Assembly (NCBI GenBank): GCA_028684065.1
Contig: JAQUGO010000001.1
Coordinates: 248,001-312,000 of the forward strand
Length of the DNA: 64,000 nucleotides
Direction of reading: 5' to 3'
Source of the DNA: Sulfurospirillaceae bacterium
Lineage (GTDB): Bacteria > Campylobacterota > Campylobacteria > Campylobacterales > Sulfurospirillaceae
The translations under genes and the position numbers were made by a program. Below, one piece after another: positions 1-64,000 of this stretch. The notes below the pieces were generated by a model. The model did no database searches. It was not told the DNA's origin and saw only the letters and a program-made list of their open reading frames with translations. Every line of letters begins with the position of its first letter. Position 1 is the first letter of the stretch.

Positions 1-42
1 AGATTTGTACAATCTATGCAATTCGATGAGCGGTTTTTTTAA
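1..42 (+). CDS. 3' end of upstream gene, probably lepB (signal peptidase I)
   Basis: The first 42 bases read as an open frame of 13 codons ending in TAA at 40-42; the stop overlaps the ATG of the next gene by one base. The residual peptide is RFVQSMQFDERFF. Too little remains to identify it by sequence. In Helicobacter and Campylobacter the same neighbours (M50 protein, rpiB, apt, dedA, pepA) follow lepB, so a signal peptidase is my guess from gene order alone. Confidence 0.45.
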   Translation, partial: RFVQSMQFDERFF

Positions 43-695
43 TGGATACTATTCATCTTTTAGAAATTGCTGCAACCATTTTAGCCCTTTTAGTGGCTAT
101 TATCGGACACGAAATCATGCATGGCTATGTCGCTTATCTTCACGGGGATACAACAGCTAAAAATGCAGGAAGACTTAGTATTAATCCACTTAAACACGTT
201 GACCCCGTTGGCACGCTTCTTGTTCCTGCTGTGCTTTATTTTTCAGGAGCTCCCTTTATGTTTGGATGGGCAAAACCAGTACCAATTTTCATACCTACCG
301 TCGTTCGTAATGCAGGATTAAAAGGTGCTTTACATGTAGCGCTGGCAGGTATTGCTTATAATTTTACATTGGCTATTGTTTGTTCTTTAGCCTTTTCTAT
401 GTTCAAAGATATCCATGCTGTTGATGGTTATTTGAGTTATTTTCTTGTCTACTTTTTAGTACAATCTATGATTTATAATGTTGTTCTAGGTATGTTCAAT
501 CTCTACCCTATTCCCCCTTTAGATGGCTCACATGCACTCTCTTATGTTGCGGCCATGCTTGGATGGAATACTATCGTAGATTTTTTAGAATCAATGCAAC
601 GCTATGGAATGCTTATTTTGATGCTTTTTATCGCAACACCCCTCTCAAAATACTTTTTTGCACCCATACATTATGTTATCAGATTGTTATATTGA
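42..695 (+). CDS. M50 family site-2-type zinc metalloprotease, integral membrane
   Basis: 217 residues with several hydrophobic segments. HEIMH at residues 23-27 lies inside the first membrane helix and gives the zinc-binding HExxH motif; a second motif around residues 153-163 (NLYPIPPLDG) supplies the aspartate ligand, as in the short site-2 proteases. Members cleave substrates within the membrane, often anti-sigma factors or remnant signal peptides; the substrate here is unknown. It lacks a PDZ domain and is shorter than RseP. The ATG overlaps the stop of the preceding gene, so the two are probably cotranscribed. Close homologues sit between lepB and rpiB in Helicobacter, which fits a role with signal peptidase, though that is inference. 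Confidence 0.88.
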   Translation: MDTIHLLEIAATILALLVAIIGHEIMHGYVAYLHGDTTAKNAGRLSINPLKHVDPVGTLLVPAVLYFSGAPFMFGWAKPVPIFIPTVVRNAGLKGALHVALAGIAYNFTLAIVCSLAFSMFKDIHAVDGYLSYFLVYFLVQSMIYNVVLGMFNLYPIPPLDGSHALSYVAAMLGWNTIVDFLESMQRYGMLILMLFIATPLSKYFFAPIHYVIRLLY

Positions 696-756
696 ATTGT
701 GGATTTTCTAATAATCCTTGTGCTATAATCAAATTTATTACGACTAAAGGATAGGC

Positions 757-1185
757 TTGAAATTTTTTATTGCAACAGACCATGCAGGTATTGCCATTAA
801 GCCAGATGTAATAGCGATGCTTCGCAATAAAGGCCATGAAATTATTGATTTAGGCCCGTTTAATGCTGAACGGGTCGATTACCCTGACTATGCACATGCC
901 CTCTGCCTTGAGGTTCTTAAAGATGATACGACTCAAGGAATTTTAATTTGTGGTTCAGGTATTGGTATGAGTTTAAGTGCCAATAAACATATAGGTATTC
1001 GTGCTGCATTATGCCATGATGCATACACTGCGGAAATGGCACGTGCACATAATAATGCAAATGTTTTATGTTTTGGTCAACGCATCGTAGGATTGGGTGT
1101 CATTGAATCTATGCTTAATGCGTGGTGTAATACCTCTTTTGAGGGCGGAAGACATGCCCTAAGAGTTGAGAAAATAGAGCTATAA
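757..1185 (+). CDS. rpiB: Ribose-5-phosphate isomerase B
   Basis: 142 residues of the RpiB/LacAB fold. It interconverts ribose 5-phosphate and ribulose 5-phosphate in the non-oxidative pentose phosphate pathway, in the cytoplasm. Visible motifs are DHAG at residues 8-11 (phosphate and substrate binding) and ICGSGIGMS with the catalytic base Cys65. Length matches the family. The start is TTG at 757 behind AAAGGATAGG; no ATG fits better, since the protein must begin at the first beta strand. It is followed after 2 bases by the next gene, and the block down to pepA looks like one transcript. Confidence 0.93.
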   Translation: MKFFIATDHAGIAIKPDVIAMLRNKGHEIIDLGPFNAERVDYPDYAHALCLEVLKDDTTQGILICGSGIGMSLSANKHIGIRAALCHDAYTAEMARAHNNANVLCFGQRIVGLGVIESMLNAWCNTSFEGGRHALRVEKIEL

Positions 1186-1187
1186 CG

Positions 1188-1520
1188 ATGATTTCAGATT
1201 GGATTATTACAACTATTTTATTTTCGGCATGTATTTATCTTCTCGTCATGGTGTTTTATTTTAGAACACTTCTACGAAAAGAGAAACGTAGTAATATCGT
1301 TGTCAAACGTACTCTCAATGATGCTGAAATCGTAATACGCAAGTACCAAGTCCAATTACAGCGTTCACTTGGCAATATTGATATTTTAAGTGATGAACTC
1401 AAAAAGGTCAAAAACGACCTCAAATCCCTTCGTACACGTAATAGTCAATACCGAATGGAAGGCGATAAGTTACGACAACATATTAAAGAACTTGAAGGAA
1501 AGATTGAGGCACTATTGTAA
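1188..1520 (+). CDS. Small membrane-anchored coiled-coil protein, unknown function
   Basis: 110 residues. Residues 5-27 form one strongly hydrophobic helix, followed by a basic stretch (RKEKRS) and then about 75 residues of charged, heptad-like sequence that looks like a cytoplasmic coiled coil. I recognise no enzymatic motif. Its position between rpiB and apt is kept in Helicobacter and Campylobacter, where the corresponding gene is also annotated as hypothetical. The ATG follows the rpiB stop by 2 bases. The topology (anchor plus coiled coil) suggests a scaffold or an inhibitor, but that is only a shape argument. Confidence 0.75.
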   Translation: MISDWIITTILFSACIYLLVMVFYFRTLLRKEKRSNIVVKRTLNDAEIVIRKYQVQLQRSLGNIDILSDELKKVKNDLKSLRTRNSQYRMEGDKLRQHIKELEGKIEALL

Positions 1521-1603
1521 TGAGTGTAGAAGCAATTTCATATACTGCCTTTTCACTTCTTCTCATTCTTTCTTTATCTTTAAAATTTTATATTTTCAAA
1601 TAA
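1520..1603 (+). CDS. Putative 27-residue single-span membrane peptide
   Basis: An ATG at 1520 overlaps the TAA of the coiled-coil gene (TAATG) and opens a 27-codon frame that ends 13 bases before apt. The peptide begins MSVEAISYT and continues as an almost pure hydrophobic run ending FYIFK, which would make one transmembrane helix with a positive C-terminus. The overlapping stop/start and the fit between two operon genes argue for translation by coupling. No family is recognised, and no independent evidence of expression is visible. Confidence 0.45.
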
Positions 1604-1616
1604 CAAAGGTTATTGT

Positions 1617-2174
1617 ATGCAGACACTTAGTAATGAAGACAAAAACTATTTATTAAACTCTATTCGAGAGGTTGAAGATTTTCCAAAACCGGGTATTAAG
1701 TTTAAAGACATCACGACGCTTTTGGGTAATAAAAAAGCCTTTCATCTTTTAATGGATCACCTAGTAGCCCGCTATAAAGATCAAGAAATCGATTATATAG
1801 CAGGTATTGAAAGCCGTGGTTTTATTTTTGGAGCGGCATTGGCTGCTTTACTCAAAACACGTTTTGTTCCAATTCGAAAACCAGGTAAATTACCTTATAC
1901 AACCATTAGTGAAAAATATTCATTAGAATATGGCGTAGATGAAGTAACCATTCATATAGATGCATTTTCAATGCCGAACAATTCAAAACCAAAAGTGCTT
2001 TTAATTGATGATTTAATTGCAACCGGAGGCACAGCAACGGCTGCTGTTAATCTTATCAATAAAGCAGGTGCAGAGTGCGTCGAAGCGTGTTTTGTCATCA
2101 ACCTTAGCTTTTTGCAAGGTGATTTGGATATCAAAAAAGTAACTTCTGTCTATTCCGTCTTAGAGGTTGACTAA
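1617..2174 (+). CDS. apt: Adenine phosphoribosyltransferase
   Basis: 185 residues, type I phosphoribosyltransferase fold. It converts adenine and PRPP to AMP in purine salvage. The PRPP-binding loop is visible as [17 protein letters not shown] at about residues 128-144, and the N-terminal [12 protein letters not shown] stretch is typical of Apt. [13 protein letters not shown] is the conserved region contacting the base. Length matches the family. ATG at 1617 follows an AAAGG site. The stop codon directly abuts the ATG of trpB. Confidence 0.94.
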
Positions 2175-3380
2175 ATGTATATCCCTAAAGTGTCCAAATT
2201 CGACCCTGATTCAAATGGCCATTTTGGTATTTTTGGAGGAAGGTATGTCCCTGAGACATTAATGCCTGTTTTACTAGAACTTGAAAAAGAGTATGAAAAA
2301 TTACGCTTTGATGAATCATTTTGGAGTGAAGTGGACGGATATTTTAAAGATTATGTTGGTCGTCCTTCACCTCTTTATTTTGCTCAAAATATTTCACAAG
2401 AACTCGGTGCAAAAATCTATCTTAAAAGAGAAGACCTGAATCATACAGGTGCTCATAAAATTAATAATACCATTGCCCAAGGATTAATTGCCAAAAAAAT
2501 GGGGAAAAAACGTGTTATTGCAGAAACAGGTGCTGGTCAGCATGGCGTAGCAACAGCAACCGTTGCTGCCCTTTTAGGCTTGGAATGTGACGTTTTTATG
2601 GGTGAAAAAGATGTCGAGCGTCAAGAATTAAATGTTTTTAGAATGAAACTTCTTGGCGCTAAAGTTCATAGTGTTAAGAGTGGTAGCCGAACCCTAAAAG
2701 ATGCTATGAATGAAGCCATCCGTAATTGGGTTACCCATGCAAGAGATACCTTTTATATTATAGGAACGGTAGCTGGCCCACATCCTTACCCGATGATGGT
2801 GCGTGATTTTCAAGCCATTATTGGCTATGAAGCCAAAGCTCAAATTTTAGTCAAAGAGAAGCGCCTTCCTGACATGGTTGTTGCATGTATTGGAGGGGGT
2901 AGTAATGCCATGGGGATTTTTAGCCATTTTTTAGGCGAAGAAGGTGTTACATGTATGGGCATTGAAGCAGGAGGCTATGGCATTGAAACCGACAAACACG
3001 GTTGCAGTCTTGCCAAAGGAAGCCCTGGAGTGTTACACGGACAGATGAGTTATCTTTTGCAAGATGAAGACGGCCAAATTCTTGAAGCACACTCTATCTC
3101 TGCAGGCCTTGACTATCCAGGTATTGGGCCAGAACACGCCTATCTTAAAGAACTTGGAGTTGCGCATTACGATAATATTACAGATCAAGAGGCCTTAGAT
3201 GCTTTTGTATGGCTTTCACAAAAAGAAGGCATAATACCCGCCTTTGAAAGTGCGCACGCAGTAGCCTATTTGAAAAAAATTCCACGCGATGAAATTAAAA
3301 ACAAATTGATTATTGTCAACCTTTCTGGACGTGGGGATAAAGATATGGTACAGGCAAAATCCATACTAAACATACATTAA
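2175..3380 (+). CDS. trpB: Tryptophan synthase beta subunit (orphan trpB)
   Basis: 401 residues of the PLP-dependent TrpB1 family, which joins indole and serine to tryptophan. Visible are HKINN (the lysine that forms the PLP Schiff base), TGAGQHG, the phosphate-binding GGGSNAMG and the C-terminal NLSGRGDKD. The sequence looks like the conventional TrpB that pairs with TrpA, not the indole-salvaging TrpB2. Yet trpA and the other trp genes are absent here: the gene sits between apt and dedA, with its ATG immediately after the apt stop. It may act with TrpA encoded elsewhere or be a second copy that salvages indole. Confidence 0.94.
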
Positions 3381-3400
3381 TGATCATAAAGGCATAGAAT

Positions 3401-4000
3401 ATGGAAGCATTATTTGTAGAATGGATGAAAGAATACAGCTATATTATTCTCTTTATTTGGAGTATTTTAGAGGGAGAAAGTGGCCTTATTATGGCAGGAA
3501 TTCTTTCTCATACGGGAGATATGAATCTTTTTATATCCATTTTTGTAGCTGGCCTCGGTGGATTTGCAGGTGATCAGATATACTTTTATATTGGTCGATT
3601 TAACAAAAAATATGTTTATCGCAAACTCAAAGGGCAGCGTCGCAAACTAGCCCTTGCCCATTTACTTCTCAAACGATATGGCTGGCCTATTATTTTCATG
3701 CAACGTTACATGTACGGCCTTCGTACTATTATTCCTATTTCTATAGGCTTGACACGTTACAGCGGAAAACTTTTTGCCTTGATTAATCTTTTTTCTGCTT
3801 GGTGTTGGGCGGCTATTACAATTTTACCTGCATGGTATTTTGGAGATGAGATTCTTATAGTGATCCATTGGGCAAAAGCCCATTGGTATTTAGCTTTACC
3901 ACTAGCCATCATTATAGGTGGCGGTATTTACTACTACTTTCACAAAGTAGCTGATAAAAAATTAGAGGATATACAACATGCAAATCGAACTAAACACTAA
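3401..4000 (+). CDS. DedA family membrane protein
   Basis: 199 residues with about five hydrophobic segments. The DedA/SNARE-associated signature is visible: the early acidic EGESGLI near residue 23, GGFAGDQIYFYIGR, and the RYMYGLRTIIPISIGLTRYSG amphipathic stretch with its conserved arginines. DedA proteins are inner-membrane lipid scramblases or flippases tied to undecaprenyl-phosphate or phospholipid recycling and to proton-motive force homeostasis. Its end overlaps the start of pepA by 23 bases. A second, less similar DedA gene lies at 53226-53849. Confidence 0.88.
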   Translation: MEALFVEWMKEYSYIILFIWSILEGESGLIMAGILSHTGDMNLFISIFVAGLGGFAGDQIYFYIGRFNKKYVYRKLKGQRRKLALAHLLLKRYGWPIIFMQRYMYGLRTIIPISIGLTRYSGKLFALINLFSAWCWAAITILPAWYFGDEILIVIHWAKAHWYLALPLAIIIGGGIYYYFHKVADKKLEDIQHANRTKH

Positions 4001-5429
4001 AAAACTAAACGAACTTACTGATACAACTCGCATTGTATTTATCGTTGCAAAAAACTTTGAGCATCAATGGATTGAAGATAAAGAAGCATTAGAACTTTTA
4101 GGCTTTAAAGCAGAAAATGAGGAATGTTTGTTTGTCCCCACGCACAATATTCTCTATGTTGGTTGCGAATCGCTAGATCCTGATGATATTCGTTTGGCTG
4201 CTGCTAAGGCCTATGATTTTCTTAAAAAAACAACCATAAGAGAAGTTTGTATTGGCACCTATTCACTAGATTGTCCTGGTCTAAATATTAAAGCTATGGT
4301 AGAAGGTTTTACGCTTGCTAGTTATACCTTCAATGCTTATAAATCACAAAAAGAACCTATTAAACTTCAAACCATAATTCTTTGCTTGGAAGATTATAGT
4401 CGTACCGATGTTTCAATGCAAACAGCTTCAAAAGCGCTCAACGCAGGGATGATCATAGCTGAAGCTACTAACTTTGCCAAAGAAATTATTAATGCTATTC
4501 CTAATGATATGACCCCACTAGCTTTAGCCAATGTTGCTCAAACTCTTATTTCACTTCCAAACGTTACATGTAAGGTGCTGGATAAAGATTTTCTTGAAGA
4601 ACAAGGCATGAATGCCTTTTTAGCGGTTAATCGTGCCAGTGTTCACCCTCCAAAACTCATTCACCTTATTTACAAACCCGAAGATGCTAAAAAAAGAATT
4701 ATCTACGTGGGCAAAGGATTAACATATGATAGCGGTGGGCTCAGCTTAAAACCAAGTGAGCATATGGTGACTATGAAAGCTGATAAAAGTGGTGGTGCGG
4801 CTGTTATGAGCATCCTTAAAGGTGCGGCTGAACTGAAACTTCCTTTTGAAATCCACGCCATTATTGGTGCTACTGAAAATATGATTGGTGGCGATGCATA
4901 TAAGCCTGATGATGTTTTGGTTGCTAAAAATGGTAAAACCATTGAAGTGCGCAATACCGATGCAGAAGGCCGTTTAGTATTAGCTGATTGTTTAAGCTAT
5001 GCCCAAGAATTCAAGCCTGATCTTCTTATCGACATGGCAACTTTGACAGGGGCGTGCGTTGTGGCTCTTGGTGAATTTACAACAGGTATTATGGGACACA
5101 GTGAAACACTCAAAACTTCTTGTTTAGAAGCATTTACTAAAAGTGGAGAGCTAAGTGGTGTACTCCCTTTCAATAAACACCTTAAAAAACTCATCAAAAG
5201 CTCTGTAGCAGATATTTCGAATATTAGCTCAAGCCGCTACGGTGGAGCTATTACTGCAGGACTCTTTTTGGATAACTTTATTGAAGAAGAGAACAAAGAT
5301 AAATGGTTACATTTAGATATTGCAGGACCTGCTTATGTTGAAAAAGCGTGGGGATATAATCCTTTTGGAGCCAGTGGCGCAGGTGTTCGAGCAAACCTTT
5401 ACTGGATGATTGACGAAGCTAAAAAATAG
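3978..5429 (+). CDS. pepA: Leucyl aminopeptidase (M17 family)
   Basis: 483 residues, the usual M17 size. The N-terminal regulatory domain spans about residues 1-160 and the catalytic domain follows. The two-metal site is visible in YVGKGLTYDSGGLSLKP and in NTDAEGRLVLAD, which carries the conserved Asp/Glu ligands; MKADKSGGAA gives the active-site lysine region. The enzyme removes N-terminal residues from peptides in the cytoplasm; in some bacteria PepA also binds DNA. The ATG at 3978 lies inside the dedA frame behind TTAGAGGATAT, a good ribosome site, so translation is likely coupled. Confidence 0.95.
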   Translation: MQIELNTKKLNELTDTTRIVFIVAKNFEHQWIEDKEALELLGFKAENEECLFVPTHNILYVGCESLDPDDIRLAAAKAYDFLKKTTIREVCIGTYSLDCPGLNIKAMVEGFTLASYTFNAYKSQKEPIKLQTIILCLEDYSRTDVSMQTASKALNAGMIIAEATNFAKEIINAIPNDMTPLALANVAQTLISLPNVTCKVLDKDFLEEQGMNAFLAVNRASVHPPKLIHLIYKPEDAKKRIIYVGKGLTYDSGGLSLKPSEHMVTMKADKSGGAAVMSILKGAAELKLPFEIHAIIGATENMIGGDAYKPDDVLVAKNGKTIEVRNTDAEGRLVLADCLSYAQEFKPDLLIDMATLTGACVVALGEFTTGIMGHSETLKTSCLEAFTKSGELSGVLPFNKHLKKLIKSSVADISNISSSRYGGAITAGLFLDNFIEEENKDKWLHLDIAGPAYVEKAWGYNPFGASGAGVRANLYWMIDEAKK

Positions 5430-5452
5430 CAAAACACCTATGCTGGAGCATT

Positions 5453-6022
5453 ATGAAACAAAAAATTGTATTGATTGGGGCATCTACGGGAGGCCCTGGT
5501 CACCTTAAAAAGATTCTATCTGCAATGAATCAAGATTTTTCTATGTCTATTGTCATTGCACAACATATGAATAGCACTTTTATCCCTAGTTTTATCAATC
5601 AATTTCGTAGTGAACTTCATATTCCTGTACATGCTATTGATTCCTTACTGGAACTCAAAGCATCTGAAATATATATCTGCGCGACTAATTCAAAGCTAAA
5701 AAAACATTCTTATACTCTGCATGTCGAACCTATAGCCAACCTTGAAACACCTTACAACCCTAGTGTCGACACCCTTTTTCTTTCTGCTGTCGAATTATGT
5801 AAGGAGTATAATATCCTGGCCATTTTATTGACAGGCATTGGGCAAGATGGTGCTCTTGGGCTCAGTGAATTAGAAAAAAATGGGGCTACATGTATCGCTG
5901 AAAGCGAAGAAAGCGCTATTGTTTTTGGAATGCCAAAACGTGCTGTTGAAATTAACCCTGCCATACAAGCTCAACCTTTACATGATATTATTAGAACCAT
6001 CAAAGCTTTTGGAGAGTCATAA
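5453..6022 (+). CDS. cheB: Chemotaxis glutamate methylesterase without receiver domain (CheB-type)
   Basis: 189 residues: only the C-terminal CheB methylesterase domain. The catalytic triad is visible as Ser11 (GASTGGPG), His38 (AQHMN) and Asp132 (GIGQDGALGL). It removes methyl groups from chemoreceptor glutamates during adaptation. The phosphorylatable receiver domain of enterobacterial CheB is missing, as in Campylobacter jejuni CheB, so activity cannot be controlled by CheA phosphorylation in the usual way. The stop overlaps the start of cheR by one base. Confidence 0.92.
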   Translation: MKQKIVLIGASTGGPGHLKKILSAMNQDFSMSIVIAQHMNSTFIPSFINQFRSELHIPVHAIDSLLELKASEIYICATNSKLKKHSYTLHVEPIANLETPYNPSVDTLFLSAVELCKEYNILAILLTGIGQDGALGLSELEKNGATCIAESEESAIVFGMPKRAVEINPAIQAQPLHDIIRTIKAFGES

Positions 6023-6861
6023 TGTTATTTTGGAATAAAAAGAAAACGCCTGAACCTTTAAAAGAAGAGATTCGAGAACCTCAAGAGTTTAATACCTTTG
6101 GTTTAAATGATATTTTGCACTACATCAAGCGTGAAATTGGCGTTGACCTTTTTTCAAAAAATAGTATCATTGAAACAAAGCTTCGATTGTTTTGTGAAAA
6201 AAGAAAAATTTTTAGCTTTCGAAAACTCTATGAAGGCGTTCAACACAATAGTGAATTACGACAAGCACTTATTGATTTAGTAACCGTCAATGAGACCTAT
6301 TTCTACAGAGAAGAAGAACAACTCGCCTTAGCGGTAGATTTTGCTCTTAAAATTAGTGGTACGATTAAAATTCTCTGTGCACCGTGTGCTTCGGGAGAAG
6401 AAGTCTATTCTTTAGCAATGATGCTTCAAGAAAAAAACCGTGATACGTATAGCTTTAGTATTACAGGTATTGACATTAATTCAGAAGCGATTGAAAAAGC
6501 TGAAAAAGGAATCTTTTCTGAGCGTTCTTTACACAAACTTGACCAGCGTGTCAAAGATAAATTCTTTACATGTACTGATAAATCTTTTGTCGCCCGAAAA
6601 GAATTTTTTTCTTCCATTTCCTTTAAAAAAATTAATATATTTGACTATGATTTTCTTAGCCTTGGTAAATATGATATTATTTTTTCGCGCAATATGTTAA
6701 TTTATTTTGATGATGAATTTAGAATGAAAACGATTGAACGATTCTCAAAACTCCTTAATCCGGGAGGAAACCTCTTTTTAGGGCATGCAGATATTATCCC
6801 TGAAAATATTTTTTTTACAAAATGCAATAACAATAGGCTCTCTTATTACATAAAAAATTAA
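6022..6861 (+). CDS. cheR: Chemotaxis protein methyltransferase
   Basis: 279 residues. The N-terminal helical CheR domain (about residues 30-100) ends in the conserved NETYFYREEEQ, the C-terminal half is a Rossmann methyltransferase with the SAM-binding CAPCASGEEVYSLAM and GIDINSEAIEKA, followed by FSRNMLIYFD. It transfers methyl groups from SAM to receptor glutamates and works against the adjacent cheB. The first 25 or so residues are charged and variable. It ends the left-hand operon; about 110 non-coding bases follow. Confidence 0.93.
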   Translation: MLFWNKKKTPEPLKEEIREPQEFNTFGLNDILHYIKREIGVDLFSKNSIIETKLRLFCEKRKIFSFRKLYEGVQHNSELRQALIDLVTVNETYFYREEEQLALAVDFALKISGTIKILCAPCASGEEVYSLAMMLQEKNRDTYSFSITGIDINSEAIEKAEKGIFSERSLHKLDQRVKDKFFTCTDKSFVARKEFFSSISFKKINIFDYDFLSLGKYDIIFSRNMLIYFDDEFRMKTIERFSKLLNPGGNLFLGHADIIPENIFFTKCNNNRLSYYIKN

Positions 6862-6928
6862 ATTTTTACGTCAAAATTTTGTAATTTTCAGCTTTATCTT
6901 TTTTATTTTAGATAAAATATTTTCCTTA

Positions 6929-6952
6929 TTTTCACCAAAGTTTTGGTGAAAA
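6929..6952. promoter_or_regulatory. Perfect 11-bp inverted repeat upstream of the symporter gene
   Basis: TTTTCACCAAA, two bases (GT), then TTTGGTGAAAA. It sits 19 bases before the ATG at 6972 and just after GATAAAATATT, which could be a -10 element. A repeat between promoter and start suits an operator or a leader hairpin controlling the symporter; the short loop makes operator more likely. It could also serve as a terminator for cheR, as the 3' arm ends in AAAA rather than T. Confidence 0.5.
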
Positions 6953-6971
6953 ATCTATTAGAAGGAAATCT

Positions 6972-8207
6972 ATGCTGAAGTATTCACTTCTCAAAAATAC
7001 AGGGATTCAAATTCTCATGGCTATGGTACTTGGTACTGTAGTAGGTGTCCTTATGGGCGAAAATGCGGTTATCTTTAAACCACTGGGCGATATATTTATT
7101 CACCTCATTAAAATGCTAGTTATCCCTTTGGTTGCATTTTCTATGATTTCAGGCGCTGCTAATTTAGGTGACAGCCCAACAGCAGGAAAACTTGGTATGT
7201 ATACCATTTTATTTTTTCTTCTTACTTCTGCCGCAGCCGTTGCGAGTGCCATTTTTGCAGGCACTATTTTTCAACCAGGTATCGGAATTGATTTAAGTAG
7301 TGTGGAACATATGTTCTCTAATAAATATGCAGCGCAAGGTGCACTTCCAGGCTTTATGGAAACCATTGTCGGGATGATTCCTGTCAATATCTTTCAATCT
7401 CTTGGCGATGCTAATATTTTGCAAATTCTTATTTTTTGTCTCTTTTTTGGTATAGCCCTTTCAAAACTTCCCAAAGAAACACGAACTCCTTTAATCAATG
7501 GACTAGAAGGTATCATTCAAGCACTCATTTGGATGGTAAAAGCAGTGATGTATATTGCTCCTATTGGTGTATTTGGTCTTATGGCTGAGTCAATTGGTAC
7601 ATTTGGTTTTAATGCCTTAGTTTTGGTTATTAAACTTTTTATCGTCTATGTTGGCACTATAGGTTTTTTTGGGTTTATTTTTTATCCAGTTTTAATCAAG
7701 CTTTTTTCAAAAATGCCCGTCATGAAGTTTCTTTCTGCCATGAAAAAACCTCAAACAGTGGCTCTTTCAACCGCTTCCTCTATGGCAACGCTTCCTGTTA
7801 CCATAGAAACATGTGAAGTTGACTTGCAAATATCAAAATCTACGTGTTCTTTTGTCCTACCATTGGGAGCTACCATCAATATGAGTGGTAATGCTATTTA
7901 TTATGGTTTAGTAGCTATCTTTTTTGCTCAAATTTATGGTGTTCACTTAGGACTAACAGAGTATTTAGCAATTATCTTTACAGCCACCCTTGGTGCTATC
8001 GGCCAAGCGGGAGTTCCCGGCCCTTCATTCCTTGTTGTTGCTGTTTTACTTGCTGCAGGCATTCCAATAGAAGGCTTACCACTCTTATTTGCCTTAGATA
8101 GAATTTTTGACATGATTCGAACAGCACTTAATATTACAGGCGATGCTGTTTGTGCAGTTATTGTAGATGGTCTCAATCCTAAACACGATACGTTAAAAGA
8201 AGTATAA
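6972..8207 (+). CDS. Dicarboxylate/amino acid:cation symporter (DAACS family)
   Basis: 411 residues, polytopic. The family fingerprint is clear: a serine-rich re-entrant loop (STASSMATLPVT) near residue 270, GATINMSGNAIYYG in the transport core, and AIGQAGVPGPSFLV for the second hairpin. These proteins (GltP, DctA, GltT) take up glutamate, aspartate or C4-dicarboxylates with protons or sodium. Residues that separate glutamate from dicarboxylate carriers cannot be judged safely by eye, so I give no symbol. It stands alone, with a strong inverted repeat upstream and a terminator hairpin downstream. Confidence 0.9.
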   Translation: MLKYSLLKNTGIQILMAMVLGTVVGVLMGENAVIFKPLGDIFIHLIKMLVIPLVAFSMISGAANLGDSPTAGKLGMYTILFFLLTSAAAVASAIFAGTIFQPGIGIDLSSVEHMFSNKYAAQGALPGFMETIVGMIPVNIFQSLGDANILQILIFCLFFGIALSKLPKETRTPLINGLEGIIQALIWMVKAVMYIAPIGVFGLMAESIGTFGFNALVLVIKLFIVYVGTIGFFGFIFYPVLIKLFSKMPVMKFLSAMKKPQTVALSTASSMATLPVTIETCEVDLQISKSTCSFVLPLGATINMSGNAIYYGLVAIFFAQIYGVHLGLTEYLAIIFTATLGAIGQAGVPGPSFLVVAVLLAAGIPIEGLPLLFALDRIFDMIRTALNITGDAVCAVIVDGLNPKHDTLKEV

Positions 8208-8213
8208 TCTTTT

Positions 8214-8235
8214 TCAAGCCCTTCTTAGGGCTTGA
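8214..8235. terminator. Hairpin between convergent genes
   Basis: TCAAGCCC, loop TTCTTA, GGGCTTGA: eight perfect base pairs between the plus-strand symporter (stop at 8207) and minus-strand htpX (stop at 8242). It is placed to end both transcripts, although the T tracts are weak. Confidence 0.7.
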
Positions 8236-8241
8236 ACTTTC

Positions 8242-9099
8242 CTACTGCTTTAATTCAAACTTTAACTCTTCCAAACGTGCAATACGTTCCGCTGTTGTTG
8301 GATGTGTTGAAAACAATCCAGAAAATGAACTCTGCATCCCTGCTAATGGATTGACAATAAACATATGAGCACTCTCCTGTGTAGCTTCGTGCATAACCCC
8401 TTGTTTGCTATAACGTTCTAATTTTCCAAGGGCACTTTGAAGCCACTCTGGATGATGCGTCAAACGAGCAGCGCCTTCATCAGCCATGTATTCACGATTT
8501 CGGCTAATCGCCATTTGTATAATTGCTGCAGCTAATGGTAAAACAATGGCTAAAACAAGCATCATCAATGGATTAGAGCGATTTCTTGTGTTATTGGACA
8601 TCATCGCACCAAACTGCATCATATGAGCGACCATGCCAATAGCCCCTGCGATGGTTGCTGCAATAGTACCAATTAAAATATCATAATGTCGTACATGGCT
8701 TAGTTCATGGGCCAATACAGCTTCTACTTCCTTTTCATCTAAAAGCTCCAATAATCCTTCTGTTACTGCAACAGCCGCATTCTGTGGGTTTCTTCCTGTT
8801 GCAAAAGCATTGGGGATCTTTTCAGGAATAATATAAATAGAGGGCATAGGAAGATTGGCTTTAGTTGTAAGGTTCTTAACAATAGCATATAAACCATGGG
8901 CTTCTTGTTCATTCACTAAAACAGCCCGATACTGTTTCAGCACCAATTGATCTGAATAAAAATAACTAATAAAATTCATCACTCCTGCCATCATTAAAGC
9001 AATTAACATCCCATTTTGACCACCAAAATAAGCACCGAGAAAAACAAAAAGTAGTGTCATTAAGGTTAATAAAACAATTGTTTTAAAAACTTCCATCAT
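8242..9099 (-). CDS. htpX: Membrane zinc metalloprotease HtpX
   Basis: 285 residues, M48 family. Two N-terminal hydrophobic segments precede the zinc motif HELSH at residues 131-135; the third ligand is the glutamate in [10 protein letters not shown] near residue 210, and another membrane pair lies between them. HtpX degrades damaged or misassembled inner-membrane proteins. The C-terminal [15 protein letters not shown] is typical. Its ATG overlaps the MFS stop by 4 bases, so it is translated from the cupin-MFS-htpX transcript. Confidence 0.93.
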
Positions 9100-10286
9100 A
9101 ACTCCTTGTATCGTTTTTTAGCATGAAACCAAGAAAAGGCTGAAGCAAAAATTAAACAAAGAGCAGAAAAGCCAAAAGCTACACCAAAATCATTGGTTGC
9201 ATCCGTAAGGATTCCTGCTGCAAGTGGTCCTATCATTTGTCCAATTCCAAAGAAAAGAGTTACAAGCCCTAAAATACGAGCCGTATGCGCTGTTCCAAAA
9301 AGTTCCGCACTGAGTGTTGCCATGATGGAAGGAACGGCCCATGTCGAGAAACCAAAGAGGCTTGCTGAAAGGAATAATACCCAAGAGGGAATAGGCAATG
9401 CCAATAGTCCATGCGCACATGCTTGAAGGCTAAATAATATACCAAGTGTTGCATACCTTCCTATTTTATCGCTTACAATTCCAAAAATAGGACCAGAGAA
9501 AAGACTTGTCACCCCTAAAACAGCCCAAAAAGTTCCTGAAATTTCTGTACTAACACCCCATTTATGTACTGCGGCACTGACAAAAAATGTCATATACATA
9601 ATAGCTGTCATACCAAACATAAAAAATAAAAAGCCGGTTTGCCAAAAAGGACCATACATAAATATCTGCCTTAAACTAAGACTATCACTTCCTTTTACAT
9701 GGGACTCATGAGGCACAAATGATTGTAATGTTTTGTATGTAAAAAAACCTATACTGGCAATAAGTAAAGCAAAAATACACCAATTGATACGCCACGCATA
9801 AGGCCATGTCAACTCTATCAAAGGGACCAAGGCCCCACTCACAATAATCGCTAAACCAATACCAGCAACGACAATGCCCGTAGCTTTTCCTTTGATAGAG
9901 GGAGGAACAATTTGGGCGATGTAGGTCATAACAGCAATATTAGCCAATGCACCAAAGAAGCCAGTGATAATAAAGGCCAGCGCAACCCATAGGTAGTGAG
10001 GTGCAATAGCCATTAAAACCATACTAAACGCCTGTGTCCAAAGAGCCCGGGAAATTAGCTTAGCCACACCAAAAGTTGCATAAAAACGGGCAACGGCAAA
10101 GAGCCCTAAAAAATAACCTATAAAATTTGCACTTCCTACAATACCTGATTGTGTGGCATTCATCCCAAGTTCTGCTTGCATACTGGGCAATATCATGCCA
10201 AAAGCAAAACGAGCCAAGCCAAGACATGAAAAAACGATTAAAATCCCAGAGACAAGAGGTCCGATATGGGATCGTAATGTCAACAA
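9096..10286 (-). CDS. MFS transporter, YbfB/YjiJ type
   Basis: 396 residues with twelve predicted hydrophobic helices. The N-terminal [14 protein letters not shown] and NFIGYFLG are typical of the YbfB/YjiJ branch of the major facilitator superfamily, and [14 protein letters not shown] in the loop after helix 8 is a form of the MFS motif A. Substrate unknown; some relatives are efflux pumps. The start overlaps the end of the cupin gene by 7 bases and the stop overlaps htpX, which ties the three genes in one operon. Confidence 0.85.
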
Positions 10287-10651
10287 CTACATCCGCAGCT
10301 ATTTTTGACCATTTCGATTTTATCATCCTGATTAGGCACTAAACATAAAAATTCATAATCTTCATCACCTAGGACATCATATGCATGGGCAATACCTGCA
10401 GGGATGAAAAGAACATCATCTTTATGCACCATCATCTCGTGCTCACCAATAAACACTTTAGCTGAGCCGGCTAAAACATACTGCTCATGCTCAACACTGT
10501 TCGTATGAAGGGGCATAGAACCACCTTTTTTAATCACAAATTTTCGCATTGCAAAATGAGGCGCTTCATTTGGAGAAATAAGCATCTGCATACTAGCTCC
10601 TACTCCTGCGGTTAATGGTGTACTCTCGATATTTTTGACAGATTTAATCAT
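10280..10651 (-). CDS. Cupin domain protein with Cys-rich C-terminus
   Basis: 123 residues, a single-domain cupin. Motif 1 is visible as PLHTNSVEHEQYVLAG (two His and a Glu for metal binding) and motif 2 as VLFIPAGIAHAYDV. Such proteins bind Fe, Mn or Zn, and act as dioxygenases, isomerases or sensors; none can be chosen here. Unusual is the C-terminus, CGCSC, which could bind a metal or form a disulfide. It starts the cupin-MFS-htpX operon and has TATAAT on the minus strand near 10695 as a possible -10. Confidence 0.82.
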   Translation of the reverse strand: MIKSVKNIESTPLTAGVGASMQMLISPNEAPHFAMRKFVIKKGGSMPLHTNSVEHEQYVLAGSAKVFIGEHEMMVHKDDVLFIPAGIAHAYDVLGDEDYEFLCLVPNQDDKIEMVKNSCGCSC

Positions 10652-10719
10652 GATTTTTCCTTTGTTTTATTCTCTAAATAAGCTATTATAAACAAATCCC
10701 TCCTAAAATAATTTAAAAA

Positions 10720-11331
10720 TTAGAGCTTAGTGATATTTTGGAGCTTAACATACATCATCGCTGTCATAATGGCATCATTAATCGCATCATGCTTCCCAAA
10801 AATAGCAAGACCTAAATCCTTCATGATGACATCAAAACGTAAATCAATAGTTCCTTCAGGTATAAATTTTATCTTTTTATCATGATAGATTCCTGAGACT
10901 TCGATTTGTTTATTGGGAAGAGTGATACCTAAAAGTGGTTTAAGATATTTATTCACCATTTTCACATCAAATTCAAGGTAATAGCCTACTAGTGGTCGAG
11001 AGCCGATGAAATGTAACAACTGAATAATTGCATCATTAGGTTCACAACCATGAAGTAAATCAATATTACGGATTTGATGAATTTTAATGCTCGCCTCTTT
11101 GATATCTCGGCTTGGTTTTAAAAATATCTCAAATTTTTCAGAAGTGAGTATTTTATTGCCTTTTATTTTGACCGCACCGATAGAGAGTATTTCATCTACT
11201 TTAGGATTAAGCCCCGTTGTTTCAGTATCGAATACCACTACCTCATCTGCAGGGGCATCCTCAAATAAAAAAAGAAATTTTTCATCTTTAAGTCTATTTT
11301 TATTGCGATTGGCAAAGAAAGATTGAAACAT
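10720..11331 (-). CDS. DnaQ-like 3'-5' exonuclease (DEDDh)
   Basis: 203 residues. Exo I is VVFDTETTGLN with Asp35 and Glu37, Exo II lies around LVGYYLEFDVKMVNK and Exo III in GKHDAINDAIMTA with its His and Asp, so all four metal-binding acids and the general base are present. These enzymes proofread or trim DNA or RNA. It is more probably a stand-alone exonuclease than the replicative epsilon subunit, because it directly follows the DUF294 gene (stop and ATG two bases apart), a pairing seen in many proteobacteria. Confidence 0.85.
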   Translation of the reverse strand: MFQSFFANRNKNRLKDEKFLFLFEDAPADEVVVFDTETTGLNPKVDEILSIGAVKIKGNKILTSEKFEIFLKPSRDIKEASIKIHQIRNIDLLHGCEPNDAIIQLLHFIGSRPLVGYYLEFDVKMVNKYLKPLLGITLPNKQIEVSGIYHDKKIKFIPEGTIDLRFDVIMKDLGLAIFGKHDAINDAIMTAMMYVKLQNITKL

Positions 11332-11332
11332 T

Positions 11333-13153
11333 TTAACTGACCATCCCTAATTTAAAATGGTGTGTCAAAAACTTTTTAAATTTATTGACAATTTTGAAAC
11401 TATCTTTGAGGAGCTCAAGTTCCAATTGATTAAGCGTGCTTATTGTAATAAAATTATCATATACTAAAACATTATCCCCTTTTTTAAATCGCTCTTTAAG
11501 ACGAAGATTTAAAAGTGTATCAAGAGCTTCAATGAGTGTATCGGCAAAATTATCATCAAAGATAGATATTTTTGCTAGTTTTTTAATCCGTGTTACGGTA
11601 TCTGTTTCTGGGATAGCATTTTCTAAAGCGAGACTTCGAACCCCATGTACAATAGGGAAAATACCCCCTTTTTTGACATCAATTTTATTATCATTCGCTA
11701 TTAAATTAGTAAACAAGCCAATAGGTGTTTCAAAAAGTACAGCAGCTTTGGCAAAATTAGCCATAAAGGGACTTCCTATTTGAACTCTTTCATAAACGTA
11801 GGTTTTAAGATTTGCCAACATTGAAGCATCCCCTGCAACGCAAATAGCATCAAAAAAGATGGCTAATCGTAAATAATCTTCCATAGATGGTATATCAAAC
11901 CATCTCTTGATTTCTGATATATAAGCCTTTGCATGTTTGCACCAATATGGATTTGAAACCATAACATCACCTTCACAGCGTGGAAATCCAAAATCAATCA
12001 ATGTTTGTGTATAGGTCTGCATGTAAGGAAAATAAAGGCTTTCATTCATATCATCAGCAATGATAAGTGCATTGTCTTGGTCTGTTTTAAGTAATTGTTC
12101 TTTACGTCCTTCACTTCCCATTACAACTAAACACGCTTTAATGGCAAGCTCTTTTGGCATAATCATCGTGTAGAGTTTTTCATAAATCTTTTCATTTATT
12201 TCTGAAATAAGTTTGGCGATATAGTCAACCTTGGTTCCTTTAGCCTGAAGCTTCTTAACAATATTAATTAGATCACAACTTGCCTGTTTTAAATCCTCAA
12301 TACTTTCAGCTTTACGAATTTGTACCGCTACTAAATAAGTATGATTGGCAAAATAGCTTAGTAAATCAAGTTGTTCTAAAATACCAATTATTTTGCGTTC
12401 ACGCATAACTACAATGCGTTTGATAGAGTATTTGGTAAAAGACAATAAAGCATTAAAAAGATAATCTTCTGCCTCTATTGTAATCATTGGATGCAAAGCA
12501 ATAGGTCCAATGGGGCCAAATTTATCGTATTCATTAAATAATACATGCCGTCTTACCACACTGTCTGTCACAATACCATAAATATCCTCCCCTTCAAGTT
12601 CTACAATGATACAGCTACTTTTTTTAAGCTCCATTTGTTTGAGTGCTTCCATAATAGAACACTCTTTACCCACCACTGTTGGCTCATGTAAATAGCTATC
12701 TTGTACCCGTGCCATCATAAATCCAGAAAGCTCTGTCGTGTACTCTTTTTGTTTAGCAGATTGAATTTTATTGGCTAAATCTTGGATGAAATACTCTTTA
12801 AAAGGGGTATTCACTTCCAGTAAAAAGAGGAAATCTTCTTTTTTTAATTCATAACAAATCAACTCTTCCAATACAGTAAAAGTCTCTTCACTTTTACCAT
12901 AAATGAGTGCATCAGCATCAAAGGAATTAGATTTACTATAAACTTTTATCAGCTCCCCTTCGTTATATTCACCCACTTCGCCTTTAATGATGATATACAA
13001 AAATTCTGAGAGTTGATGAGGTGCAATAAGTGTCGTATCTTTTTTATAATAAGCGATATTCATCGCATTCATAGCTTTAGCCATTTCTTGGCGATTAAGG
13101 AGTTGAAAAGGATGAATTGCCCGTAAGAAAGCTTCTAAATCATACAGACTCAT
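11333..13153 (-). CDS. cNMP-binding/CBS/DUF294 nucleotidyltransferase-like protein
   Basis: 606 residues in four parts: a cyclic-nucleotide-binding-like beta roll (about 1-120), a pair of CBS domains (about 145-275), a DUF294 nucleotidyltransferase domain with GSEGRKEQ and TDQDNAL (about 345-365), and a DUF294 C-terminal helical domain. The architecture resembles GlnD-type signalling nucleotidyltransferases and is generally next to a DnaQ exonuclease and often an acetate symporter. It probably senses an adenine nucleotide and modifies or signals to a partner; the target is unknown. Metal-binding acids of the transferase site are kept, so it may be active. Confidence 0.85.
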   Translation of the reverse strand: MSLYDLEAFLRAIHPFQLLNRQEMAKAMNAMNIAYYKKDTTLIAPHQLSEFLYIIIKGEVGEYNEGELIKVYSKSNSFDADALIYGKSEETFTVLEELICYELKKEDFLFLLEVNTPFKEYFIQDLANKIQSAKQKEYTTELSGFMMARVQDSYLHEPTVVGKECSIMEALKQMELKKSSCIIVELEGEDIYGIVTDSVVRRHVLFNEYDKFGPIGPIALHPMITIEAEDYLFNALLSFTKYSIKRIVVMRERKIIGILEQLDLLSYFANHTYLVAVQIRKAESIEDLKQASCDLINIVKKLQAKGTKVDYIAKLISEINEKIYEKLYTMIMPKELAIKACLVVMGSEGRKEQLLKTDQDNALIIADDMNESLYFPYMQTYTQTLIDFGFPRCEGDVMVSNPYWCKHAKAYISEIKRWFDIPSMEDYLRLAIFFDAICVAGDASMLANLKTYVYERVQIGSPFMANFAKAAVLFETPIGLFTNLIANDNKIDVKKGGIFPIVHGVRSLALENAIPETDTVTRIKKLAKISIFDDNFADTLIEALDTLLNLRLKERFKKGDNVLVYDNFITISTLNQLELELLKDSFKIVNKFKKFLTHHFKLGMVS

Positions 13154-13222
13154 GCAAGACCTTTTTTCTTACTATTGTAACCATCTTTTTGCCTAAAGTC
13201 ACTTACATGTAACGCAATATTT

Positions 13223-13250
13223 TTGATATTATTGAAGATTGTGGCATAAT
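13223..13250 (+). promoter_or_regulatory. Promoter for the small unknown gene
   Basis: TTGATA at 13223-13228, 16 bases, CATAAT at 13245-13250, followed by AGGA and a GTG start at 13277. A copy of the TTACATGTAA palindrome lies just upstream at 13203-13212. Confidence 0.55.
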
Positions 13251-13276
13251 TGCACAAAAAATTTAGGATACTCCTC

Positions 13277-13528
13277 GTGAACACTATTATTGAATCATTC
13301 TTATCAAAAGTTAATGCTCTTTATCAACTTGAACCTAAAAATCTTCCTATGGATGTAGTCCGAGAAATGGTGAAAATGAGCCCAGAGGAACTTTTTAAAA
13401 CATGTTCTCAACTTGCTGTTTTAAGACACAATATTCCAAAAGAACAAAAGCCTGTGAGCCTCAATGAAAAAGAGATGGCCGTTATGGCTGAAGAGTATTT
13501 ACGAGAATTATTAAAACGTTTTCGCTGA
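13277..13528 (+). CDS. Small hypothetical protein, 83 residues
   Basis: I place the start at GTG 13277 (VNTIIESFLSK) because AGGA at 13265-13268 is correctly spaced and a promoter precedes it. The protein is helical and charged, with the segment LPMDVVREMVKMSPEELF in the middle and LREELLK-like basic residues at the end. No membrane segment, no cysteines in a metal pattern except one, and no family I recognise. The last 18 bases overlap the 3' end of the convergent SGNH hydrolase gene. Confidence 0.6.
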   Translation: MNTIIESFLSKVNALYQLEPKNLPMDVVREMVKMSPEELFKTCSQLAVLRHNIPKEQKPVSLNEKEMAVMAEEYLRELLKRFR

Positions 13529-14158
13529 GGGATGATAATTATCGCTCAATAATTGGGCGATATTCAAAGCCATCATACGATAACCTTGCTCATTAGGGTG
13601 TACTTGGTCAGATTTGAGCGTATCATTTCCCAATATCTCACTTAATGCTTTATCTTCAATTTCTATTCCATGCGATTGAGCAACATCATAATATAAAGAA
13701 GGCACACTAAATGTTAGTAGCTCATTAGTGGGAACACCAACCAACAGAACATAAATGCCTTTTTCTTGAGCCATTGTAATCATTTTAGAGAGATTTTCTT
13801 TCATTTTTACAAGGTCTCTTTTACGCAAAATATCATTAGCTCCATGACATAAAACCAATATATTGGGCTTATATTTTTCTAAAACGGCAGGTAAACGTAA
13901 AAGCCCTTGTTCACTCATTTCACCTGAAATACCTTCATTGATGACTTCTGTATGCAAAAGGTTGGCAAGCACAGAGGGGTAACTCTTATCCCGCGAAACA
14001 CCATAGCCAAAGGTCAAGCTATCACCAAAAGCAAGCACTTTAGTATCTAGTGGTACGACGAGTGTATTCATATCGACCTCTTTGTGCGATTTAAAATATT
14101 GAATACCTGCAACAATTAAAATAAGGAATATAATGTTTCTGATATTGAAAAGTTCCAT
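13511..14158 (-). CDS. SGNH/GDSL esterase, TesA-like, membrane-anchored
   Basis: 215 residues. A hydrophobic N-terminus (about residues 6-20) serves as signal anchor. The four SGNH blocks are visible: AFGDSLTFGYG (nucleophile Ser), GISGEMSEQG, CHGANDILR and DQVHPNEQGYRMMA with the Asp-His pair. TesA-type enzymes hydrolyse acyl-CoA, lysophospholipids and small esters at the periplasmic face. It is transcribed alone, divergently from the DMT permease and convergent with the small unknown gene. Confidence 0.87.
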   Translation of the reverse strand: MELFNIRNIIFLILIVAGIQYFKSHKEVDMNTLVVPLDTKVLAFGDSLTFGYGVSRDKSYPSVLANLLHTEVINEGISGEMSEQGLLRLPAVLEKYKPNILVLCHGANDILRKRDLVKMKENLSKMITMAQEKGIYVLLVGVPTNELLTFSVPSLYYDVAQSHGIEIEDKALSEILGNDTLKSDQVHPNEQGYRMMALNIAQLLSDNYHPSAKTF

Positions 14159-14243
14159 AAAAGTATTTTACCCACTATCTCATATTTTAGCAAACAAAAG
14201 ATACAATTTCACGCACATTTTAATTTATCACAAAGAGTTCTCA

Positions 14244-15152
14244 TTGAAATACGAAAAAATTGATTTACTCGGTATTGTTTTACTTTTAACAGCTATGCTC
14301 ACCTGGGCAAGCTCTTTCATCGCTCTAAAATCAGCTATCGGCCCCATTGGCCCTATGACAGTCGTTTTTGGACGTATGGTGATTTCAAGTCTTTGTTTTC
14401 TTTTTTTCATCAAAAGCTTTATGAAGCTGCACTTTACCAAAACTGATATCAAATACATTCTTCTAATGACCGCCTTTGAGCCTTGCCTTTATTTTATCTT
14501 TGAAGCTAAAGCGATGCAATACACCACAGCGTCCCAAGCAGGCATGATTACTTCTATGATGCCTCTTATGACAGCATTTGCGGCTAGTTTTGTTCTCAAA
14601 GAGTATTTAAGTAAACGCGTTGTGGCTGGCTCTTTATTGGCAGTTATTGGCGCTGTTTGGCTCAGCCTAAGTGCACAAAGCAGTGAAAATGCCATCAATC
14701 CTCTTCTTGGTAATACCTTAGAATTTTTAGCCATGATTTGTGGAGCGTGGTATGCCATCGCGATTCGTTACCTTTCAAAGCGTTTTTCAGCATTGTTTCT
14801 AACCGCGGCACAAGGCTTTGTGGGTGCCATTTTCTTTTTCCCTCTCGCAATTTGGGAATACAACACCCTTGAAATGCATGTTACAATTGAGTCACTATGG
14901 TGGGTAGCCTATCTTGGTGTGGTGGTTACTTTGGGCGGATACGGGATGTTCAATCTTGCCTTAAGCCGCATCGAAGCCTCTCGCGCTTCTGTTTTTGTCA
15001 ATCTTATCCCCGTATTTACTGTTATTCTTGCTTACCTCTTTTTAGGTGAAGTGCTTAAACCTACTGAGATTATTGCTAGTGGTGTTATTTTATGTGGTGT
15101 GGCTATTTCCCAAATGCCTTCTTTCAAGCGTAAAATCAAAATTATTCTATAG
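14244..15152 (+). CDS. EamA/DMT superfamily permease
   Basis: Two EamA repeats, ten predicted helices. I take the start as TTG 14244 (reads LKYEKIDLLGIV) preceded by CAAAGAG; a longer frame from 14133 would overlap the divergent esterase gene and add a non-hydrophobic leader. Repeat 1 ends around LAVIGAVWLSL and repeat 2 contains SRIEASRASVFVNLIPVFTVILAYLFLGE, the common EamA signature. Members export amino acids or metabolites; no substrate can be given. The 3' end overlaps the copA 3' end by 6 bases. Confidence 0.85.
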   Translation: MKYEKIDLLGIVLLLTAMLTWASSFIALKSAIGPIGPMTVVFGRMVISSLCFLFFIKSFMKLHFTKTDIKYILLMTAFEPCLYFIFEAKAMQYTTASQAGMITSMMPLMTAFAASFVLKEYLSKRVVAGSLLAVIGAVWLSLSAQSSENAINPLLGNTLEFLAMICGAWYAIAIRYLSKRFSALFLTAAQGFVGAIFFFPLAIWEYNTLEMHVTIESLWWVAYLGVVVTLGGYGMFNLALSRIEASRASVFVNLIPVFTVILAYLFLGEVLKPTEIIASGVILCGVAISQMPSFKRKIKIIL

Positions 15153-17327
15153 CTTTCGAAGCTTTAAACGCAAGGAATTGAGCACGACACTTACCGAGCT
15201 AAAACTCATCGCAATTCCCGCATACATTGGCGTCAACATGATGCCAAACCATGGGTAAAACACACCAGCAGCTAAGGGGATACCGATGATATTATAGATA
15301 AAAGCCCAAAATAGATTTTGCTTAATCGTTCGCATCGTTGCGTAAGAAAGATTGATGCTTTTTGTCACACTGGCTAATTCATTGTTAATAAGGACAATAT
15401 CGCCAGCATCTTTGGCAATATCTGAGCCACTGCTTAAAGCGATACCAATATCGGCTTGTTTGAGTGAGGGTGAGTCATTAATCCCATCGCCCACAAACAA
15501 CACTTTAGATTCAGCTTGAAACTTTTTAATGACCTCAAATTTTTCATGCGGTAATACTTGCGCATAGACCAAATCAATCCCTAATGTCTTTGCAACGCGC
15601 TTAGCGGTTCGTTCATTATCGCCTGTAAGCATCACAGGAATAATACCTTTGTTTTTCAGCGCTAAAACCATCTCTTTGGCATCTTCTTTAAGAGCATCTT
15701 GTAAACTAAAACAACCCACACTTTGGCCATTAATGGAAGCGATAATGGCACCATTACCCTCTTCTTGAATCTTTTGCATCGTTGACTGCATGGAAGCATT
15801 AATATGAACACCCTCTTCTTCTAAAAACTCAACACTGCCTACGAGTATCTTATGGCCTTCGACTTCGGCTTTAATGCCTTTTCCAGGTAGAACTTCCATT
15901 GCCTCTACTTGGTCACTTAAATTAAGATTTTTGTGCTGAGCATACAGCACAACTGCTTTGGAGATAGGATGCTCACTTCGCACTTCCGCAGAGGCAATGA
16001 GCCTTAAGGCAATATCATCGATAAAAACGCTTTCTTTAATCGAAATAATTCCTTTGGTTAAAGTGCCCGTTTTGTCAAAAATAGCATATTTGATGTCTTT
16101 AATAATCTCTAAAACTTCAGGATTCTTAATTAAAATTCCATGCGTTGCTCCTTTGCCTACAGCACTGATAATAGCAATAGGTGTTGCTAGCCCTAAAGCG
16201 CAAGGACACGAGATAATTAAAACTGCCGTTGCCGCCAAAAAGGCATTTAAAAAATTACCACTCAATACATACCATACGATAAAAGTAATAATAGAAGAGA
16301 GAATAACAGCAGGGACGAATATATTAGCCACTTTATCGGCAAAACGACCGATAGGCATTTTCTGATTTTGAGCGTCTCCCAAGAGTGCCACGATGTGCGA
16401 GAGAAGGTTATTGTCAGCTTTTTTGGTAACGCGCACTTTGAGATAACCCGTTTTTGCAATCGTTCCAGCAATTACATCATCGCCGACGCTTTTAAGCATT
16501 GGTAAAGGCTCACCTGTAATCATCGAGGTATCAATATCGGCTTCACCTTCCACGACCACACCATCAGCCGATACTTTTTCGCCTGATTTGATACGAACGA
16601 TATCGCCAAGTTGAAGCATCTCAACACGTACAACTTCTTCACTTGCATCGTTTAAGCGAACCGCTGTATCAGGAGAGAGATCCATCAATTTCTTTAAAAA
16701 ATCTGTTGCTTTGGCTTTTGAGCGCTCCTCTAAATATTTGCCCAATAAAATAAATGTAATAATCGTTGCTGAGCCCATAAAATAGATGTAACGTAAATGC
16801 TCTTCAAACAAAGAAGGAAAGAGAACAACCATCGCAGAGTAACCATACGCCGCACTTGTTCCAAGGGCAACAAGCACATTCATATCATAATTTTTATTGC
16901 GTAAAGCACCATAAGCGTGGGTGTAAAAACGTCGTCCACAGTAAAACTGAACGATGCTTGCCAAGACTAAAATGACCCACATCGCATACGTACCCAAGAA
17001 AGTGGTTTTTTCTAAAAGAATGATGCCAACAAGCAAAAGTAAAGAAAGACTAAAAGTTCTTTTGAGTGCAGTTAATTCTAGGGCTTTTTTGGCTTCCAAT
17101 TCGGCAATATCATTGGCCACACCGTAGCCTAACTTTTTGATTTTCGCGACGATTTCTTCTTTGCTGACCAAATCTAAATCAACGACAAACTCGCCTTTTG
17201 AAGAAGCAAAACTTACCGTTGCTTCTTCAACTCCCTTCATTTTTTGGGTCACTTTTTTGACAGCATTGGAACAGTTAACGCAGGTCATCCCCGAGATATT
17301 GAGGGTTATCGTCTCTTTTTTAGACAT
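15147..17327 (-). CDS. copA: Cu(I)-exporting P1B-type ATPase
   Basis: 726 residues. One N-terminal heavy-metal domain (GMTCVNCS, residues about 14-21), eight membrane helices, CPC in the sixth (ISCPCALGLATP), the phosphorylation site DKTGTLT, the SEHP motif and GDGINDSP. The YN in helix 7 (FIYNIIGIP) and the M..SS in helix 8 (AMSFSSVS) are the ligand residues of the copper subgroup. It pumps Cu(I), and possibly Ag(I), out of the cytoplasm. It is the last gene of the copZ-arsR-copA operon, 8 bases after arsR. Confidence 0.95.
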   Translation of the reverse strand: MSKKETITLNISGMTCVNCSNAVKKVTQKMKGVEEATVSFASSKGEFVVDLDLVSKEEIVAKIKKLGYGVANDIAELEAKKALELTALKRTFSLSLLLLVGIILLEKTTFLGTYAMWVILVLASIVQFYCGRRFYTHAYGALRNKNYDMNVLVALGTSAAYGYSAMVVLFPSLFEEHLRYIYFMGSATIITFILLGKYLEERSKAKATDFLKKLMDLSPDTAVRLNDASEEVVRVEMLQLGDIVRIKSGEKVSADGVVVEGEADIDTSMITGEPLPMLKSVGDDVIAGTIAKTGYLKVRVTKKADNNLLSHIVALLGDAQNQKMPIGRFADKVANIFVPAVILSSIITFIVWYVLSGNFLNAFLAATAVLIISCPCALGLATPIAIISAVGKGATHGILIKNPEVLEIIKDIKYAIFDKTGTLTKGIISIKESVFIDDIALRLIASAEVRSEHPISKAVVLYAQHKNLNLSDQVEAMEVLPGKGIKAEVEGHKILVGSVEFLEEEGVHINASMQSTMQKIQEEGNGAIIASINGQSVGCFSLQDALKEDAKEMVLALKNKGIIPVMLTGDNERTAKRVAKTLGIDLVYAQVLPHEKFEVIKKFQAESKVLFVGDGINDSPSLKQADIGIALSSGSDIAKDAGDIVLINNELASVTKSINLSYATMRTIKQNLFWAFIYNIIGIPLAAGVFYPWFGIMLTPMYAGIAMSFSSVSVVLNSLRLKLRKL

Positions 17328-17335
17328 CGTAGCTC

Positions 17336-17695
17336 CTATTGTGGCATCTGCAATTTCATATGTTTGAGCGTTGATTGAATCACGTCTTCAATACACGCGT
17401 CTTTCAAACGATAAAAATACATTTGCCCTACTTTTTTGTACGTCACTAATTTAGCAAGACGGAGGATTTTAAGTTGGTGGGAGGTATTGGAGGGCGATAA
17501 ACTGAGCATATTGGCGATTTCACCTACGCACATTTCATAACGCAATAAAGCCAAGACTATTTTTAAGCGAGTCGGATCACTCAGCGCTTGAAAGACAAAA
17601 GCAATTTCACCCACATGTTCATCGCTCGGAAGCGTTTTGAGGATTTCCGCTAAAACACTCCCATTTTCACAACACGAACGAATGAGCTCAGCCAT
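17336..17695 (-). CDS. ArsR/SmtB family metal-responsive repressor
   Basis: 119 residues, winged helix-turn-helix. EMCVGEIANMLSLSPSNTSHQLKIL covers the metal-site helix and recognition helix and is close to SmtB (ELCVGDLA). At the C-terminus the SmtB alpha-5 ligand pattern Asp, His, His, Glu reads Asp (KDACI), Cys, His (LKHM) and Leu, so that zinc site is altered; an N-terminal CC pair (SCCENG) adds thiols. Thiol-rich sensing of Cu(I), Ag or Cd is plausible. It overlaps copZ by one base and probably binds the repeat at 17923-17950. Confidence 0.88.
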   Translation of the reverse strand: MAELIRSCCENGSVLAEILKTLPSDEHVGEIAFVFQALSDPTRLKIVLALLRYEMCVGEIANMLSLSPSNTSHQLKILRLAKLVTYKKVGQMYFYRLKDACIEDVIQSTLKHMKLQMPQ

Positions 17696-17907
17696 TATTT
17701 AACCTCTTCAATCACCTTAAAACCTAAATCTGCCATCTCATTTTTAAATGTTTCCTCTGCAGTGGCATCGCTAATTTCAACGGTGACTTCTTTAGGACTT
17801 TTGGTTAAATCCACTTCAATGGGACCAAAATCATCTTCCAATGATACTTTAATGGTATTGGCACAATTTTGACAGTTGATATTATTTGCTGTAAATGTTT
17901 TTTTCAT
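17695..17907 (-). CDS. copZ: Heavy-metal-associated domain protein, CopZ-like copper chaperone
   Basis: 70 residues, a single ferredoxin-like HMA domain with the metal-binding NINCQNCANT (CxxC) near residue 12. It carries Cu(I) to CopA. The sequence past the motif is rather acidic (EDDFGPIEVDL), unlike the single domain in CopA, which fits docking between partners of different charge. First gene of the operon, with AGGAGCC as ribosome site and an ArsR-type operator just upstream. Confidence 0.85.
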   Translation of the reverse strand: MKKTFTANNINCQNCANTIKVSLEDDFGPIEVDLTKSPKEVTVEISDATAEETFKNEMADLGFKVIEEVK

Positions 17908-17922
17908 AAGAGGCTCCTTTAA

Positions 17923-17950
17923 TTGTATATGAATATATCTTCATATACAA
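17923..17950. promoter_or_regulatory. ArsR/SmtB-type operator
   Basis: Perfect inverted repeat TTGTATATGAA, six bases (TATATC), TTCATATACAA. The core TGAA-N6-TTCA is the spacing of SmtB/CadC operators. It lies 16 bases before the copZ start and is in the right place for autorepression of copZ-arsR-copA. Confidence 0.8.
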
Positions 17951-18097
17951 AATAATATATCTTTACATGTAAAAGGTCTCTTAATCGTTTAGATTATATA
18001 AAAAAATATATGTGAAAATGAGTATAAAAGGCAATCTCTTTATCCGTTAAGTTCACATTTAACAACACCGTCAAAAGAGTTTTGCTTTTTTGGATTT

Positions 18098-18127
18098 GCT
18101 CTAAGCCCTACATGTAAAGCTTAGAGC
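18098..18127. terminator. Stem-loop after lutC
   Basis: GCTCTAAGC, twelve bases, GCTTAGAGC: nine perfect pairs, 14 bases past the lutC stop on the minus strand. The loop carries CTACATGTAAA, a one-mismatch version of the recurrent palindrome. There is no T run after the stem on the minus strand, so termination may be factor-assisted, or the structure may only protect the 3' end. Confidence 0.5.
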
Positions 18128-18140
18128 GTAAAAAGTAGTT

Positions 18141-18725
18141 TTAAACAAATACAACGCACGCTTCAGTTGCGCCGTGTGCTCCAATAACAAGAGCTTGCTC
18201 GATATCAGCTGTTTTAGATGGACCACTAATAAAAAGGCCAAAAGACTCACTTCCAAAACTGATGCGCTCATAAGCTTCATGCATGGTTGCAACAAGTTCG
18301 CCTTTAGGCACAACTATCATCAATTTTTGAGTAATAAAATAAAGGGCTCGATGACGGGTATTGGCTTCTTTAACCCATACAGCACCATTTTCAGCCACTG
18401 CAAATTCACCTTTAATAATCGCTAAATCAACATCCTGAAGTGTATGAGGGTCATCTGTGGTATTGGCATCACGTGTACCAACATCTAAAGCTTCAATATT
18501 TGAAACAATGACTTTGGCGTCAGGATAATGCTCTTTAATATACGCTTTGACTTCTTCACTATTCTCCGCAAATACTGCATTGCCACCTACACTTGCGAGT
18601 GACGTTGAAAACTTTTCATTGATATTCTCATAACTAGCGTGCGCCATCTCTAAGGAAGGCTTTGGCTTCATAGTTGCAGGTGCATTATCGCGCACTGCTT
18701 TTAATATAGCTTCGCGTGAACTCAT
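18141..18725 (-). CDS. lutC: Lactate utilization protein C (LUD domain)
   Basis: 194 residues, LutC/YkgG type LUD domain. Visible are DVDLAIIKGEFAVAENGAVWV and the C-terminal ISGPSKTADIEQALVIGAHG, both typical. LutC is a subunit of the NAD-independent L-lactate dehydrogenase complex LutABC, known from Bacillus subtilis and from the homologous Campylobacter jejuni genes. Its ATG overlaps the lutB stop by 4 bases, and it ends the operon. Confidence 0.92.
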   Translation of the reverse strand: MSSREAILKAVRDNAPATMKPKPSLEMAHASYENINEKFSTSLASVGGNAVFAENSEEVKAYIKEHYPDAKVIVSNIEALDVGTRDANTTDDPHTLQDVDLAIIKGEFAVAENGAVWVKEANTRHRALYFITQKLMIVVPKGELVATMHEAYERISFGSESFGLFISGPSKTADIEQALVIGAHGATEACVVFV

Positions 18726-20098
18726 TTTGAACCCTTTTTCTCTTGGTATAGCTCTTTAAAACTTTTTTTTGGAAACGGTGGTAATTCTCTGGCTCTTCCC
18801 CAAACATTCATCTTTGAATACAGGATACTTCTAGGTAGTAATGGAACAATTTTACGAGCCATCAAACCTGCAAAATCCATCAGTTTTGGACGTTGCATCA
18901 CCCATGTTGTCATTTTTAAAATTCGAAGCTTAGTAGGATCAAGTAAACCCTCATTAACTACATCTTGGCGTCTTAAATAAAGTTCTTCATGCAAATCAAC
19001 CTTCACTGGGCACACATTTGAACATGAAGCACACAAGGAACACGCAAATGGTAAAGTAGCATACTTTTTCAAATCACGGCTTGGTCCAAGATTAGAGCCA
19101 ATAGGTCCTGGAATTGTATACCCATAACTGTAACCACCACTGCGTCTGAAAATGGGACAGGTATTTAAACATGCGCCACAACGGATGCACTGAAGTGATT
19201 TGATGTATTGCTCTTTGGCTAAAATGTTACTTCTGCCATTATCCACAATAACCACATGCATCTCACCACCTTCAACAGGGCCGTGATAATGTGTCGTATA
19301 CGATGTGACAGGCTGACCTGTGGCACTTCTGGCTAAAAGGCGTGTGAAAATACTCAAATCTTTTAGACTCGGGATAATTTTTTCAATGCCCATACATGCG
19401 ATGTGTAGTTTTGGTAAACTTGCGCCTAAATCAGCATTTCCTTCATTGGTACAAACGACAACCCCACCCGTCTCACTAATAGCAAAGTTAACGCCCGTCA
19501 TTGAGGCATCTGCGCCTAAGAATTTCTCTCGTAAATGTGCTCGTGCGGCGCGTGTAAGATAGGTTGGATCAGAGTTACCTTTTTGCGTTTTCAAAAACTT
19601 CTCAAAAGTCGTACCTACATCTTCTTTTTTAAGATGAATGGCTGGTAAAACGATGTGAGAAGGTGGCTCATTTCGCAACTGTACAATGCGCTCACCTAAA
19701 TCTGTATCCACCACTTCAATGCCACGCTCCTCCAAATAAGGATTAAGATGACACTCTTCGGTAAGCATAGATTTGCTTTTGACAACCATTTTGACATTTT
19801 TTGAAGCCAAAATTTCGTGTACAATTTTATTATGCTCTGCACCATCTTTTGCCCAGTGAACTTTAATACCACGTGCCAAAGCATTTTTTTCAAACTCTTC
19901 CAAATAGGTTGCAAGATTACTGAGTGTATGACCTTTAATTTTATCAGCAGTATTACGAAGTTCTTCCCACTCATCTAAACTCTTAGCTTGATTATCACGT
20001 TTAATACGCACAAACCATAAGGCTTTATCATGCCATTTCATACGCTCGACATTACTAGCAAATTTTGCAGCTAGTTCAGGATGTCCACCATGACTCAT
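18722..20098 (-). CDS. lutB: Lactate utilization iron-sulfur protein B
   Basis: 458 residues. An N-terminal LUD domain (about 60-290) is followed by two ferredoxin-type 4Fe-4S motifs, CIRCGACLNTCP and CSLCASCSNVCP, and a C-terminal LutB tail. It carries electrons from L-lactate towards the respiratory chain at the membrane. ISETGGVVVCTNEGNADL is the conserved LUD core. Overlaps lutA and lutC by 4 bases each, which implies coupled translation of a stoichiometric complex. Confidence 0.94.
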   Translation of the reverse strand: MSHGGHPELAAKFASNVERMKWHDKALWFVRIKRDNQAKSLDEWEELRNTADKIKGHTLSNLATYLEEFEKNALARGIKVHWAKDGAEHNKIVHEILASKNVKMVVKSKSMLTEECHLNPYLEERGIEVVDTDLGERIVQLRNEPPSHIVLPAIHLKKEDVGTTFEKFLKTQKGNSDPTYLTRAARAHLREKFLGADASMTGVNFAISETGGVVVCTNEGNADLGASLPKLHIACMGIEKIIPSLKDLSIFTRLLARSATGQPVTSYTTHYHGPVEGGEMHVVIVDNGRSNILAKEQYIKSLQCIRCGACLNTCPIFRRSGGYSYGYTIPGPIGSNLGPSRDLKKYATLPFACSLCASCSNVCPVKVDLHEELYLRRQDVVNEGLLDPTKLRILKMTTWVMQRPKLMDFAGLMARKIVPLLPRSILYSKMNVWGRARELPPFPKKSFKELYQEKKGSK

Positions 20099-20838
20099 TG
20101 TACATCTCCTGCTAAGATTTGGGCAATATAAACAGTTTTTAGAGGCATTTTTTCGCGATCAATGATGCCTTGCATATGCATCAGGCACGACATATCAACA
20201 CCCGTGATATATTCGCTTCCTGCATCTAAATGATCTTGCAAGCGTGCACGTCCCATTGCCGCACTCATGGCTTCTTCGGTAACCGCAAAGGTACCACCAA
20301 AACCACAACACTCATCTTTACGTGTAAGTTCTGTATAACTGATACCTTCAACCATATCTAACAGTGTTTTGATTTTTGAAAATTCGGGGACATTTTTTTC
20401 ACTCATACTGGCAAGTCCCAACTCACGGTGAGCGTGACAACTGTTGTGAATACCTACTTTATGTGAAAATTTTGCATTCATTGAGGTAGGCTTGACAACA
20501 TCATGTAAAAACTCTATCAGCTCATACGTATGACTTCGCATACGCTCAAACCCATCACGTCCTTTTAAAAATTGTGCATAATTGTTACGCACCATGCTGA
20601 CACAACTGCCACTAGGTGCTACAATATAATCATAATCTTTAAAAATTTTGAAAAAACGCTCTGCCAATACACCCGCTTCTGTAGCACAACCTGTATTTGC
20701 CATCGGTTGACCACAACAGGTTTGTTCAAGCGGATATTCTACATCAAGCCCTAAATTTTCCAAAACTTTGAGCGTTGCCATCGATGCCTCTGGATACAAC
20801 TCGTTCATAAAACAAGGGATAAATAGACCTATTTTCAT
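20095..20838 (-). CDS. lutA: Lactate utilization protein A (two CCG domains)
   Basis: 247 residues from ATG 20838 (MKIGLFIPCF); GGGAG sits 5 bases upstream, so I prefer it over the in-frame GTG 12 bases earlier. Two CCG domains are visible, ending in TCCGQPMANTG and DECCGFGGTF, with SCHAHRELG between them; these bind an iron-sulfur cluster as in heterodisulfide reductase and glycolate oxidase subunits. With LutB and LutC it oxidises L-lactate to pyruvate and feeds quinones. TATAAG near 20872-20877 on the minus strand is a possible -10. Confidence 0.93.
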   Translation of the reverse strand: MKIGLFIPCFMNELYPEASMATLKVLENLGLDVEYPLEQTCCGQPMANTGCATEAGVLAERFFKIFKDYDYIVAPSGSCVSMVRNNYAQFLKGRDGFERMRSHTYELIEFLHDVVKPTSMNAKFSHKVGIHNSCHAHRELGLASMSEKNVPEFSKIKTLLDMVEGISYTELTRKDECCGFGGTFAVTEEAMSAAMGRARLQDHLDAGSEYITGVDMSCLMHMQGIIDREKMPLKTVYIAQILAGDVQ

Positions 20839-20911
20839 CACTGCTCCCACTTATGTTGATATTTTTGATTATCTTATACAACACCACCCGACAAACGTAT
20901 GACAATTCTAG

Positions 20912-21001
20912 TTAGCCTAATGTTTTTTGCAAAAAAAGTTCTATTAGTAACACCCCAATAAAAAGAATAAAAATAATGGCCAAAAGTTGTAACTTTTTCA
21001 T
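20912..21001 (-). CDS. Putative 29-residue membrane peptide
   Basis: An ATG at 21001 overlaps the TGA of the LysE-type gene in an ATGA arrangement and opens 29 codons. The peptide starts MKKLQLLAII, has one hydrophobic helix to about residue 22 and ends LQKTLG. The basic N-terminus and the coupling overlap are what one expects of a real small membrane protein or of a tail subunit for the LysE transporter. No family recognised. Confidence 0.45.
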   Translation of the reverse strand: MKKLQLLAIIFILFIGVLLIELFLQKTLG

Positions 21002-21624
21002 CGCTCAGCCAATGCTAATTTTACAGCTAACAAAGCAAAAATACTCCCAGCTACACGGTTTAAAATCTTTTCGCCACTCTTTGTTTGACTAAACCATGCA
21101 CCAATCTTCCCTGCTAAAAGAGCAATAAGACTAAAAACTACAAAAGCCCAAATCATAAAAATAGCACCTAAACTAAAAATCTGCAACGTAACATGCCCAT
21201 TAGCGGCATTGGTAAATTGTGGCAAAAAGGCTAAAAAGAAGATGGACACTTTTGGATTGGTGATATTCATAAAAACGCCTTTTTTATATAAGGCACTTGG
21301 GTTCAATGTCGGTTGATTGGTATCCAGTTTCGTTTTGGAAGCATCTTTAAAAGCCATATAGGCTAAATATAAAAGGTAAAGAGCGCCTACAAATTTTAAA
21401 AGGTTAAAAGCAACAGCTGATGTTTGAAAAATAACAGCCACACCTAAAGCCACTGCACTGGTATGAAAAATAAGCCCACTACACAAACCTAGCGTTATAA
21501 TCACGCCTGCCTTACTTCCTTTGACCATAGATTGTGTCAAGACAAAAATATTATCTGGTCCTGGGGCTAAAGCCAATAAAATAGAAGCAAGTGAAAACAT
21601 CACTAATGTATTGATATCGAGCAT
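20998..21624 (-). CDS. LysE/RhtB family amino acid exporter
   Basis: 208 residues, six predicted helices. The N-terminal LALAPGPDNIFVLTQS is the family signature, and FMNITNPKVSIFFLAFLPQF in the middle is equally characteristic. Members export lysine, arginine, homoserine, threonine or leucine; no residue pattern lets me choose. It is divergent from the TrhA gene, with about 95 bases between them holding promoters for both. Confidence 0.9.
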   Translation of the reverse strand: MLDINTLVMFSLASILLALAPGPDNIFVLTQSMVKGSKAGVIITLGLCSGLIFHTSAVALGVAVIFQTSAVAFNLLKFVGALYLLYLAYMAFKDASKTKLDTNQPTLNPSALYKKGVFMNITNPKVSIFFLAFLPQFTNAANGHVTLQIFSLGAIFMIWAFVVFSLIALLAGKIGAWFSQTKSGEKILNRVAGSIFALLAVKLALAER

Positions 21625-21682
21625 ATCGTTTCCTTATGGGATAAAAGTTTTTTATTTTAACACTTTTACTATTTAAATAAAG

Positions 21683-21688
21683 TATAAT
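21683..21688 (+). promoter_or_regulatory. -10 element for the TrhA gene
   Basis: TATAAT at 21683-21688, 33 bases before the ATG at 21721, with AAAAAGGAT as ribosome site. No good -35 is visible; the region is AT-rich. Confidence 0.5.
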
Positions 21689-21720
21689 CATCCTAATCTT
21701 TAAAAAGGATTTAGCTTAAC

Positions 21721-22356
21721 ATGACAACGTCTTATACCACGATTGAAGAGATTTGGCACGCTATCACGCATGGCTTTGGTTTACTCTTAAGTGTGAGTGC
21801 CCTTACGATGTTAGTCATCTTTGCGGCACAAAGCGGTAGTGGCTATAAGATTGCAAGTGCTTTGGTTTTTGGGCTCTCTTTAATGCTCATGTATGGTGCC
21901 TCTACACTCTATCATGCGATTCTATCCCCTCGCGTAAAAGCTATTTTACAACAACTTGATCATTGTGCTATTTATATTTTAATCGCAGGAACGTATACGC
22001 CTGTAACGCTTCTAGGTATCAGAGGTGTCTTTGGTTGGACACTTTTTGGCGTGGCATGGGGCATTGCTCTTTTTGGTATTTTACTTAAAATTATCTATCC
22101 TAGACGCTTCAGTAGACTCTCTCTTTTTTTATATGCTTTTTTAGGATGGATGGCGCTGGTCGCAACACAGCCCCTTTTAGAAAATCTTGATATTTTGACC
22201 CTTAGCTTATTGGTAAGCGGTGGGCTTATTTATACCATTGGCATCATTTTTTATATTTGGGATGGACTCTACCTCAACCATGCGATTTGGCACTTTTTTG
22301 TCTTAGGCGGGAGTATTTTTCATTTCTTTGTTGTTTTGCTTCTTATATTGCACTAG
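21721..22356 (+). CDS. Hemolysin III/TrhA family membrane protein
   Basis: 211 residues, seven hydrophobic segments. The PAQR/TrhA signature residues are present: EEIWHAITHGFG near the N-terminus (first His), STLYHAIL and LDHCAIYILIAGTYTPV in the middle, and the final helix HAIWHFFVLGGSIFHFF with further histidines, together a likely zinc site. In E. coli TrhA affects membrane energetics and fatty-acid homeostasis. The hemolysin label is historical and no toxin role is implied. Confidence 0.88.
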   Translation: MTTSYTTIEEIWHAITHGFGLLLSVSALTMLVIFAAQSGSGYKIASALVFGLSLMLMYGASTLYHAILSPRVKAILQQLDHCAIYILIAGTYTPVTLLGIRGVFGWTLFGVAWGIALFGILLKIIYPRRFSRLSLFLYAFLGWMALVATQPLLENLDILTLSLLVSGGLIYTIGIIFYIWDGLYLNHAIWHFFVLGGSIFHFFVVLLLILH

Positions 22357-22436
22357 TTGTACTTATTTATCAGATATTTATCATTATTTTCCTATAAAAT
22401 AAACTACAGATTTACACAATTCACAAAGGGGATGCG

Positions 22437-22958
22437 ATGAATATGAATGTTTATGAATACGCAATGAAAGTTGAAAAAGAAGGTGAAGCTTACTATAGAG
22501 AATTGGCTTCTAAGACAAATGATGTTGGACTAAAAAGCATCTTAAATATGCTAGCAGATGAAGAAGTTAAGCATTACATTGTTTTCGAAAAAATGAATAA
22601 AAATCAAACGGTTCCAACACATAAAGGTGCCGATGTATTTGCCAATGCTAAAACTATTTTTCAAAAAATGAAAGATGACAAGCAAGCACCGACCTTCAGT
22701 GAAGATCAATTAGATTTTTATAAAGCCGCTCTAAGATCTGAAGAAATGAGTTATAAATTTTACATTGAAAAAGCCCTTATGATAGAAGATGCAAGTCAAA
22801 AAGAGTCATTTTTACGTATCGCTGAAGAAGAAAGACAACATATGGTCTTACTTGAAAACCTAGTAGAATACATCTCTTCCCCAGAGCATTGGATTGAGAG
22901 TGCTGAATTTAATAATATGGACGGCGGAAAAACAGTACAAGGACAATACGTTAACTAA
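22437..22958 (+). CDS. Rubrerythrin-like ferritin-family diiron protein
   Basis: 173 residues forming a four-helix bundle. Metal ligands can be seen in EKEGEAYYREL, DEEVKHY, RSEEMSYKFY and AEEERQHMVLLE, giving the two ExxH-type pairs of a diiron site. It lacks a rubredoxin domain, so it is an erythrin-type rather than full rubrerythrin. Such proteins reduce peroxide in microaerophiles and anaerobes. The start at 22437 follows AAAGGGG; a second in-frame ATG two codons later is possible. TATAAAAT near 22392 is a plausible -10. Confidence 0.88.
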   Translation: MNMNVYEYAMKVEKEGEAYYRELASKTNDVGLKSILNMLADEEVKHYIVFEKMNKNQTVPTHKGADVFANAKTIFQKMKDDKQAPTFSEDQLDFYKAALRSEEMSYKFYIEKALMIEDASQKESFLRIAEEERQHMVLLENLVEYISSPEHWIESAEFNNMDGGKTVQGQYVN

Positions 22959-22977
22959 TTCCTCATTCCTTTTATAC

Positions 22978-23009
22978 ATTTACATGTAAGGCTCTCCTTA
23001 CATGTAAAT
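22978..23009. terminator. Bidirectional hairpin built from two TTACATGTAA palindromes
   Basis: ATTTACATGTAAGG, loop CTCT, CCTTACATGTAAAT: fourteen perfect pairs. It stands between the plus-strand diiron gene (stop 22958) and the minus-strand acyltransferase (stop 23023), so it can end both transcripts. Each arm contains a complete TTACATGTAA. Confidence 0.75.
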
Positions 23010-23022
23010 ACCTTCAAAATCT

Positions 23023-24018
23023 CTAAATCAACTTATTAAATCCGATTTTCTGTTTTAATGTTTCGATACCTACAGAAACTACCAAGCAAAGACCCAAGAG
23101 TACTGCAAATATAAGGATAGGAGACTGAAAAGAATAAATAAAGCTCCCCCAATAGTAATAGTAGATAAAGGTATGAAATAAAAAGATATTAAACGAGTGA
23201 ACCCCTATAAACACCAGTGCTCTCTTCGCATACTCTGAAACTAAAACCAACTCCGTTGTCCATAAAATGAGCGCAATACCAAAAAATGTATCAGCTCTCA
23301 CGCTATCAAAAAGATAACCATTTTGACGGTACCATGCAAAAAATACTGTGGCAACCAGAAGTATCACAAACCGCGCTTTGCCTTGTTTTTCAAGCCACGC
23401 AAAAAGCCGTACAAACCCGTTATGTTGGGAGAGATAAATACCCATAGTAAAAGGGAAAATCCAATCATTCACCAAAGGAATATCTGCAAATAAAAGCAGT
23501 GCACTAAAGGCCACAAACCAGAGATTAAATTTAGCGGTCAATTTAAAAACAAGCGGGAAAATCGCATACAACACAACAATCAAACTCATAAACCACCACG
23601 TGGCATTGTAGCCATAGCCCACATCGGTATACATATGAATACCCAGCATCTGTATAAACAATTTAAAATAGGCATGTTCGCCAAAAACACCCTCTAAGGT
23701 TCTGCCCATAAATAAAGTGCCAATAGGGATAAACAATAAAGCGATAAACCAATAATTCATATATAGTTTCATCACGCGGCGCTTGTAAAAAGCGCCTAGG
23801 TCAAGAGCCTTATGCTTAATAGATTCGGCCAAACCATACCCACTCAAGACGACATAAATACCAACACACACTTTGGCTAAAAGTGCTGTTTGGTAAACAA
23901 CCAGTCCCATTTCAGGCTTTTCGTAAAAAAGATGATGCCATAAAATCAACATCAAGGCCATTCCCTTGCTAGCATTTGTAATAGAAACGTCAAATTTCTG
24001 CAAAAGCACTTTTACCAC
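23023..24018 (-). CDS. Acyltransferase 3 family membrane protein
   Basis: About 331 residues, ten hydrophobic segments. ALMLILWHHLF near the N-terminus carries the conserved histidine of the acyltransferase-3 family, followed by the VVLSGYGLAESIK region; the C-terminal IGVHSFNIFLFHTFIYYYYW is also typical. These enzymes O-acylate surface sugars or lipids. The start is uncertain: GTG 24018 and GTG 24009 are both in frame, and the AAGG upstream suits the second better. No sugar-biosynthesis genes are nearby, so the acceptor is unknown. Confidence 0.85.
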   Translation of the reverse strand: MVKVLLQKFDVSITNASKGMALMLILWHHLFYEKPEMGLVVYQTALLAKVCVGIYVVLSGYGLAESIKHKALDLGAFYKRRVMKLYMNYWFIALLFIPIGTLFMGRTLEGVFGEHAYFKLFIQMLGIHMYTDVGYGYNATWWFMSLIVVLYAIFPLVFKLTAKFNLWFVAFSALLLFADIPLVNDWIFPFTMGIYLSQHNGFVRLFAWLEKQGKARFVILLVATVFFAWYRQNGYLFDSVRADTFFGIALILWTTELVLVSEYAKRALVFIGVHSFNIFLFHTFIYYYYWGSFIYSFQSPILIFAVLLGLCLVVSVGIETLKQKIGFNKLI

Positions 24019-24038
24019 CTTGTTTAATCGTATGATTT

Positions 24039-24464
24039 TTATAGTATAACGTAGTCATCCAACTCTATACTATTACTTTCTTTAAGCCACTTGACTATTT
24101 TAAGATCATTCTCTAAAATATGTTCCACCAACCATTTATGTGAAACTATCTTCATTTTTGTTTGTAATGCTTCAATTCCTTTGGTATTTTTAAGCAGATC
24201 TGTCATCGCAGTGATAATATCCTCATGTTGCTTTTGATGTACGGTTAACAAAGGATAGTCTATGCTTTGCATGTACAATTCTTCATCAACAAAATGTTCT
24301 CGCATATAATTAAAAAATTGCTTTATCAAGGATGCCAGAACCTCTTTTGTTGTCTCTTTGGGTTCAAGGACTTCTACACTATTCGCTAAACGGAAAAGTT
24401 CTTGATGTTGCGCATCAATAGCTGCATGGTGTAAACTATAACTTTCACTCCACTCTTTTGGCAT
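24039..24464 (-). CDS. Bacteriohemerythrin
   Basis: 141 residues, one hemerythrin domain. The iron ligands are visible in HHAAIDAQHQELF, HFVDEELYM and TVHQKQHEDI, with a further histidine and aspartate near EHILENDLKIV. It binds O2 reversibly at a diiron centre and may deliver or scavenge oxygen, or take part in aerotaxis. Campylobacterota carry several such genes. It lies just upstream of the acyltransferase and is on the same strand. Confidence 0.92.
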   Translation of the reverse strand: MPKEWSESYSLHHAAIDAQHQELFRLANSVEVLEPKETTKEVLASLIKQFFNYMREHFVDEELYMQSIDYPLLTVHQKQHEDIITAMTDLLKNTKGIEALQTKMKIVSHKWLVEHILENDLKIVKWLKESNSIELDDYVIL

Positions 24465-24483
24465 ATGTTTCCTTTGTTATCTC

Positions 24484-25236
24484 TTACTGTGGGTTAACAA
24501 CAACATAAACGACATTCCCATTCTGAACTGTTGACAAAAGATATTGCCCTTCAAAATAGTAATACTGTACTCCATTAATGATGCGTACCTCAGAATCACG
24601 AGGGAGATCATAATAAATCGTCCCAATGGGATTATTCATCTGCGTATTTTGTGGCATCGTAACGTTTGTTGGTAGTTCTACGACACGATAGCCATTATAA
24701 CTCGGTGCCCATTCATAGTATATATTGTCATAAAAAAAATAATCTCTATTATATACTCTCACCATCGAATAGCCCATAGGTAAGCTTGGGACTATCATGC
24801 CAAGAGGTGGATTAACGACAATATAAGCCCCACGAGAAGGATGATAAAAAATCCCTTCATGATAATAATACGTTATGCCCCCAAAGGCTAAAATAAATGC
24901 AGCACTGGGAAGATTATAAATCACCCATCCTGATCTTCGCTCAGGGGGAAGCACCATTCTATAATGAGGCTCGACATAATGATAGTTATACTCATTTGGA
25001 CGTATGTTCTTAGGTATATACCGTTCATTATTGACACGTTGGTACTCTTTATGTACAACATATGGCGTTCTTTTTTGTGGAACAGAATATTTCGGAGGAG
25101 GAGTATGCCCTCCATGATTATCACCTCGTTTATATTCTTCTCTTGAAGTGTTATCTCTATCGTTATCAGCATAAAGAGTGCTCGCTATCAAAACACCAAC
25201 ACAAAGTGATACAGTCATCAATTTTTTCATTTTCAT
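24484..25236 (-). CDS. DUF6515-type secreted protein
   Basis: 250 residues with a signal peptide (MKMKKLMTVSLCVGVLIAST, cleaved near ALYADN). A charged, proline-rich spacer follows to about residue 95, then two or three repeats rich in tyrosine of the form YYxxGxFYxxxxxYxVVxPP (for example around ITYYYHEGIFYHPS and QYYYFEGQYLL). This pattern fits DUF6515, of unknown function and probably periplasmic. The start overlaps the thiE stop by 4 bases, so the gene is cotranscribed with thiE. Confidence 0.72.
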   Translation of the reverse strand: MKMKKLMTVSLCVGVLIASTLYADNDRDNTSREEYKRGDNHGGHTPPPKYSVPQKRTPYVVHKEYQRVNNERYIPKNIRPNEYNYHYVEPHYRMVLPPERRSGWVIYNLPSAAFILAFGGITYYYHEGIFYHPSRGAYIVVNPPLGMIVPSLPMGYSMVRVYNRDYFFYDNIYYEWAPSYNGYRVVELPTNVTMPQNTQMNNPIGTIYYDLPRDSEVRIINGVQYYYFEGQYLLSTVQNGNVVYVVVNPQ

Positions 25237-25865
25237 TTTCTCATTTTTTCTTGAAGCTTTTTAATATTTTCCTCAATGGCATCTCTTTGATAGATAGCAC
25301 TGATAAGCGCATACATTTCTATACCACTATGCGCAACTTCATTAATATTATCATCATTGATGCCACCAATGGCACAAATAGGAACATGTAAAGTAGCTTT
25401 TGCCTCATCTAAAACACTTAATGGAACCACGGTAGAATTTGGTTTTGTAGGAGAAGGAAAGAATGAACCAAAGGCCACATAATCAGCCCCTAAAGCTTCA
25501 TACTTTTGAGCTCTTTGTATATCCCCATAACACGAAACACCAATTATTTTTTCTTTCCCTAGAAGGGCTCTTGCTTCAACATAATCCATATCTTCTTTGC
25601 CTACATGCAAACCATCGGCATCTATTTTTTTTACAAGCTCCGCTCTATCATCAATAATAAAAAGTGCATTATACTGTCTGCATAAGTCTTGTAACGCTTT
25701 GCATGTAAGCTCAATTTGCGCATCGCTGGCATATTTTTCACGAAACTGAATCACACTGACGCCAGATTCTAACACGCGTTTCATTTGAGATAATATTGTC
25801 TCTTTAGGCGTTAAAGTGGCATCACTTAAAACATAAATTCCTTTTAATAAATCTTTTTTTGTCAT
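25233..25865 (-). CDS. thiE: Thiamine-phosphate synthase
   Basis: About 210 residues, TIM barrel. Visible are SVIQFREKYAS near residue 40, FIIDDRAELVKKIDADGLHVGKED, YVAFGSFFPSPTKPN and the phosphate-binding AIGGINDDN. It joins HMP-PP and the thiazole phosphate to make thiamine phosphate. I place the start at ATG 25865 (MTKKDLL) with AAAGAG upstream; a TTG 15 bases earlier is possible. No other thi genes are in the window, and hcyS/hcyF, which resemble ThiS/ThiF, belong to the separate sulfur operon. Confidence 0.92.
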   Translation of the reverse strand: MTKKDLLKGIYVLSDATLTPKETILSQMKRVLESGVSVIQFREKYASDAQIELTCKALQDLCRQYNALFIIDDRAELVKKIDADGLHVGKEDMDYVEARALLGKEKIIGVSCYGDIQRAQKYEALGADYVAFGSFFPSPTKPNSTVVPLSVLDEAKATLHVPICAIGGINDDNINEVAHSGIEMYALISAIYQRDAIEENIKKLQEKMRK

Positions 25866-25935
25866 CGTTACTCTTTTCAAATTTTTTTACAATTGTACAC
25901 TCTTGCAACAAAAAGATAAAGCACTGACAGAGATC

Positions 25936-26121
25936 TTATGCTCTAAAGACGGAATAATGACGTTCTTTTCCTTTGGCTTCATACATAGCATAATCTACTT
26001 CTTGGAGCAAGATATCCAGTGTTTTTACACTATCATCTTTATTTAAGCTAATCGTACAATGTATGTGTCTATTTTCTTCTAAAACAACACTAAAAAGTTC
26101 AAGAACCTTTTTTGCAAAGCA
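25936..26121 (-). pseudogene. Remnant of a GGDEF (diguanylate cyclase) domain
   Basis: On the minus strand a frame of about 60 codons ends at 25936 and reads AKKVLELFSVV, ENRHIHCTISLN, DDSVKTLDILLQEVD, YAMYEAKGKERHYSVF. This is the C-terminal end of a GGDEF domain (the TISxG strand and the ExADxALYxAKxxGRN helix). It is preceded in frame by a TAA at 26122-26124, and the GGDEF active-site region is absent. So a large part of the gene has been lost; it cannot make c-di-GMP. Confidence 0.75.
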
Positions 26122-26161
26122 TTACAGGAAAAGATTATCGGTTAAAAAAAATAACCAATAG

Positions 26162-27805
26162 TTAAGCCAATATTTTAGCTTTTTTGACTTCTAATTTGTC
26201 GTAAAGGCTCAGGATATTAGCGTAATGCACATGCAATGTCACATCTATCAAATACGTCAAGCCTTCCACGATACTTCGTGCTGTTGCAACTTTTTGAGCC
26301 CCAAAGATAGCTTCCAAACCTTCTTGGTATTCACCAAATTCAAGTCCTTGAATCTTTACATGTAAAAGCTCTTGAAGTACGTGACTGAGTGGTAATTCAC
26401 TTCGTTGTAACACACTAAGGGCTTCATCTAAATCACCTAATAAAAGATGCAACTGGACTTTTAAATCGCAAATGCTAAAGTTTTGCTCAAAAATAACACC
26501 GATATATTTTTCAACGCCTAAAGATTCATCCAAATCTTCTATCGCTTCTAAAAGAAGCGCAACGTCGCCGTGTTTAAAATCCAACACCATCGCTCGTATC
26601 GCTTTTCCAGCATTTCGGTTATGGTAGACTAAATCTTCTATCGGATAGACCTCAGAAATACCTGGAACTATCATTTGACATGAGTAAAAATCCAAATAAG
26701 TGTATTCCCTTAGGTATATCTCTTTACCCAAAGTATAAACAATGTCCTTTAAATACTGGTACTCAGCCGCACTTCCCTCTCCCTTGTAAACCCATGGAGC
26801 ATACGCAAAACTTTTCGTGGTTTTCAAAAATGCAAAGCCCATCTTGCCATTAGAATCAATAAAATGGGATTCTAAATTAAAACTATCTGCGACAATGCTC
26901 ATATCAAACGTAGGTGTTTCAAAGGCATCCAAATTTTCCAATCCTCGCCCTTGCATCAACTCACTCAATGTTCGCTCTAAAGAGACCTCTAAAATAGGAT
27001 GGGCTCCAAAAGAGACAAATAAGGTAGCATTGGTAGGATTTATCAAGGAAATAGCTGTTACAGGAAACAAACCACCCAATGAAGCATCTAAAACCTCAAC
27101 GATAAAACCCGCCTTTCGTAGTTGCGCAATGTCGTGGTGAAGTTTGGGGAATGAAGCAATAATCGACTCAGGATAGTGCGGTAATGCGTAACCTTTTTTG
27201 ATAATTTCTAGTTTAGCATAACGCTCAAAAATCTCACTGAGCGCTTGTACCTTTGCCTCTTGCGCATCATTGCCACTGGCAAGCCCATTGCTGACATAGA
27301 GGTTACTTAAGATATTGATAGGAATATAGACTGGCTTATTTTCCGTTGAACGAACAAAAGGCAACGCAACAATTTTATCCTCATAATCACTGTTAAAGTC
27401 GACCAAATCTTCAAGGCTTAGGTCACTATCAGCATCGTATAAAGCATGAAGTTCATCGTTTAGATAATCCCCTCCAAACTCAAATACTTTTTCATCAGGA
27501 TAATACGCTCTGTGGGGTAAATGAAAATCAATAAAAAAATTATTGGTTTGCAAACGCTCAATATATTCGCCCATAGCACTGGCTTTGGAAGAGAGTGAAT
27601 GCATCCCTTTGCCATTAGAATAGAGATGTGATGGCGCTTCTAGGGAAGCCAAATTGACAGAAAAACAGTGGTTTAAAGGATGCTTCTCTTCAGCCCAAGA
27701 AAGACCACATTCCATATCATCCAAAATACCCTGCATCTTTTGTATGGATGCCTCAACGGGTACGTTTTTGGAGAGGATATTTAACAGACTCACGTTTGTA
27801 TCCAT
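26162..27805 (-). CDS. ycaO: YcaO-type ATP-dependent cyclodehydratase-like protein, RimO accessory candidate
   Basis: 547 residues, similar along its length to E. coli YcaO. Visible are [22 protein letters not shown], which carries part of the ATP/Mg site, [24 protein letters not shown], and [25 protein letters not shown]. coli YcaO assists RimO in methylthiolation of ribosomal protein S12; other YcaO proteins activate amide backbones for thio- or cyclodehydration. No rimO is seen nearby. It starts 16 bases inside the mnmA 3' end, placing it at the end of the sulfur operon. Confidence 0.88.
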
Positions 27806-28809
27806 CCACCACCGATAACGATATCATCCTTATAAAGCACTAAGGCTTGACCACTAGCAATGCCATAAACACCCTCTTCAAGCTCAGCAATAATGGTATT
27901 TCCTACTTTTTTGACGTAAGCTTTACTTTTTGGACTACGGTACCGCACTTTAACACCATATTCACCATCCACAAAATCTTCGCCTAATGAAAAATTTTGA
28001 GCTTTAACGGTTGTGGTATAAAGTTCCTCCTTTTTCCCAGCGACAATTGTATTGGTGGCTACATCAAGTCCTAACACAAAATGCGGATCATGGGCACCAT
28101 CAATCGTAAGCCCTTTGCGTTTTCCAATCGTATAATGCATGTAGCCTTTATGCTCGCCTATCACCACACCTTTGGTATCTTTGACGAGCCCTTTTTGATC
28201 AACATTGCCATGTCTTTTCAAGATGTCAATATAACTTTTTTCTACGAAACAAATCTCTTGCGATTCTTTATATTTCTCTAGACTGCCTAGCCATGGAAGT
28301 TTTTCAAAGGCTAAAGGTTTGATATCACTTTTAAGTAAATCGCCCAAAGGAAAAATAATCTTCTCAACAACCTCTTTTTTCAAACCAAAGAGAAAATAAC
28401 TCTGGTCTTTGCTCATATCAAATGCCTCTTGAATATGCCCCTCTTTAATTCGTGCATAATGCCCCGTAGCAATTCTCTCACAACCCAGTTCTAACGCTTT
28501 ATCGAGGGCAAAGCCAAACTTCATCAAAGGATTGCAGAAAGCACAAGGATTGGGCGTAATGCCTTCTTGATAAGAGCGTACAAAGTAATCATAAACATTT
28601 TTTTTAAATAGCTCTTGTGCATCGATAATATGCGTTTCTATAGCCAGATTTTTGCCTACTTTTTGAACATTTTCTATGTTCATCGCATGTTTAGCTTCAT
28701 CATCGTGTAATTTCAGATAGATACCTATCACCTCGTGTCCGCTCTCTTTTAAAAGATGCGCAGAGTAGCTAGAGTCCACTCCTCCGCTTAATAATATCGC
28801 TATTTTCAT
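27790..28809 (-). CDS. mnmA: tRNA-specific 2-thiouridylase
   Basis: 339 residues. The PP-loop is [15 protein letters not shown] at the N-terminus; the catalytic cysteines are in [13 protein letters not shown] and [33 protein letters not shown] is also conserved. It adenylates and then thiolates U34 of tRNA Lys, Glu and Gln, taking sulfur from a persulfide relay such as IscS-TusA. Its position in a sulfate-to-homocysteine operon, and the TusA domain on the sulfite reductase, suggest it may draw on sulfur from this pathway, which is inference. Confidence 0.94.
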
Positions 28810-28812
28810 GGT

Positions 28813-30051
28813 TTACTTCTTCGTTGTTAAATTAATAAAGGCTTGTTCTAAATCTGCGATGATATCTTCGCTCTCTTCGATACCCACAGAAAATCGTATC
28901 ATTCCCTCATTGAGTAAATACTCTTTTTTTAAGTCATCACTGTACTCTGCATAAATCGTATGATACGGTGCGATAGCCAGTGATTTATTATCTTGTATAT
29001 TGGTTCCACGTTTGATAATTTTAAAAGCATTTAAAAGGGCATACGCTTCTTCTTTGCTTCCTAAACTAAAGGTGATAATCGCTCCACCACCACTCATTTG
29101 CGTTTGAGCATTGTCATATCCGATAGAGCCTTTTAACAGTGGATAATCCACATTTAAAACTAAAGGCTTGGTTTGAAGATATGCTGCTACGACTAAAGCA
29201 TTGGCACAACTTCGTTGTACACGTAAATCCAAAGTTTCAAGACCAAGGCTTAACATGTAAGCACTTTGTGCACTTAAACTGGCTCCCAAATTTCTAAACG
29301 TCTCTTTACGTAAGCGTGCTAAAAAGGCATTAGGGCCAAATTTTTGGTAAAAAGAAGCGAGATTTGGATGATTTTTCCAGTTATATGTACCATTATCTAC
29401 AATCAAACCACCTAAAACATGTCCGCCACCGGAAAGATACTTTGTGGCAGAGATAATCTCAATATCCGCACCATACTTCTTTGCATCAAAAATATTCCAC
29501 GGTGTCATCGTGGTATCGACTATCAATGGAATGGCATGTTTTTGCAACACCTCTTTGATGGCCAAAAAATCAGGCACAATGAGCTGAGGATTGCTGATAC
29601 TTTCACAAAACAAAAGCCGTGTTTGGCTATCAATATGCTTTTCAATATCTTCTGTATCTAAAGTATCCACATACCGCACGTCAACCCCAAAATCACTGAA
29701 AAGTGTTTGAAATAACGAAAGCGTATTACCAAAAAGATAACGAGAGGTTAGGATATTATCACCCGCTTTTAAAAGTGCCAAAAGGGCATTCGATATAGCC
29801 GCCATTCCTGTAGCTGTAGCCACAACACCTAAAGCCCCACTGATAGATTTTATTTTTAATTCTAACTCTTCAATGGAGGGATTGGATGAGCGTGAATAGA
29901 CATGCCCCATCTTTTGCCCTTTAAACACCGCCTCAATATCTTCTGCTTTTTCAAATTCAAACGCCGCCGTTTGATAAATAGGACAGCGCATTGCGCCGTG
30001 TTTATCGTTATAACCAAAGTGTGGATGCAATGCTTTTGTTGTAAAACCCAT
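28813..30051 (-). CDS. metY: O-acetylhomoserine sulfhydrylase-type transsulfuration enzyme
   Basis: 412 residues, Cys/Met metabolism PLP family. SATKYLSGGGHVLGG contains the PLP lysine; YSRSSNPSIEELE and VATATGMAAISNALLALL are family marks. Length and the position next to hcyS, hcyF and hcyD fit MetY, which makes homocysteine from O-acetylhomoserine; in Wolinella it takes sulfur from the thiocarboxylated carrier rather than free sulfide. A gamma-lyase or gamma-synthase role cannot be excluded by eye. Confidence 0.87.
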   Translation of the reverse strand: MGFTTKALHPHFGYNDKHGAMRCPIYQTAAFEFEKAEDIEAVFKGQKMGHVYSRSSNPSIEELELKIKSISGALGVVATATGMAAISNALLALLKAGDNILTSRYLFGNTLSLFQTLFSDFGVDVRYVDTLDTEDIEKHIDSQTRLLFCESISNPQLIVPDFLAIKEVLQKHAIPLIVDTTMTPWNIFDAKKYGADIEIISATKYLSGGGHVLGGLIVDNGTYNWKNHPNLASFYQKFGPNAFLARLRKETFRNLGASLSAQSAYMLSLGLETLDLRVQRSCANALVVAAYLQTKPLVLNVDYPLLKGSIGYDNAQTQMSGGGAIITFSLGSKEEAYALLNAFKIIKRGTNIQDNKSLAIAPYHTIYAEYSDDLKKEYLLNEGMIRFSVGIEESEDIIADLEQAFINLTTKK

Positions 30052-30060
30052 AAATTTTCC

Positions 30061-31329
30061 TTACACGTAAATGATTTTACCACTATTAGATGAGGGTAAA
30101 ATGTTTTCTTTTGCAACGCACTCTCCGATGATTAAAACCGCAGGTGTCTCACATAATTGACTCATTTTATCTAATTTTCCCACAGTTCCCACTATGCTAA
30201 CTTGATTTGGCAAATCAATTTTAGAGACAAACGCGGCAGGAAGGGCTGGGTCAATCCCCTCTTTTTGAATCGATGCTTCGATTTTTCCTGCAAAACTATG
30301 CGCCATTAAAACGATAACCGTATGGCGAGGCTGTTTGAGTAGTGGTATCCAATCATCATTATACAAAGACTCTCGCAAATGTGCTGAAACGATGCTCATG
30401 CCTTTAGAAATATCACGAATCGTTGGCACAATTCCTGCAACATTACAGGAACGAAAAGCTGAGCTGATACCATTAATCACTTCAAATTCAATGCCTTGCT
30501 CAGCTAAGATACTTTTTTCCTCTCCAAGTCTTCCAAAGAGCATTGGATCCCCGCCTTTTAGCCTTCCAACCACGAAACCCTCTTTGGCATACGCAAGCAA
30601 TAACGCATTGATTTCATCTTGTGTTTTGCTGTGGAATCCCTTCTTTTTACTGACATCAACCACCTTACATGTCAGAGGTATGAGGGCACGAATGTCAGGT
30701 GATACCAGCGCATCCACTAAAGCTACATCCATAAGCTCAAATGCATTAAGGGCATCTAGGGTCAGATTACCTACATGCCCTGTGCCACAACCTATTAAAA
30801 AGACTTTTCCAACGCCACCTTTAGCGATTTCTTTTAACACGCCCAAATCTCGATCAGGCTTTGTGCGCTCAATTTTAAGGCGTTCTATCAAACTGCCTAA
30901 ATTACGTGGCAAAATTTTCTCCACCTTATCACGAATCACTTGTGCTAAAGTCGGAGAACTACCAGCACTACTAACCGAAACTTGAATATCGCCTCTGTCC
31001 ACAAGCGCATTAAAGTAAAAATCACAATACTCTGGTCTATCAACCACATTTAAAAACAAAGAGCGTTTTTGCTTGATGCTTAAGAGCACTTGTGTAACCG
31101 CATCATTGCCTGTGGCGTCAATTATCATCTCATAAGGCAGTGCCAAAGCTTCTTCGAAACACCCAAGTGTTATGCCTTTATCCACAAAATAATCATCCAA
31201 AATTTCCTCTGCTAACACTGAAAATTCAAACCCTATGCGCTCCAGTACTTTGGCTTTTTGTGCCGCTACTTTTCCAGCACCGATAAGCAGTGTTTTTTTC
31301 TGAGTGAGTGCAACACTTAAACATTTCAT
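30061..31329 (-). CDS. cysG: Siroheme synthase: precorrin-2 dehydrogenase/chelatase fused to uroporphyrinogen-III methyltransferase
   Basis: 422 residues. The N-terminal third is the NAD-binding CysG-N domain (LLIGAGKVAAQKA at about 15-27). From about residue 168 a SUMT domain begins, with VFLIGCGTGHVG, RLKGGDPMLFGR and VINGISSAF. The fusion makes siroheme for the adjacent sulfite reductase. It is shorter than E. coli CysG and its order is the same. It overlaps the sulfite reductase stop by 4 bases. A possible lack of a full chelatase helical region cannot be settled by eye. Confidence 0.92.
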   Translation of the reverse strand: MKCLSVALTQKKTLLIGAGKVAAQKAKVLERIGFEFSVLAEEILDDYFVDKGITLGCFEEALALPYEMIIDATGNDAVTQVLLSIKQKRSLFLNVVDRPEYCDFYFNALVDRGDIQVSVSSAGSSPTLAQVIRDKVEKILPRNLGSLIERLKIERTKPDRDLGVLKEIAKGGVGKVFLIGCGTGHVGNLTLDALNAFELMDVALVDALVSPDIRALIPLTCKVVDVSKKKGFHSKTQDEINALLLAYAKEGFVVGRLKGGDPMLFGRLGEEKSILAEQGIEFEVINGISSAFRSCNVAGIVPTIRDISKGMSIVSAHLRESLYNDDWIPLLKQPRHTVIVLMAHSFAGKIEASIQKEGIDPALPAAFVSKIDLPNQVSIVGTVGKLDKMSQLCETPAVLIIGECVAKENILPSSNSGKIIYV

Positions 31330-33611
31330 TTTTTGACTATCCTTACGCGCCAGCCATTGCCTTCTTTCGTGGTGGCTTCGACTTTATGTCCTTCTCCTGC
31401 AACCGATTTTGGCACGTTGTCGATCGGTGCGCCATCATCGAGTAAAATCTCTAAGACTTCGCCACTTCCGATTTTGGAGAGTTCCATCTTGGTTTTCACA
31501 AAATTCATGGGGCACGCCACGCCACTAAGGTCTTTAAAATGCACCGCTTTTTCCTCTTTGACTTCTGATGCGGCGGCCGCAAGCTCTTTTTCTTTGGCAA
31601 ATTTAAGCGTATGGTCCATGCTCGCATAAAGCTTCATCACCTCTTCGGCAAGCTCAATCGATTTTTCATCCGCATCGCCCTCTAGCATTGTGCCAAAGTA
31701 CGCGTTGAGCAAGGTTGTGTCGATAAAATGCGTTTTAAACGCTTTGAGAACGCCTGCTTTATCGCGGGCATCTTCACCGCGTGTCACCAGAAGCATACGT
31801 GCGGAGAGTAAACGAATCAGCTCAAAATCTTTCTCCTCTTTTTCCAACGCTTCTTTCAGTGCTTTTTTATCGGCTTCGATAAGGTCGTACATACCCGCAC
31901 TACATTCGCCCATCCCTCTTCCTTTTAGGGAAAAAAGCTCCACGGCATTGTAGTCAAAGTACGGGTTTTTATCGTCTTTGAAAGAGGGAATTTCCACGTA
32001 TTTTTTAGAAATCTCTTCCACGATTTTCAGCCCACCATCGTCAATCCAGTCGGCGAAGCTTTCGTATTTTTTGACATGTAAAAGCCATGTATCCAACACT
32101 TCTTCGACAAAAGCAGGCAAATGAAATGCCGCAACATCACCCGCTTTTTGCGCAAATATAGTGCCATCACCACTTGTGCGTGTTCCTGCAACCACGTTGT
32201 ACGCAGGGTATGAATAGCCTTCATTGCGTTGGACTTTGCCAAAAAATCCAAGATCGCCAATGAGGTGTTTGCCACAGCTGTTTGGACAGCCTGAGAGGTG
32301 GATTTTAAAACCTTGCAATGCGTCGTAGTCGCGCTCGTCAAAGAGTTTTTCAAGACGTTTTTGAATCGCATCGACTGCACCACGAGGACGTGCGATACCC
32401 AGCTGACACGTTGCCGCACCTGTACATGCGACCATATCACCAAAAAAGGTTGGTTTGGAAACATCTTTGGAAAAGTTGATCAAGATGTCGTGCAAACTTG
32501 CCATTTGAGGCGCTGTTAGGTTGCGAATATAGAGGTTTTGATCGCCTGTAAAACGAAGCACGTCTTCACCAAAGGGAAGCAAGGCATTCGCAAGAGCGCG
32601 TGCATTGGTAAAGTGAATATCCCCTAAATGAATCGGCACTTTACAACCATAAAGACCCTCTTGTTTTTGGGCGTAAACGTAACGGTTCCACCATTTTGAA
32701 ATGTTTTCAGGCACACTAAAAGGCTCATGCGTTGTGTCGCCGCTCGTACGCTCGATTTCAGTGGTGGGCATTTCCCAATCACCTTTGGCTTTGAGCGCTT
32801 CGATTTCCACATTGACCAGTCTTCTAAACTCATCCATACCCAACTCTTCGATCAAGAAGCGAAGGCGTGCAGCGTGTTTGTTTTTGCGGTTACCGTTTTG
32901 ATCAAACACTTGTTTAATCGCTTGAGCGTATAAAAAGACTTCAGACTCAGGCACAAAATCAAGAAATTTACTGCCCACGCGAGACTTCGCGCCCATGCCG
33001 CCTGCGACAAAGAGTTTAAAGCCTTTGACACCGTTTTCGATTTTGGCGATAAAGCCCACATCGTGAATCGTCGCATACCCACGATCAGCCTCAGAACCAC
33101 TAAACGTAATTTTGAATTTGCGCGGCAATGCAAACGAATCTTTTTGCTCCAACATTTTAGAAGTTAAGGCAAGCGCGTAAGGAGAAACATCAAAAATCTC
33201 ATCTTTCGCCGTTCCAGCCAATGGGTCCGCCATCACGTTACGAACGGTGTTACCGCCACCCCCTCGACCGCTAAGACTTATAGAATGTAATCTTTCGATA
33301 ATGCTGATAATATCTTCAATTTTGACATAATGAAGCTGTGCACCACCACGCGTGGTGATGTGAATCGCCTCGTGCGCGTACTTTTCAGCCAAGTCAGCGA
33401 GCGTTAAAAGCTGTTTGGGCGTTACGATACCCCCAGCGAGCTTAATACGCACCATAAAAGTATTAGCTTCACGCTGTTCGTACACACCAAAGGGAACGCG
33501 CATCGTTTTGAATGTCAGGTCATCGAGTGTGCCTGCTAAAAATTCGGCATGGTTTTTTTTAAAAACTTCGAGGTCATCATAGACCATTTGGGGGATTTCG
33601 TATTGGCTCAT
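31326..33611 (-). CDS. Siroheme sulfite reductase fused to a C-terminal TusA domain
   Basis: 761 residues. Residues 1-560 are a nitrite/sulfite reductase hemoprotein: ferredoxin-like half with HITTRGGAQLHYVKIED, GRGGGGNTVRN, and the 4Fe-4S/siroheme cysteines in GAATCQLGIARP and LSGCPNSCGKHL. A helical linker follows, and from about residue 690 a TusA/SirA domain (SGVACPMNFVKTKMEL) with its sulfur-carrying cysteine. Sulfite is reduced to sulfide, and the TusA arm may hold it as a persulfide. Between cysG and hcyD, overlapping both. I call it sulfite rather than nitrite reductase because of cysDNH in the operon. Confidence 0.9.
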   Translation of the reverse strand: MSQYEIPQMVYDDLEVFKKNHAEFLAGTLDDLTFKTMRVPFGVYEQREANTFMVRIKLAGGIVTPKQLLTLADLAEKYAHEAIHITTRGGAQLHYVKIEDIISIIERLHSISLSGRGGGGNTVRNVMADPLAGTAKDEIFDVSPYALALTSKMLEQKDSFALPRKFKITFSGSEADRGYATIHDVGFIAKIENGVKGFKLFVAGGMGAKSRVGSKFLDFVPESEVFLYAQAIKQVFDQNGNRKNKHAARLRFLIEELGMDEFRRLVNVEIEALKAKGDWEMPTTEIERTSGDTTHEPFSVPENISKWWNRYVYAQKQEGLYGCKVPIHLGDIHFTNARALANALLPFGEDVLRFTGDQNLYIRNLTAPQMASLHDILINFSKDVSKPTFFGDMVACTGAATCQLGIARPRGAVDAIQKRLEKLFDERDYDALQGFKIHLSGCPNSCGKHLIGDLGFFGKVQRNEGYSYPAYNVVAGTRTSGDGTIFAQKAGDVAAFHLPAFVEEVLDTWLLHVKKYESFADWIDDGGLKIVEEISKKYVEIPSFKDDKNPYFDYNAVELFSLKGRGMGECSAGMYDLIEADKKALKEALEKEEKDFELIRLLSARMLLVTRGEDARDKAGVLKAFKTHFIDTTLLNAYFGTMLEGDADEKSIELAEEVMKLYASMDHTLKFAKEKELAAAASEVKEEKAVHFKDLSGVACPMNFVKTKMELSKIGSGEVLEILLDDGAPIDNVPKSVAGEGHKVEATTKEGNGWRVRIVKK

Positions 33612-34006
33612 AGTATCACCTCTATTTCTTCTTTAAAGACTGTTTTGTCTTTGATTTTAAATGACTTTAGTTCAGGCAACGCCTCGGCTAATGAGACGAT
33701 AAGATAACTGATATTAGGGTCATAGGCCAATTTTATATCTTCAACGGAAGGACGTGCTGGCGTTAGCGGATGAGAATGATACATTCCTATCAACCTTAAG
33801 CCTTCGTTTTGCGTTTTTTTAAACGCGTCAAATTGTTCTTGTGGGTCAAAACTAAAATGCTCAGGACTATTGTCGGTATTTTTCATACGAATGGCATAGG
33901 TTACCTCATCGTTAAGTCCTGCTAAATACCCACATGCCTCAATTGGATTTTGCTCTAGAGCATGTGCTACTATGTCATCATAGACGCTTTGAGGTATCTT
34001 TATCAT
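33608..34006 (-). CDS. hcyD: JAMM/MPN metalloprotease, HcyD-like
   Basis: 132 residues, M67 family. The zinc site is complete: Glu23 (NPIEACGYL), His77 and His79 (YHSHP), Ser87 and Asp90 (PSVED). In Wolinella HcyD removes the terminal alanine from the sulfur carrier HcyS to expose the glycine that is activated; the equivalent Mec+ acts on CysO in mycobacteria. The adjacent hcyS ends in GGGA, precisely the substrate required. It overlaps hcyF and the sulfite reductase by 4 bases. Confidence 0.88.
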   Translation of the reverse strand: MIKIPQSVYDDIVAHALEQNPIEACGYLAGLNDEVTYAIRMKNTDNSPEHFSFDPQEQFDAFKKTQNEGLRLIGMYHSHPLTPARPSVEDIKLAYDPNISYLIVSLAEALPELKSFKIKDKTVFKEEIEVIL

Positions 34007-34809
34007 TTTTTCATCTCACATACAACAGCTTCATAATCCCGTAATTTTGTGATACCCTCACCCGAGCATACACGACACTTTGGATTTTTCTTAAAATTGA
34101 TGTTTCTAAAATTCATTGTTTTTGCATCAAAACTAAGTAATCTATTAAAGAGCGGTTCACCCGCACCTACAATGTATTTAAGGGCTTCTGCGGCTTGAAT
34201 GGTTCCCAGCATACCTGCAACGGCGCCTAAAATACCTGCACTTGAGCATGTGGGAATGGCATTTGTAGGTGGTGGACTATCAAATACACACGCGTAACAT
34301 GCACTCTCATGAGGTTTTATGGTCATGGTTTGCCCACCAAAACGTAAAATTCCCCCATGTGAATAAGGCTTATTAGCAATAACACACGCATCATTAATCA
34401 GAAACTTCGCTGCAAAATTATCTGTCCCATCAATAATAAAATCATAGTGTTCTACAATTTCCAAGATATTGGAAGCATCCAACATCGTTTGATAGACAGT
34501 GACTTTCACATTAGGATTAATCGCCTCCATCTTCGCTTTAGCCGAGAGAACTTTGGGCACACCCACTTCTGCGGTTGTGTGAATGACTTGGCGTTGAAGA
34601 TTGCTTAAGTCCACCAGATCGCCATCAACGATACCAATTTCACCCACACCTGCGGCGGCTAGATACAGTGCTACAGGAGAACCAAGTCCGCCTGCACCGA
34701 TGACCAAAACTTTGGCATTTAAAATCTTCTCTTGCCCTTCAATACCGACATCTTCTAGGATGATGTGCCGTGAGTATCTTTCTAACTCTTCATCACTAAA
34801 CTCTCTCAC
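34003..34809 (-). CDS. hcyF: ThiF/MoeB/E1-like carrier-activating enzyme, HcyF-like
   Basis: 268 residues, Rossmann adenylyltransferase: VIGAGGLGSPVALYLAAAG for ATP, DLSNLQRQV, and DGTDNFAAKFLINDA. The zinc pairs are CYAC near residue 170 and CRVC near residue 245, and TCSSAG gives the potential catalytic cysteine. It adenylates the C-terminus of a small carrier for thiocarboxylation. It cannot be told from MoeB or ThiF on motifs alone; the hcyS and hcyD neighbours decide. Confidence 0.88.
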   Translation of the reverse strand: MREFSDEELERYSRHIILEDVGIEGQEKILNAKVLVIGAGGLGSPVALYLAAAGVGEIGIVDGDLVDLSNLQRQVIHTTAEVGVPKVLSAKAKMEAINPNVKVTVYQTMLDASNILEIVEHYDFIIDGTDNFAAKFLINDACVIANKPYSHGGILRFGGQTMTIKPHESACYACVFDSPPPTNAIPTCSSAGILGAVAGMLGTIQAAEALKYIVGAGEPLFNRLLSFDAKTMNFRNINFKKNPKCRVCSGEGITKLRDYEAVVCEMKK

Positions 34810-35012
34810 GCGCCACCTCCCATAAAGTATAAAAAGTTAAGGACATCGCCTTCTTTAAGAATAGTTTCCGCATACTCATCTTGTTTCAAAAACGTATCAT
34901 TCAGTTGAATTGAAACCATTTCAGGCATCTCCACATTTTCAACTACTAATAATTCAGTAATATTAAGACCTGTATTGACTTCTTTTATCTCGCCATTTAT
35001 TGTTATTTGCAT
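34806..35012 (-). CDS. hcyS: Sulfur carrier protein with terminal Ala, HcyS-like
   Basis: 68 residues, ThiS/MoaD-like beta-grasp. The C-terminus is MGGGA: a GG tail blocked by Ala68. ThiS and MoaD end in GG, so the extra alanine must be removed first, which is the described reaction of HcyD on HcyS in Wolinella succinogenes. As a thiocarboxylate it would give sulfur to MetY. It begins with MQITINGEIKEV and follows cysN after a 14-base gap. Confidence 0.87.
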   Translation of the reverse strand: MQITINGEIKEVNTGLNITELLVVENVEMPEMVSIQLNDTFLKQDEYAETILKEGDVLNFLYFMGGGA

Positions 35013-35026
35013 TGTTACTCCTGATG

Positions 35027-36358
35027 TTAATTAAATCTATGGGGGAAATGCTTACGCAACAACATAAACAATTCATCCTCAAAACTCTCTTCTGGCAAAA
35101 TATCTTGCCCACTCTCTTCAAAAATATCCGTGACAATGCCACCACCGGCGATGTCATAACCATCGACGATGACAAAACGACCAAGCTTTTGATTCTCGCT
35201 AAAATATTCCATCGCCAAAGCATCATGACTTCTAAAAACTACACTCGCAGCCTCATGGCGTGCCACTTCTGGCTCATTGGCCTTATCTAACGTATCACCA
35301 TCAATCACGCGTTTGATAGATTCAAGATAAACCGTACTTTTAGCACTGCCTATTTTGATCTTATAAGCCTTGTTTTTTTGTAACGCTTTAGCACCTAACC
35401 AAAAGATATTGGCTTCAAAACGATGCGCTACATGGGGTGGTTTTTGCGATGCTTTGGCAACAACTTCTCCGTTTTTAACGTAAATCTGCGTTTGAAGGGT
35501 AAAACCTATCGCCTCAGCCACTTTTGCGTTACTTTTTACAGATGTATTAAAACTCTCAATACTTGCAACGGTTGAGTGTTTCAAGGAAGGGTAAAACACC
35601 ACATCATCCCCAATACTTATTTCACCATTGGTAATCGTTCCTGCATAAATGCGCCTATCATCTCCATCGGCTGTAAACTTATACACATCTTGCAAAGGCA
35701 TTCTAAAATCTGCAATTTCAGGGTTTTGAGTCACTTTAAAGTTATCAAGTATTTCTAAAACGGTCGGCCCTTTATACCACGGTGTTAGCTCAGAATGGGC
35801 TATTAGATTGACACCATCACGCGCGGCTATTGGGATAAATACATCGCTTTTGACTCCTAAAGTCGCTAAGTATTCAGTGTATTCTGCCTTGAGTGTTTCA
35901 AAAGAGGCTTCACTAAAATCCACTAAATCCATCTTATTGACTACAATGGCCACTTGTTTGATTCCCAACATCGATAAAAGCATTCCATGACGCTTGGAGT
36001 TTTCAGCAACACCCTCTTTGGCATCAATTAACAAAAGTGCCGCTTCTGCTCGAGATGCCCCACTGATCATATTTTTTAAAAACTCAATATGACCAGGAGC
36101 ATCGATGATGATGTACTCTCTTTGTTTAGAGTTAAAAAAGACCCTCGCACTGTCTATCGTAATCCCTTGTTTTTGTTCATCCGCTAAAGCATCGAGTAAA
36201 AAAGCATATTCAAAAGGACGTGCATTTTTGGCACACATTGCTTTCACACTTTCGAGTTTACCTTGTGGAAGTGAATGGGTATCGGCAAGCAATCTTCCGA
36301 TTAACGTGCTTTTACCATGGTCAACATGACCCGTTATGACTATATTCATGCGCTCCAT
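35027..36358 (-). CDS. cysN: Sulfate adenylyltransferase large subunit (GTPase)
   Basis: 443 residues, EF-Tu-like GTPase. [15 protein letters not shown] is the P-loop, [12 protein letters not shown] the G3 motif and NKMDLVDF the G4 motif; the rest is two beta barrels. Using GTP hydrolysis it drives CysD to make APS from sulfate and ATP. It is not fused to an APS kinase, consistent with the CysH type in this operon, which uses APS directly. One base overlap with cysD. Confidence 0.94.
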
Positions 36359-37236
36359 TACATGTACCCCTCTTTCCTTAATGCTTCGAGTGTTCCACCA
36401 CCCTCTTTATCTTGTGCTCTGCCTGAGCGCTCTGCAATATCTTTAAACTTGCCACTGGTAAGTTCGGTGATAATTTCTGCAGGATTTTGAGCCTCTGAAT
36501 CCACCGGTGCGGTACAAGGAAAACAACCAAGGGAGCGATAACGTTTGCCACTACCATTGTTAAAATACAATGAGATAATAGGTATCTTCTCTTGTTCGAT
36601 ATATTCCCAAATATTAAGCTCTGTCCACTCTAAAAGAGGATGAATACGCACATGCGTTTGCGGTGCAAAGTCTGTTTTGTATTGATTCCACAATTCTGGT
36701 GGTTGCGTACTGGCATCCCATTCACTCTTCTCATCACGGGCTGAGAAAACCCGTTCTTTGGAACGACTTCCCTCTTCATCAGCACGCACACCTACGATAA
36801 CGCCTGTATACGCTTCACCATTTTTTTCTTCTTCCCATGTACCAAGATGTGGATTGTATTTACGTCGTGCCCATGTGCCATCAAGCGTATGTTTCAAAGC
36901 ATCGCTTTTAAGCTTTTTACAACAACTAAGTCTATCAAGCCCATCCACATAAGTTTCACCTCGTGCTAAGGCTTCTTTATTTTGCCCCACCACTAAGTTA
37001 AGATTCCACTCTTTAGCGATTTCATCGCGGTAACGAATCATCTCTGGGATTTTAAACGCCGTATCAATATGCACCAAAGGATAAGGAACATGTCCAAAAA
37101 AAGCTTTTCGTGTCAGCCACAATAAAACGGTGCTATCTTTTCCAATGCTCCAAAGCATCGCTAAATTGGGAAAGTTACGATACGCTTCTCGTAAAATATA
37201 CACACTTTGTGCTTCTAATTTTTCTAAATGATTCAT
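36358..37236 (-). CDS. cysD: Sulfate adenylyltransferase small subunit
   Basis: 292 residues, PP-ATPase family. Visible: [15 protein letters not shown] (the PP-loop), [29 protein letters not shown] and [17 protein letters not shown]. It makes APS with CysN. The gap of about 285 bases to the preceding cysH holds three tandem 92-bp repeats, the only long gap in the operon. Confidence 0.95.
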
Positions 37237-37251
37237 GATTGTGCCTCTCTA

Positions 37252-37527
37252 TTTCATTTCTATCACGCATCAAAAGCAAAGCTCTTGATACTACGCTAAC
37301 GCTAAGTTTGCCTCGGCGGCATGCCCACGCTTCGCTTTTACTTTTTCATTTCTATCACGCATCAAAAGCAAAGCTCTTGATACTACGCTAACGCTAAGTT
37401 TGCCTCGGCGGCATGCCCACGCTTCGCTTTTACTTTTTCATTTCTATCACGCATCAAAAGCAAAGCTCTTGATACTACGCTAACGCTAAGTTTGCCTCGG
37501 CGGCATGCCCACGCTTCGCTTTTACTT
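37252..37527. repeat. Three tandem copies of a 92-bp repeat between cysH and cysD
   Basis: Units at 37252-37343, 37344-37435 and 37436-37527, starting TTTCATTTCTATCACGCATC and ending CGCTTCGCTTTTACTT; they are practically identical and G+C richer than their surroundings. The period is not a multiple of 3, so the array is not coding. Each unit contains a long-range inverted repeat, AAAAGCAAAGC and GCTTCGCTTTT with one mismatch, about 45 bases apart, and can fold. It overlaps the 3' end of cysH by a few bases. Confidence 0.9.
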
Positions 37528-38208
37528 TACATGTAAACCGCACTCTTTGTGCTCTGGATTTTCCCACCACCAACGACCCGCTCTGATATCTTCACCCTCC
37601 GCTATTGCTCTGGTACAACACGAACAGCCTATGCTTTGAAAGCCTTTGGCGTACAAAGCATTTTGGGGAATATGATGCTCTTGCATGTAATGCACCACAT
37701 CTGCATCACTAAAAAAAGCTAAAGGGTTGAACTTTTGCATCTGATGAACCGCATCAAACTCTTGCATCACCGTTTCGCTTCGCGTGATTGATTGCGCTGC
37801 TCGAATACCGCTAATCCAGCCATCTTTGCCTTTGAGTGCTTCCTTTAGCGGTAAAAGTTTACGTACATGACAACACTCTTTACGCAAAGAACTATCATCA
37901 AAGATTCCCCGCTCCCCTACTTTCGTTTCCAATGCCCTTATCGCATCACTATTGGCACTAAAGGAGTGAATAGTTAGATCAAAAAAAGCTTCTATCTCTT
38001 TTTGGTACACTAATGATTGCTCAAAAAGCTTGTAGGTATCTAGCGTAAAAACACTCACATGAATACCCGCTTGTTGCGCCAATGAAAGAGCGATAGCATC
38101 TTCATTTTGATGGCTGAATGCTACGCTTACATGTAAGCCTTTTTCTTTTACATATAAACGTAATACTTCAAGTGCTTCAGAGACTTTTTCATCATAGCCT
38201 TTACTCAT
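37522..38208 (-). CDS. cysH: APS-type phosphoadenylyl/adenylylsulfate reductase
   Basis: About 228 residues from ATG 38208 (MSKGYDEKV), which overlaps the stop of the DUF2061 gene in ATGA; a longer frame is less likely. The iron-sulfur pattern of APS reductases is visible: KECCHVRK and, further on, GCSCCTRAI. These cysteines distinguish APS reductases from PAPS reductases that lack the cluster. FALDTYKLFE-like motifs (FTLDTYKLFE) are the nucleotide region. It reduces APS to sulfite and AMP, so no APS kinase is needed. A TTTACATGTAAA palindrome contains the stop codon. Confidence 0.92.
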   Translation of the reverse strand: MSKGYDEKVSEALEVLRLYVKEKGLHVSVAFSHQNEDAIALSLAQQAGIHVSVFTLDTYKLFEQSLVYQKEIEAFFDLTIHSFSANSDAIRALETKVGERGIFDDSSLRKECCHVRKLLPLKEALKGKDGWISGIRAAQSITRSETVMQEFDAVHQMQKFNPLAFFSDADVVHYMQEHHIPQNALYAKGFQSIGCSCCTRAIAEGEDIRAGRWWWENPEHKECGLHVK

Positions 38209-38432
38209 ATCTGATACTCCGGTTCGATTTTTTTTCTTCCGTACTCTATCTTGTTCCATGCACGCTCATGAAAATAGTACAGAGCCGTCTTTGTGACCAA
38301 TTCAAAAGCACCAATGGAAACAGCCGCAAGTGGATTTCCGGTCACGATATAACTGATGATAATCGTATCGACAGTTCCTGTTGCACGCCACGAAAGTGCT
38401 TTAAGAATGCTTCGTTTTTTTTGTTCAATCAT
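38205..38432 (-). CDS. DUF2061 small membrane protein
   Basis: 75 residues. SILKALSWRATGTVDTIIISYIVTGN and the helix with TKTALYYFHERAWNKI are the DUF2061 signature, with two hydrophobic segments. Genes of this family are often first in sulfate-assimilation operons next to cysH, but the function is unknown. It overlaps cysH by 4 bases and starts the operon; its promoter is about 25 bases upstream. Confidence 0.85.
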   Translation of the reverse strand: MIEQKKRSILKALSWRATGTVDTIIISYIVTGNPLAAVSIGAFELVTKTALYYFHERAWNKIEYGRKKIEPEYQI

Positions 38433-38456
38433 GGTGTTTCCTACAAAATTTTCAGA

Positions 38457-38485
38457 ATCATAGCTGTTTTACCCATCTTTGTCAA
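38457..38485 (-). promoter_or_regulatory. Strong sigma-70-type promoter of the sulfur operon
   Basis: On the minus strand TTGACA (38480-38485), 17 bases, TATGAT (38457-38462). This near-consensus promoter sits 25 bases before the DUF2061 start and reads towards cysH. No regulator-binding repeat is evident next to it. Confidence 0.8.
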
Positions 38486-38604
38486 GTTTGTTGATTGATT
38501 TACTAAACATTAAAGAAGCTTACTTTATTTTTTTTTCTCATTGTTTTATTTGATTAAAAAATAATCCTTTTGTCACATTTTTAACACCTATTTTTTGTGC
38601 ATTT

Positions 38605-38614
38605 GTGCTAAAAT
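38605..38614 (+). promoter_or_regulatory. Extended -10 promoter of the ATP-grasp operon
   Basis: TGC then TAAAAT (38606-38614), 37 bases before the ATG at 38651; TTTGTCACA about 35 bases further upstream is a weak -35 candidate. Confidence 0.5.
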
Positions 38615-38650
38615 TAGTTCCAAACTACGAAGGGTACAGGTTACAGTCAC

Positions 38651-40024
38651 ATGGTAGAATCACAAAGCCCCCTATACGATGAATTTAAGACCATCTTAAA
38701 TACTATCGATCCTGACCGCGTTAAAGAGCTCTTATCGTATATGCGCACCGAAGCCATTAACTTTAATCTCTTTAAAAATGGCTCTTTTATAGAGCGAAAA
38801 TTTCCTTTTGATATTATTCCTCGTATTGTTTCTGCGAGTGAATTTGATTATTTGGATAAAGGCATTCAACAGCGTATTCACGCCTTGAATCTTTTTTTAG
38901 AAGATATCTATAGTGAGCAAAAGATATTAAAAGATGGCATTATCCCTTCCGATTTTGTATTTGCTTCAAAAGCATTTTTGCCTGAATTTATGAATACACC
39001 TGTTTCAAAGAACATTCGTGTTCATATCAGTGGTATTGATCTTGTTAAAAATAGTGTGGGCGATGGATGGGTTGTTTTAGAAGATAATTTACGTGTCCCA
39101 AGTGGTGTCAGCTATCCTCTTTCGATTCGCAAACTTACCCGTAAAGTCTTTCCTGAATTTTTTGAAAAATTACCGATACAAAAAGTTTATGATTATCCTC
39201 AAATTCTTAAAAAAACAATGGATTATGTTAACACTGGTGGTATCAATGTTGTCTTAACACCAGGTCGTTATAACTCTGCATTTTACGAGCACTCTTACCT
39301 TGCTAAAGAAAGTGGTGCAGTCTTTGCCACAGGCGAGGATTTGTTTGTTGAAAATGATATCCTTTACTTCAAAACTTTTAATGGTAAACGTTCTCGTGTT
39401 GGCGCTGTGTATCGCCGAATGGATGATGATGCACTTGATCCTAAGTTTTTTCATGCTGAATCATTGATTGGCGTACCCAATATCACGCAAGTCTACCGAG
39501 CAGGCAATATTGGCTTGATGAATAGCATTGGAAATGGCATCGCCGATGATAAGGGTATTTATTATTTTGTTCCTCAAATGATTCGTTACTATATGGGTGA
39601 AGAGCCGATTTTACAAAATGCCCCAACGTATTTGGCCTTTTTTGAGAAAGATCGCCAGTACATTATCCAAAATCTTCGTACATTGGTTATTAAAGATGTC
39701 GCAGAAGCAGGTGGCTATGGGGTTGTCTTTGGTTCACAACTTTCTAAAAGTGAGCGTGAACATATGAAAGAGGCTATTTTAAAAGAACCAAGACGTTTTA
39801 TCGCACAAGAAGTTATCGAATTTTATGATATTGAATGCCGTAATGATTTAGGACAACTCATACCTCATAAAGCTGACCTTCGCATGTACTCTTTATATGG
39901 TGAAGAGATCGTCGTTTGGCCAGGAGGGTTAACACGTTATGCTATGGACCCTAAAAGCTACATCGTCAACTCCAGCCAAGGTGGCGGATTTAAAGACACT
40001 TGGATTTTAAAGGAGAGCAAATGA
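38651..40024 (+). CDS. Circularly permuted ATP-grasp type 2 protein (DUF404/DUF407)
   Basis: 457 residues, matching the N-terminal part of the 829-residue protein on the other arm. Seen are the LSIRKLTRKVFPEF region, TPGRYNSAFYEHSYLAKE, the GNGIADDKGIYYFVP loop, and YGVVFGSQLS, with acidic metal ligands near EFYDIECRNDLG. ATP-grasp ligases join a carboxylate to an amine through an acyl phosphate. This class is predicted, mainly from genome context, to make small peptides or tag proteins. No substrate is known. Overlaps the next gene in ATGA. Confidence 0.83.
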   Translation: MVESQSPLYDEFKTILNTIDPDRVKELLSYMRTEAINFNLFKNGSFIERKFPFDIIPRIVSASEFDYLDKGIQQRIHALNLFLEDIYSEQKILKDGIIPSDFVFASKAFLPEFMNTPVSKNIRVHISGIDLVKNSVGDGWVVLEDNLRVPSGVSYPLSIRKLTRKVFPEFFEKLPIQKVYDYPQILKKTMDYVNTGGINVVLTPGRYNSAFYEHSYLAKESGAVFATGEDLFVENDILYFKTFNGKRSRVGAVYRRMDDDALDPKFFHAESLIGVPNITQVYRAGNIGLMNSIGNGIADDKGIYYFVPQMIRYYMGEEPILQNAPTYLAFFEKDRQYIIQNLRTLVIKDVAEAGGYGVVFGSQLSKSEREHMKEAILKEPRRFIAQEVIEFYDIECRNDLGQLIPHKADLRMYSLYGEEIVVWPGGLTRYAMDPKSYIVNSSQGGGFKDTWILKESK

Positions 40025-40680
40025 TTCTTATTTCACCACAAACAGCTGAGCACCTTTTTTGGATAGGACGCTATATCCAACGTGCTGAGAGCATGTCACG
40101 TTTAGTCATTGATATCTTTGATAAAATTATTGATCATAACCCTCAAGAGAGTCATAATTTTTATGCGAAACTTGGCCTGACTCTTGATTATCAAAACAAT
40201 CAAGAGTTTCTTCGTCAAGCTACTTTTGATCTTGAGTTTGTCAGCCTTCTAAGCATCGTCAATAATGCACGTGAAAATGCCGTATTAGCCCGTGCATCGC
40301 TTCCAAACAGAATGTTTAGCCGAATCAATGGTCTTTATCTTCGTTATCAAATTGCTAAAGATGAACCTAAAACATCTATCTTTTGGTTGGAGTCAACCTT
40401 ACAAGAGTTGGATGCTATTTGGGGAAATTTGGAATTAAATATTGCACACATGCATGAAAAAGACTTAATTCAATTAGGACGTATTATCGAGAAAATGGAT
40501 CTTAATATTCGTCTTTTTGACAGCCTAGAAGCAACAGCATTGGATGTTGCCAGACTCAATAATTTACTTGCAAAATTAGGTCAATATAACGCCAAAGTTT
40601 CATTACATTCAAGCGACCCACTCAAAACCTTACATACTATCAATTCTGTGTATAAAACAATGGTTGAGGTCCATGAATGA
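40021..40680 (+). CDS. Alpha-E domain protein (DUF403)
   Basis: 219 residues from ATG 40021 (MILISPQTAEHLFWIG); the alternative start upstream lies inside the ATP-grasp gene. All-helical, with the family marks AEHLFWIGRYIQRAESMSRL and NARENAVLARASL. Alpha-E proteins always travel with CP ATP-grasp proteins and are thought to be their partners. A homologous domain is fused to the C-terminus of the 829-residue protein. The stop overlaps the next gene by 4 bases. Confidence 0.83.
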   Translation: MILISPQTAEHLFWIGRYIQRAESMSRLVIDIFDKIIDHNPQESHNFYAKLGLTLDYQNNQEFLRQATFDLEFVSLLSIVNNARENAVLARASLPNRMFSRINGLYLRYQIAKDEPKTSIFWLESTLQELDAIWGNLELNIAHMHEKDLIQLGRIIEKMDLNIRLFDSLEATALDVARLNNLLAKLGQYNAKVSLHSSDPLKTLHTINSVYKTMVEVHE

Positions 40681-41627
40681 TAGAAGAGTTTTTTAACGTT
40701 AAATTACCAGTTGATGAGCACCTCATCTTAAAACGTAACCGATTTTTAACGCCTTTACAAGAACTCAATGGTAAGCGTATTAGTATTATCACCGGTATAC
40801 ACGGTGATGAAATAGAAGGGCAATATGTCTGCTATTTACTCGCAAAATGGCTGAATGAAAACCCTGATAAAATAAAAGGCATCATAGACATCTACCCTTC
40901 TATGAATCCTATGGGCATTGATAGCATCACGAGAGGATTCCCTTTTTACAATGTAGATATCAATCGTACTTTTCCAGGTAAAACATCTGAATTTTTACCA
41001 GGGCAAGTAGCTAATGCTATTGTAGAAGCTATTAAGGGAAGCGATTATGCGATTGACATTCATTCAAGTAATATCTTCTTACGTGAACTGCCTCAAGTGC
41101 GTATCAGTAAATCCAATGCCAAAGAGCTTGTCCCTTTAGCGCAGAAAATGGGGATTGATTTTATCTGGGTCCATGATGCTGTGACAGTCTTAGAATCGAC
41201 TTTTTCACACACGATGAATACACTAGGAACAAAAACTCTTGTTGTTGAAATGGGTGTTGGCATGCGCATTACTAAAGAATATGGTGAAAATCTCACCGAA
41301 GGTATTTTAAATCTAATGGCACAACTCGACATTATAGATCGCCCTTTGTCTTTAAGCAAGCCCTCTTTTGTTTCAACCATTAATGCTGAAGTACATTTTA
41401 TCAACTCCCCCTGTTCAGGTGTTTTTATACCTACTCTTGAGCATAATGTTACAGTGGCACAAGGAGAAAAATTAGGAGATATTATCGACCCTCTTTTAGG
41501 TGAAATTAAAGCAACACTTTTAAGCCCATGTGATGGACTCCTTTTTACCATTAGAGAATATCCTGTTGTTTATGAAGGTTCTTTAATCGCTCGTATTTTA
41601 GAAGATACCAAAGAGGAAAAAGCATGA
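40677..41627 (+). CDS. Succinylglutamate desuccinylase/aspartoacylase-like zinc hydrolase
   Basis: 316 residues, M14-related AstE/AspA. The zinc site is intact: GIHGDEIEG (His and Glu of HxxE) and DIHSSNIFL (His). The catalytic Glu region reads TLVVEMGVGMRI. The C-terminal half, from about residue 235, is a beta-rich domain common in AstE/AspA-like proteins. It removes acyl groups from amines or cleaves a peptide, so may undo or trim what the ligase makes. Overlaps the next gene by 4 bases. Confidence 0.82.
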   Translation: MIEEFFNVKLPVDEHLILKRNRFLTPLQELNGKRISIITGIHGDEIEGQYVCYLLAKWLNENPDKIKGIIDIYPSMNPMGIDSITRGFPFYNVDINRTFPGKTSEFLPGQVANAIVEAIKGSDYAIDIHSSNIFLRELPQVRISKSNAKELVPLAQKMGIDFIWVHDAVTVLESTFSHTMNTLGTKTLVVEMGVGMRITKEYGENLTEGILNLMAQLDIIDRPLSLSKPSFVSTINAEVHFINSPCSGVFIPTLEHNVTVAQGEKLGDIIDPLLGEIKATLLSPCDGLLFTIREYPVVYEGSLIARILEDTKEEKA

Positions 41628-42574
41628 GAGAAGAGATTTTATTTGAAATTACCTCGCTAAGCCGTGAACCTATGCGCGTCAAAGCCTTTAAATTTGGCAA
41701 AAAAGATGCAACACCAAGTTGTGTTATTGTAGGGCCAATGACAGGAGATGCGATAGATCAGCTTTGGATAGCCTCTCGAATGGTTCGCTTTTTACGCCAA
41801 AAAGAGCTCGAAAATCCTTCCTTTATTCTTGGTGAAATCGTTGTTGTTCCTACGGCTAATACCTATTCATTCAATATGGGAAAGTCATTTTGGCCTTTGG
41901 ATAACACCGATATTGATGTCATGTTCCCAGGCTATGAAAAAGGTGAGACAACACAACGTATTGCAGCAAGACTTTTTGAAAAAACCAATAATTTTGACTT
42001 CGCTATTTTGCTCGAAGCGAGAAAAGATCACGCTGAATGCAAACCCTATGTCAGCCTTTTAGCCAATGGCGCTGAAGATGTGGATGATGCCCGTGCTTTT
42101 GGTTTAGATTTTATTCATATCAAAGATGAAAGCCCTATTGATACAGTTTCTATCAATTATAACTGGAAAATATGGAATGCAAAATCTTTTTCGATTATTT
42201 CAGGGAAAAAAGGCGAATTACGGAAGAATGACGCCAACAAAGTATTTGATGCCATAGTTCGATTTCTCTCAAAGCATAAAATCATCGACTTTCCTATCTT
42301 TGAAGGCTCTATTGGAAATGTTGTTACGTATGACAATATCGAAATTATCAAATCTTCTGCAGCAGGACTTTTTGATACTTTAGTGCATGTTGGGGATCGG
42401 GTGGTACATGGACAACCATTGGCAAGAATTTATAACACGCTTGATGGAACCCTTATGCAGACTATTATCGCACCTTTTGAGGGCATTATCTCGTGTGCCT
42501 ATGATTACCCACTCATTTTTCAAAATGCTATTGCATTTCGGATTATCAGACTTGAAGATACACAGTTACCGTAA
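41624..42574 (+). CDS. Degenerate AstE/AspA-like paralogue, probable pseudoenzyme
   Basis: 316 residues, the same length and layout as the gene before it and probably a tandem duplicate. Where that one has GIHGDEIEG, this one has GPMTGDAIDQ; where it has DIHSS, this one has ILLEARKDHA; where it has VEMGVGM, this one has ISGKKGE. So the visible zinc-binding HxxE and second His are lost. The C-terminal domain (IEIIKSSAAGLFDTLVHVGD) is kept. It may form a heterodimer with the intact partner. Confidence 0.75.
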   Translation: MREEILFEITSLSREPMRVKAFKFGKKDATPSCVIVGPMTGDAIDQLWIASRMVRFLRQKELENPSFILGEIVVVPTANTYSFNMGKSFWPLDNTDIDVMFPGYEKGETTQRIAARLFEKTNNFDFAILLEARKDHAECKPYVSLLANGAEDVDDARAFGLDFIHIKDESPIDTVSINYNWKIWNAKSFSIISGKKGELRKNDANKVFDAIVRFLSKHKIIDFPIFEGSIGNVVTYDNIEIIKSSAAGLFDTLVHVGDRVVHGQPLARIYNTLDGTLMQTIIAPFEGIISCAYDYPLIFQNAIAFRIIRLEDTQLP

Positions 42575-42588
42575 AAAAATATTATGAA

Positions 42589-42618
42589 CCGCGCACAAAA
42601 AGCACTGAAGATGCGCGG
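42589..42618. terminator. Stem-loop after the plus-strand operon
   Basis: CCGCGCA, 16 bases, TGCGCGG: seven perfect GC-rich pairs just after the stop at 42574. Unusually GC-rich for this region; no T run follows directly. Confidence 0.5.
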
Positions 42619-42645
42619 GCACTCTACCGAAAAGAACTTAGCATG

Positions 42646-42670
42646 AGCGTAATTTTTAGATCTTTACGCT
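42646..42670. terminator. Second stem-loop between the convergent operons
   Basis: AGCGTAA, 11 bases including TTTTT, TTACGCT. It lies 10 bases before the stop of the minus-strand transglutaminase (42680), placed to end that transcript. Confidence 0.5.
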
Positions 42671-42679
42671 AAAAGCATA

Positions 42680-43585
42680 TTACGAATAAAATATAGAATC
42701 CTCTCGTCGCACATCCACCATAATAGATAAATCACTTTTACCACTACTGAAAACAACCCCTTTTAGAGGTGAAATATCATTATAATCTCGTCCTGAGCCT
42801 AAAAGGATATGTTGTGATGTAGGTATAACATTATTTGTTGGATCAAGGCCAATCCAGCCAGCATTTGGGATATACAGTGCGAACCATGCATGTGAAGCAT
42901 CAACGCCAAAAAGCTTTTTTTCACCCTCTTTTGGTATCGTTTCAATATATCCACTCATATAACGAGCGGGTAATCCAATCGAACGAAGAGCCGCTATAGC
43001 AAATTGTGTAAAATCTTGGCAGACTCCTTGTTTGGCATCAAAAATATCTTCAATGGGTGTCATTACATCGCTAAAGCCTGAAACAAATTTAAAATCTGCA
43101 TAGATTCTGTTCATAAATTCATACGCTGCTTCAAACAAATCTCTATAAGGAGAAAATGACTCCAAAGCATACTCTTGAATTCGCTTTGATGCTTTAGGAA
43201 TAAATTCAGACTCTGGCATAAAAAGTTTGACAGACGTATCGTTGCAAGCAAAACCTGATAATATTTCTTGAGCATGAGCATACGTCACACTTTTTGAGCG
43301 AACATCAGCAATATGTGTTGCTAAACGATCAGGAAATATTTCAACTTTTGAATGACCTGTAAGTGCTAGTGATTTGTGGGCTTCACGGATGAGTATATGG
43401 CTGTTATAATTGCCAAAAATATCGACAAAATCACTTTGTTCATATACCGTAGGTTCTGTTTGCATCGAAAAGCTTAAAAGCTTTTGAAAACGTGTATTTT
43501 TGGGTTTGAGCCGCGCAATATTATGACTAAAAGTTACGATACTTTCGTAGTCAAATTCAGTTTTGTGATAAATGGTATAAATCAT
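42680..43585 (-). CDS. Transglutaminase-like cysteine peptidase with bact-transglu N-domain
   Basis: 301 residues. The N-terminal third is the beta-rich bacterial transglutaminase-N domain (MIYTIYHKTEFDYES). The catalytic triad is present: Cys189 (GVCQDFTQF), His232 (ASHAWFALY) and Asp248 (GLDPTNN). In this setting it may cleave or transfer peptide bonds made by the ATP-grasp ligase. It is the last gene of the minus arm, 2 bases after the fused protein. Confidence 0.87.
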   Translation of the reverse strand: MIYTIYHKTEFDYESIVTFSHNIARLKPKNTRFQKLLSFSMQTEPTVYEQSDFVDIFGNYNSHILIREAHKSLALTGHSKVEIFPDRLATHIADVRSKSVTYAHAQEILSGFACNDTSVKLFMPESEFIPKASKRIQEYALESFSPYRDLFEAAYEFMNRIYADFKFVSGFSDVMTPIEDIFDAKQGVCQDFTQFAIAALRSIGLPARYMSGYIETIPKEGEKKLFGVDASHAWFALYIPNAGWIGLDPTNNVIPTSQHILLGSGRDYNDISPLKGVVFSSGKSDLSIMVDVRREDSIFYS

Positions 43586-43587
43586 CG

Positions 43588-46077
43588 TTACTCATCATAA
43601 TGTGAAAAATAAGTTTTGCACAATTCAGTAGAACATTCTGCAAATAAATCCGAAAGTGTAGAGAGCATCGTATCAAGTTTTGTATAACTTTGCTCATCTT
43701 CTAACTCCATGACATCGCTTAGTTTCGTAAGCTTTAACAATGAATACGCTTTAAACATGGGGGCTTCATGCGCTGTTAAATAAGGTTTTGACTTGGGCAG
43801 CGTTTTAAACTCTCCTAATAATTTATTCGTAATATAGCTTAGTGACTTTGGAAATTGTGGATTAAACACTAAAAACTCTATCACATTCTCCAACTGTAAA
43901 GCACTTTTATATTGTGTGCGATAAGCATTAAAACTCTCACTCGAGCTTAATATCCCTTCTAAAAGGTCATAAGCAACCGATTTATCCAACTTGAAGCAGA
44001 GCATTGAACGCGCTTTTGAGATAAACAATAAAGCATTTTCAATCGTATACCCAATTTCAAAAAGGGTGAGCCCCTGCTCTTTATACATACTCTCATCCAC
44101 TAATTCTTTATACGCTGTAAAATAAATCAATACTTTATCTAATTCACTGAGTACCGCTCTTTTAGAGTTATTTTGTTTGCGAACAAAGATAAACCACTCT
44201 TTTTGCAATTTATCAAAAATTTTTGCCGATTCGACTGCAAGTAAATTTTTGACGGCAACATTAGCATTAGCCAGCATCCCAATCGTATACGTAAGAGAAC
44301 CTGTTTTATACCTATCTCTAATGACAGAGAGTATTTCATTCATCGGGTTTAAATGCAATTTTTCTTGCATTGTCTCATCTAAAAAACCAGGATACGTCAT
44401 CGTTAGATGCGTCAAGGCATTTTGTAACATACGTTGTGAGTCGTTTGTTTCCATCTCTTCATAACGATAGGTATTGGCCATGTTTTTGAGTAAATATCGC
44501 AAAAAGCGTGAGGTGGTAATTGAGCGTGCAAGATAACGCCCGAGCCAAAAGAGATTTTCCGCTTTAAGGGTTGACATGTGTCTTAGTGATGTTTCAACGT
44601 AAGGTGCATTTTTGAAGATATTAGCGTTATCATTTCTTTTATCCGTACCTAATATCCACAAATCTTTGCTCGTTCCCCCTCGTTGTGATGACACCAGTAA
44701 CGAATCTTTACTGGCTGAAACACGCACCAAGCCACCATTCATCACCGTGTAATTTTCATCGCGTTTGAGACTATAGGCACGAATAACAGCATTGCGTGGT
44801 TCTATTTTTTCACTGGTATAATTAGGAATTGTTGAAAAACTAATCTCTTCTTGCGCTGCATAAAAGTTAGGACTTTTGATGATGGTTTCTCTAAGCTCGG
44901 CCAGTGCTTCAAATGATAAATTACGGCATAAATATGTCTTGACCGATTCTGTTCTATCAATTTTTTTAACAATAAGCGTGCTTAAATTTTCAAGTACATA
45001 GGCTAACTCACTGGGTTGACCACACCACCATGTCGCAATTTGTGGCAGGATGAGCTCTTCATTTAAAAAATACTGTGCAATATTTTCCATAAAAGGATTA
45101 AGCCCTATATTTTCTAAAATAGCACTTCCAATAGGGTTTACCATGATTAAATTATCTTGTCGCATGGCATCAACCATGCCAGGTACTCCTAGTTTGGAGT
45201 CATTGCGTAGCTCTAGGGGATCGCAAAATTTATCATCTACTCTTCGAACAAGTGTATTAATAGGTTTAAGCCCACTGAGACTTTTGAGCCAAAGAGCACC
45301 ATTTTTACAGAGTAAATCATCTCCTTGGACTAAATTAGTCTCTAAAAAACTACTCAAATAAGAGTGCTCAAAATAGGTCTCATTATGAGGTCCTGGTGTT
45401 AATACTGCTACTTTTGAAATATCACCATCACTCAGTTTATGTAAGAGTGTTTTAAACTCTTCCACAAATAAAGAAAGCTTTTTAACCTCAATAGCAGGGT
45501 AAAGCTCTTTTGCTATATTATTCAGCGTGAGGCGATTTTCAACACTATACCCCAAACCTGAAGGTGCTTGGGTACGATCACTTATGACCCATAGCTTTCC
45601 ATCAGGACCTCTAGCCATATCTACGGCATAAAAATAAAGATTGAAGTTATCTTTGAATCCAAAATTATAAACTTCACTGCAAAACCCTTTATGTCCGTAA
45701 ATCACTTCTGCAGGGATGATATTATCACGGATGAGTTTTTGCTCACCATACAGGTCTCTAAAAATAAGATTCAAAAGGGTTGCTCGTTGCTTAATCCCTT
45801 TTTTAACCTCTTTCCACTCATCCCCTGTGATAACAAAAGGAATAGGATCAAGCCTCCACGGACGATTTCCATTGCCTTCTGGGTTATTATAAATATTGTA
45901 GGTAACACCATTTTCTTCTAAGTGCCAATCAATCTCAGCTTGTCTGCTACCTAACTCTTCTAACCCTTTATTCTGGATACTTTCATATATGCCTCGCCAA
46001 TGCTCTCGTAGATTTTTATTCTCATCGAACATTTCATCAAAAGAAGCAACTGATTTGTAATTTTCAAATAAACCCAT
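43588..46077 (-). CDS. CP ATP-grasp type 2 fused to Alpha-E
   Basis: 829 residues. Residues 1-490 are the circularly permuted ATP-grasp (LTPGPHNETYFEHSYLSSF, IMVNPIGSAILENIG, RGGTSKDLWILG); the rest is Alpha-E, starting around MSTLKAENLFWLGRYLARS. The two parts match the separate proteins of the plus arm, so the cluster has both a split and a fused version. It is 3 bases from the giant upstream. The C-terminal helical region is more divergent. Confidence 0.85.
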   Translation of the reverse strand: MGLFENYKSVASFDEMFDENKNLREHWRGIYESIQNKGLEELGSRQAEIDWHLEENGVTYNIYNNPEGNGNRPWRLDPIPFVITGDEWKEVKKGIKQRATLLNLIFRDLYGEQKLIRDNIIPAEVIYGHKGFCSEVYNFGFKDNFNLYFYAVDMARGPDGKLWVISDRTQAPSGLGYSVENRLTLNNIAKELYPAIEVKKLSLFVEEFKTLLHKLSDGDISKVAVLTPGPHNETYFEHSYLSSFLETNLVQGDDLLCKNGALWLKSLSGLKPINTLVRRVDDKFCDPLELRNDSKLGVPGMVDAMRQDNLIMVNPIGSAILENIGLNPFMENIAQYFLNEELILPQIATWWCGQPSELAYVLENLSTLIVKKIDRTESVKTYLCRNLSFEALAELRETIIKSPNFYAAQEEISFSTIPNYTSEKIEPRNAVIRAYSLKRDENYTVMNGGLVRVSASKDSLLVSSQRGGTSKDLWILGTDKRNDNANIFKNAPYVETSLRHMSTLKAENLFWLGRYLARSITTSRFLRYLLKNMANTYRYEEMETNDSQRMLQNALTHLTMTYPGFLDETMQEKLHLNPMNEILSVIRDRYKTGSLTYTIGMLANANVAVKNLLAVESAKIFDKLQKEWFIFVRKQNNSKRAVLSELDKVLIYFTAYKELVDESMYKEQGLTLFEIGYTIENALLFISKARSMLCFKLDKSVAYDLLEGILSSSESFNAYRTQYKSALQLENVIEFLVFNPQFPKSLSYITNKLLGEFKTLPKSKPYLTAHEAPMFKAYSLLKLTKLSDVMELEDEQSYTKLDTMLSTLSDLFAECSTELCKTYFSHYDE

Positions 46078-46080
46078 GCG

Positions 46081-49000
46081 TTATTTTGTCCACTTTCGTC
46101 TTAAATCTAATGTGTGCGGATACTCAATACTTTTTGGCAATTCTTGGAAATGAAACACTTTCTTTTCAGGATGAGGATGCACGATAACCGCCCGTTTAGC
46201 ACCATTAATACCCACTAGACTGTGCTCAACAATGGATGCAGAAACAGGCTCAACATCGCCTTGCGTGTGGTTAAAATCCCAAAAGCGGTTAATTCTGCGT
46301 GACTCAGCTTCATAGCTGTTCACAGGGAATGAATCATAACTCCTTCCACCAGGATGTGAAACAAAGTAGCTCATACCACCAATAGAGCGATTGTTCCATT
46401 TATCGACTACATCAAAAACTAATGGGGTATCTACTTTTATGGTTGGATGCAAGGCAGACCATGGATTCCACGCTTTGTATTTTACCCCTGCAACAAATTC
46501 TCCTTCAATACCTGTGGGATTTAAAGGAATTGCTACACTGTTGCATGTAAGGGTGTAACGCTCAGGTGTAAAGTTTGTGACTTTCACTTGCACACGCTCT
46601 AACGATGAATCCACATAACGTGCCGTTCCTTGTGAACTGCTCTCCTCACCTAAAACATTCCAAGGCTCAATGGCGGCACGAAGCTCTAAATGAATATTTT
46701 CCACCGTTGCCATACCGTACAATGGAAAACGAAATTCAAAGAAAGGGTCAAACCAATCCAAATTAAAAGGATAACCTTCGTTATTTAAAAAATCGACTAT
46801 ATCACGTAAATCCTCTTTAACATAATGCTCCAATAAAAATTTATCGTGCAGTTGTGTTCCCCATCTGACCAATTTATGCTTATATGGTTTCTTCCAAAAG
46901 AGCGATACTAATGTGCGTACCAGCAACATTTGCATCAGTGACATTTGAGAATGTGGTGGCATATCAAAGGCTCGTAATTCTAAGATACCCAGTCTTCCTG
47001 TGCTTGAATCTGGAGAGTAGAGTTTATCGATACAAAATTCTGAACGATGTGTATTACCCGTAATGTCGGTTAACATGTGACGGAAAAGTCTATCGGTTAG
47101 CCAAAAAGGCACTTCTTCATCTTCAGGTAATTGTCCAAAGGCAATTTCTAACTCATACAAGTTTTCCAATCGTCCTTCATCCACACGTGGTGCTTGCGAT
47201 GTTGGCCCAATAAAAGTGCCTGAGAAAAGATACGAAAGACCTGGATGATGTTGCCAAAATGTAATCAAACTACGCAATAAATCAGGTCGTCTTAGCAATG
47301 GGCTATCACTTGGTTTCATCGCACCAATAGTGACATGATTTCCCCCACCTGTGCCCGTATGTTTACCATCTAACATAAACTTCTCAGTCCCAAGTCGTGA
47401 CGCTCTTGCATCAGCATACAATGTCAAAAGATTATCTGTAAGCTCTTTCCAAGACTGTGCTGGTTGGATATTGACTTCAATAACACCAGGGTCTGGTGTC
47501 ACTTTGATGCGGTCAATCCGTAAATCATGTGCGGGTTCATAACCTTCCAAGATGACTTTCATATCTAATTTCTCAGCCACAGCTTCGATGCTTGCAATCA
47601 AATCCAAAAAGGCTTCAGTATCGTTAAGCGGAGGCAAGAAAAGATACAATTTACCTTCACGTACCTCTGAACACATCGCTGTTCTTACAAACGTTGCATA
47701 ACGATTTTCATGCGTCGTTTTAGCATCCATTTGGGCACATCGCTTCTGAGCATTTTCGATATAATCCCCAAGTTCAGGTGTTGATGCAAATAAATCAGGC
47801 TCAAAATTAAGGGCAAGCTCGACATGTGGTTTTTCTACCAATGAGCCCAATGGTAAGCGTAATCCTAATGGGGAATTTCCAGCTGCTAGATACAAATAAC
47901 CTCGTCTTAGTTCCCATCCAGAAGTCATCCAACGTGTTTTGTTAAATCCTAGAGGTAAGACATATCCAATGGGAACATCCAATCCTTGAGATAAGACTTT
48001 AGCGATGGTTTGTCGCTCAAGTGGGTCTTTAAGATTGTACTTCATAGGGTCTATATCGATAGGAAGTTCAGATTCTTTAATGATATAATACAATGGGTCT
48101 TCATAGGCCTCAATGATATTTTTCTCACTGACACCCAAGGTTAAAGAAAGAGTTTCTAAAAATTTTTTGGCATCTTCGGTAGTGTAGCTATAACTTGCAT
48201 TCATATTGGCCAGTAAAGCATGATTATTCCAAATCGGCTTACCATCTTTACGCCAAATAATCGACGTTTGCCATCTTGGAAGTGGCTCCCCTGGATACCA
48301 CTTACCTTGCGCATAATGTAACATGCCACCCTTGGCAAAAGAGTTCAAAAGTTTTCGAGAAAGGATATCAGCCAATTTACGCTTATGCTCACCATCAGCT
48401 TTAGTATTCCACTCATCTGCTTCCATATCGTCAATGGAGACAAAGGTAGGCTCTCCTCCCATGGACAGCCTGACATCATTGCCTACTAGCTCTTTATCCA
48501 CTTCAAAGCCTAATTGATAAATTGCGTCCCACTGATCATCGCGGTATGGTTTCGTAACACGCGGGGATTCAAAAATACGTGTAACGGTATTTTCATAGAA
48601 AAATTCCGTTTCGCATTTATCACTCATCCCTTCAATCGCGTGAGCACTGTCATACGAAGGTGTACATGCAAGAGGGATATGCCCTTCACCAGCAAACAAT
48701 CCACTCGTGGAATCAAGTCCAACCCAACCAGCACCAGGAATATAAACTTCCGTCCATGCATGTAAATCTGTAAAATCGGCTTCAGGACCACTAGGTCCAT
48801 CAAGGGATTTAACATCGGCTTTAAGTTGCACCAAGTAGCCCGAAACAAAGCGAGAAGCAAGTCCTAAATGACGCAATACCTGTACAAAGAGCCATGCATA
48901 ATCCCGACAACTCCCGAGCTTATTCCCCAGTGTCACTTCGCATGTCTGAACACCTGGATCTAGGCGAATCGTGTAATTTAATGCGTTGTATATTTGTGTG

Positions 49001-49446
49001 TTTAAATAGACTAAAAAATCAATAATGGTTTTTTGGCTCAAATCAAGGTTCGCCATAAAATCTTTCAAAAGTTTACCATCATCAGTGATTTCAAGATAAG
49101 GAGCAAGCTCTTTTTTTAAATCATCTTTATAGCTAAAAGGAAAATCTTTAGCATAATCATCCACAAAAAAATCAAAAGGATTAATCGTAATCAAATCGGC
49201 AATAATTTCTACTTCGATGCTTAATTCTTTGGTTTTTTCAGGAAAAACAAGGCGCGCAAGATAGTTTCCAAAAGGGTCTTGTTGCCAATTAATAAAATGA
49301 TTATCTGGCTTTATTTTTAGTGAGTATGCTTCTATTGGAGTCCTGCTATGAGGGGCAGGACGAAGTCTTATAATATGTGGGGAAAGTGAAATGAATCTAT
49401 CATACTTATACGCCGTTTTATGTGATATAACTACTTTGAGTGACAT
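46081..49446 (-). CDS. Transglutaminase fused to DUF2126
   Basis: 1121 residues. The transglutaminase domain has Cys180 (KLGSCRDYAW), His229 (LHAWTEVY) and Asp245 (GLDSTSG), so the triad is complete. DUF2126 fills the rest from about residue 300, with LSMGGEPTFVSIDD, GRLGILELRAFDMPPHSQMS and a beta-rich end. Some authors compare DUF2126 with glutamine-synthetase-like COOH-NH2 ligases, but I cannot confirm that by eye. It is the first gene of the minus arm, with an extended -10 element upstream. Confidence 0.87.
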   Translation of the reverse strand: MSLKVVISHKTAYKYDRFISLSPHIIRLRPAPHSRTPIEAYSLKIKPDNHFINWQQDPFGNYLARLVFPEKTKELSIEVEIIADLITINPFDFFVDDYAKDFPFSYKDDLKKELAPYLEITDDGKLLKDFMANLDLSQKTIIDFLVYLNTQIYNALNYTIRLDPGVQTCEVTLGNKLGSCRDYAWLFVQVLRHLGLASRFVSGYLVQLKADVKSLDGPSGPEADFTDLHAWTEVYIPGAGWVGLDSTSGLFAGEGHIPLACTPSYDSAHAIEGMSDKCETEFFYENTVTRIFESPRVTKPYRDDQWDAIYQLGFEVDKELVGNDVRLSMGGEPTFVSIDDMEADEWNTKADGEHKRKLADILSRKLLNSFAKGGMLHYAQGKWYPGEPLPRWQTSIIWRKDGKPIWNNHALLANMNASYSYTTEDAKKFLETLSLTLGVSEKNIIEAYEDPLYYIIKESELPIDIDPMKYNLKDPLERQTIAKVLSQGLDVPIGYVLPLGFNKTRWMTSGWELRRGYLYLAAGNSPLGLRLPLGSLVEKPHVELALNFEPDLFASTPELGDYIENAQKRCAQMDAKTTHENRYATFVRTAMCSEVREGKLYLFLPPLNDTEAFLDLIASIEAVAEKLDMKVILEGYEPAHDLRIDRIKVTPDPGVIEVNIQPAQSWKELTDNLLTLYADARASRLGTEKFMLDGKHTGTGGGNHVTIGAMKPSDSPLLRRPDLLRSLITFWQHHPGLSYLFSGTFIGPTSQAPRVDEGRLENLYELEIAFGQLPEDEEVPFWLTDRLFRHMLTDITGNTHRSEFCIDKLYSPDSSTGRLGILELRAFDMPPHSQMSLMQMLLVRTLVSLFWKKPYKHKLVRWGTQLHDKFLLEHYVKEDLRDIVDFLNNEGYPFNLDWFDPFFEFRFPLYGMATVENIHLELRAAIEPWNVLGEESSSQGTARYVDSSLERVQVKVTNFTPERYTLTCNSVAIPLNPTGIEGEFVAGVKYKAWNPWSALHPTIKVDTPLVFDVVDKWNNRSIGGMSYFVSHPGGRSYDSFPVNSYEAESRRINRFWDFNHTQGDVEPVSASIVEHSLVGINGAKRAVIVHPHPEKKVFHFQELPKSIEYPHTLDLRRKWTK

Positions 49447-49484
49447 GACTTTCCTTTGAATGCAGTTTTGCTTAATATGTTACT

Positions 49485-49493
49485 ATTATAGCA
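49485..49493 (-). promoter_or_regulatory. Extended -10 promoter of the transglutaminase operon
   Basis: On the minus strand TGC TATAAT (49493 to 49485), about 38 bases upstream of the ATG at 49446. No good -35, as usual for extended -10 promoters. AAAGG before the start is the ribosome site. Confidence 0.6.
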
Positions 49494-49557
49494 TTAACTC
49501 CACAAGATTCGTTACCCTAAAAGCGCTATTTTTATACAACATTTTCCCTATCAATTT

Positions 49558-49566
49558 GCCGATATA
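49558..49566 (+). promoter_or_regulatory. Possible sigma-28 (FliA) -10 element
   Basis: GCCGATATA at 49558-49566, near the GCCGATAA flagellar -10 consensus, 29 bases before the YjfB gene. The -35 box is not clear (TACAACAT is too far). It would fit a flagellar gene but is weak alone. Confidence 0.4.
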
Positions 49567-49594
49567 GTTATAACTCTATTTAAAGGAGTGAACA

Positions 49595-49777
49595 ATGGAT
49601 GCTATTAGTAGCAATGTCAGCACAGATATTAGTATCTATGCAATGAAAAAGGCGATCGAGTCTCAAGGAGATGTGATCTTGAAGGTACTTGAGAGTGCTC
49701 AAACGCCTCAAACGACTCCTTCACAATCAGGTTTGGCATCTGAGGGTATTGGCCAAACACTGGACTTAAGAGCCTAG
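49595..49777 (+). CDS. YjfB family putative motility protein
   Basis: 60 residues. ISSNVSTDISIYAMKKAIESQGDVILKVLES is typical of YjfB, a short helical protein found near flagellar or motility genes; the function is unknown. It has a good AAAGGAG site and a terminator follows. No flagellar gene is adjacent. Confidence 0.78.
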   Translation: MDAISSNVSTDISIYAMKKAIESQGDVILKVLESAQTPQTTPSQSGLASEGIGQTLDLRA

Positions 49778-49797
49778 AGTTAAAGATACCCACTCCC

Positions 49798-49824
49798 CTA
49801 ATTCCCACGTTTTGTGGGAGTTAG
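49798..49824 (+). terminator. Terminator after the YjfB gene
   Basis: CTAATTCCCAC, loop GTTTT, GTGGGAGTTAG: eleven pairs including one G-T, followed by ATTTCATTTT. Confidence 0.75.
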
Positions 49825-49896
49825 ATTTCATTTTGAAAGATATTTTCTCTCTTATTTTTTTCTTGCGTATAATAACCCAATCCAAGGAGTTATAAC

Positions 49897-51195
49897 GTGA
49901 TAATCCATCTTGATTTAGACTGCTTTTTTGTCTCAGCAGAGCGAACGAGAACACCTTTTTTAAAAAACAAACCTGTTGTCGTTTGTAAAAGTGGCGATAG
50001 AACTATCTTTAGCGCACAAGACCAAGCCAGCGTTATCACTGATTCGGTGGGGGCGTTTAACAGCATTTTTCAGCAACAATCTCATTTTGAAACGTACAAT
50101 AAAGAAGCATGGAAAAAAAAGTTTATGGATGAAAACGGCAATATTCACGGTATCGTCATCGCCAAAAGTTACGAAGCAAAGCCTTATGGTATCAAAACAG
50201 GCACACTGCTTCGCGATGCACTGATTATGTGTCCACAACTTCTTATTGTTCCCAGTGACCACCTTTTTTATCAACTTCTCTCCACCAAACTCAAAGCTTT
50301 TTTACAAACTAAAATTCCCATTTTAGAGCAGTATAGCATTGATGAATTTTGGGGTGATTTAAAAGGCTGGGTTAAAGAAGAAGATACCTACGATTTTATC
50401 GCGGCACTTCAAAAAGAGATATTTGAACGCTTTGATTTACCGCTTTCCATCGGCGCTTCTAGTGCGAAATGGATAGCCAAACTCGCCACAGATTTTAACA
50501 AACCTTACGGACTCACGATAGTGCCCAAAGAGAATATTCACGCTTTTGTTTCACCTATGCCTATGGAGAGTTTCCCCGGTATTGGAAGAGCGCTTGCAAA
50601 AAAACTCTCAGGCTATTGCATCAAAACATTGGGCGACGTGATAGAACATCAAAAACTACTGTGTTCATGGGGCCGCATGGGTAAAGATTTGGTGGCTAAA
50701 ATCCAAGGACTTGATAATGAAGCCGTAGTCGCGCATCGTGATCGAAAATCCATCGGTATCTCACGTAATTTTCCCATCACCCATGAACGTGACGAAATCA
50801 AACGGCGTATCATCATTCTCACACGCCACCTTTCGCATACCATCACCAAACTTTCTCTTTGTCCGTCCACCTATTATCTCAAAATCCGTTACGACAATGG
50901 TACGAAAGCACATATTTCAAAAACCATTGAAAGAGGCTTTAGTGAGCATCTCTTTAAAGAAATAGCGTTGCAAGCCTTTACGGAGATAGATGCACATCCC
51001 TATTATGGCATTACGCATTTAAGTATTAGCGCTTCTAATTTCATCACACAAAGCCAAACTAAAACTTTTTCGCTTTTTACCGCGCAAGAAGATGAAAAAT
51101 CTAAAAAGCTCGAAGAAAAAATTACGAAATTACGCGACAAATACGGCATCGACATTGTGCGTTTAGGCGTTGAGAAAAACTCATCGACGGAATAA
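49897..51195 (+). CDS. Y-family DNA polymerase (DinB/ImuB-like)
   Basis: 432 residues. HLDLDCFFVSAER (metal ligand Asp, steric gate) at the N-terminus, YSIDEFWG with the catalytic Asp-Glu, and SFPGIGRALAKKL as helix-hairpin-helix. Translesion synthesis polymerase. Between KPVVVCKSG and IVIAKSYEAKPYG there is an insertion of about 45 residues (roughly 34-80) not found in DinB. The little finger seems complete. Probably active, but the insertion near the fingers could change its specificity. Confidence 0.87.
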   Translation: MIIHLDLDCFFVSAERTRTPFLKNKPVVVCKSGDRTIFSAQDQASVITDSVGAFNSIFQQQSHFETYNKEAWKKKFMDENGNIHGIVIAKSYEAKPYGIKTGTLLRDALIMCPQLLIVPSDHLFYQLLSTKLKAFLQTKIPILEQYSIDEFWGDLKGWVKEEDTYDFIAALQKEIFERFDLPLSIGASSAKWIAKLATDFNKPYGLTIVPKENIHAFVSPMPMESFPGIGRALAKKLSGYCIKTLGDVIEHQKLLCSWGRMGKDLVAKIQGLDNEAVVAHRDRKSIGISRNFPITHERDEIKRRIIILTRHLSHTITKLSLCPSTYYLKIRYDNGTKAHISKTIERGFSEHLFKEIALQAFTEIDAHPYYGITHLSISASNFITQSQTKTFSLFTAQEDEKSKKLEEKITKLRDKYGIDIVRLGVEKNSSTE

Positions 51196-51266
51196 GGTGA
51201 AATATACTACAATAGAAAATCCAAGTGTAACTTTTGTTGCACACTCATCACACCTAAAGGTAAGCC

Positions 51267-51572
51267 TTGAAAAAAGTATTTAAACTCCAAGAAGAAAACA
51301 AAAATAGCGACCGACTCGTCGAAGCCATCAAACATGACATCCGAAAATACATCAAACGTGAACGCACCAAAAAACTTCCTCAAGACTTTGGATTTTGGGA
51401 TTTTGATTGCCAATTTGGACAAACCAGTGAAACAGCAAAACCCGTACATTCCGCAGAATTAACCGTAGAACTCGACAAAGCCCTTGCTGAAAAATGGGAC
51501 GCTTGCTACGTCGAAATCATCGCTAAAGCATGCCAAAAACCAAAAACAGCTCCTACCACGAAAGAAGCCTAA
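51267..51572 (+). CDS. DUF6172 family protein
   Basis: 101 residues, soluble and charged. MKKVFKLQEENKNSDRLVEAIKHDIRKY and KKLPQDFGFWDFDCQFG are the marks by which I recognise DUF6172, a small family of unknown function. The gene is preceded by AAGG and ends right before the direct-repeat region. No clear link with the polymerase upstream. Confidence 0.75.
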   Translation: MKKVFKLQEENKNSDRLVEAIKHDIRKYIKRERTKKLPQDFGFWDFDCQFGQTSETAKPVHSAELTVELDKALAEKWDACYVEIIAKACQKPKTAPTTKEA

Positions 51573-51583
51573 ATACATTTTAA

Positions 51584-51697
51584 AGGTTTACATGTAAAGG
51601 TTTTTTGTGCTTTTAGAAAGTTTTTGCACGCAAGGATTGTTGAAAAATTGAAAGTTTAACTCAGACCCCTTTTTCTCTTTTAGGGTTAAAAGAATGA
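51584..51697. repeat. Copy A of a diverged direct repeat of about 115 bp
   Basis: Runs from AGGTTTACATGTAAAGG through TTTTGTGCTTTTA and GCAAGGATTGTTGAAAAA to TTAAAAGAATG. It is about 80 percent alike, by eye, to copy B at 51975-52090. It includes the 3' end of the frameshifted regulator gene. Confidence 0.75.
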
Positions 51698-51884
51698 AGT
51701 CTTGTTCTGCCCGCTTGTACACCACAAAGCAAACCACCCTCTTCGAGCGCTTCTAACTGCTTTATAAGTTGCGAAGGTTTAGTGCCATAAAATATAGCTA
51801 TTTGGCTGGCATCGCATGCTTTTTTGCAAGGATAAATCGCAAAACACGTTCTTTGTCTATTGAGCCAAAAAGCACTTCCAACAT
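51661..51884 (-). pseudogene. Frameshifted winged-helix (ArsR-like) regulator
   Basis: From ATG 51884 the frame reads MLEVLFGSIDKERVLRFILAK and soon stops. After the six-A run (T at 51820-51825) a second frame continues ACDASQIAIFYGTKPSQ, LIKQLEALEEGG and AGRTRLHSFNPKREKGV to a stop at 51661. One extra A restores a single 74-codon gene. The family is a small winged-helix group that often precedes nucleotidyltransferase antitoxins. The shift may be a mutation, a slippage switch or a read error. An operator-promoter upstream is intact. Confidence 0.72.
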
Positions 51885-51912
51885 ATGTACTTCTTTATGG
51901 TTTAAATTACCT

Positions 51913-51943
51913 ACAATATAGTTAATAATACCTATATTGTCAA
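51913..51943 (-). promoter_or_regulatory. Promoter with overlapping inverted repeat for the regulator pseudogene
   Basis: Minus-strand TTGACA (51938-51943), 17 bases, TATATT (51915-51920). ACAATATAG (51913-51921), ten bases, CTATATTGT (51932-51940) is a perfect inverted repeat that overlaps both boxes, as in an autorepressed promoter. Confidence 0.7.
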
Positions 51944-51974
51944 CATTAAATAAGACATTAAAAACGCAATTTCA

Positions 51975-52090
51975 AGGCTTACATGTAAGGGTGTTTTTGT
52001 GCTTTTATAGAAGTTTTTCATGCAAGGATTGTTGAAAAGTTAAAAGCTTAACTCGTACACCTTTTTATGTTTTGGCAAAAAGAATAGTGA
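51975..52090. repeat. Copy B of the diverged direct repeat
   Basis: Matches copy A: AAGGCTTACATGTAAGG, TTTTTGTGCTTTTA, GCAAGGATTGTTGAAAA, CTTAACTCGTACACC, AAAAAGAATAG. It contains what looks like the decayed 3' end of a second regulator gene, now without an open frame. The two copies bracket the frameshifted gene. The remaining stretch up to 52177 holds only tiny frames (one of 18 codons at 52107-52163). Confidence 0.7.
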
Positions 52091-52177
52091 GCTAAGTTCT
52101 AACAAAATGCTAATACCTTTTGATGAATGTATCAAAGCAATGAACACTATCGTTACTGAATAAAGGAGCGCATTGAT

Positions 52178-52249
52178 ATGGAAAATGATTTACATATAAA
52201 AGTATTTTTGAGCAGTTTTATGGGAGTATTTGAAAAAAAAATGACTTGA
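52178..52249 (+). CDS. Doubtful 23-residue reading frame
   Basis: ATG 52178 has a good AAAGGAG site 9 bases upstream and opens 23 codons (MENDLHIKVFLSSFMGVF...). It may be a short peptide or the broken start of a lost gene; there is no family match. The surrounding 51573-52284 contains no other intact gene. Confidence 0.25.
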   Translation: MENDLHIKVFLSSFMGVFEKKMT

Positions 52250-52284
52250 AAAATTACAAGTTTGGCTCTAGTTATTCTTTATTT

Positions 52285-52878
52285 TTATGTTCCAATAGGC
52301 TTAATACATTTAGCTTTTATGGAAGAAAGTCTCACGTCAATTTCACTTTTATTTTTTAATAAATTTTCATTTTCATTTCTATTCTGCCAAATACTATATA
52401 GCTCAGCAGTTGCAGTATACGCATGTTTCCCATTTGCAACCTCGCTTATAAGAGGAAGTATTTCACCTATATTTGAACAGTAGGTAAAACTCAAAGAATG
52501 ATATGCTTGCTCCTCACTTGCTACTCCGCTTGTAAAATATAAGGAAAAGGATTCAATTTCATTAGCTAAAGGAACTAGTTTTCTCACTATTCCTTCAAAA
52601 TTAGTATCAAAAGCTTTATCAGGAATGAAAGCTTTAGCTTGAAACGCTTTTGTGCCAATTGATTTTATATAAGTATTAAACTCATTCTGTAAAGGAATAA
52701 TAATATTGTTATAATATTTAACCTGTTCTGCAGTTAATTTTAAAGAATCTCTTGTTGAGTTTATACTAATCGATTCTTTTGCAACTTTTATTTGTTGCAA
52801 TGCAAAATAGGCAAAAATAGCTATGAATGGTCCACTTAAAAGATATAATATATTTAATATTTCTTTAAAAAGTTCCAT
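52285..52878 (-). CDS. Hypothetical protein with one N-terminal membrane helix
   Basis: 197 residues. A hydrophobic helix at residues 9-28 (ILYLLSGPFIAIFAYFALQQI) is followed by about 165 helical residues in the cytoplasm or periplasm, rich in Lys, Glu and Asn. It has the look of DUF4760-like proteins, but I cannot confirm it. The low GC and lack of conserved neighbours suggest an accessory gene. ATTTCCTAATAAATAAT before the start is an AT-rich promoter region. Confidence 0.6.
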   Translation of the reverse strand: MELFKEILNILYLLSGPFIAIFAYFALQQIKVAKESISINSTRDSLKLTAEQVKYYNNIIIPLQNEFNTYIKSIGTKAFQAKAFIPDKAFDTNFEGIVRKLVPLANEIESFSLYFTSGVASEEQAYHSLSFTYCSNIGEILPLISEVANGKHAYTATAELYSIWQNRNENENLLKNKSEIDVRLSSIKAKCIKPIGT

Positions 52879-53031
52879 ATATTTTCCTAATAAATAATTT
52901 TATAAGATTGTATCTAATTTCCTTCTATTTCATACATCAAATCTTATCTAAGAACCTTTACATGTAAACCCTTGTCACACTTTTGCATTCTATGTCGTCT
53001 TAGTAGTTGATAAAACAAAAAAGGACGTATT

Positions 53032-53187
53032 ATGTTTGATGAGAAAAACGATTGCGTTTCTAAGGTTCATTACCACTACAATACATTAACGTTCAGTATG
53101 TTTGCATGTAAGAAAATACTACGTGGACTAATGTTAAAAGTAGTCTCGAAGTATCCTTTTTATGCTAAACTTTTGCCTTATAATTAG
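53032..53187 (+). CDS. Putative 51-residue protein
   Basis: ATG 53032 follows AAAAAAGGACG, a good ribosome site, and opens 51 codons. The peptide is basic with several His, Tyr and Cys residues (VHYHYNTL, FACKKILRG, SKYPFYAKLLPYN). No membrane helix and no family recognised. The stop codon lies inside a 22-bp palindrome. It is the only candidate gene between 52879 and 53225. Confidence 0.4.
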   Translation: MFDEKNDCVSKVHYHYNTLTFSMFACKKILRGLMLKVVSKYPFYAKLLPYN

Positions 53188-53206
53188 ACTTTTTGCAAAA
53201 AGTCTA
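53185..53206. promoter_or_regulatory. Perfect 22-bp palindrome before the second dedA
   Basis: TAGACTTTTTG and CAAAAAGTCTA with no spacer, 20 bases before the ATG at 53226. It can be an operator for dedA or, with the T5 run, a terminator of the small gene upstream. Confidence 0.5.
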
Positions 53207-53225
53207 TTGAAAAATTTGGAGTTTT

Positions 53226-53849
53226 ATGCACGCTATTATTGATTGGATTGTTCAAACGGTGGGAGTTTTAGGGTATCTTGGTATTTTTGTGATGATGTTG
53301 ATTGAGAGCAGTATCTTTCCGCTTCCAAGTGAGGTGGTGATGATACCTGCTGGGTATTTGTGTGCCAAAGGCGAGATGAGCTTGGGCATCGTCATTGTGC
53401 TTGGGACGCTTGGGAGTATCGCGGGAGCTTTACTCAATTATCTTCTAGCGGTCAAACTGGGTCGCAAGTTGATTTTAAAGTATGGGCATTACATCTTTTT
53501 CAAACCTGAAACGCTGGAAAAAGTCGAAACTTTTTTCAAAACGCACGGCCCATTTTCAACCTTTACAGGAAGGCTCATTCCTGTCATTCGTCACTACATT
53601 TCACTTCCTGCTGGACTGGCTCGGATGAATCTAGGGTTATTTTGCTTTTACACAGGTGTGGGTGCGGGTCTTTGGGTAAGCATCTTGACATTTTTAGGCT
53701 ATTTCTTCGGTCAAAATGAAGCACTTCTTAATGAATATTTACACAGCATTTCTATCGCTTTGCTTGTTTTTATTGTCATTTTTGCGCTGATATATGTGTG
53801 GTTTTATAAGAAAAAAGTCCGTAAACACAGAGCGAAAAAGAGAGATTAA
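53226..53849 (+). CDS. DedA family membrane protein, second copy
   Basis: 207 residues. MLIESSIFPLPSEVVMIPAGYL holds the acidic residue of DedA; NYLLAVKLGRKLILKYG and TGRLIPVIRHYISLPAGLARM are the motifs with the basic residues. The C-terminus is very basic (KKKVRKHRAKKRD). It is a likely lipid scramblase or flippase and is only distantly similar to the copy at 3401. Confidence 0.87.
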   Translation: MHAIIDWIVQTVGVLGYLGIFVMMLIESSIFPLPSEVVMIPAGYLCAKGEMSLGIVIVLGTLGSIAGALLNYLLAVKLGRKLILKYGHYIFFKPETLEKVETFFKTHGPFSTFTGRLIPVIRHYISLPAGLARMNLGLFCFYTGVGAGLWVSILTFLGYFFGQNEALLNEYLHSISIALLVFIVIFALIYVWFYKKKVRKHRAKKRD

Positions 53850-53882
53850 ACTTTGTCTAAAAATCCTTACATGCAAGCCTCT

Positions 53883-54881
53883 CTAGTTTAACTCAAAATC
53901 AAATTCAGTTCTACCAACTATCTCGCCTCGATGGTTTTTCACTTCTATCTTATGGTAATGCTCCATTGCATTAAACTCTTCTTTGGTGATATAGCCTAGC
54001 TTATAGAGGGTATGCACGGCTAATGCTTCAACGATAGGAATTTTTCCATCTTCGATTTTAAAACTAAGCCCAATGCCTTTATCACGCATGCCTACAGTAT
54101 AGTAACCATCAGCGCCTAATTTGGCAAATAATTTACCTTGGCATACCAGCATCAAATCGGTACATAATCGTTCCCGTCCTGCAACCATATACGGGTACTT
54201 TACCATCGCTTGGGTCATGCGTTTGACATTTTCACATCGCTTGGCTTCAAAGACCTCCGGTTTAGAAAGTTTTGCGATACCGTGTGCAAAACTTTGAAGA
54301 GGTAGTGCATGAACGGGAACACCGCATCCATCAACGCCTATGACAATTTTTTCTTTTGGAAATTCACAGATTTGAGAAAGTGCATTTAAAATACGCTGTT
54401 GTACAGGGTGTTCAAGGTTCAAGTATGAACTTAACTCATCTCCTAAATAATGCGAGCCAACCAACATACCAGAGTGTTTTCCTGAACAATTAGAATGGGT
54501 ATTATCCAAAATAACACCTTGCTTTTCAAGCTCCTTGGCAACACTACTCGTCAGTGAAGGATGGGTTCCACACTGCAAAAACTCTACACCAAGCCCTGCC
54601 TTTGCAAGAATGCGCTTGATGGTATCGGTATGAATGGTTTCGCCATTATGTGAAGCGCAAAAAAGGGCTAACTCTTCTTCACTGATACCATATGCATCCA
54701 CGGCCCCACTTTCAAGTGCGACTAAGGCTTGAATAGGTTTTGCACATGAGCGGATGTAAGTCATCCTCTTTGCATCACCATAATGGTGCAATAATTCACC
54801 TTCATGACTAACTACCGCGATATGCCCAATATGCGTTAAATCAATAAGAGGCCCTCTATAAACTTTAGCGACGATTGACAT
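53883..54881 (-). CDS. L-asparaginase, Rhizobium-type (COG4448)
   Basis: 332 residues from ATG 54881 (MSIVAKVYRG); a GTG six bases earlier is less good. The marks are RSCAKPIQALVALESG (with the Ser and Lys of the SxxK), CASHNGE, THSNCSGKHSGML and GVDGCGVPVHALPL. This class is unrelated to the E. coli AnsA/AnsB fold and resembles serine beta-lactamases, with a zinc at conserved cysteines. It converts asparagine to aspartate and ammonia in the cytoplasm. Single gene. Confidence 0.87.
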   Translation of the reverse strand: MSIVAKVYRGPLIDLTHIGHIAVVSHEGELLHHYGDAKRMTYIRSCAKPIQALVALESGAVDAYGISEEELALFCASHNGETIHTDTIKRILAKAGLGVEFLQCGTHPSLTSSVAKELEKQGVILDNTHSNCSGKHSGMLVGSHYLGDELSSYLNLEHPVQQRILNALSQICEFPKEKIVIGVDGCGVPVHALPLQSFAHGIAKLSKPEVFEAKRCENVKRMTQAMVKYPYMVAGRERLCTDLMLVCQGKLFAKLGADGYYTVGMRDKGIGLSFKIEDGKIPIVEALAVHTLYKLGYITKEEFNAMEHYHKIEVKNHRGEIVGRTEFDFELN

Positions 54882-54937
54882 GTCCACACCTTTTTTTTAA
54901 AAGTATAACATTAAACGATATAAGCTAAAATACCCTT

Positions 54938-55378
54938 ATGAAAACAAAATTCTCTTCTTATCTATTGGTTACTTTACAATTTGTGTTTGTAATGGAACTT
55001 TGGCTTTATAATGCTACCTTTTATGCTCATATTATCCCTTTATTTGTTTTTTGTTTGGGACTTGGATTTGGGATTTATACATTAAAGGACAATTTCGTAA
55101 ACAACTTTAATATCATTCCCGAAATTAAAGAAAACGCTCTACTTATAACGACAGGAGCGTATAAACATATCCGACATCCTATGTATTTTTCACTTTTATG
55201 TATGATGGCTGGAGTGCTTATTACGTCGATAAACTTCACCACAATGGGTTTATATGGGCTTTTAATAGTAACACTTATTTCAAAAGCTAAAAAAGAAGAA
55301 AAACTCTGGAGTCAGCACTCTCCAGAGTATCAAGCTTACATGCGTAGAACAAAAAGCATTATCCCTTTTGTCTTTTAA
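54938..55378 (+). CDS. Isoprenylcysteine carboxyl methyltransferase-like membrane protein
   Basis: 146 residues with three or four hydrophobic helices. The signature TTGAYKHIRHPMYFSLL near residue 70 and the C-terminal EEKLWSQHSPEYQAYMRRTKSIIPFVF are those of ICMT/PEMT family methyltransferases, which use SAM on lipids or small molecules. The substrate is unknown. Last 4 bases overlap panE. TAAAAT near 54927 is the -10. Confidence 0.83.
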   Translation: MKTKFSSYLLVTLQFVFVMELWLYNATFYAHIIPLFVFCLGLGFGIYTLKDNFVNNFNIIPEIKENALLITTGAYKHIRHPMYFSLLCMMAGVLITSINFTTMGLYGLLIVTLISKAKKEEKLWSQHSPEYQAYMRRTKSIIPFVF

Positions 55379-56292
55379 AGTTTAAATCCAAATTTTTCAG
55401 CTATCTTTGCGTATGTTGGTGTAGGCACATGATACTCATGTCCTAAACGCACCACTTCATAGACAAGCCCATCTATCTCAGAATTTTTGCCTTGTCTTAT
55501 GTCCCGTAACATCGACGTAGAGGCATTGGTAGCAAGGCTATCGAGCATCGCAAGGTTTTTTTCAACGATGTCTACGGTGAACTGGATATTTAAGGCTTGT
55601 GCGAGAAGATTGATTTCTTTAATCAAAGCAATAAAAGTATCACGTGGTTCGCCCTCTTGCTGCATCAAACCTGCATCCACATCAAAATAAGCTCCCGAAG
55701 CCGCCATCGGTGAGACAAAAGAGAATTTTTGTAAAGCATCTCTTTGGATATTGTCCGAGATAATGGCTCTAATACCACTCTCATTCATATCTTTTGCCAC
55801 TTCTTCTAAGCTAGCTCTATACTCACTAGGATTGCGTACGCCAAATACCACCCTAAAAATATCCCCTGCTTGAAAAATAGTTCCCGCTTCTTTAATCTCC
55901 GCCGCAATATAAATGCAACCATCTGTGACCAATAAATGAGGTAATTTTTTTTGTAAAGCCCCACCCGTTCCATAGATATTTAGGATTGGAATGACAATGG
56001 TATCTTTATGCGCCACTTTTTGGATAAAAGGAATCGTCTCATCCAAAGAATAGCCTTTGACACAAACCAAGATGACATCAGGCTGTTCACTATACGCATC
56101 CATTGTACACGCTTTAATAGGATAGACCGTGTAATTTCCTTTTGAAGGTGTCTGCATGTTAAGACCATTTTTCTGCATCATTTCAAGATGCTTTCCTCGT
56201 GCAATGACCGTTACATCTTTGCCCGCTTCACTCATAAATGCCGCTATACTACCACCTGTGCCACCTGCGCCTATAATGCAATATTTCATCAT
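55375..56292 (-). CDS. panE: 2-dehydropantoate 2-reductase (ketopantoate reductase)
   Basis: 305 residues. The N-terminal IIGAGGTGGSIAAFMSEAG is the NADPH-binding loop; VCVKGYSLDE and the C-terminal helical domain (STSMLRDIRQGKNSEIDGL) are typical. It reduces ketopantoate to pantoate on the way to CoA. ApbA-type paralogues with other substrates exist, so the assignment is probable rather than certain. Convergent with the methyltransferase. Confidence 0.85.
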   Translation of the reverse strand: MMKYCIIGAGGTGGSIAAFMSEAGKDVTVIARGKHLEMMQKNGLNMQTPSKGNYTVYPIKACTMDAYSEQPDVILVCVKGYSLDETIPFIQKVAHKDTIVIPILNIYGTGGALQKKLPHLLVTDGCIYIAAEIKEAGTIFQAGDIFRVVFGVRNPSEYRASLEEVAKDMNESGIRAIISDNIQRDALQKFSFVSPMAASGAYFDVDAGLMQQEGEPRDTFIALIKEINLLAQALNIQFTVDIVEKNLAMLDSLATNASTSMLRDIRQGKNSEIDGLVYEVVRLGHEYHVPTPTYAKIAEKFGFKL

Positions 56293-56358
56293 TTTCCTCT
56301 TTACATGTACGTAATTTATGAAAAGATTTTACTCCAATTCGTTGCTAAGTGCAAATAC

Positions 56359-58248
56359 TTAAGGTTTTTTAACGACATGCAAAGGGAACTTTAAAAGTGG
56401 CACGTATTCACCATCGTAGGATGCATCTTGTTCGTGAATAAGCGTTAAAGCATTGCCCACACCTTCCATAATCGTTGCCTCTTTTTCAATTGGCCTATCC
56501 GTGATAATATCCCCTAAATGATACGCTGAACCATCCATATGAGTATATCCATTTTCAGCATTGCGATAATAACGAAAGGTAAAAGGTGTTGCATCAAATA
56601 CATCTTTACCTAAGGTATAACGTTGTGTCGCAACTACTTTACGATAATTGATAGCTCCGTGTAAAGCTTCTTTGGGTGTTGGATAAAATAACTCTGGTGC
56701 AATGAATCCCTCTTGGCTCAGATACGCTTTTTTCGCTACAAACTCTTGCATCAGTTTGGCATGCAAACGCTCTTGTTCAACCATCGTTTCAAGGTGCGTT
56801 GTATCGCGCTTTTCCCAATCCTCGCTATACCCATTGGCTTTAGTAATATGTTGCATCAAAAATGTTTCCATACTCTGTGGCATCATGCCATACAGATTGG
56901 CTCCTACGACGTGTTTTAGAAAATAGCCAAATTCACCTTTGCCTGTTGCTCGGTTGAGTGGGTCACCCATGGAAGTGAGTGCTTTACCATGGTCTGTGCG
57001 AAACCCTAGATAATCCATCTCTTTCCAGCCCAACGTTGCAGGAAATTTCCGTGGAAATGCCCACGTCGAATCAATCGTATTTCCCGTGCCAGAGGTAAAC
57101 GAAGCGGGTTCAAACCCATAATGATCGCTGTGACAGCCGATGCATTGCATCAACTCTTCACTTTTTTGAGGTCGTAAATCTCCTGTTGCATCTTCGATAA
57201 ACCCAGCCAAAATCCAGCCTGCACCATTGTTAATCCAACCTTGTTTTTCGTTAAGATAGATTGGAGCATCTTCTTCCTTATCGGCGGCTTCACCCGGATA
57301 AAACATGCGGGTTTTTACCATATAACGCATCTCTTTTACTCGTTTAGCACGGGTACCTTTGGCACGTAAATCGACATAATGTAAAGGGTGCGCAAACTCG
57401 GTATACAGGGGATAAAGACCACGGATGACTTCGACTTTCTTTGCTTCTCCGTAGTAATGCGTGGGATCATTTGGAGTGAGTCTATCGGTCATAGCACGCT
57501 CAAGCAAATCAAGATTTTGAGCATAGAGTTGTTCACTCCAATGCCCTTGTTCATCTTTCATGAAGGCGTGTGGTAAACGGATATAAATGCCTGATACACT
57601 ACCGTTCATGGGGGTGAAGATACCATAGGGCATAAAATTAATCGCTCGCCAACCGGTCATATCTCCAAAAATAGCGCTTTTTTTATCGTTTGTTCTTACA
57701 AATCCATCTGAACTAGCAGGTAAATCAACAGGATTAAGGTCTGGGAAAAGTCGCCATGGCGACTCATCAATACCATTTTCCCAGCCCATTTTTCCTTTGC
57801 GCTTGGCATAGGCTTTTGCCCAGTTATCTTCTGTCAAATACGATAGCATTGTGTTTTCATCAAAATGATGAGCACTTTTTTGGTACGCATATTCCAGTTT
57901 TTCAGGATAAAGTGTATTTTCCCATGGATTGATGGTTGCCATTTTGCTATGAAGCGTGGCTGGCGTAAAAGCGTATGTCGTTTGAAGATTACCTGTGACG
58001 CTAGAGAGTCCTGCTTGAGGATTGTTATTGCCAAGACGCATACGAGCGGGTGCATTAGTATGACAAAAAAGGCATGCGTTTTGGGTGCCACCTATGGTTT
58101 CAATATAGCACTGAGCGGGAATATTAGCGTAGGGGTTATCGAAGGTTGTGCGGCTGATAAATTCTCCCATCAACGGACCGCCAAAGCCCACAATGGGGCT
58201 AAGGCAGAAGGTGAACAGAAAGAGGCGATTAAAGCCCAGGAATGCCAT
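56359..58248 (-). CDS. Large diheme cytochrome c-type protein
   Basis: About 629 residues from ATG 58248, which overlaps the PhoX-type gene by 20 bases. A signal peptide is visible (FNRLFLFTFCLSPIVG), so it is exported. Two c-type heme motifs: CLFCH near residue 60 and CIGCH near residue 370, both with possible distal ligands. The body is otherwise of a type I do not recognise; SYLTEDNWAKAYAK and GDMTGWRAINFMPYGIF are features. It may accept electrons from a redox enzyme, in the periplasm. Confidence 0.7.
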   Translation of the reverse strand: MAFLGFNRLFLFTFCLSPIVGFGGPLMGEFISRTTFDNPYANIPAQCYIETIGGTQNACLFCHTNAPARMRLGNNNPQAGLSSVTGNLQTTYAFTPATLHSKMATINPWENTLYPEKLEYAYQKSAHHFDENTMLSYLTEDNWAKAYAKRKGKMGWENGIDESPWRLFPDLNPVDLPASSDGFVRTNDKKSAIFGDMTGWRAINFMPYGIFTPMNGSVSGIYIRLPHAFMKDEQGHWSEQLYAQNLDLLERAMTDRLTPNDPTHYYGEAKKVEVIRGLYPLYTEFAHPLHYVDLRAKGTRAKRVKEMRYMVKTRMFYPGEAADKEEDAPIYLNEKQGWINNGAGWILAGFIEDATGDLRPQKSEELMQCIGCHSDHYGFEPASFTSGTGNTIDSTWAFPRKFPATLGWKEMDYLGFRTDHGKALTSMGDPLNRATGKGEFGYFLKHVVGANLYGMMPQSMETFLMQHITKANGYSEDWEKRDTTHLETMVEQERLHAKLMQEFVAKKAYLSQEGFIAPELFYPTPKEALHGAINYRKVVATQRYTLGKDVFDATPFTFRYYRNAENGYTHMDGSAYHLGDIITDRPIEKEATIMEGVGNALTLIHEQDASYDGEYVPLLKFPLHVVKKP

Positions 58249-60073
58249 AGATATAACCAATCGGTGCTTGAAATTTATCAATCATCGGAGCTAGTTTTGC
58301 CTTTAGCTCTTTACTGGTTGTTTTTGTAAAGTCCGCTTGATGTTGTGCATTGCTCATGATATATGCGTGTCCATTGAGGTTTTCAACCACTTGAAGGCCT
58401 GTCGATTCTGCTCCTGCTGGAATAGAGAGGATACGTGAGAGCTTTTTGGTATCGACATTATAGGCCCAAAGGTAGTTATTGACATGGTTTCCACTATCTT
58501 CACCGATAAAAAGTGTACGAGCACGTGAAGCGTAAAAGAGGTTGTCGGTATTAGCGATTTTATCAACAACACAAGTATTACCTTGTGCATCCATTGGCAT
58601 TGCTTCACCTAGTAAAGCAGAAGGCACATGCATAAAGGTTGGGACAAAGTCACTTGGAATGACTTCGTTATTGGTGTCTTTAATCTGAGAAGAGAGTGTT
58701 AGCTCATATGTTCCACCACAGCTATTTTTAGCAACTTTGATATCGTCATTGGCAAATGAACTGTCTTTAATCATCCCTTTTTCAATGTAGGACATCGCAA
58801 TGTAGAGTTTTTTATCTTCTTTATTAAACGCTACACCTTCCATCTTATTAAATTCCGTAGTAGCGCCAAGATATGCTGAGTAACGTCGTGTCTCTAAAAA
58901 TGCCGCAACACGTTCCATACCAGGTTTTATTTTGAGGTATTCTATTTCAGAATGACCTGCTTTAACCGCTTTAAAACCTTCGTGTTTTTTCGCGTCAAAC
59001 TCAGCAGGTGCATAAGCTTCAAAGATGTCATTGAAGGTGTATTTATCTTTCCATGCCGCTACTTCATGAGAGGTAGCATGCCCTAGTTTAATCCATGATA
59101 GATTGGCTTGTCCACCATCACGCGCACCATCTTCATTGGTTTGTTTCCAAATCGCCGCATACAGTGTTCCACTATCTAAGTTGCCAGCCGCATCGCCTAT
59201 GTACATGTAAAGACCGACATAGGCACCATCATCACCAAAAAAGGCTGTTTTGCTATCACTCATGATTTTAGACATTTCCCATGTTCCCCGACCCATCGCA
59301 TAATGTTTGGTAACGGTTGTCTCTCCTTTTGGGCTTACTGCAACTTCAGTAATGTGACCATAATCATATGGATTTGCCTCTTTTTTGCCTTCAAAATAAA
59401 GCTCACTCATAGCTTTTAAACCTTTTTGAGCATTTTTATAATTTTTACCACTAGCGGCTGTAAAAAAGAGGTCGTAATCTTCCTCCGTTCCAAGGTGCGT
59501 GTTCCATGGCGTTTGTGAGCCCGCACATGGAATCCAAATACCCCCAACACTTGAAAAATCAATTGGCTTTTGTTCAAAAGCTTTGAGCTTGCCTGTTTTT
59601 GGGTCTTGTTTGATAGATGTGAGTGTCATACTCATAGGGGCTCGTTCATGCCAAATTTCAGTTTTTTCAGCCGATGAGCCATCGCTTAAAATCCAGTCAT
59701 ATTCATAATGTGTGACTAAAAATAAAGCGCCATTGACATTTAAAAGTGAGTTGCTATCAGGTGTTTCTGCAATCAGTGGTTTTCCAAAAGGGTCCATAAG
59801 TGGCTTCATGGACGCAGAATAGAGCTGTCCAGCTGGGTTTTTATTGGTTCCGACTTTATCTTTAACGCCAAAAAGTGTCTGATACGAAAGATTACGCTCA
59901 ATCGTTCCGCCACTGCTTGTATGAATAATAACTTTAGCTTCAGAGTACGCTTTTGCCATTTGTTCAGGAGTGCTAGGTGCATCCATACCTACAAATTCAA
60001 CTGAGCTTCCCGCACATAAGCTTGAAGCCACCAAAGAAAGCGATAAACACAATGTTTTTAATTGACGATTCAC
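58229..60073 (-). CDS. PhoX-like (DUF839) periplasmic protein
   Basis: 614 residues from GTG 60073 (reads VNRQLKTL), set by GGAGG 5 bases upstream. A Sec signal peptide (LCLSLSLVASSLCA) precedes the mature part. WIPCAGSQTPWNTHLGTEED, GHITEVAVSPKGETTVTKHYAMGR and GDDGAYVGLYMY resemble PhoX, an Fe/Ca alkaline phosphatase. PhoX is usually Tat-exported, this one has no twin arginine. The phosphatase role is therefore probable but not sure. Confidence 0.72.
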   Translation of the reverse strand: MNRQLKTLCLSLSLVASSLCAGSSVEFVGMDAPSTPEQMAKAYSEAKVIIHTSSGGTIERNLSYQTLFGVKDKVGTNKNPAGQLYSASMKPLMDPFGKPLIAETPDSNSLLNVNGALFLVTHYEYDWILSDGSSAEKTEIWHERAPMSMTLTSIKQDPKTGKLKAFEQKPIDFSSVGGIWIPCAGSQTPWNTHLGTEEDYDLFFTAASGKNYKNAQKGLKAMSELYFEGKKEANPYDYGHITEVAVSPKGETTVTKHYAMGRGTWEMSKIMSDSKTAFFGDDGAYVGLYMYIGDAAGNLDSGTLYAAIWKQTNEDGARDGGQANLSWIKLGHATSHEVAAWKDKYTFNDIFEAYAPAEFDAKKHEGFKAVKAGHSEIEYLKIKPGMERVAAFLETRRYSAYLGATTEFNKMEGVAFNKEDKKLYIAMSYIEKGMIKDSSFANDDIKVAKNSCGGTYELTLSSQIKDTNNEVIPSDFVPTFMHVPSALLGEAMPMDAQGNTCVVDKIANTDNLFYASRARTLFIGEDSGNHVNNYLWAYNVDTKKLSRILSIPAGAESTGLQVVENLNGHAYIMSNAQHQADFTKTTSKELKAKLAPMIDKFQAPIGYIYGIPGL

Positions 60074-60083
60074 AATATCCTCC

Positions 60084-60105
60084 ACAATTTTAGTTTTAAA
60101 ATTGT
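60084..60105 (-). promoter_or_regulatory. Hairpin beside the PhoX ribosome site
   Basis: ACAATTTTA, loop GTTT, TAAAATTGT: nine perfect pairs touching the GGAGG at 60079-60083. It may regulate translation of the PhoX-type gene or be an operator. Confidence 0.45.
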
Positions 60106-60117
60106 AGAAGATAAGAG

Positions 60118-60615
60118 TTACAAATGTGTTACAATCATCTTACTAAGTTTGGCTAAACACTCTTCAAAGCTTTCGGCAAGAACACACGATGCAAACATTA
60201 AATTATGGGTCAAACCAAAATCTTCTATCTGCATTCCATTCATATCTCGCAAAGCTTCTCCTAAACCTAAAATGGCTTGTGTTCTTACCTTAAGAGTGCG
60301 TTTGTCTGTGCAATACGCTATCACTTTTTTGTTAAGTGCTTGGGCATACCCTATTTCCCATACCGTTCCACTGTCTGGTTCTGGTCCTCTAAAAGGAGAA
60401 ACATTTGCGATAACCATATCACATGATTGAATCATAGCAATGTTGGCATTTCTAATGTTGTTCGCTATCTCTCGCGGATTAGTACCTGTAATGGTATTGT
60501 CCAAAGGGAAGCAACCTTCAAATCCATAGGAATGACATAGAGCTTTTAACCTATTGCCTTCTTCTAGTGCATTAGGGAGGAACACTTCTGGTCCTGCTAA
60601 GTATATTTTTTTCAT
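60118..60615 (-). CDS. Nucleoside 2-deoxyribosyltransferase family protein
   Basis: 165 residues. KKIYLAGPEVFLPNA, CDMVIANVSPFRGPEPDSGTVWEIGYAQALNK are characteristic, with the nucleophilic Glu in the latter stretch. It exchanges bases on deoxyribonucleosides in salvage, or hydrolyses the glycosidic bond of dNMPs. It ends 45 bases before the PhoX-type gene, with a hairpin between them, so may or may not share its transcript. Confidence 0.85.
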   Translation of the reverse strand: MKKIYLAGPEVFLPNALEEGNRLKALCHSYGFEGCFPLDNTITGTNPREIANNIRNANIAMIQSCDMVIANVSPFRGPEPDSGTVWEIGYAQALNKKVIAYCTDKRTLKVRTQAILGLGEALRDMNGMQIEDFGLTHNLMFASCVLAESFEECLAKLSKMIVTHL

Positions 60616-60898
60616 TTGCTATTATAAGAAGAATAGCGTTACGCTACTCTTAATTTAAAAATACTATATGCCATTTATGCTTATAAAATTAAGACAATAC
60701 TATTTTTTAAGCCATTTAAAAGAGTCTTATATTTTGTGTTACTTTTAGTAATCATATAATTTTATCAAAATTTATCAAAAGCCCCATTAGCAGGTAAATA
60801 CGGAGCTTTTTTGACTTTTAGTCACAAATTTTGCAAGTCTTCTGCAAGCCTTCGATGTTACCATAGGTAAGTTTTAAAATTAAACATAGGAGTTAATT
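60616..60898. other. Intergenic region between two divergent operons
   Basis: 283 bases, AT-rich. It holds a tandem TTTATCAAAA at about 60762-60781, then a stem AAAAGCCCC...GGAGCTTTT (about 60777-60813) followed by TTTTTT, which looks like a terminator or attenuator in the tct leader. A TAAAATTAAA near 60877 is a -10 candidate. No open frame or RNA gene is recognised. Confidence 0.45.
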
Positions 60899-61912
60899 AT
60901 GAATCACCCAACACTTCGAGTGTTACAACGTGCCGCTAAAATTTTAGGTGCTGTTACGATTATCAGTAGTCTTTTTGTTTCCTCTGTTATGGCAGAAGAT
61001 ACTTACCCAAGTAAGCCAATCAACCTGGTTGTAGGTTTTGGTATTGGTGGAAGTGCTGATAGGATGACACGTGCTATGACAACACCACTGTCAGAAGCAC
61101 TCAATGCACAGATTCAAGTCATCAATAAACCAGGTGCCTCATCACAAATCGGTGCAAACTACGTTTTGTCTAAACCTAATGATGGTTACACCATCTTTTC
61201 TTCTGGCTTTGCTCCTTATCTTGCAAACACCATTCTTACAGGTGGTGCTAAATATAAAATCAGCGATTTTGATTATCTTAACGTTCAATGGTTCGATTAT
61301 GATTTAATTGCAGCCAATAAAGATACGGGTTATAAATCTTTAGGTGCCATCTTAAAAGATATCAAAGAAAATCCTAAAAAGGTCAAAGCGGCTGTTGTTC
61401 AAGGCTCAAGTGGACACTTACTTTTAAAACTTATTTTTGAAAAATATGGCATTCCAGCAGAAAATGTTAACTTAGTAACGTATAGCAGTGGTGGCGATGC
61501 ACGCTCAGCCGTTGCTGGTGGGCAGGTTGACTTCATTGCTATTAGTGCTGAAGGCTGTGAAAGTATTAGCGAGTTTTTAACGCCTGTTGCAATTTTTAAC
61601 GATGAGCGTATTCCTTCATGGGATGTTCCAACGGTGAATGAATCATTGAAAAAAGAGCTAGGCTTTGAAATACCAATGTTTAGTGGTGCAATGCGTGGGT
61701 TTGCAGTACGCGCAGGACTTAAAGAGCAACACCCAGATCGCTATAAAGCTTTGGTTAATGCTATCAAAACGGCTTTGGAAAATAATGAGACTCAAAAATT
61801 CTTAAATGATAGCCAAATCGGTGGTGTCTGGACAGGTCCTGAAAAATCAAATGCTTTGTTAAACCAATCGTTTGAAGTCTACAAACAATACGGTTATTTA
61901 CTCAAAAAATAA
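60899..61912 (+). CDS. tctC: Tripartite tricarboxylate transporter, periplasmic binding protein
   Basis: 337 residues with a signal peptide ending at SVMAEDTYP. PSKPINLVVGFGIGGSADRMTRAM is the typical TctC N-domain start, then INKPGASSQIGANYV and GVWTGPEKSN. It binds a carboxylate in the periplasm (citrate or others) and passes it to TctAB. The ligand cannot be predicted. GGAG at 60889 is the ribosome site. Confidence 0.92.
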   Translation: MNHPTLRVLQRAAKILGAVTIISSLFVSSVMAEDTYPSKPINLVVGFGIGGSADRMTRAMTTPLSEALNAQIQVINKPGASSQIGANYVLSKPNDGYTIFSSGFAPYLANTILTGGAKYKISDFDYLNVQWFDYDLIAANKDTGYKSLGAILKDIKENPKKVKAAVVQGSSGHLLLKLIFEKYGIPAENVNLVTYSSGGDARSAVAGGQVDFIAISAEGCESISEFLTPVAIFNDERIPSWDVPTVNESLKKELGFEIPMFSGAMRGFAVRAGLKEQHPDRYKALVNAIKTALENNETQKFLNDSQIGGVWTGPEKSNALLNQSFEVYKQYGYLLKK

Positions 61913-61930
61913 CACTAAAGGAACACTATT

Positions 61931-62383
61931 ATGGGATTAAGTCTTAATAAATTATTGGACCTTGCATTGCTGATGGCAATTTCATTGTTCATTGGATGGT
62001 ACTTTTATGATGCTTATAGAGAATTGGCGAGTGTCGAAAATCTAATTTTAATTGCACCTGTTGCTAGCCTAACCTTAGTGCTTTGCGCCGCTGAATTCAT
62101 ACGAAACTTACGTGAAAAAGAACTCAACCCAAAGAAAATGGAGAGTATCCGTGATTCGATTCCTGTTATGGTAATCTTCGCAGGCTATATTCTCTCATTA
62201 GAATATATTGGATTTGATGTGGGCACAACACTCTTTATCGCTATCTTTTTACGCTTACATGGTGAATTACGTTGGCAATGGATTATCCTTTACAGCGTAT
62301 TGTTTGGTCTCATAATGTCTTATTTCTTTTCCCAGATGTTACCGTACCCAATGCCTATGTCGCTTTTCCCAACTGATTATTAA
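61931..62383 (+). CDS. tctB: Tripartite tricarboxylate transporter, small membrane subunit
   Basis: 150 residues with four hydrophobic helices, as in TctB. DVGTTLFIAIFLRLHGELRWQ and the C-terminal FFSQMLPYPMPMSLFPTDY are conserved. 18 bases after tctC and 11 bases before tctA. Confidence 0.9.
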   Translation: MGLSLNKLLDLALLMAISLFIGWYFYDAYRELASVENLILIAPVASLTLVLCAAEFIRNLREKELNPKKMESIRDSIPVMVIFAGYILSLEYIGFDVGTTLFIAIFLRLHGELRWQWIILYSVLFGLIMSYFFSQMLPYPMPMSLFPTDY

Positions 62384-62394
62384 GGACAGCCATT

Positions 62395-63927
62395 ATGAAC
62401 CCTTTTGATTTAATCGATTTTGCTTCAGCCTCTGGTGCTATCCATATGTTATTTTCGGTACCGCAAAATTGGCTCGTTGTTATTCCAGGTATCCTGATTG
62501 GTCTTCTTTTTGGAGCGACACCGGGTCTTCAAATATCTATGGCCATGGCCATTTTTATGCCTATGACACTTTATATGGACTTTTTGCAAGCCATGTTGTT
62601 TTTAACTGCTATTTTTACGGGCGGTTCATTTGGAGGGGGCGTTCCCGCCATTTTAATGAATATTCCAGGAACATCTTCCGCTATCGCCACAGCTTTTGAT
62701 GGTTATCCTATGGCACAGCAAGGAAAGCATAATGAAGCCTTAGGCCTTGCTCTTGCCGCTTCAACTTTTGGCGTTCTATTTGGTCACCTCTTGCTTTTTA
62801 TGCTGATCAAACCTCTTTCTACGATGGTCCTTAAAATTGGTCCACAAGAGATGTTTTTTATCATCCTTTGGGGTATTACGTTGATTGCTAGTTTACGAGG
62901 TGATCATATGCTTAAAGGTCTTATTGCAGGATTTGTTGGCTTGCTTCTTGGAACCATAGGATTCAATGAAGAAGGAACACTTCGAGGTGCGATGGGAAGT
63001 GAATATTTAATGGATGGCATTCCTGTTGTTCCAGCAATGATGGGTATGTTTGCCGCATCAGAGCTTTTTAGACTTGTGAAAACCGATTATTTACATGAAG
63101 ATGAATCTGTTCGTCATGTACGACTCTCTAAAATCATGCACGGCTTTAGGTTAGCGTTTAAATATCCTGTGGTTTTAATGCGTGGTAGTATGATCGGTAT
63201 TATTATTGGTGCAATCCCAGGCATTGGCTCTTCTGTTTCCAATCTAATCTCATATATGGAAACAAAACGCGGCGATAAAGACCCTTCAAGTTTTGGTAAA
63301 GGAAATCCTAAAGGCGTTGTTGCTTCCGAATCAGCCAACAGTAGTTCCGAAGCAGGCTCACTGGCAACACTTCTAGCCCTTGGTATCCCAGGTGGTGGAG
63401 CAACTGCGGTTATGTTAGCTGCTTTTGCTATGCACAATATTACAGGGGGCCCACAGTTTATCCGTGAGCAGACAGATGTTGTTTATGCCATTATTTTTGC
63501 TAACTTTGGGCAGGTGTTTTTATTAATCCTATTAGGACTTCTTAGCCTTCCTGTTTTGGCATCCATTGTTAAAATAAGAATGAACTACTTAATTCCTTCT
63601 GTTTTAGCACTAGCAACCCTAGGTGCTTTTGGTTTAACAGGCAATCTTGCTGGCCCTATAACGGTTCTTGTCTTTGCCATTGTAGGATGGTTTTTCAGAC
63701 GTTATGACTATTCTGTGCCAGGTGCAGTTATTGGTATGTTACTGGGTCGAATGGCAGAGAGTTCTTTATTACATACTTATCAAATAAGCGGTGGTAAACT
63801 CTCTTATATCTTTGAGAGACCTATTGCTCTTGGTATTTTGATTTTAATGCTTGTATCTCTTTTCTCACCGATATTAATTAAAAAATTTAAAGAGTATCGT
63901 GCTAAATCAGATGTGTTAAAAGCATAA
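62395..63927 (+). CDS. tctA: Tripartite tricarboxylate transporter, large permease subunit
   Basis: 510 residues, about twelve helices. GATPGLQISMAMAIFMPMTL near residue 40 and GGSFGGGVPAILMNIPGTSSA are the TctA signature; a second repeat shows GAIPGIGSSVSNLISY and GIPGGGATAVML. Length matches the family. A secondary, ion-driven transporter. The window ends after its terminator; a regulator (tctDE) would be sought downstream. Confidence 0.95.
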   Translation: MNPFDLIDFASASGAIHMLFSVPQNWLVVIPGILIGLLFGATPGLQISMAMAIFMPMTLYMDFLQAMLFLTAIFTGGSFGGGVPAILMNIPGTSSAIATAFDGYPMAQQGKHNEALGLALAASTFGVLFGHLLLFMLIKPLSTMVLKIGPQEMFFIILWGITLIASLRGDHMLKGLIAGFVGLLLGTIGFNEEGTLRGAMGSEYLMDGIPVVPAMMGMFAASELFRLVKTDYLHEDESVRHVRLSKIMHGFRLAFKYPVVLMRGSMIGIIIGAIPGIGSSVSNLISYMETKRGDKDPSSFGKGNPKGVVASESANSSSEAGSLATLLALGIPGGGATAVMLAAFAMHNITGGPQFIREQTDVVYAIIFANFGQVFLLILLGLLSLPVLASIVKIRMNYLIPSVLALATLGAFGLTGNLAGPITVLVFAIVGWFFRRYDYSVPGAVIGMLLGRMAESSLLHTYQISGGKLSYIFERPIALGILILMLVSLFSPILIKKFKEYRAKSDVLKA

Positions 63928-63937
63928 CTTTCTATGG

Positions 63938-63965
63938 TGCTAGAAGAGCGTTTTTTCTTCTAGCA
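63938..63965 (+). terminator. Terminator after tctA
   Basis: TGCTAGAAGA, eight bases, TCTTCTAGCA: ten perfect pairs, 10 bases after the tctA stop. The loop carries the T5 run. Confidence 0.7.
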
Positions 63966-64000
63966 TCCTTATCAATCTTTGAGAGATACTTCTATTCAAT

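Follow-up and report, generated by a model that had tools for sequence, protein, structure and literature searches.

Two convergent operons in the genome of a Sulfurospirillaceae bacterium, lying within a window of 64,000 nucleotides (the whole stretch of DNA analysed), encode ATP-grasp, Alpha-E, transglutaminase-like and AstE/AspA-like proteins. The locus raises the question of which bond such enzymes would make and cut, and why two sets lie side by side.

Gene content of the locus

The following features were found:

38651 to 40024, plus strand: plus-arm CP ATP-grasp, predicted active-type ligase (Pfam CP_ATPgrasp_2, 442.9 bits; 3n6x, E 2.4e-119)
40021 to 40680, plus strand: Alpha-E, short subtype, 219 aa (PF04168, 83.5 bits; profile positions 4-186 of 294)
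40677 to 40680, plus strand: ATGA junction of Alpha-E and AstE, where relatives have the plus-arm transglutaminase, a gene deleted here
40677 to 41627, plus strand: AstE/AspA-like zinc amidohydrolase, AstE (PF24827, 73.1 bits; residues conserved in 82/82 copies)
41624 to 42574, plus strand: AstE', predicted catalytically dead AstE paralogue (PF24827, 25.5 bits; residues lost in 82/82 copies)
42575 to 42679, no strand: 105-bp gap separating the convergent operons
42680 to 43585, minus strand: transglutaminase-like protein, C189/H232/D248 (PF08379 and PF01841; triad conserved)
43588 to 46077, minus strand: fusion of a predicted pseudo-ATP-grasp (residues 80-454) and Alpha-E (505-824) (Pfam; catalytic motifs lost)
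46081 to 49446, minus strand: transglutaminase (C180/H229/D245) fused to DUF2126, putative amidoligase (PF09899, 1273 bits; PF08379 and PF01841)

The seven genes in two convergent operons described in a sequence-only reading of this DNA were recovered as ORFs at the positions that it gave, and Pfam bore out its family assignments far above cut-off, except for the second AstE-like protein, which barely passes (25.5 bits against a cut-off of 25). The overlaps said to couple the plus arm are ATGA stop/start overlaps at all three gene junctions, and the two Cys-His-Asp triads are complete, as claimed, and invariant among relatives. The proposed logic of ligase, partner, hydrolase and transglutaminase is supported as well, but the Pfam name of the DUF2126 half, 'putative amidoligase', had been overlooked. 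The listed TTG start of Alpha-E (40000) was rejected as an over-extension, the true start being the ATG at 40021, which is preceded by aaggag and overlaps the ATP-grasp stop as ATGA. Spacers of 2-3 bp separate the three minus-arm genes. In the gap between the operons, both strands are predicted to form a CCGCGCA/TGCGCGG stem, which is ordinary when compared with shuffles (z -1.3); a promoter and terminator scan gave sites no more numerous than in shuffles.

Alignment of the ATP-grasp active sites separated the two arms. The plus-arm enzyme keeps its LEDN (ExN), ADDK, GGYG and DLR motifs, whereas in the minus-arm fusion ExN, ADDK, GGYG and DLR are lost in every copy examined (8/8 fusions compared, including Pseudomonadota, and a 17-sequence alignment), the dead domain being common to Campylobacterota and Pseudomonadota. 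Missing ATP-grasp active-site residues, which the sequence-only reading had named as grounds for its own refutation, are thus a fact for one of the two ATP-grasps. On these motifs, the fusion is classed as a conserved pseudo-ATP-grasp, and the ligase of the minus arm is likely DUF2126, which Iyer in 2009 reportedly described as a circularly permuted GS-like ligase. AlphaFold models of the fusion (mean pLDDT 58.8) and of the transglutaminase-DUF2126 protein (mean pLDDT 45.7) were poor because the alignments were too shallow; Foldseek added only 3n6x for the former and matched only the transglutaminase half of the latter. Similarity to 3isr was found among the transglutaminase-like enzymes, also by Foldseek. 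The only solved relative of the ATP-grasp is 3n6x, annotated as a putative glutathionylspermidine synthase. For an Anbu operon of Yersinia, the ATP-grasp is known to release phosphate from ATP (PMC6376114).

A five-gene operon without Anbu

By family content, the locus is a variant of the ATP-grasp/Alpha-E/transglutaminase system ('Anbu operon') that Iyer in 2009 is said to have predicted; Pfam and the five-gene order of relatives place CP ATP-grasp, Alpha-E and transglutaminase together in one operon. The window's plus arm is without its own transglutaminase, and the adjoining minus arm has two, the only Bact_transglu_N proteins in the genome. Judged from gene order, the plus arm derives by reduction from the operon ATP-grasp–Alpha-E–transglutaminase–AstE–AstE', an order fixed in Lachnospiraceae, other Clostridia, Bacteroidales, Spirochaetota and Campylobacterota (four phyla) and confirmed by Pfam in Pseudobutyrivibrio. 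The earlier reading recognised a coupled operon and missed that it is the Anbu-less form of this widespread arrangement, minus the transglutaminase.

As in the Anbu operon, orthologous ATP-grasp, Alpha-E and transglutaminase families form a tight operon with a hydrolase as fourth component. Unlike there, the slot of Anbu is occupied by the zinc enzyme AstE and its dead partner AstE', Anbu is missing from operon and genome alike, and Alpha-E is short (about 220 aa vs 310-330). Anbu was found in 0/33 AstE-type genomes by a search that does detect it beside Alpha-E in Bacteroidota, and the single PF00227 match in the window's own genome, considered as a possible Anbu elsewhere, is HslV adjoining HslU. 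In the tree, the ATP-grasps of AstE-type operons form one supported clade, separate from those of Anbu-type operons. The AstE pair is dispensable in some lineages, since one genome (L018) keeps the ATP-grasp, Alpha-E and minus arm without AstE.

The gene adjoining the five-gene operon varies between lineages, and no extra operon gene conserved across phyla was found. An AmtB gene lies 10 bp upstream in Prevotella, a single, lineage-specific context, and a RelA/SpoT-like gene lies 16-31 bp away in Lachnospiraceae, also lineage-specific. A peptide substrate encoded nearby was rejected, as clustering of small ORFs near the operons gave only antisense or lineage-specific clusters, as was a role in anti-phage defence, since PADLOC models matched 0/7 proteins. 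No relative of the ATP-grasp was found in E. coli at the DNA level.

AstE and its predicted inactive partner AstE'

The claim that zinc is intact in one of the two AstE-like proteins agrees with the residues found, the first protein being intact and the second without zinc residues. The AstE zinc site H..E...H, catalytic Glu and Asn-Arg substrate clamp (H42, E45, H129, R86, N96, R97 and E191) are intact in 82/82 copies. In AstE' the zinc and catalytic residues are gone from all 82 copies (H42, H129 and E191 in 0/82), which carry motifs of their own (W90, D93, T95, MxPGY, GETTQRIA and YNWxxW). Since AstE is always intact and AstE' always dead with its own invariant motifs, the two are predicted to be an obligate live/dead pair. 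It is improbable that these residues instead make up a new active site, AstE' then being an enzyme in its own right; W90, D93, T95, GETTQR and YNWxxW are at least 95% conserved in the 82 copies from four phyla, unlike in a decaying gene, but every zinc ligand and the catalytic Glu are lost, an alternative metal or nucleophile set is not evident, and the invariant residues are also compatible with an interface or substrate-binding role.

AstE resembles the AstE/AspA/DoeB zinc amidohydrolases (2qj8, 3cdx and 6twl/6twm) in its HxxE...H zinc site, DxNR clamp and catalytic Glu. It has at most 25% identity to characterised members, falls far under the DoeB cut-off and, unlike these enzymes, is always accompanied by an inactive paralogue.

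The two arms and the transglutaminase step

The three minus-arm genes occur in the same order in a DUF2126 cassette of Pseudomonadota (for example on Azospirillum, Shinella, Caballeronia and Enterobacter plasmids), dead ATP-grasp motifs included. In Campylobacterota the cassette stands alongside the AstE-type plus arm, usually convergent with it, and in one Enterobacter (L107) genes for a solo ATP-grasp and a full-length Alpha-E stand before it.

The plus-arm transglutaminase, deleted in the window's locus, is missing or has lost its Cys in 35 loci of Campylobacterota, and the genomes of 34 of these carry a minus arm; one MAG (L046) lacks both. Four genomes have the plus-arm enzyme intact, all without a minus arm. 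This anticorrelation (minus arm in 0/4 vs 34/35; Fisher p 6e-5, uncorrected for kinship) comprises only two phylogenetically independent contrasts, with which a corrected test cannot reach significance. In five Sulfurospirillum copies the plus-arm gene is kept with its Cys lost, and a minus arm is present in all. From this distribution, the two arms seem to share the transglutaminase step. This gives a partial answer to why there are two sets, namely that distinct subtypes joined in Campylobacterota and apparently have that step in common. That the arms are two independent neighbouring systems, the loss of the plus-arm transglutaminase being coincidental, is considered less probable. Two genomes with only a plus arm (G146 and G060), the Azospirillum and Shinella plasmids with only the minus-arm cassette, a genome with the arms on separate contigs (G044) and the small number of independent contrasts agree with independence, but the co-occurrence, the Cys-dead Sulfurospirillum copies, each alongside a minus arm, and the adjacency of the arms in many genomes speak against it.

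Proposed function

Here it is proposed, with somewhat better than even confidence, that the locus represents the ATP-grasp/Alpha-E/transglutaminase system for amide conjugation in a form without Anbu, a write-and-erase module probably used when nitrogen is limiting. The plus-arm CP ATP-grasp, helped by Alpha-E, would activate a carboxylate with ATP and then join an amine to it. AstE/AstE' would hydrolyse an amide adjoining a free carboxylate, so that the product is trimmed or reversed; the zinc catalyst would be AstE, while AstE', itself inactive, would have a structural or substrate-holding part. An acyl-transfer or amidase step would fall to an enzyme of transglutaminase fold; in the window's genome this step would be supplied by the minus arm alone, which may also contribute a second putative ligase (DUF2126-transglutaminase), a pseudo-ATP-grasp/Alpha-E scaffold and a further transglutaminase. 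We infer this chemistry and the cooperation of the arms, while gene order, the conservation of active and dead sites, the AstE pair in the place of Anbu and the joint occurrence of transglutaminase loss and minus arm are seen in the sequences.

By analogy, reversible amide ligation in nitrogen limitation is the most likely role, because relatives are under published NtrC and nitrogen-starvation control. In P. putida, expression of the ATP-grasp and Anbu genes is higher by about 16-fold or more with nitrate than with ammonium (PMC8050072), and the ATP-grasp/Alpha-E/transglutaminase/large-transglutaminase cluster of B. cenocepacia is down 6-9-fold in an ntrC mutant (PMC5491218). Two lineage-specific neighbours, the AmtB gene of Prevotella and the RelA/SpoT-like gene of Lachnospiraceae, are single contexts that fit a link to nitrogen. 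The same link may hold in this organism.

The product of such a module may be a low-molecular-weight amide conjugate, such as a nitrogen store or a polyamine or amino-acid conjugate, which is a realistic possibility although short of probable. Glutathionylspermidine offers a comparison, as a CP-type ATP-grasp makes it and a cysteine amidase of papain fold, belonging to the same synthase/amidase, can undo the amide; here the genes are separate, with Alpha-E and AstE partners added. The annotation of 3n6x, the small substrates of AstE relatives and the nitrogen control of related operons (PMC8050072, PMC5491218) also favour a small molecule. However, a single small-molecule step leaves Alpha-E and the second ligase unexplained, and the resemblance to GspS lies in annotation and fold, no sequence match to GspS itself having been found. 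More doubtful is a peptide or amino acid tag attached to proteins, with AstE/AstE', like Anbu, as de-tagging enzyme. Such tagging is what has been predicted in print for the Anbu operon (see PMC6376114 and PMC5666114 for summaries) and would parallel RimK/RimB polyglutamylation or the eukaryotic TTL ligases with M14 deglutamylases, a ligase with a carboxypeptidase-fold eraser being a known logic. In RimK/RimB and RloA-C the product of an ATP-grasp ligase is likewise undone or trimmed by a partner peptidase (PMC12239564), but the peptidase fold is unrelated, the ATP-grasp is non-permuted and the Rlo transglutaminase is membrane-bound and inactive. Against tagging, those characterised AstE/AspA/DoeB relatives that the searches recovered use small N-acyl amino acids as substrates, the small-ORF clustering gave no conserved tag-like ORF, and peptidase activity of Anbu was absent in published assays (PMC6376114).

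The Anbu operon has so far defied attempts to assign it a function. Anbu has been proposed as an ancestor or intermediate of the proteasome; it is inactive on standard protease substrates (PMC6376114). With AstE and its always-dead twin in its place, a new handle on its function is obtained. In a large group of gut and rumen anaerobes and Campylobacterota, this ligase core is combined with an unrelated zinc hydrolase, and the chemistry of that hydrolase, cleavage of an amide that neighbours a free carboxylate, is much better known, so that the candidate bond is narrowed and a tractable enzyme gained. Tentatively, and with low confidence, Anbu and AstE/AstE' may be interchangeable hydrolases of a specific amide made by the ATP-grasp and Alpha-E. 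If so, Anbu in its native operon would not be a compartment for protein degradation but would hydrolyse a conjugate; AstE/AstE' would then replace it as an exo-acting enzyme, one subunit being an obligate pseudoenzyme. Within an uncharacterised pathway, clean cases of conserved pseudoenzymes are provided by the live/dead AstE pair and by the pseudo-ATP-grasp fusion.

Gene layout at the locus

All seven open reading frames (ORFs) listed by the sequence-only reading were recovered at the same positions, with each family named by Pfam:

38651-40024 (+), ATP-grasp
40021-40680 (+), Alpha-E
40677-41627 (+), AstE
41624-42574 (+), AstE', an inactive AstE paralogue
42680-43585 (-), transglutaminase (TG)
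43588-46077 (-), ATP-grasp-Alpha-E fusion
46081-49446 (-), TG-DUF2126

The coupling overlaps that it had claimed for the plus arm are present as three ATGA stop/start junctions. The true Alpha-E start is ATG 40021, with aaggag ahead of it and the stop codon of the ATP-grasp gene overlapping it; the listed TTG at 40000 is an over-extension. The minus-arm genes have spacers of 2-3 bp. Between the two convergent arms lies a gap of 105 bp, where a predicted stem is within shuffle expectation. Chance assembly is unlikely, because the families are full-length and high-scoring and their order recurs across phyla.

The sulfur-assimilation neighbours (31326-38432, -) include a PAPS reductase domain, sulfate adenylyltransferase-like subunits and a nitrite/sulfite-reductase-like protein. 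A DUF2061 ORF (38205-38432, -) was missing from the list of ORFs of at least 90 aa. Divergent from TG-DUF2126 lies a 60-aa uncharacterised ORF, MDAISSNVSTDISIYAMKKAIESQ... (49595-49777, +), with a good aggag upstream and no Pfam match, presumably resembling YjfB-like small motility proteins.

The five-gene operon and replacement of Anbu

Alpha-E was found in only 9/150 Campylobacterota genomes, gene absence being weaker in the many compared genomes that are MAGs; both arms adjoin in most, and the plus-arm type occurs alone in two (G146 and G060). The neighbourhoods of these genomes, as well as 80 loci collected with an AstE' profile (at least 577 candidates confirmed), have the fixed order ATP-grasp, Alpha-E, TG, AstE, AstE'. 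Hosts include Lachnospiraceae, other Clostridia, Bacteroidales and Spirochaetota, as well as Sulfurospirillum, Sulfuricurvum, Sulfurimonas, Arcobacter and Thiovulum; in Pseudobutyrivibrio the domains were confirmed by Pfam. The same operon, its TG gene cleanly absent, makes up the window's plus arm. No paper describing an AstE-Alpha-E operon was found in open-access literature searches.

In the known form of the ATP-grasp/Alpha-E system, the last gene is Anbu, which has a proteasome fold (PMC6376114, PMC5666114). The only PF00227 protein of the window's genome is HslV, followed by HslU. Among 33 genomes with AstE-type operons (the AstE/AstE' pair in Anbu's slot), 25 had no PF00227 match and 8 had one each at E 1e-21 to 1e-28, HslV-like by both length and score; the search does detect Anbu, at E ~1e-6 in Bacteroidota, within ATP-grasp/Alpha-E/Anbu operons. 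Alpha-E is present in 96/247 Bacteroidota genomes, and a true AstE' among these 96 only in the seed genome, whose Alpha-E is of a short subtype; nearly all of the other 95 match the profile end to end. In the ATP-grasp tree, AstE-type operons form one supported clade, separate from the Anbu-type and including a locus that lost AstE (L018). Because the exo-acting, small-substrate AstE fold can stand in for Anbu, the replacement argues for cleavage of a specific conjugate, not bulk proteolysis, as their common task; this variant of a known system bears on the question of Anbu in a way that can be tested.

Locus L018 (9482-11513), from genome G122, retains the ATP-grasp, Alpha-E and minus arm, but both of its AstE genes have been lost, as has the plus-arm TG. 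Gene order on the Anbu side varies: ATP-grasp, Alpha-E, Anbu, TG in several Bacteroidota (loci L171, L172 and others), with TG preceding Anbu in L175.

In AstE, H42, E45, H129, R86, N96, R97 and E191 are invariant (82/82 proteins), while the two His and the catalytic Glu occur in 0/82 AstE' proteins. A decaying duplicate is ruled out by AstE's paralogue having its own motifs (W90, D93, T95, MxPGY, GETTQRIA and YNWxxW), at least 95% conserved over 82 proteins, and by its presence together with AstE in all the complete AstE-type operons that were examined. By these residues, AstE' is a conserved pseudoenzyme partner of AstE, which may act as a subunit or substrate holder.

Role of the minus arm

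The catalytic Cys of the plus-arm TG is kept in 42/47; the five Cys-less proteins (three Ser, two Arg) all come from Sulfurospirillum, at loci where the minus arm is present too. For Sulfuricurvum and Arcobacter loci without the TG gene, a minus arm was predicted elsewhere, and whole-genome searches gave a DUF2126 match in all but one (L046). The minus arm is present in 0/4 cases with an intact plus-arm TG versus 34/35 with a dead or absent one (3 of the 34 resting on minus-arm genes at contig ends); the Fisher p of 6e-5 is tempered by kinship, the ATP-grasp tree yielding only two independent contrasts, both as expected. DUF2126 was found in 0/28 tested genomes outside Campylobacterota, where the plus-arm TG Cys is kept wherever seen, and the window's genome has no Bact_transglu_N protein beyond the two of the minus arm. 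The minus arm is read as having probably taken over the plus-arm TG step.

The order TG-DUF2126, fusion, TG also occurs in Azospirillum, Shinella, Caballeronia and Enterobacter plasmids. In the ATP-grasp half of all 8 fusions compared, LEDN is changed to xxDR or xxHR, neither ADDK nor the GGYG loop remains, and DLR lacks its D. Solo ATP-grasps retain LEDN, ADDK, GGYG and DLR; two further alignments agree. The metal ligands of E. coli glutathionylspermidine synthase are Asp, Glu and Asn, which we take the ExN of LEDN to match. With its catalytic motifs lost, the fusion is therefore a pseudo-ATP-grasp. DUF2126, named a putative amidoligase by Pfam, is the candidate ligase of the minus arm, if this arm ligates at all; two structure models, one for the DUF2126 fold, were of too low quality for geometry.

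On the Enterobacter roggenkampii IncFII plasmid p1_120063 (L107, 6597-15794), a cassette of ATP-grasp, Alpha-E, TG-DUF2126, fusion and TG is flanked by IS110, IS6-family and IS26 transposases, with arsC nearby; from this setting, it has been mobilised.

Predicted chemistry and link to nitrogen

From its family, the ATP-grasp would form an amide through an acyl phosphate, and the TG-fold enzyme would transfer or hydrolyse acyl groups. The AstE relatives found in searches cleave small N-acyl amino acids, and AstE may likewise be an amide-cleaving enzyme.

Published expression ties operons related to the window's to nitrogen limitation, and single gene contexts agree. In P. putida, expression was higher on nitrate than on ammonium for both the ATP-grasp gene PP_2688 (log2 3.99) and the Anbu gene PP_2685 (log2 4.44); in a reporter test, the PP_2688 promoter responded to nitrogen depletion, whereas that of PP_2685 did not (PMC8050072). 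In B. cenocepacia without NtrC, the ATP-grasp, Alpha-E, TG and large-TG genes were down 6-9-fold (PMC5491218), and in marine metagenomes the system's domains track urea-use domains (PMC3597751). In Prevotella sp. P6B1 (L102, 4737-6224), an ammonium transporter gene (PF00909) ends 10 bp upstream of an AstE-type operon. Several Lachnospiraceae (L063, 10960-11949; L064, L080, L089 and L091) have a RelA/SpoT-domain gene 16-31 bp from the five-gene operon, downstream in L063 and upstream in L080.
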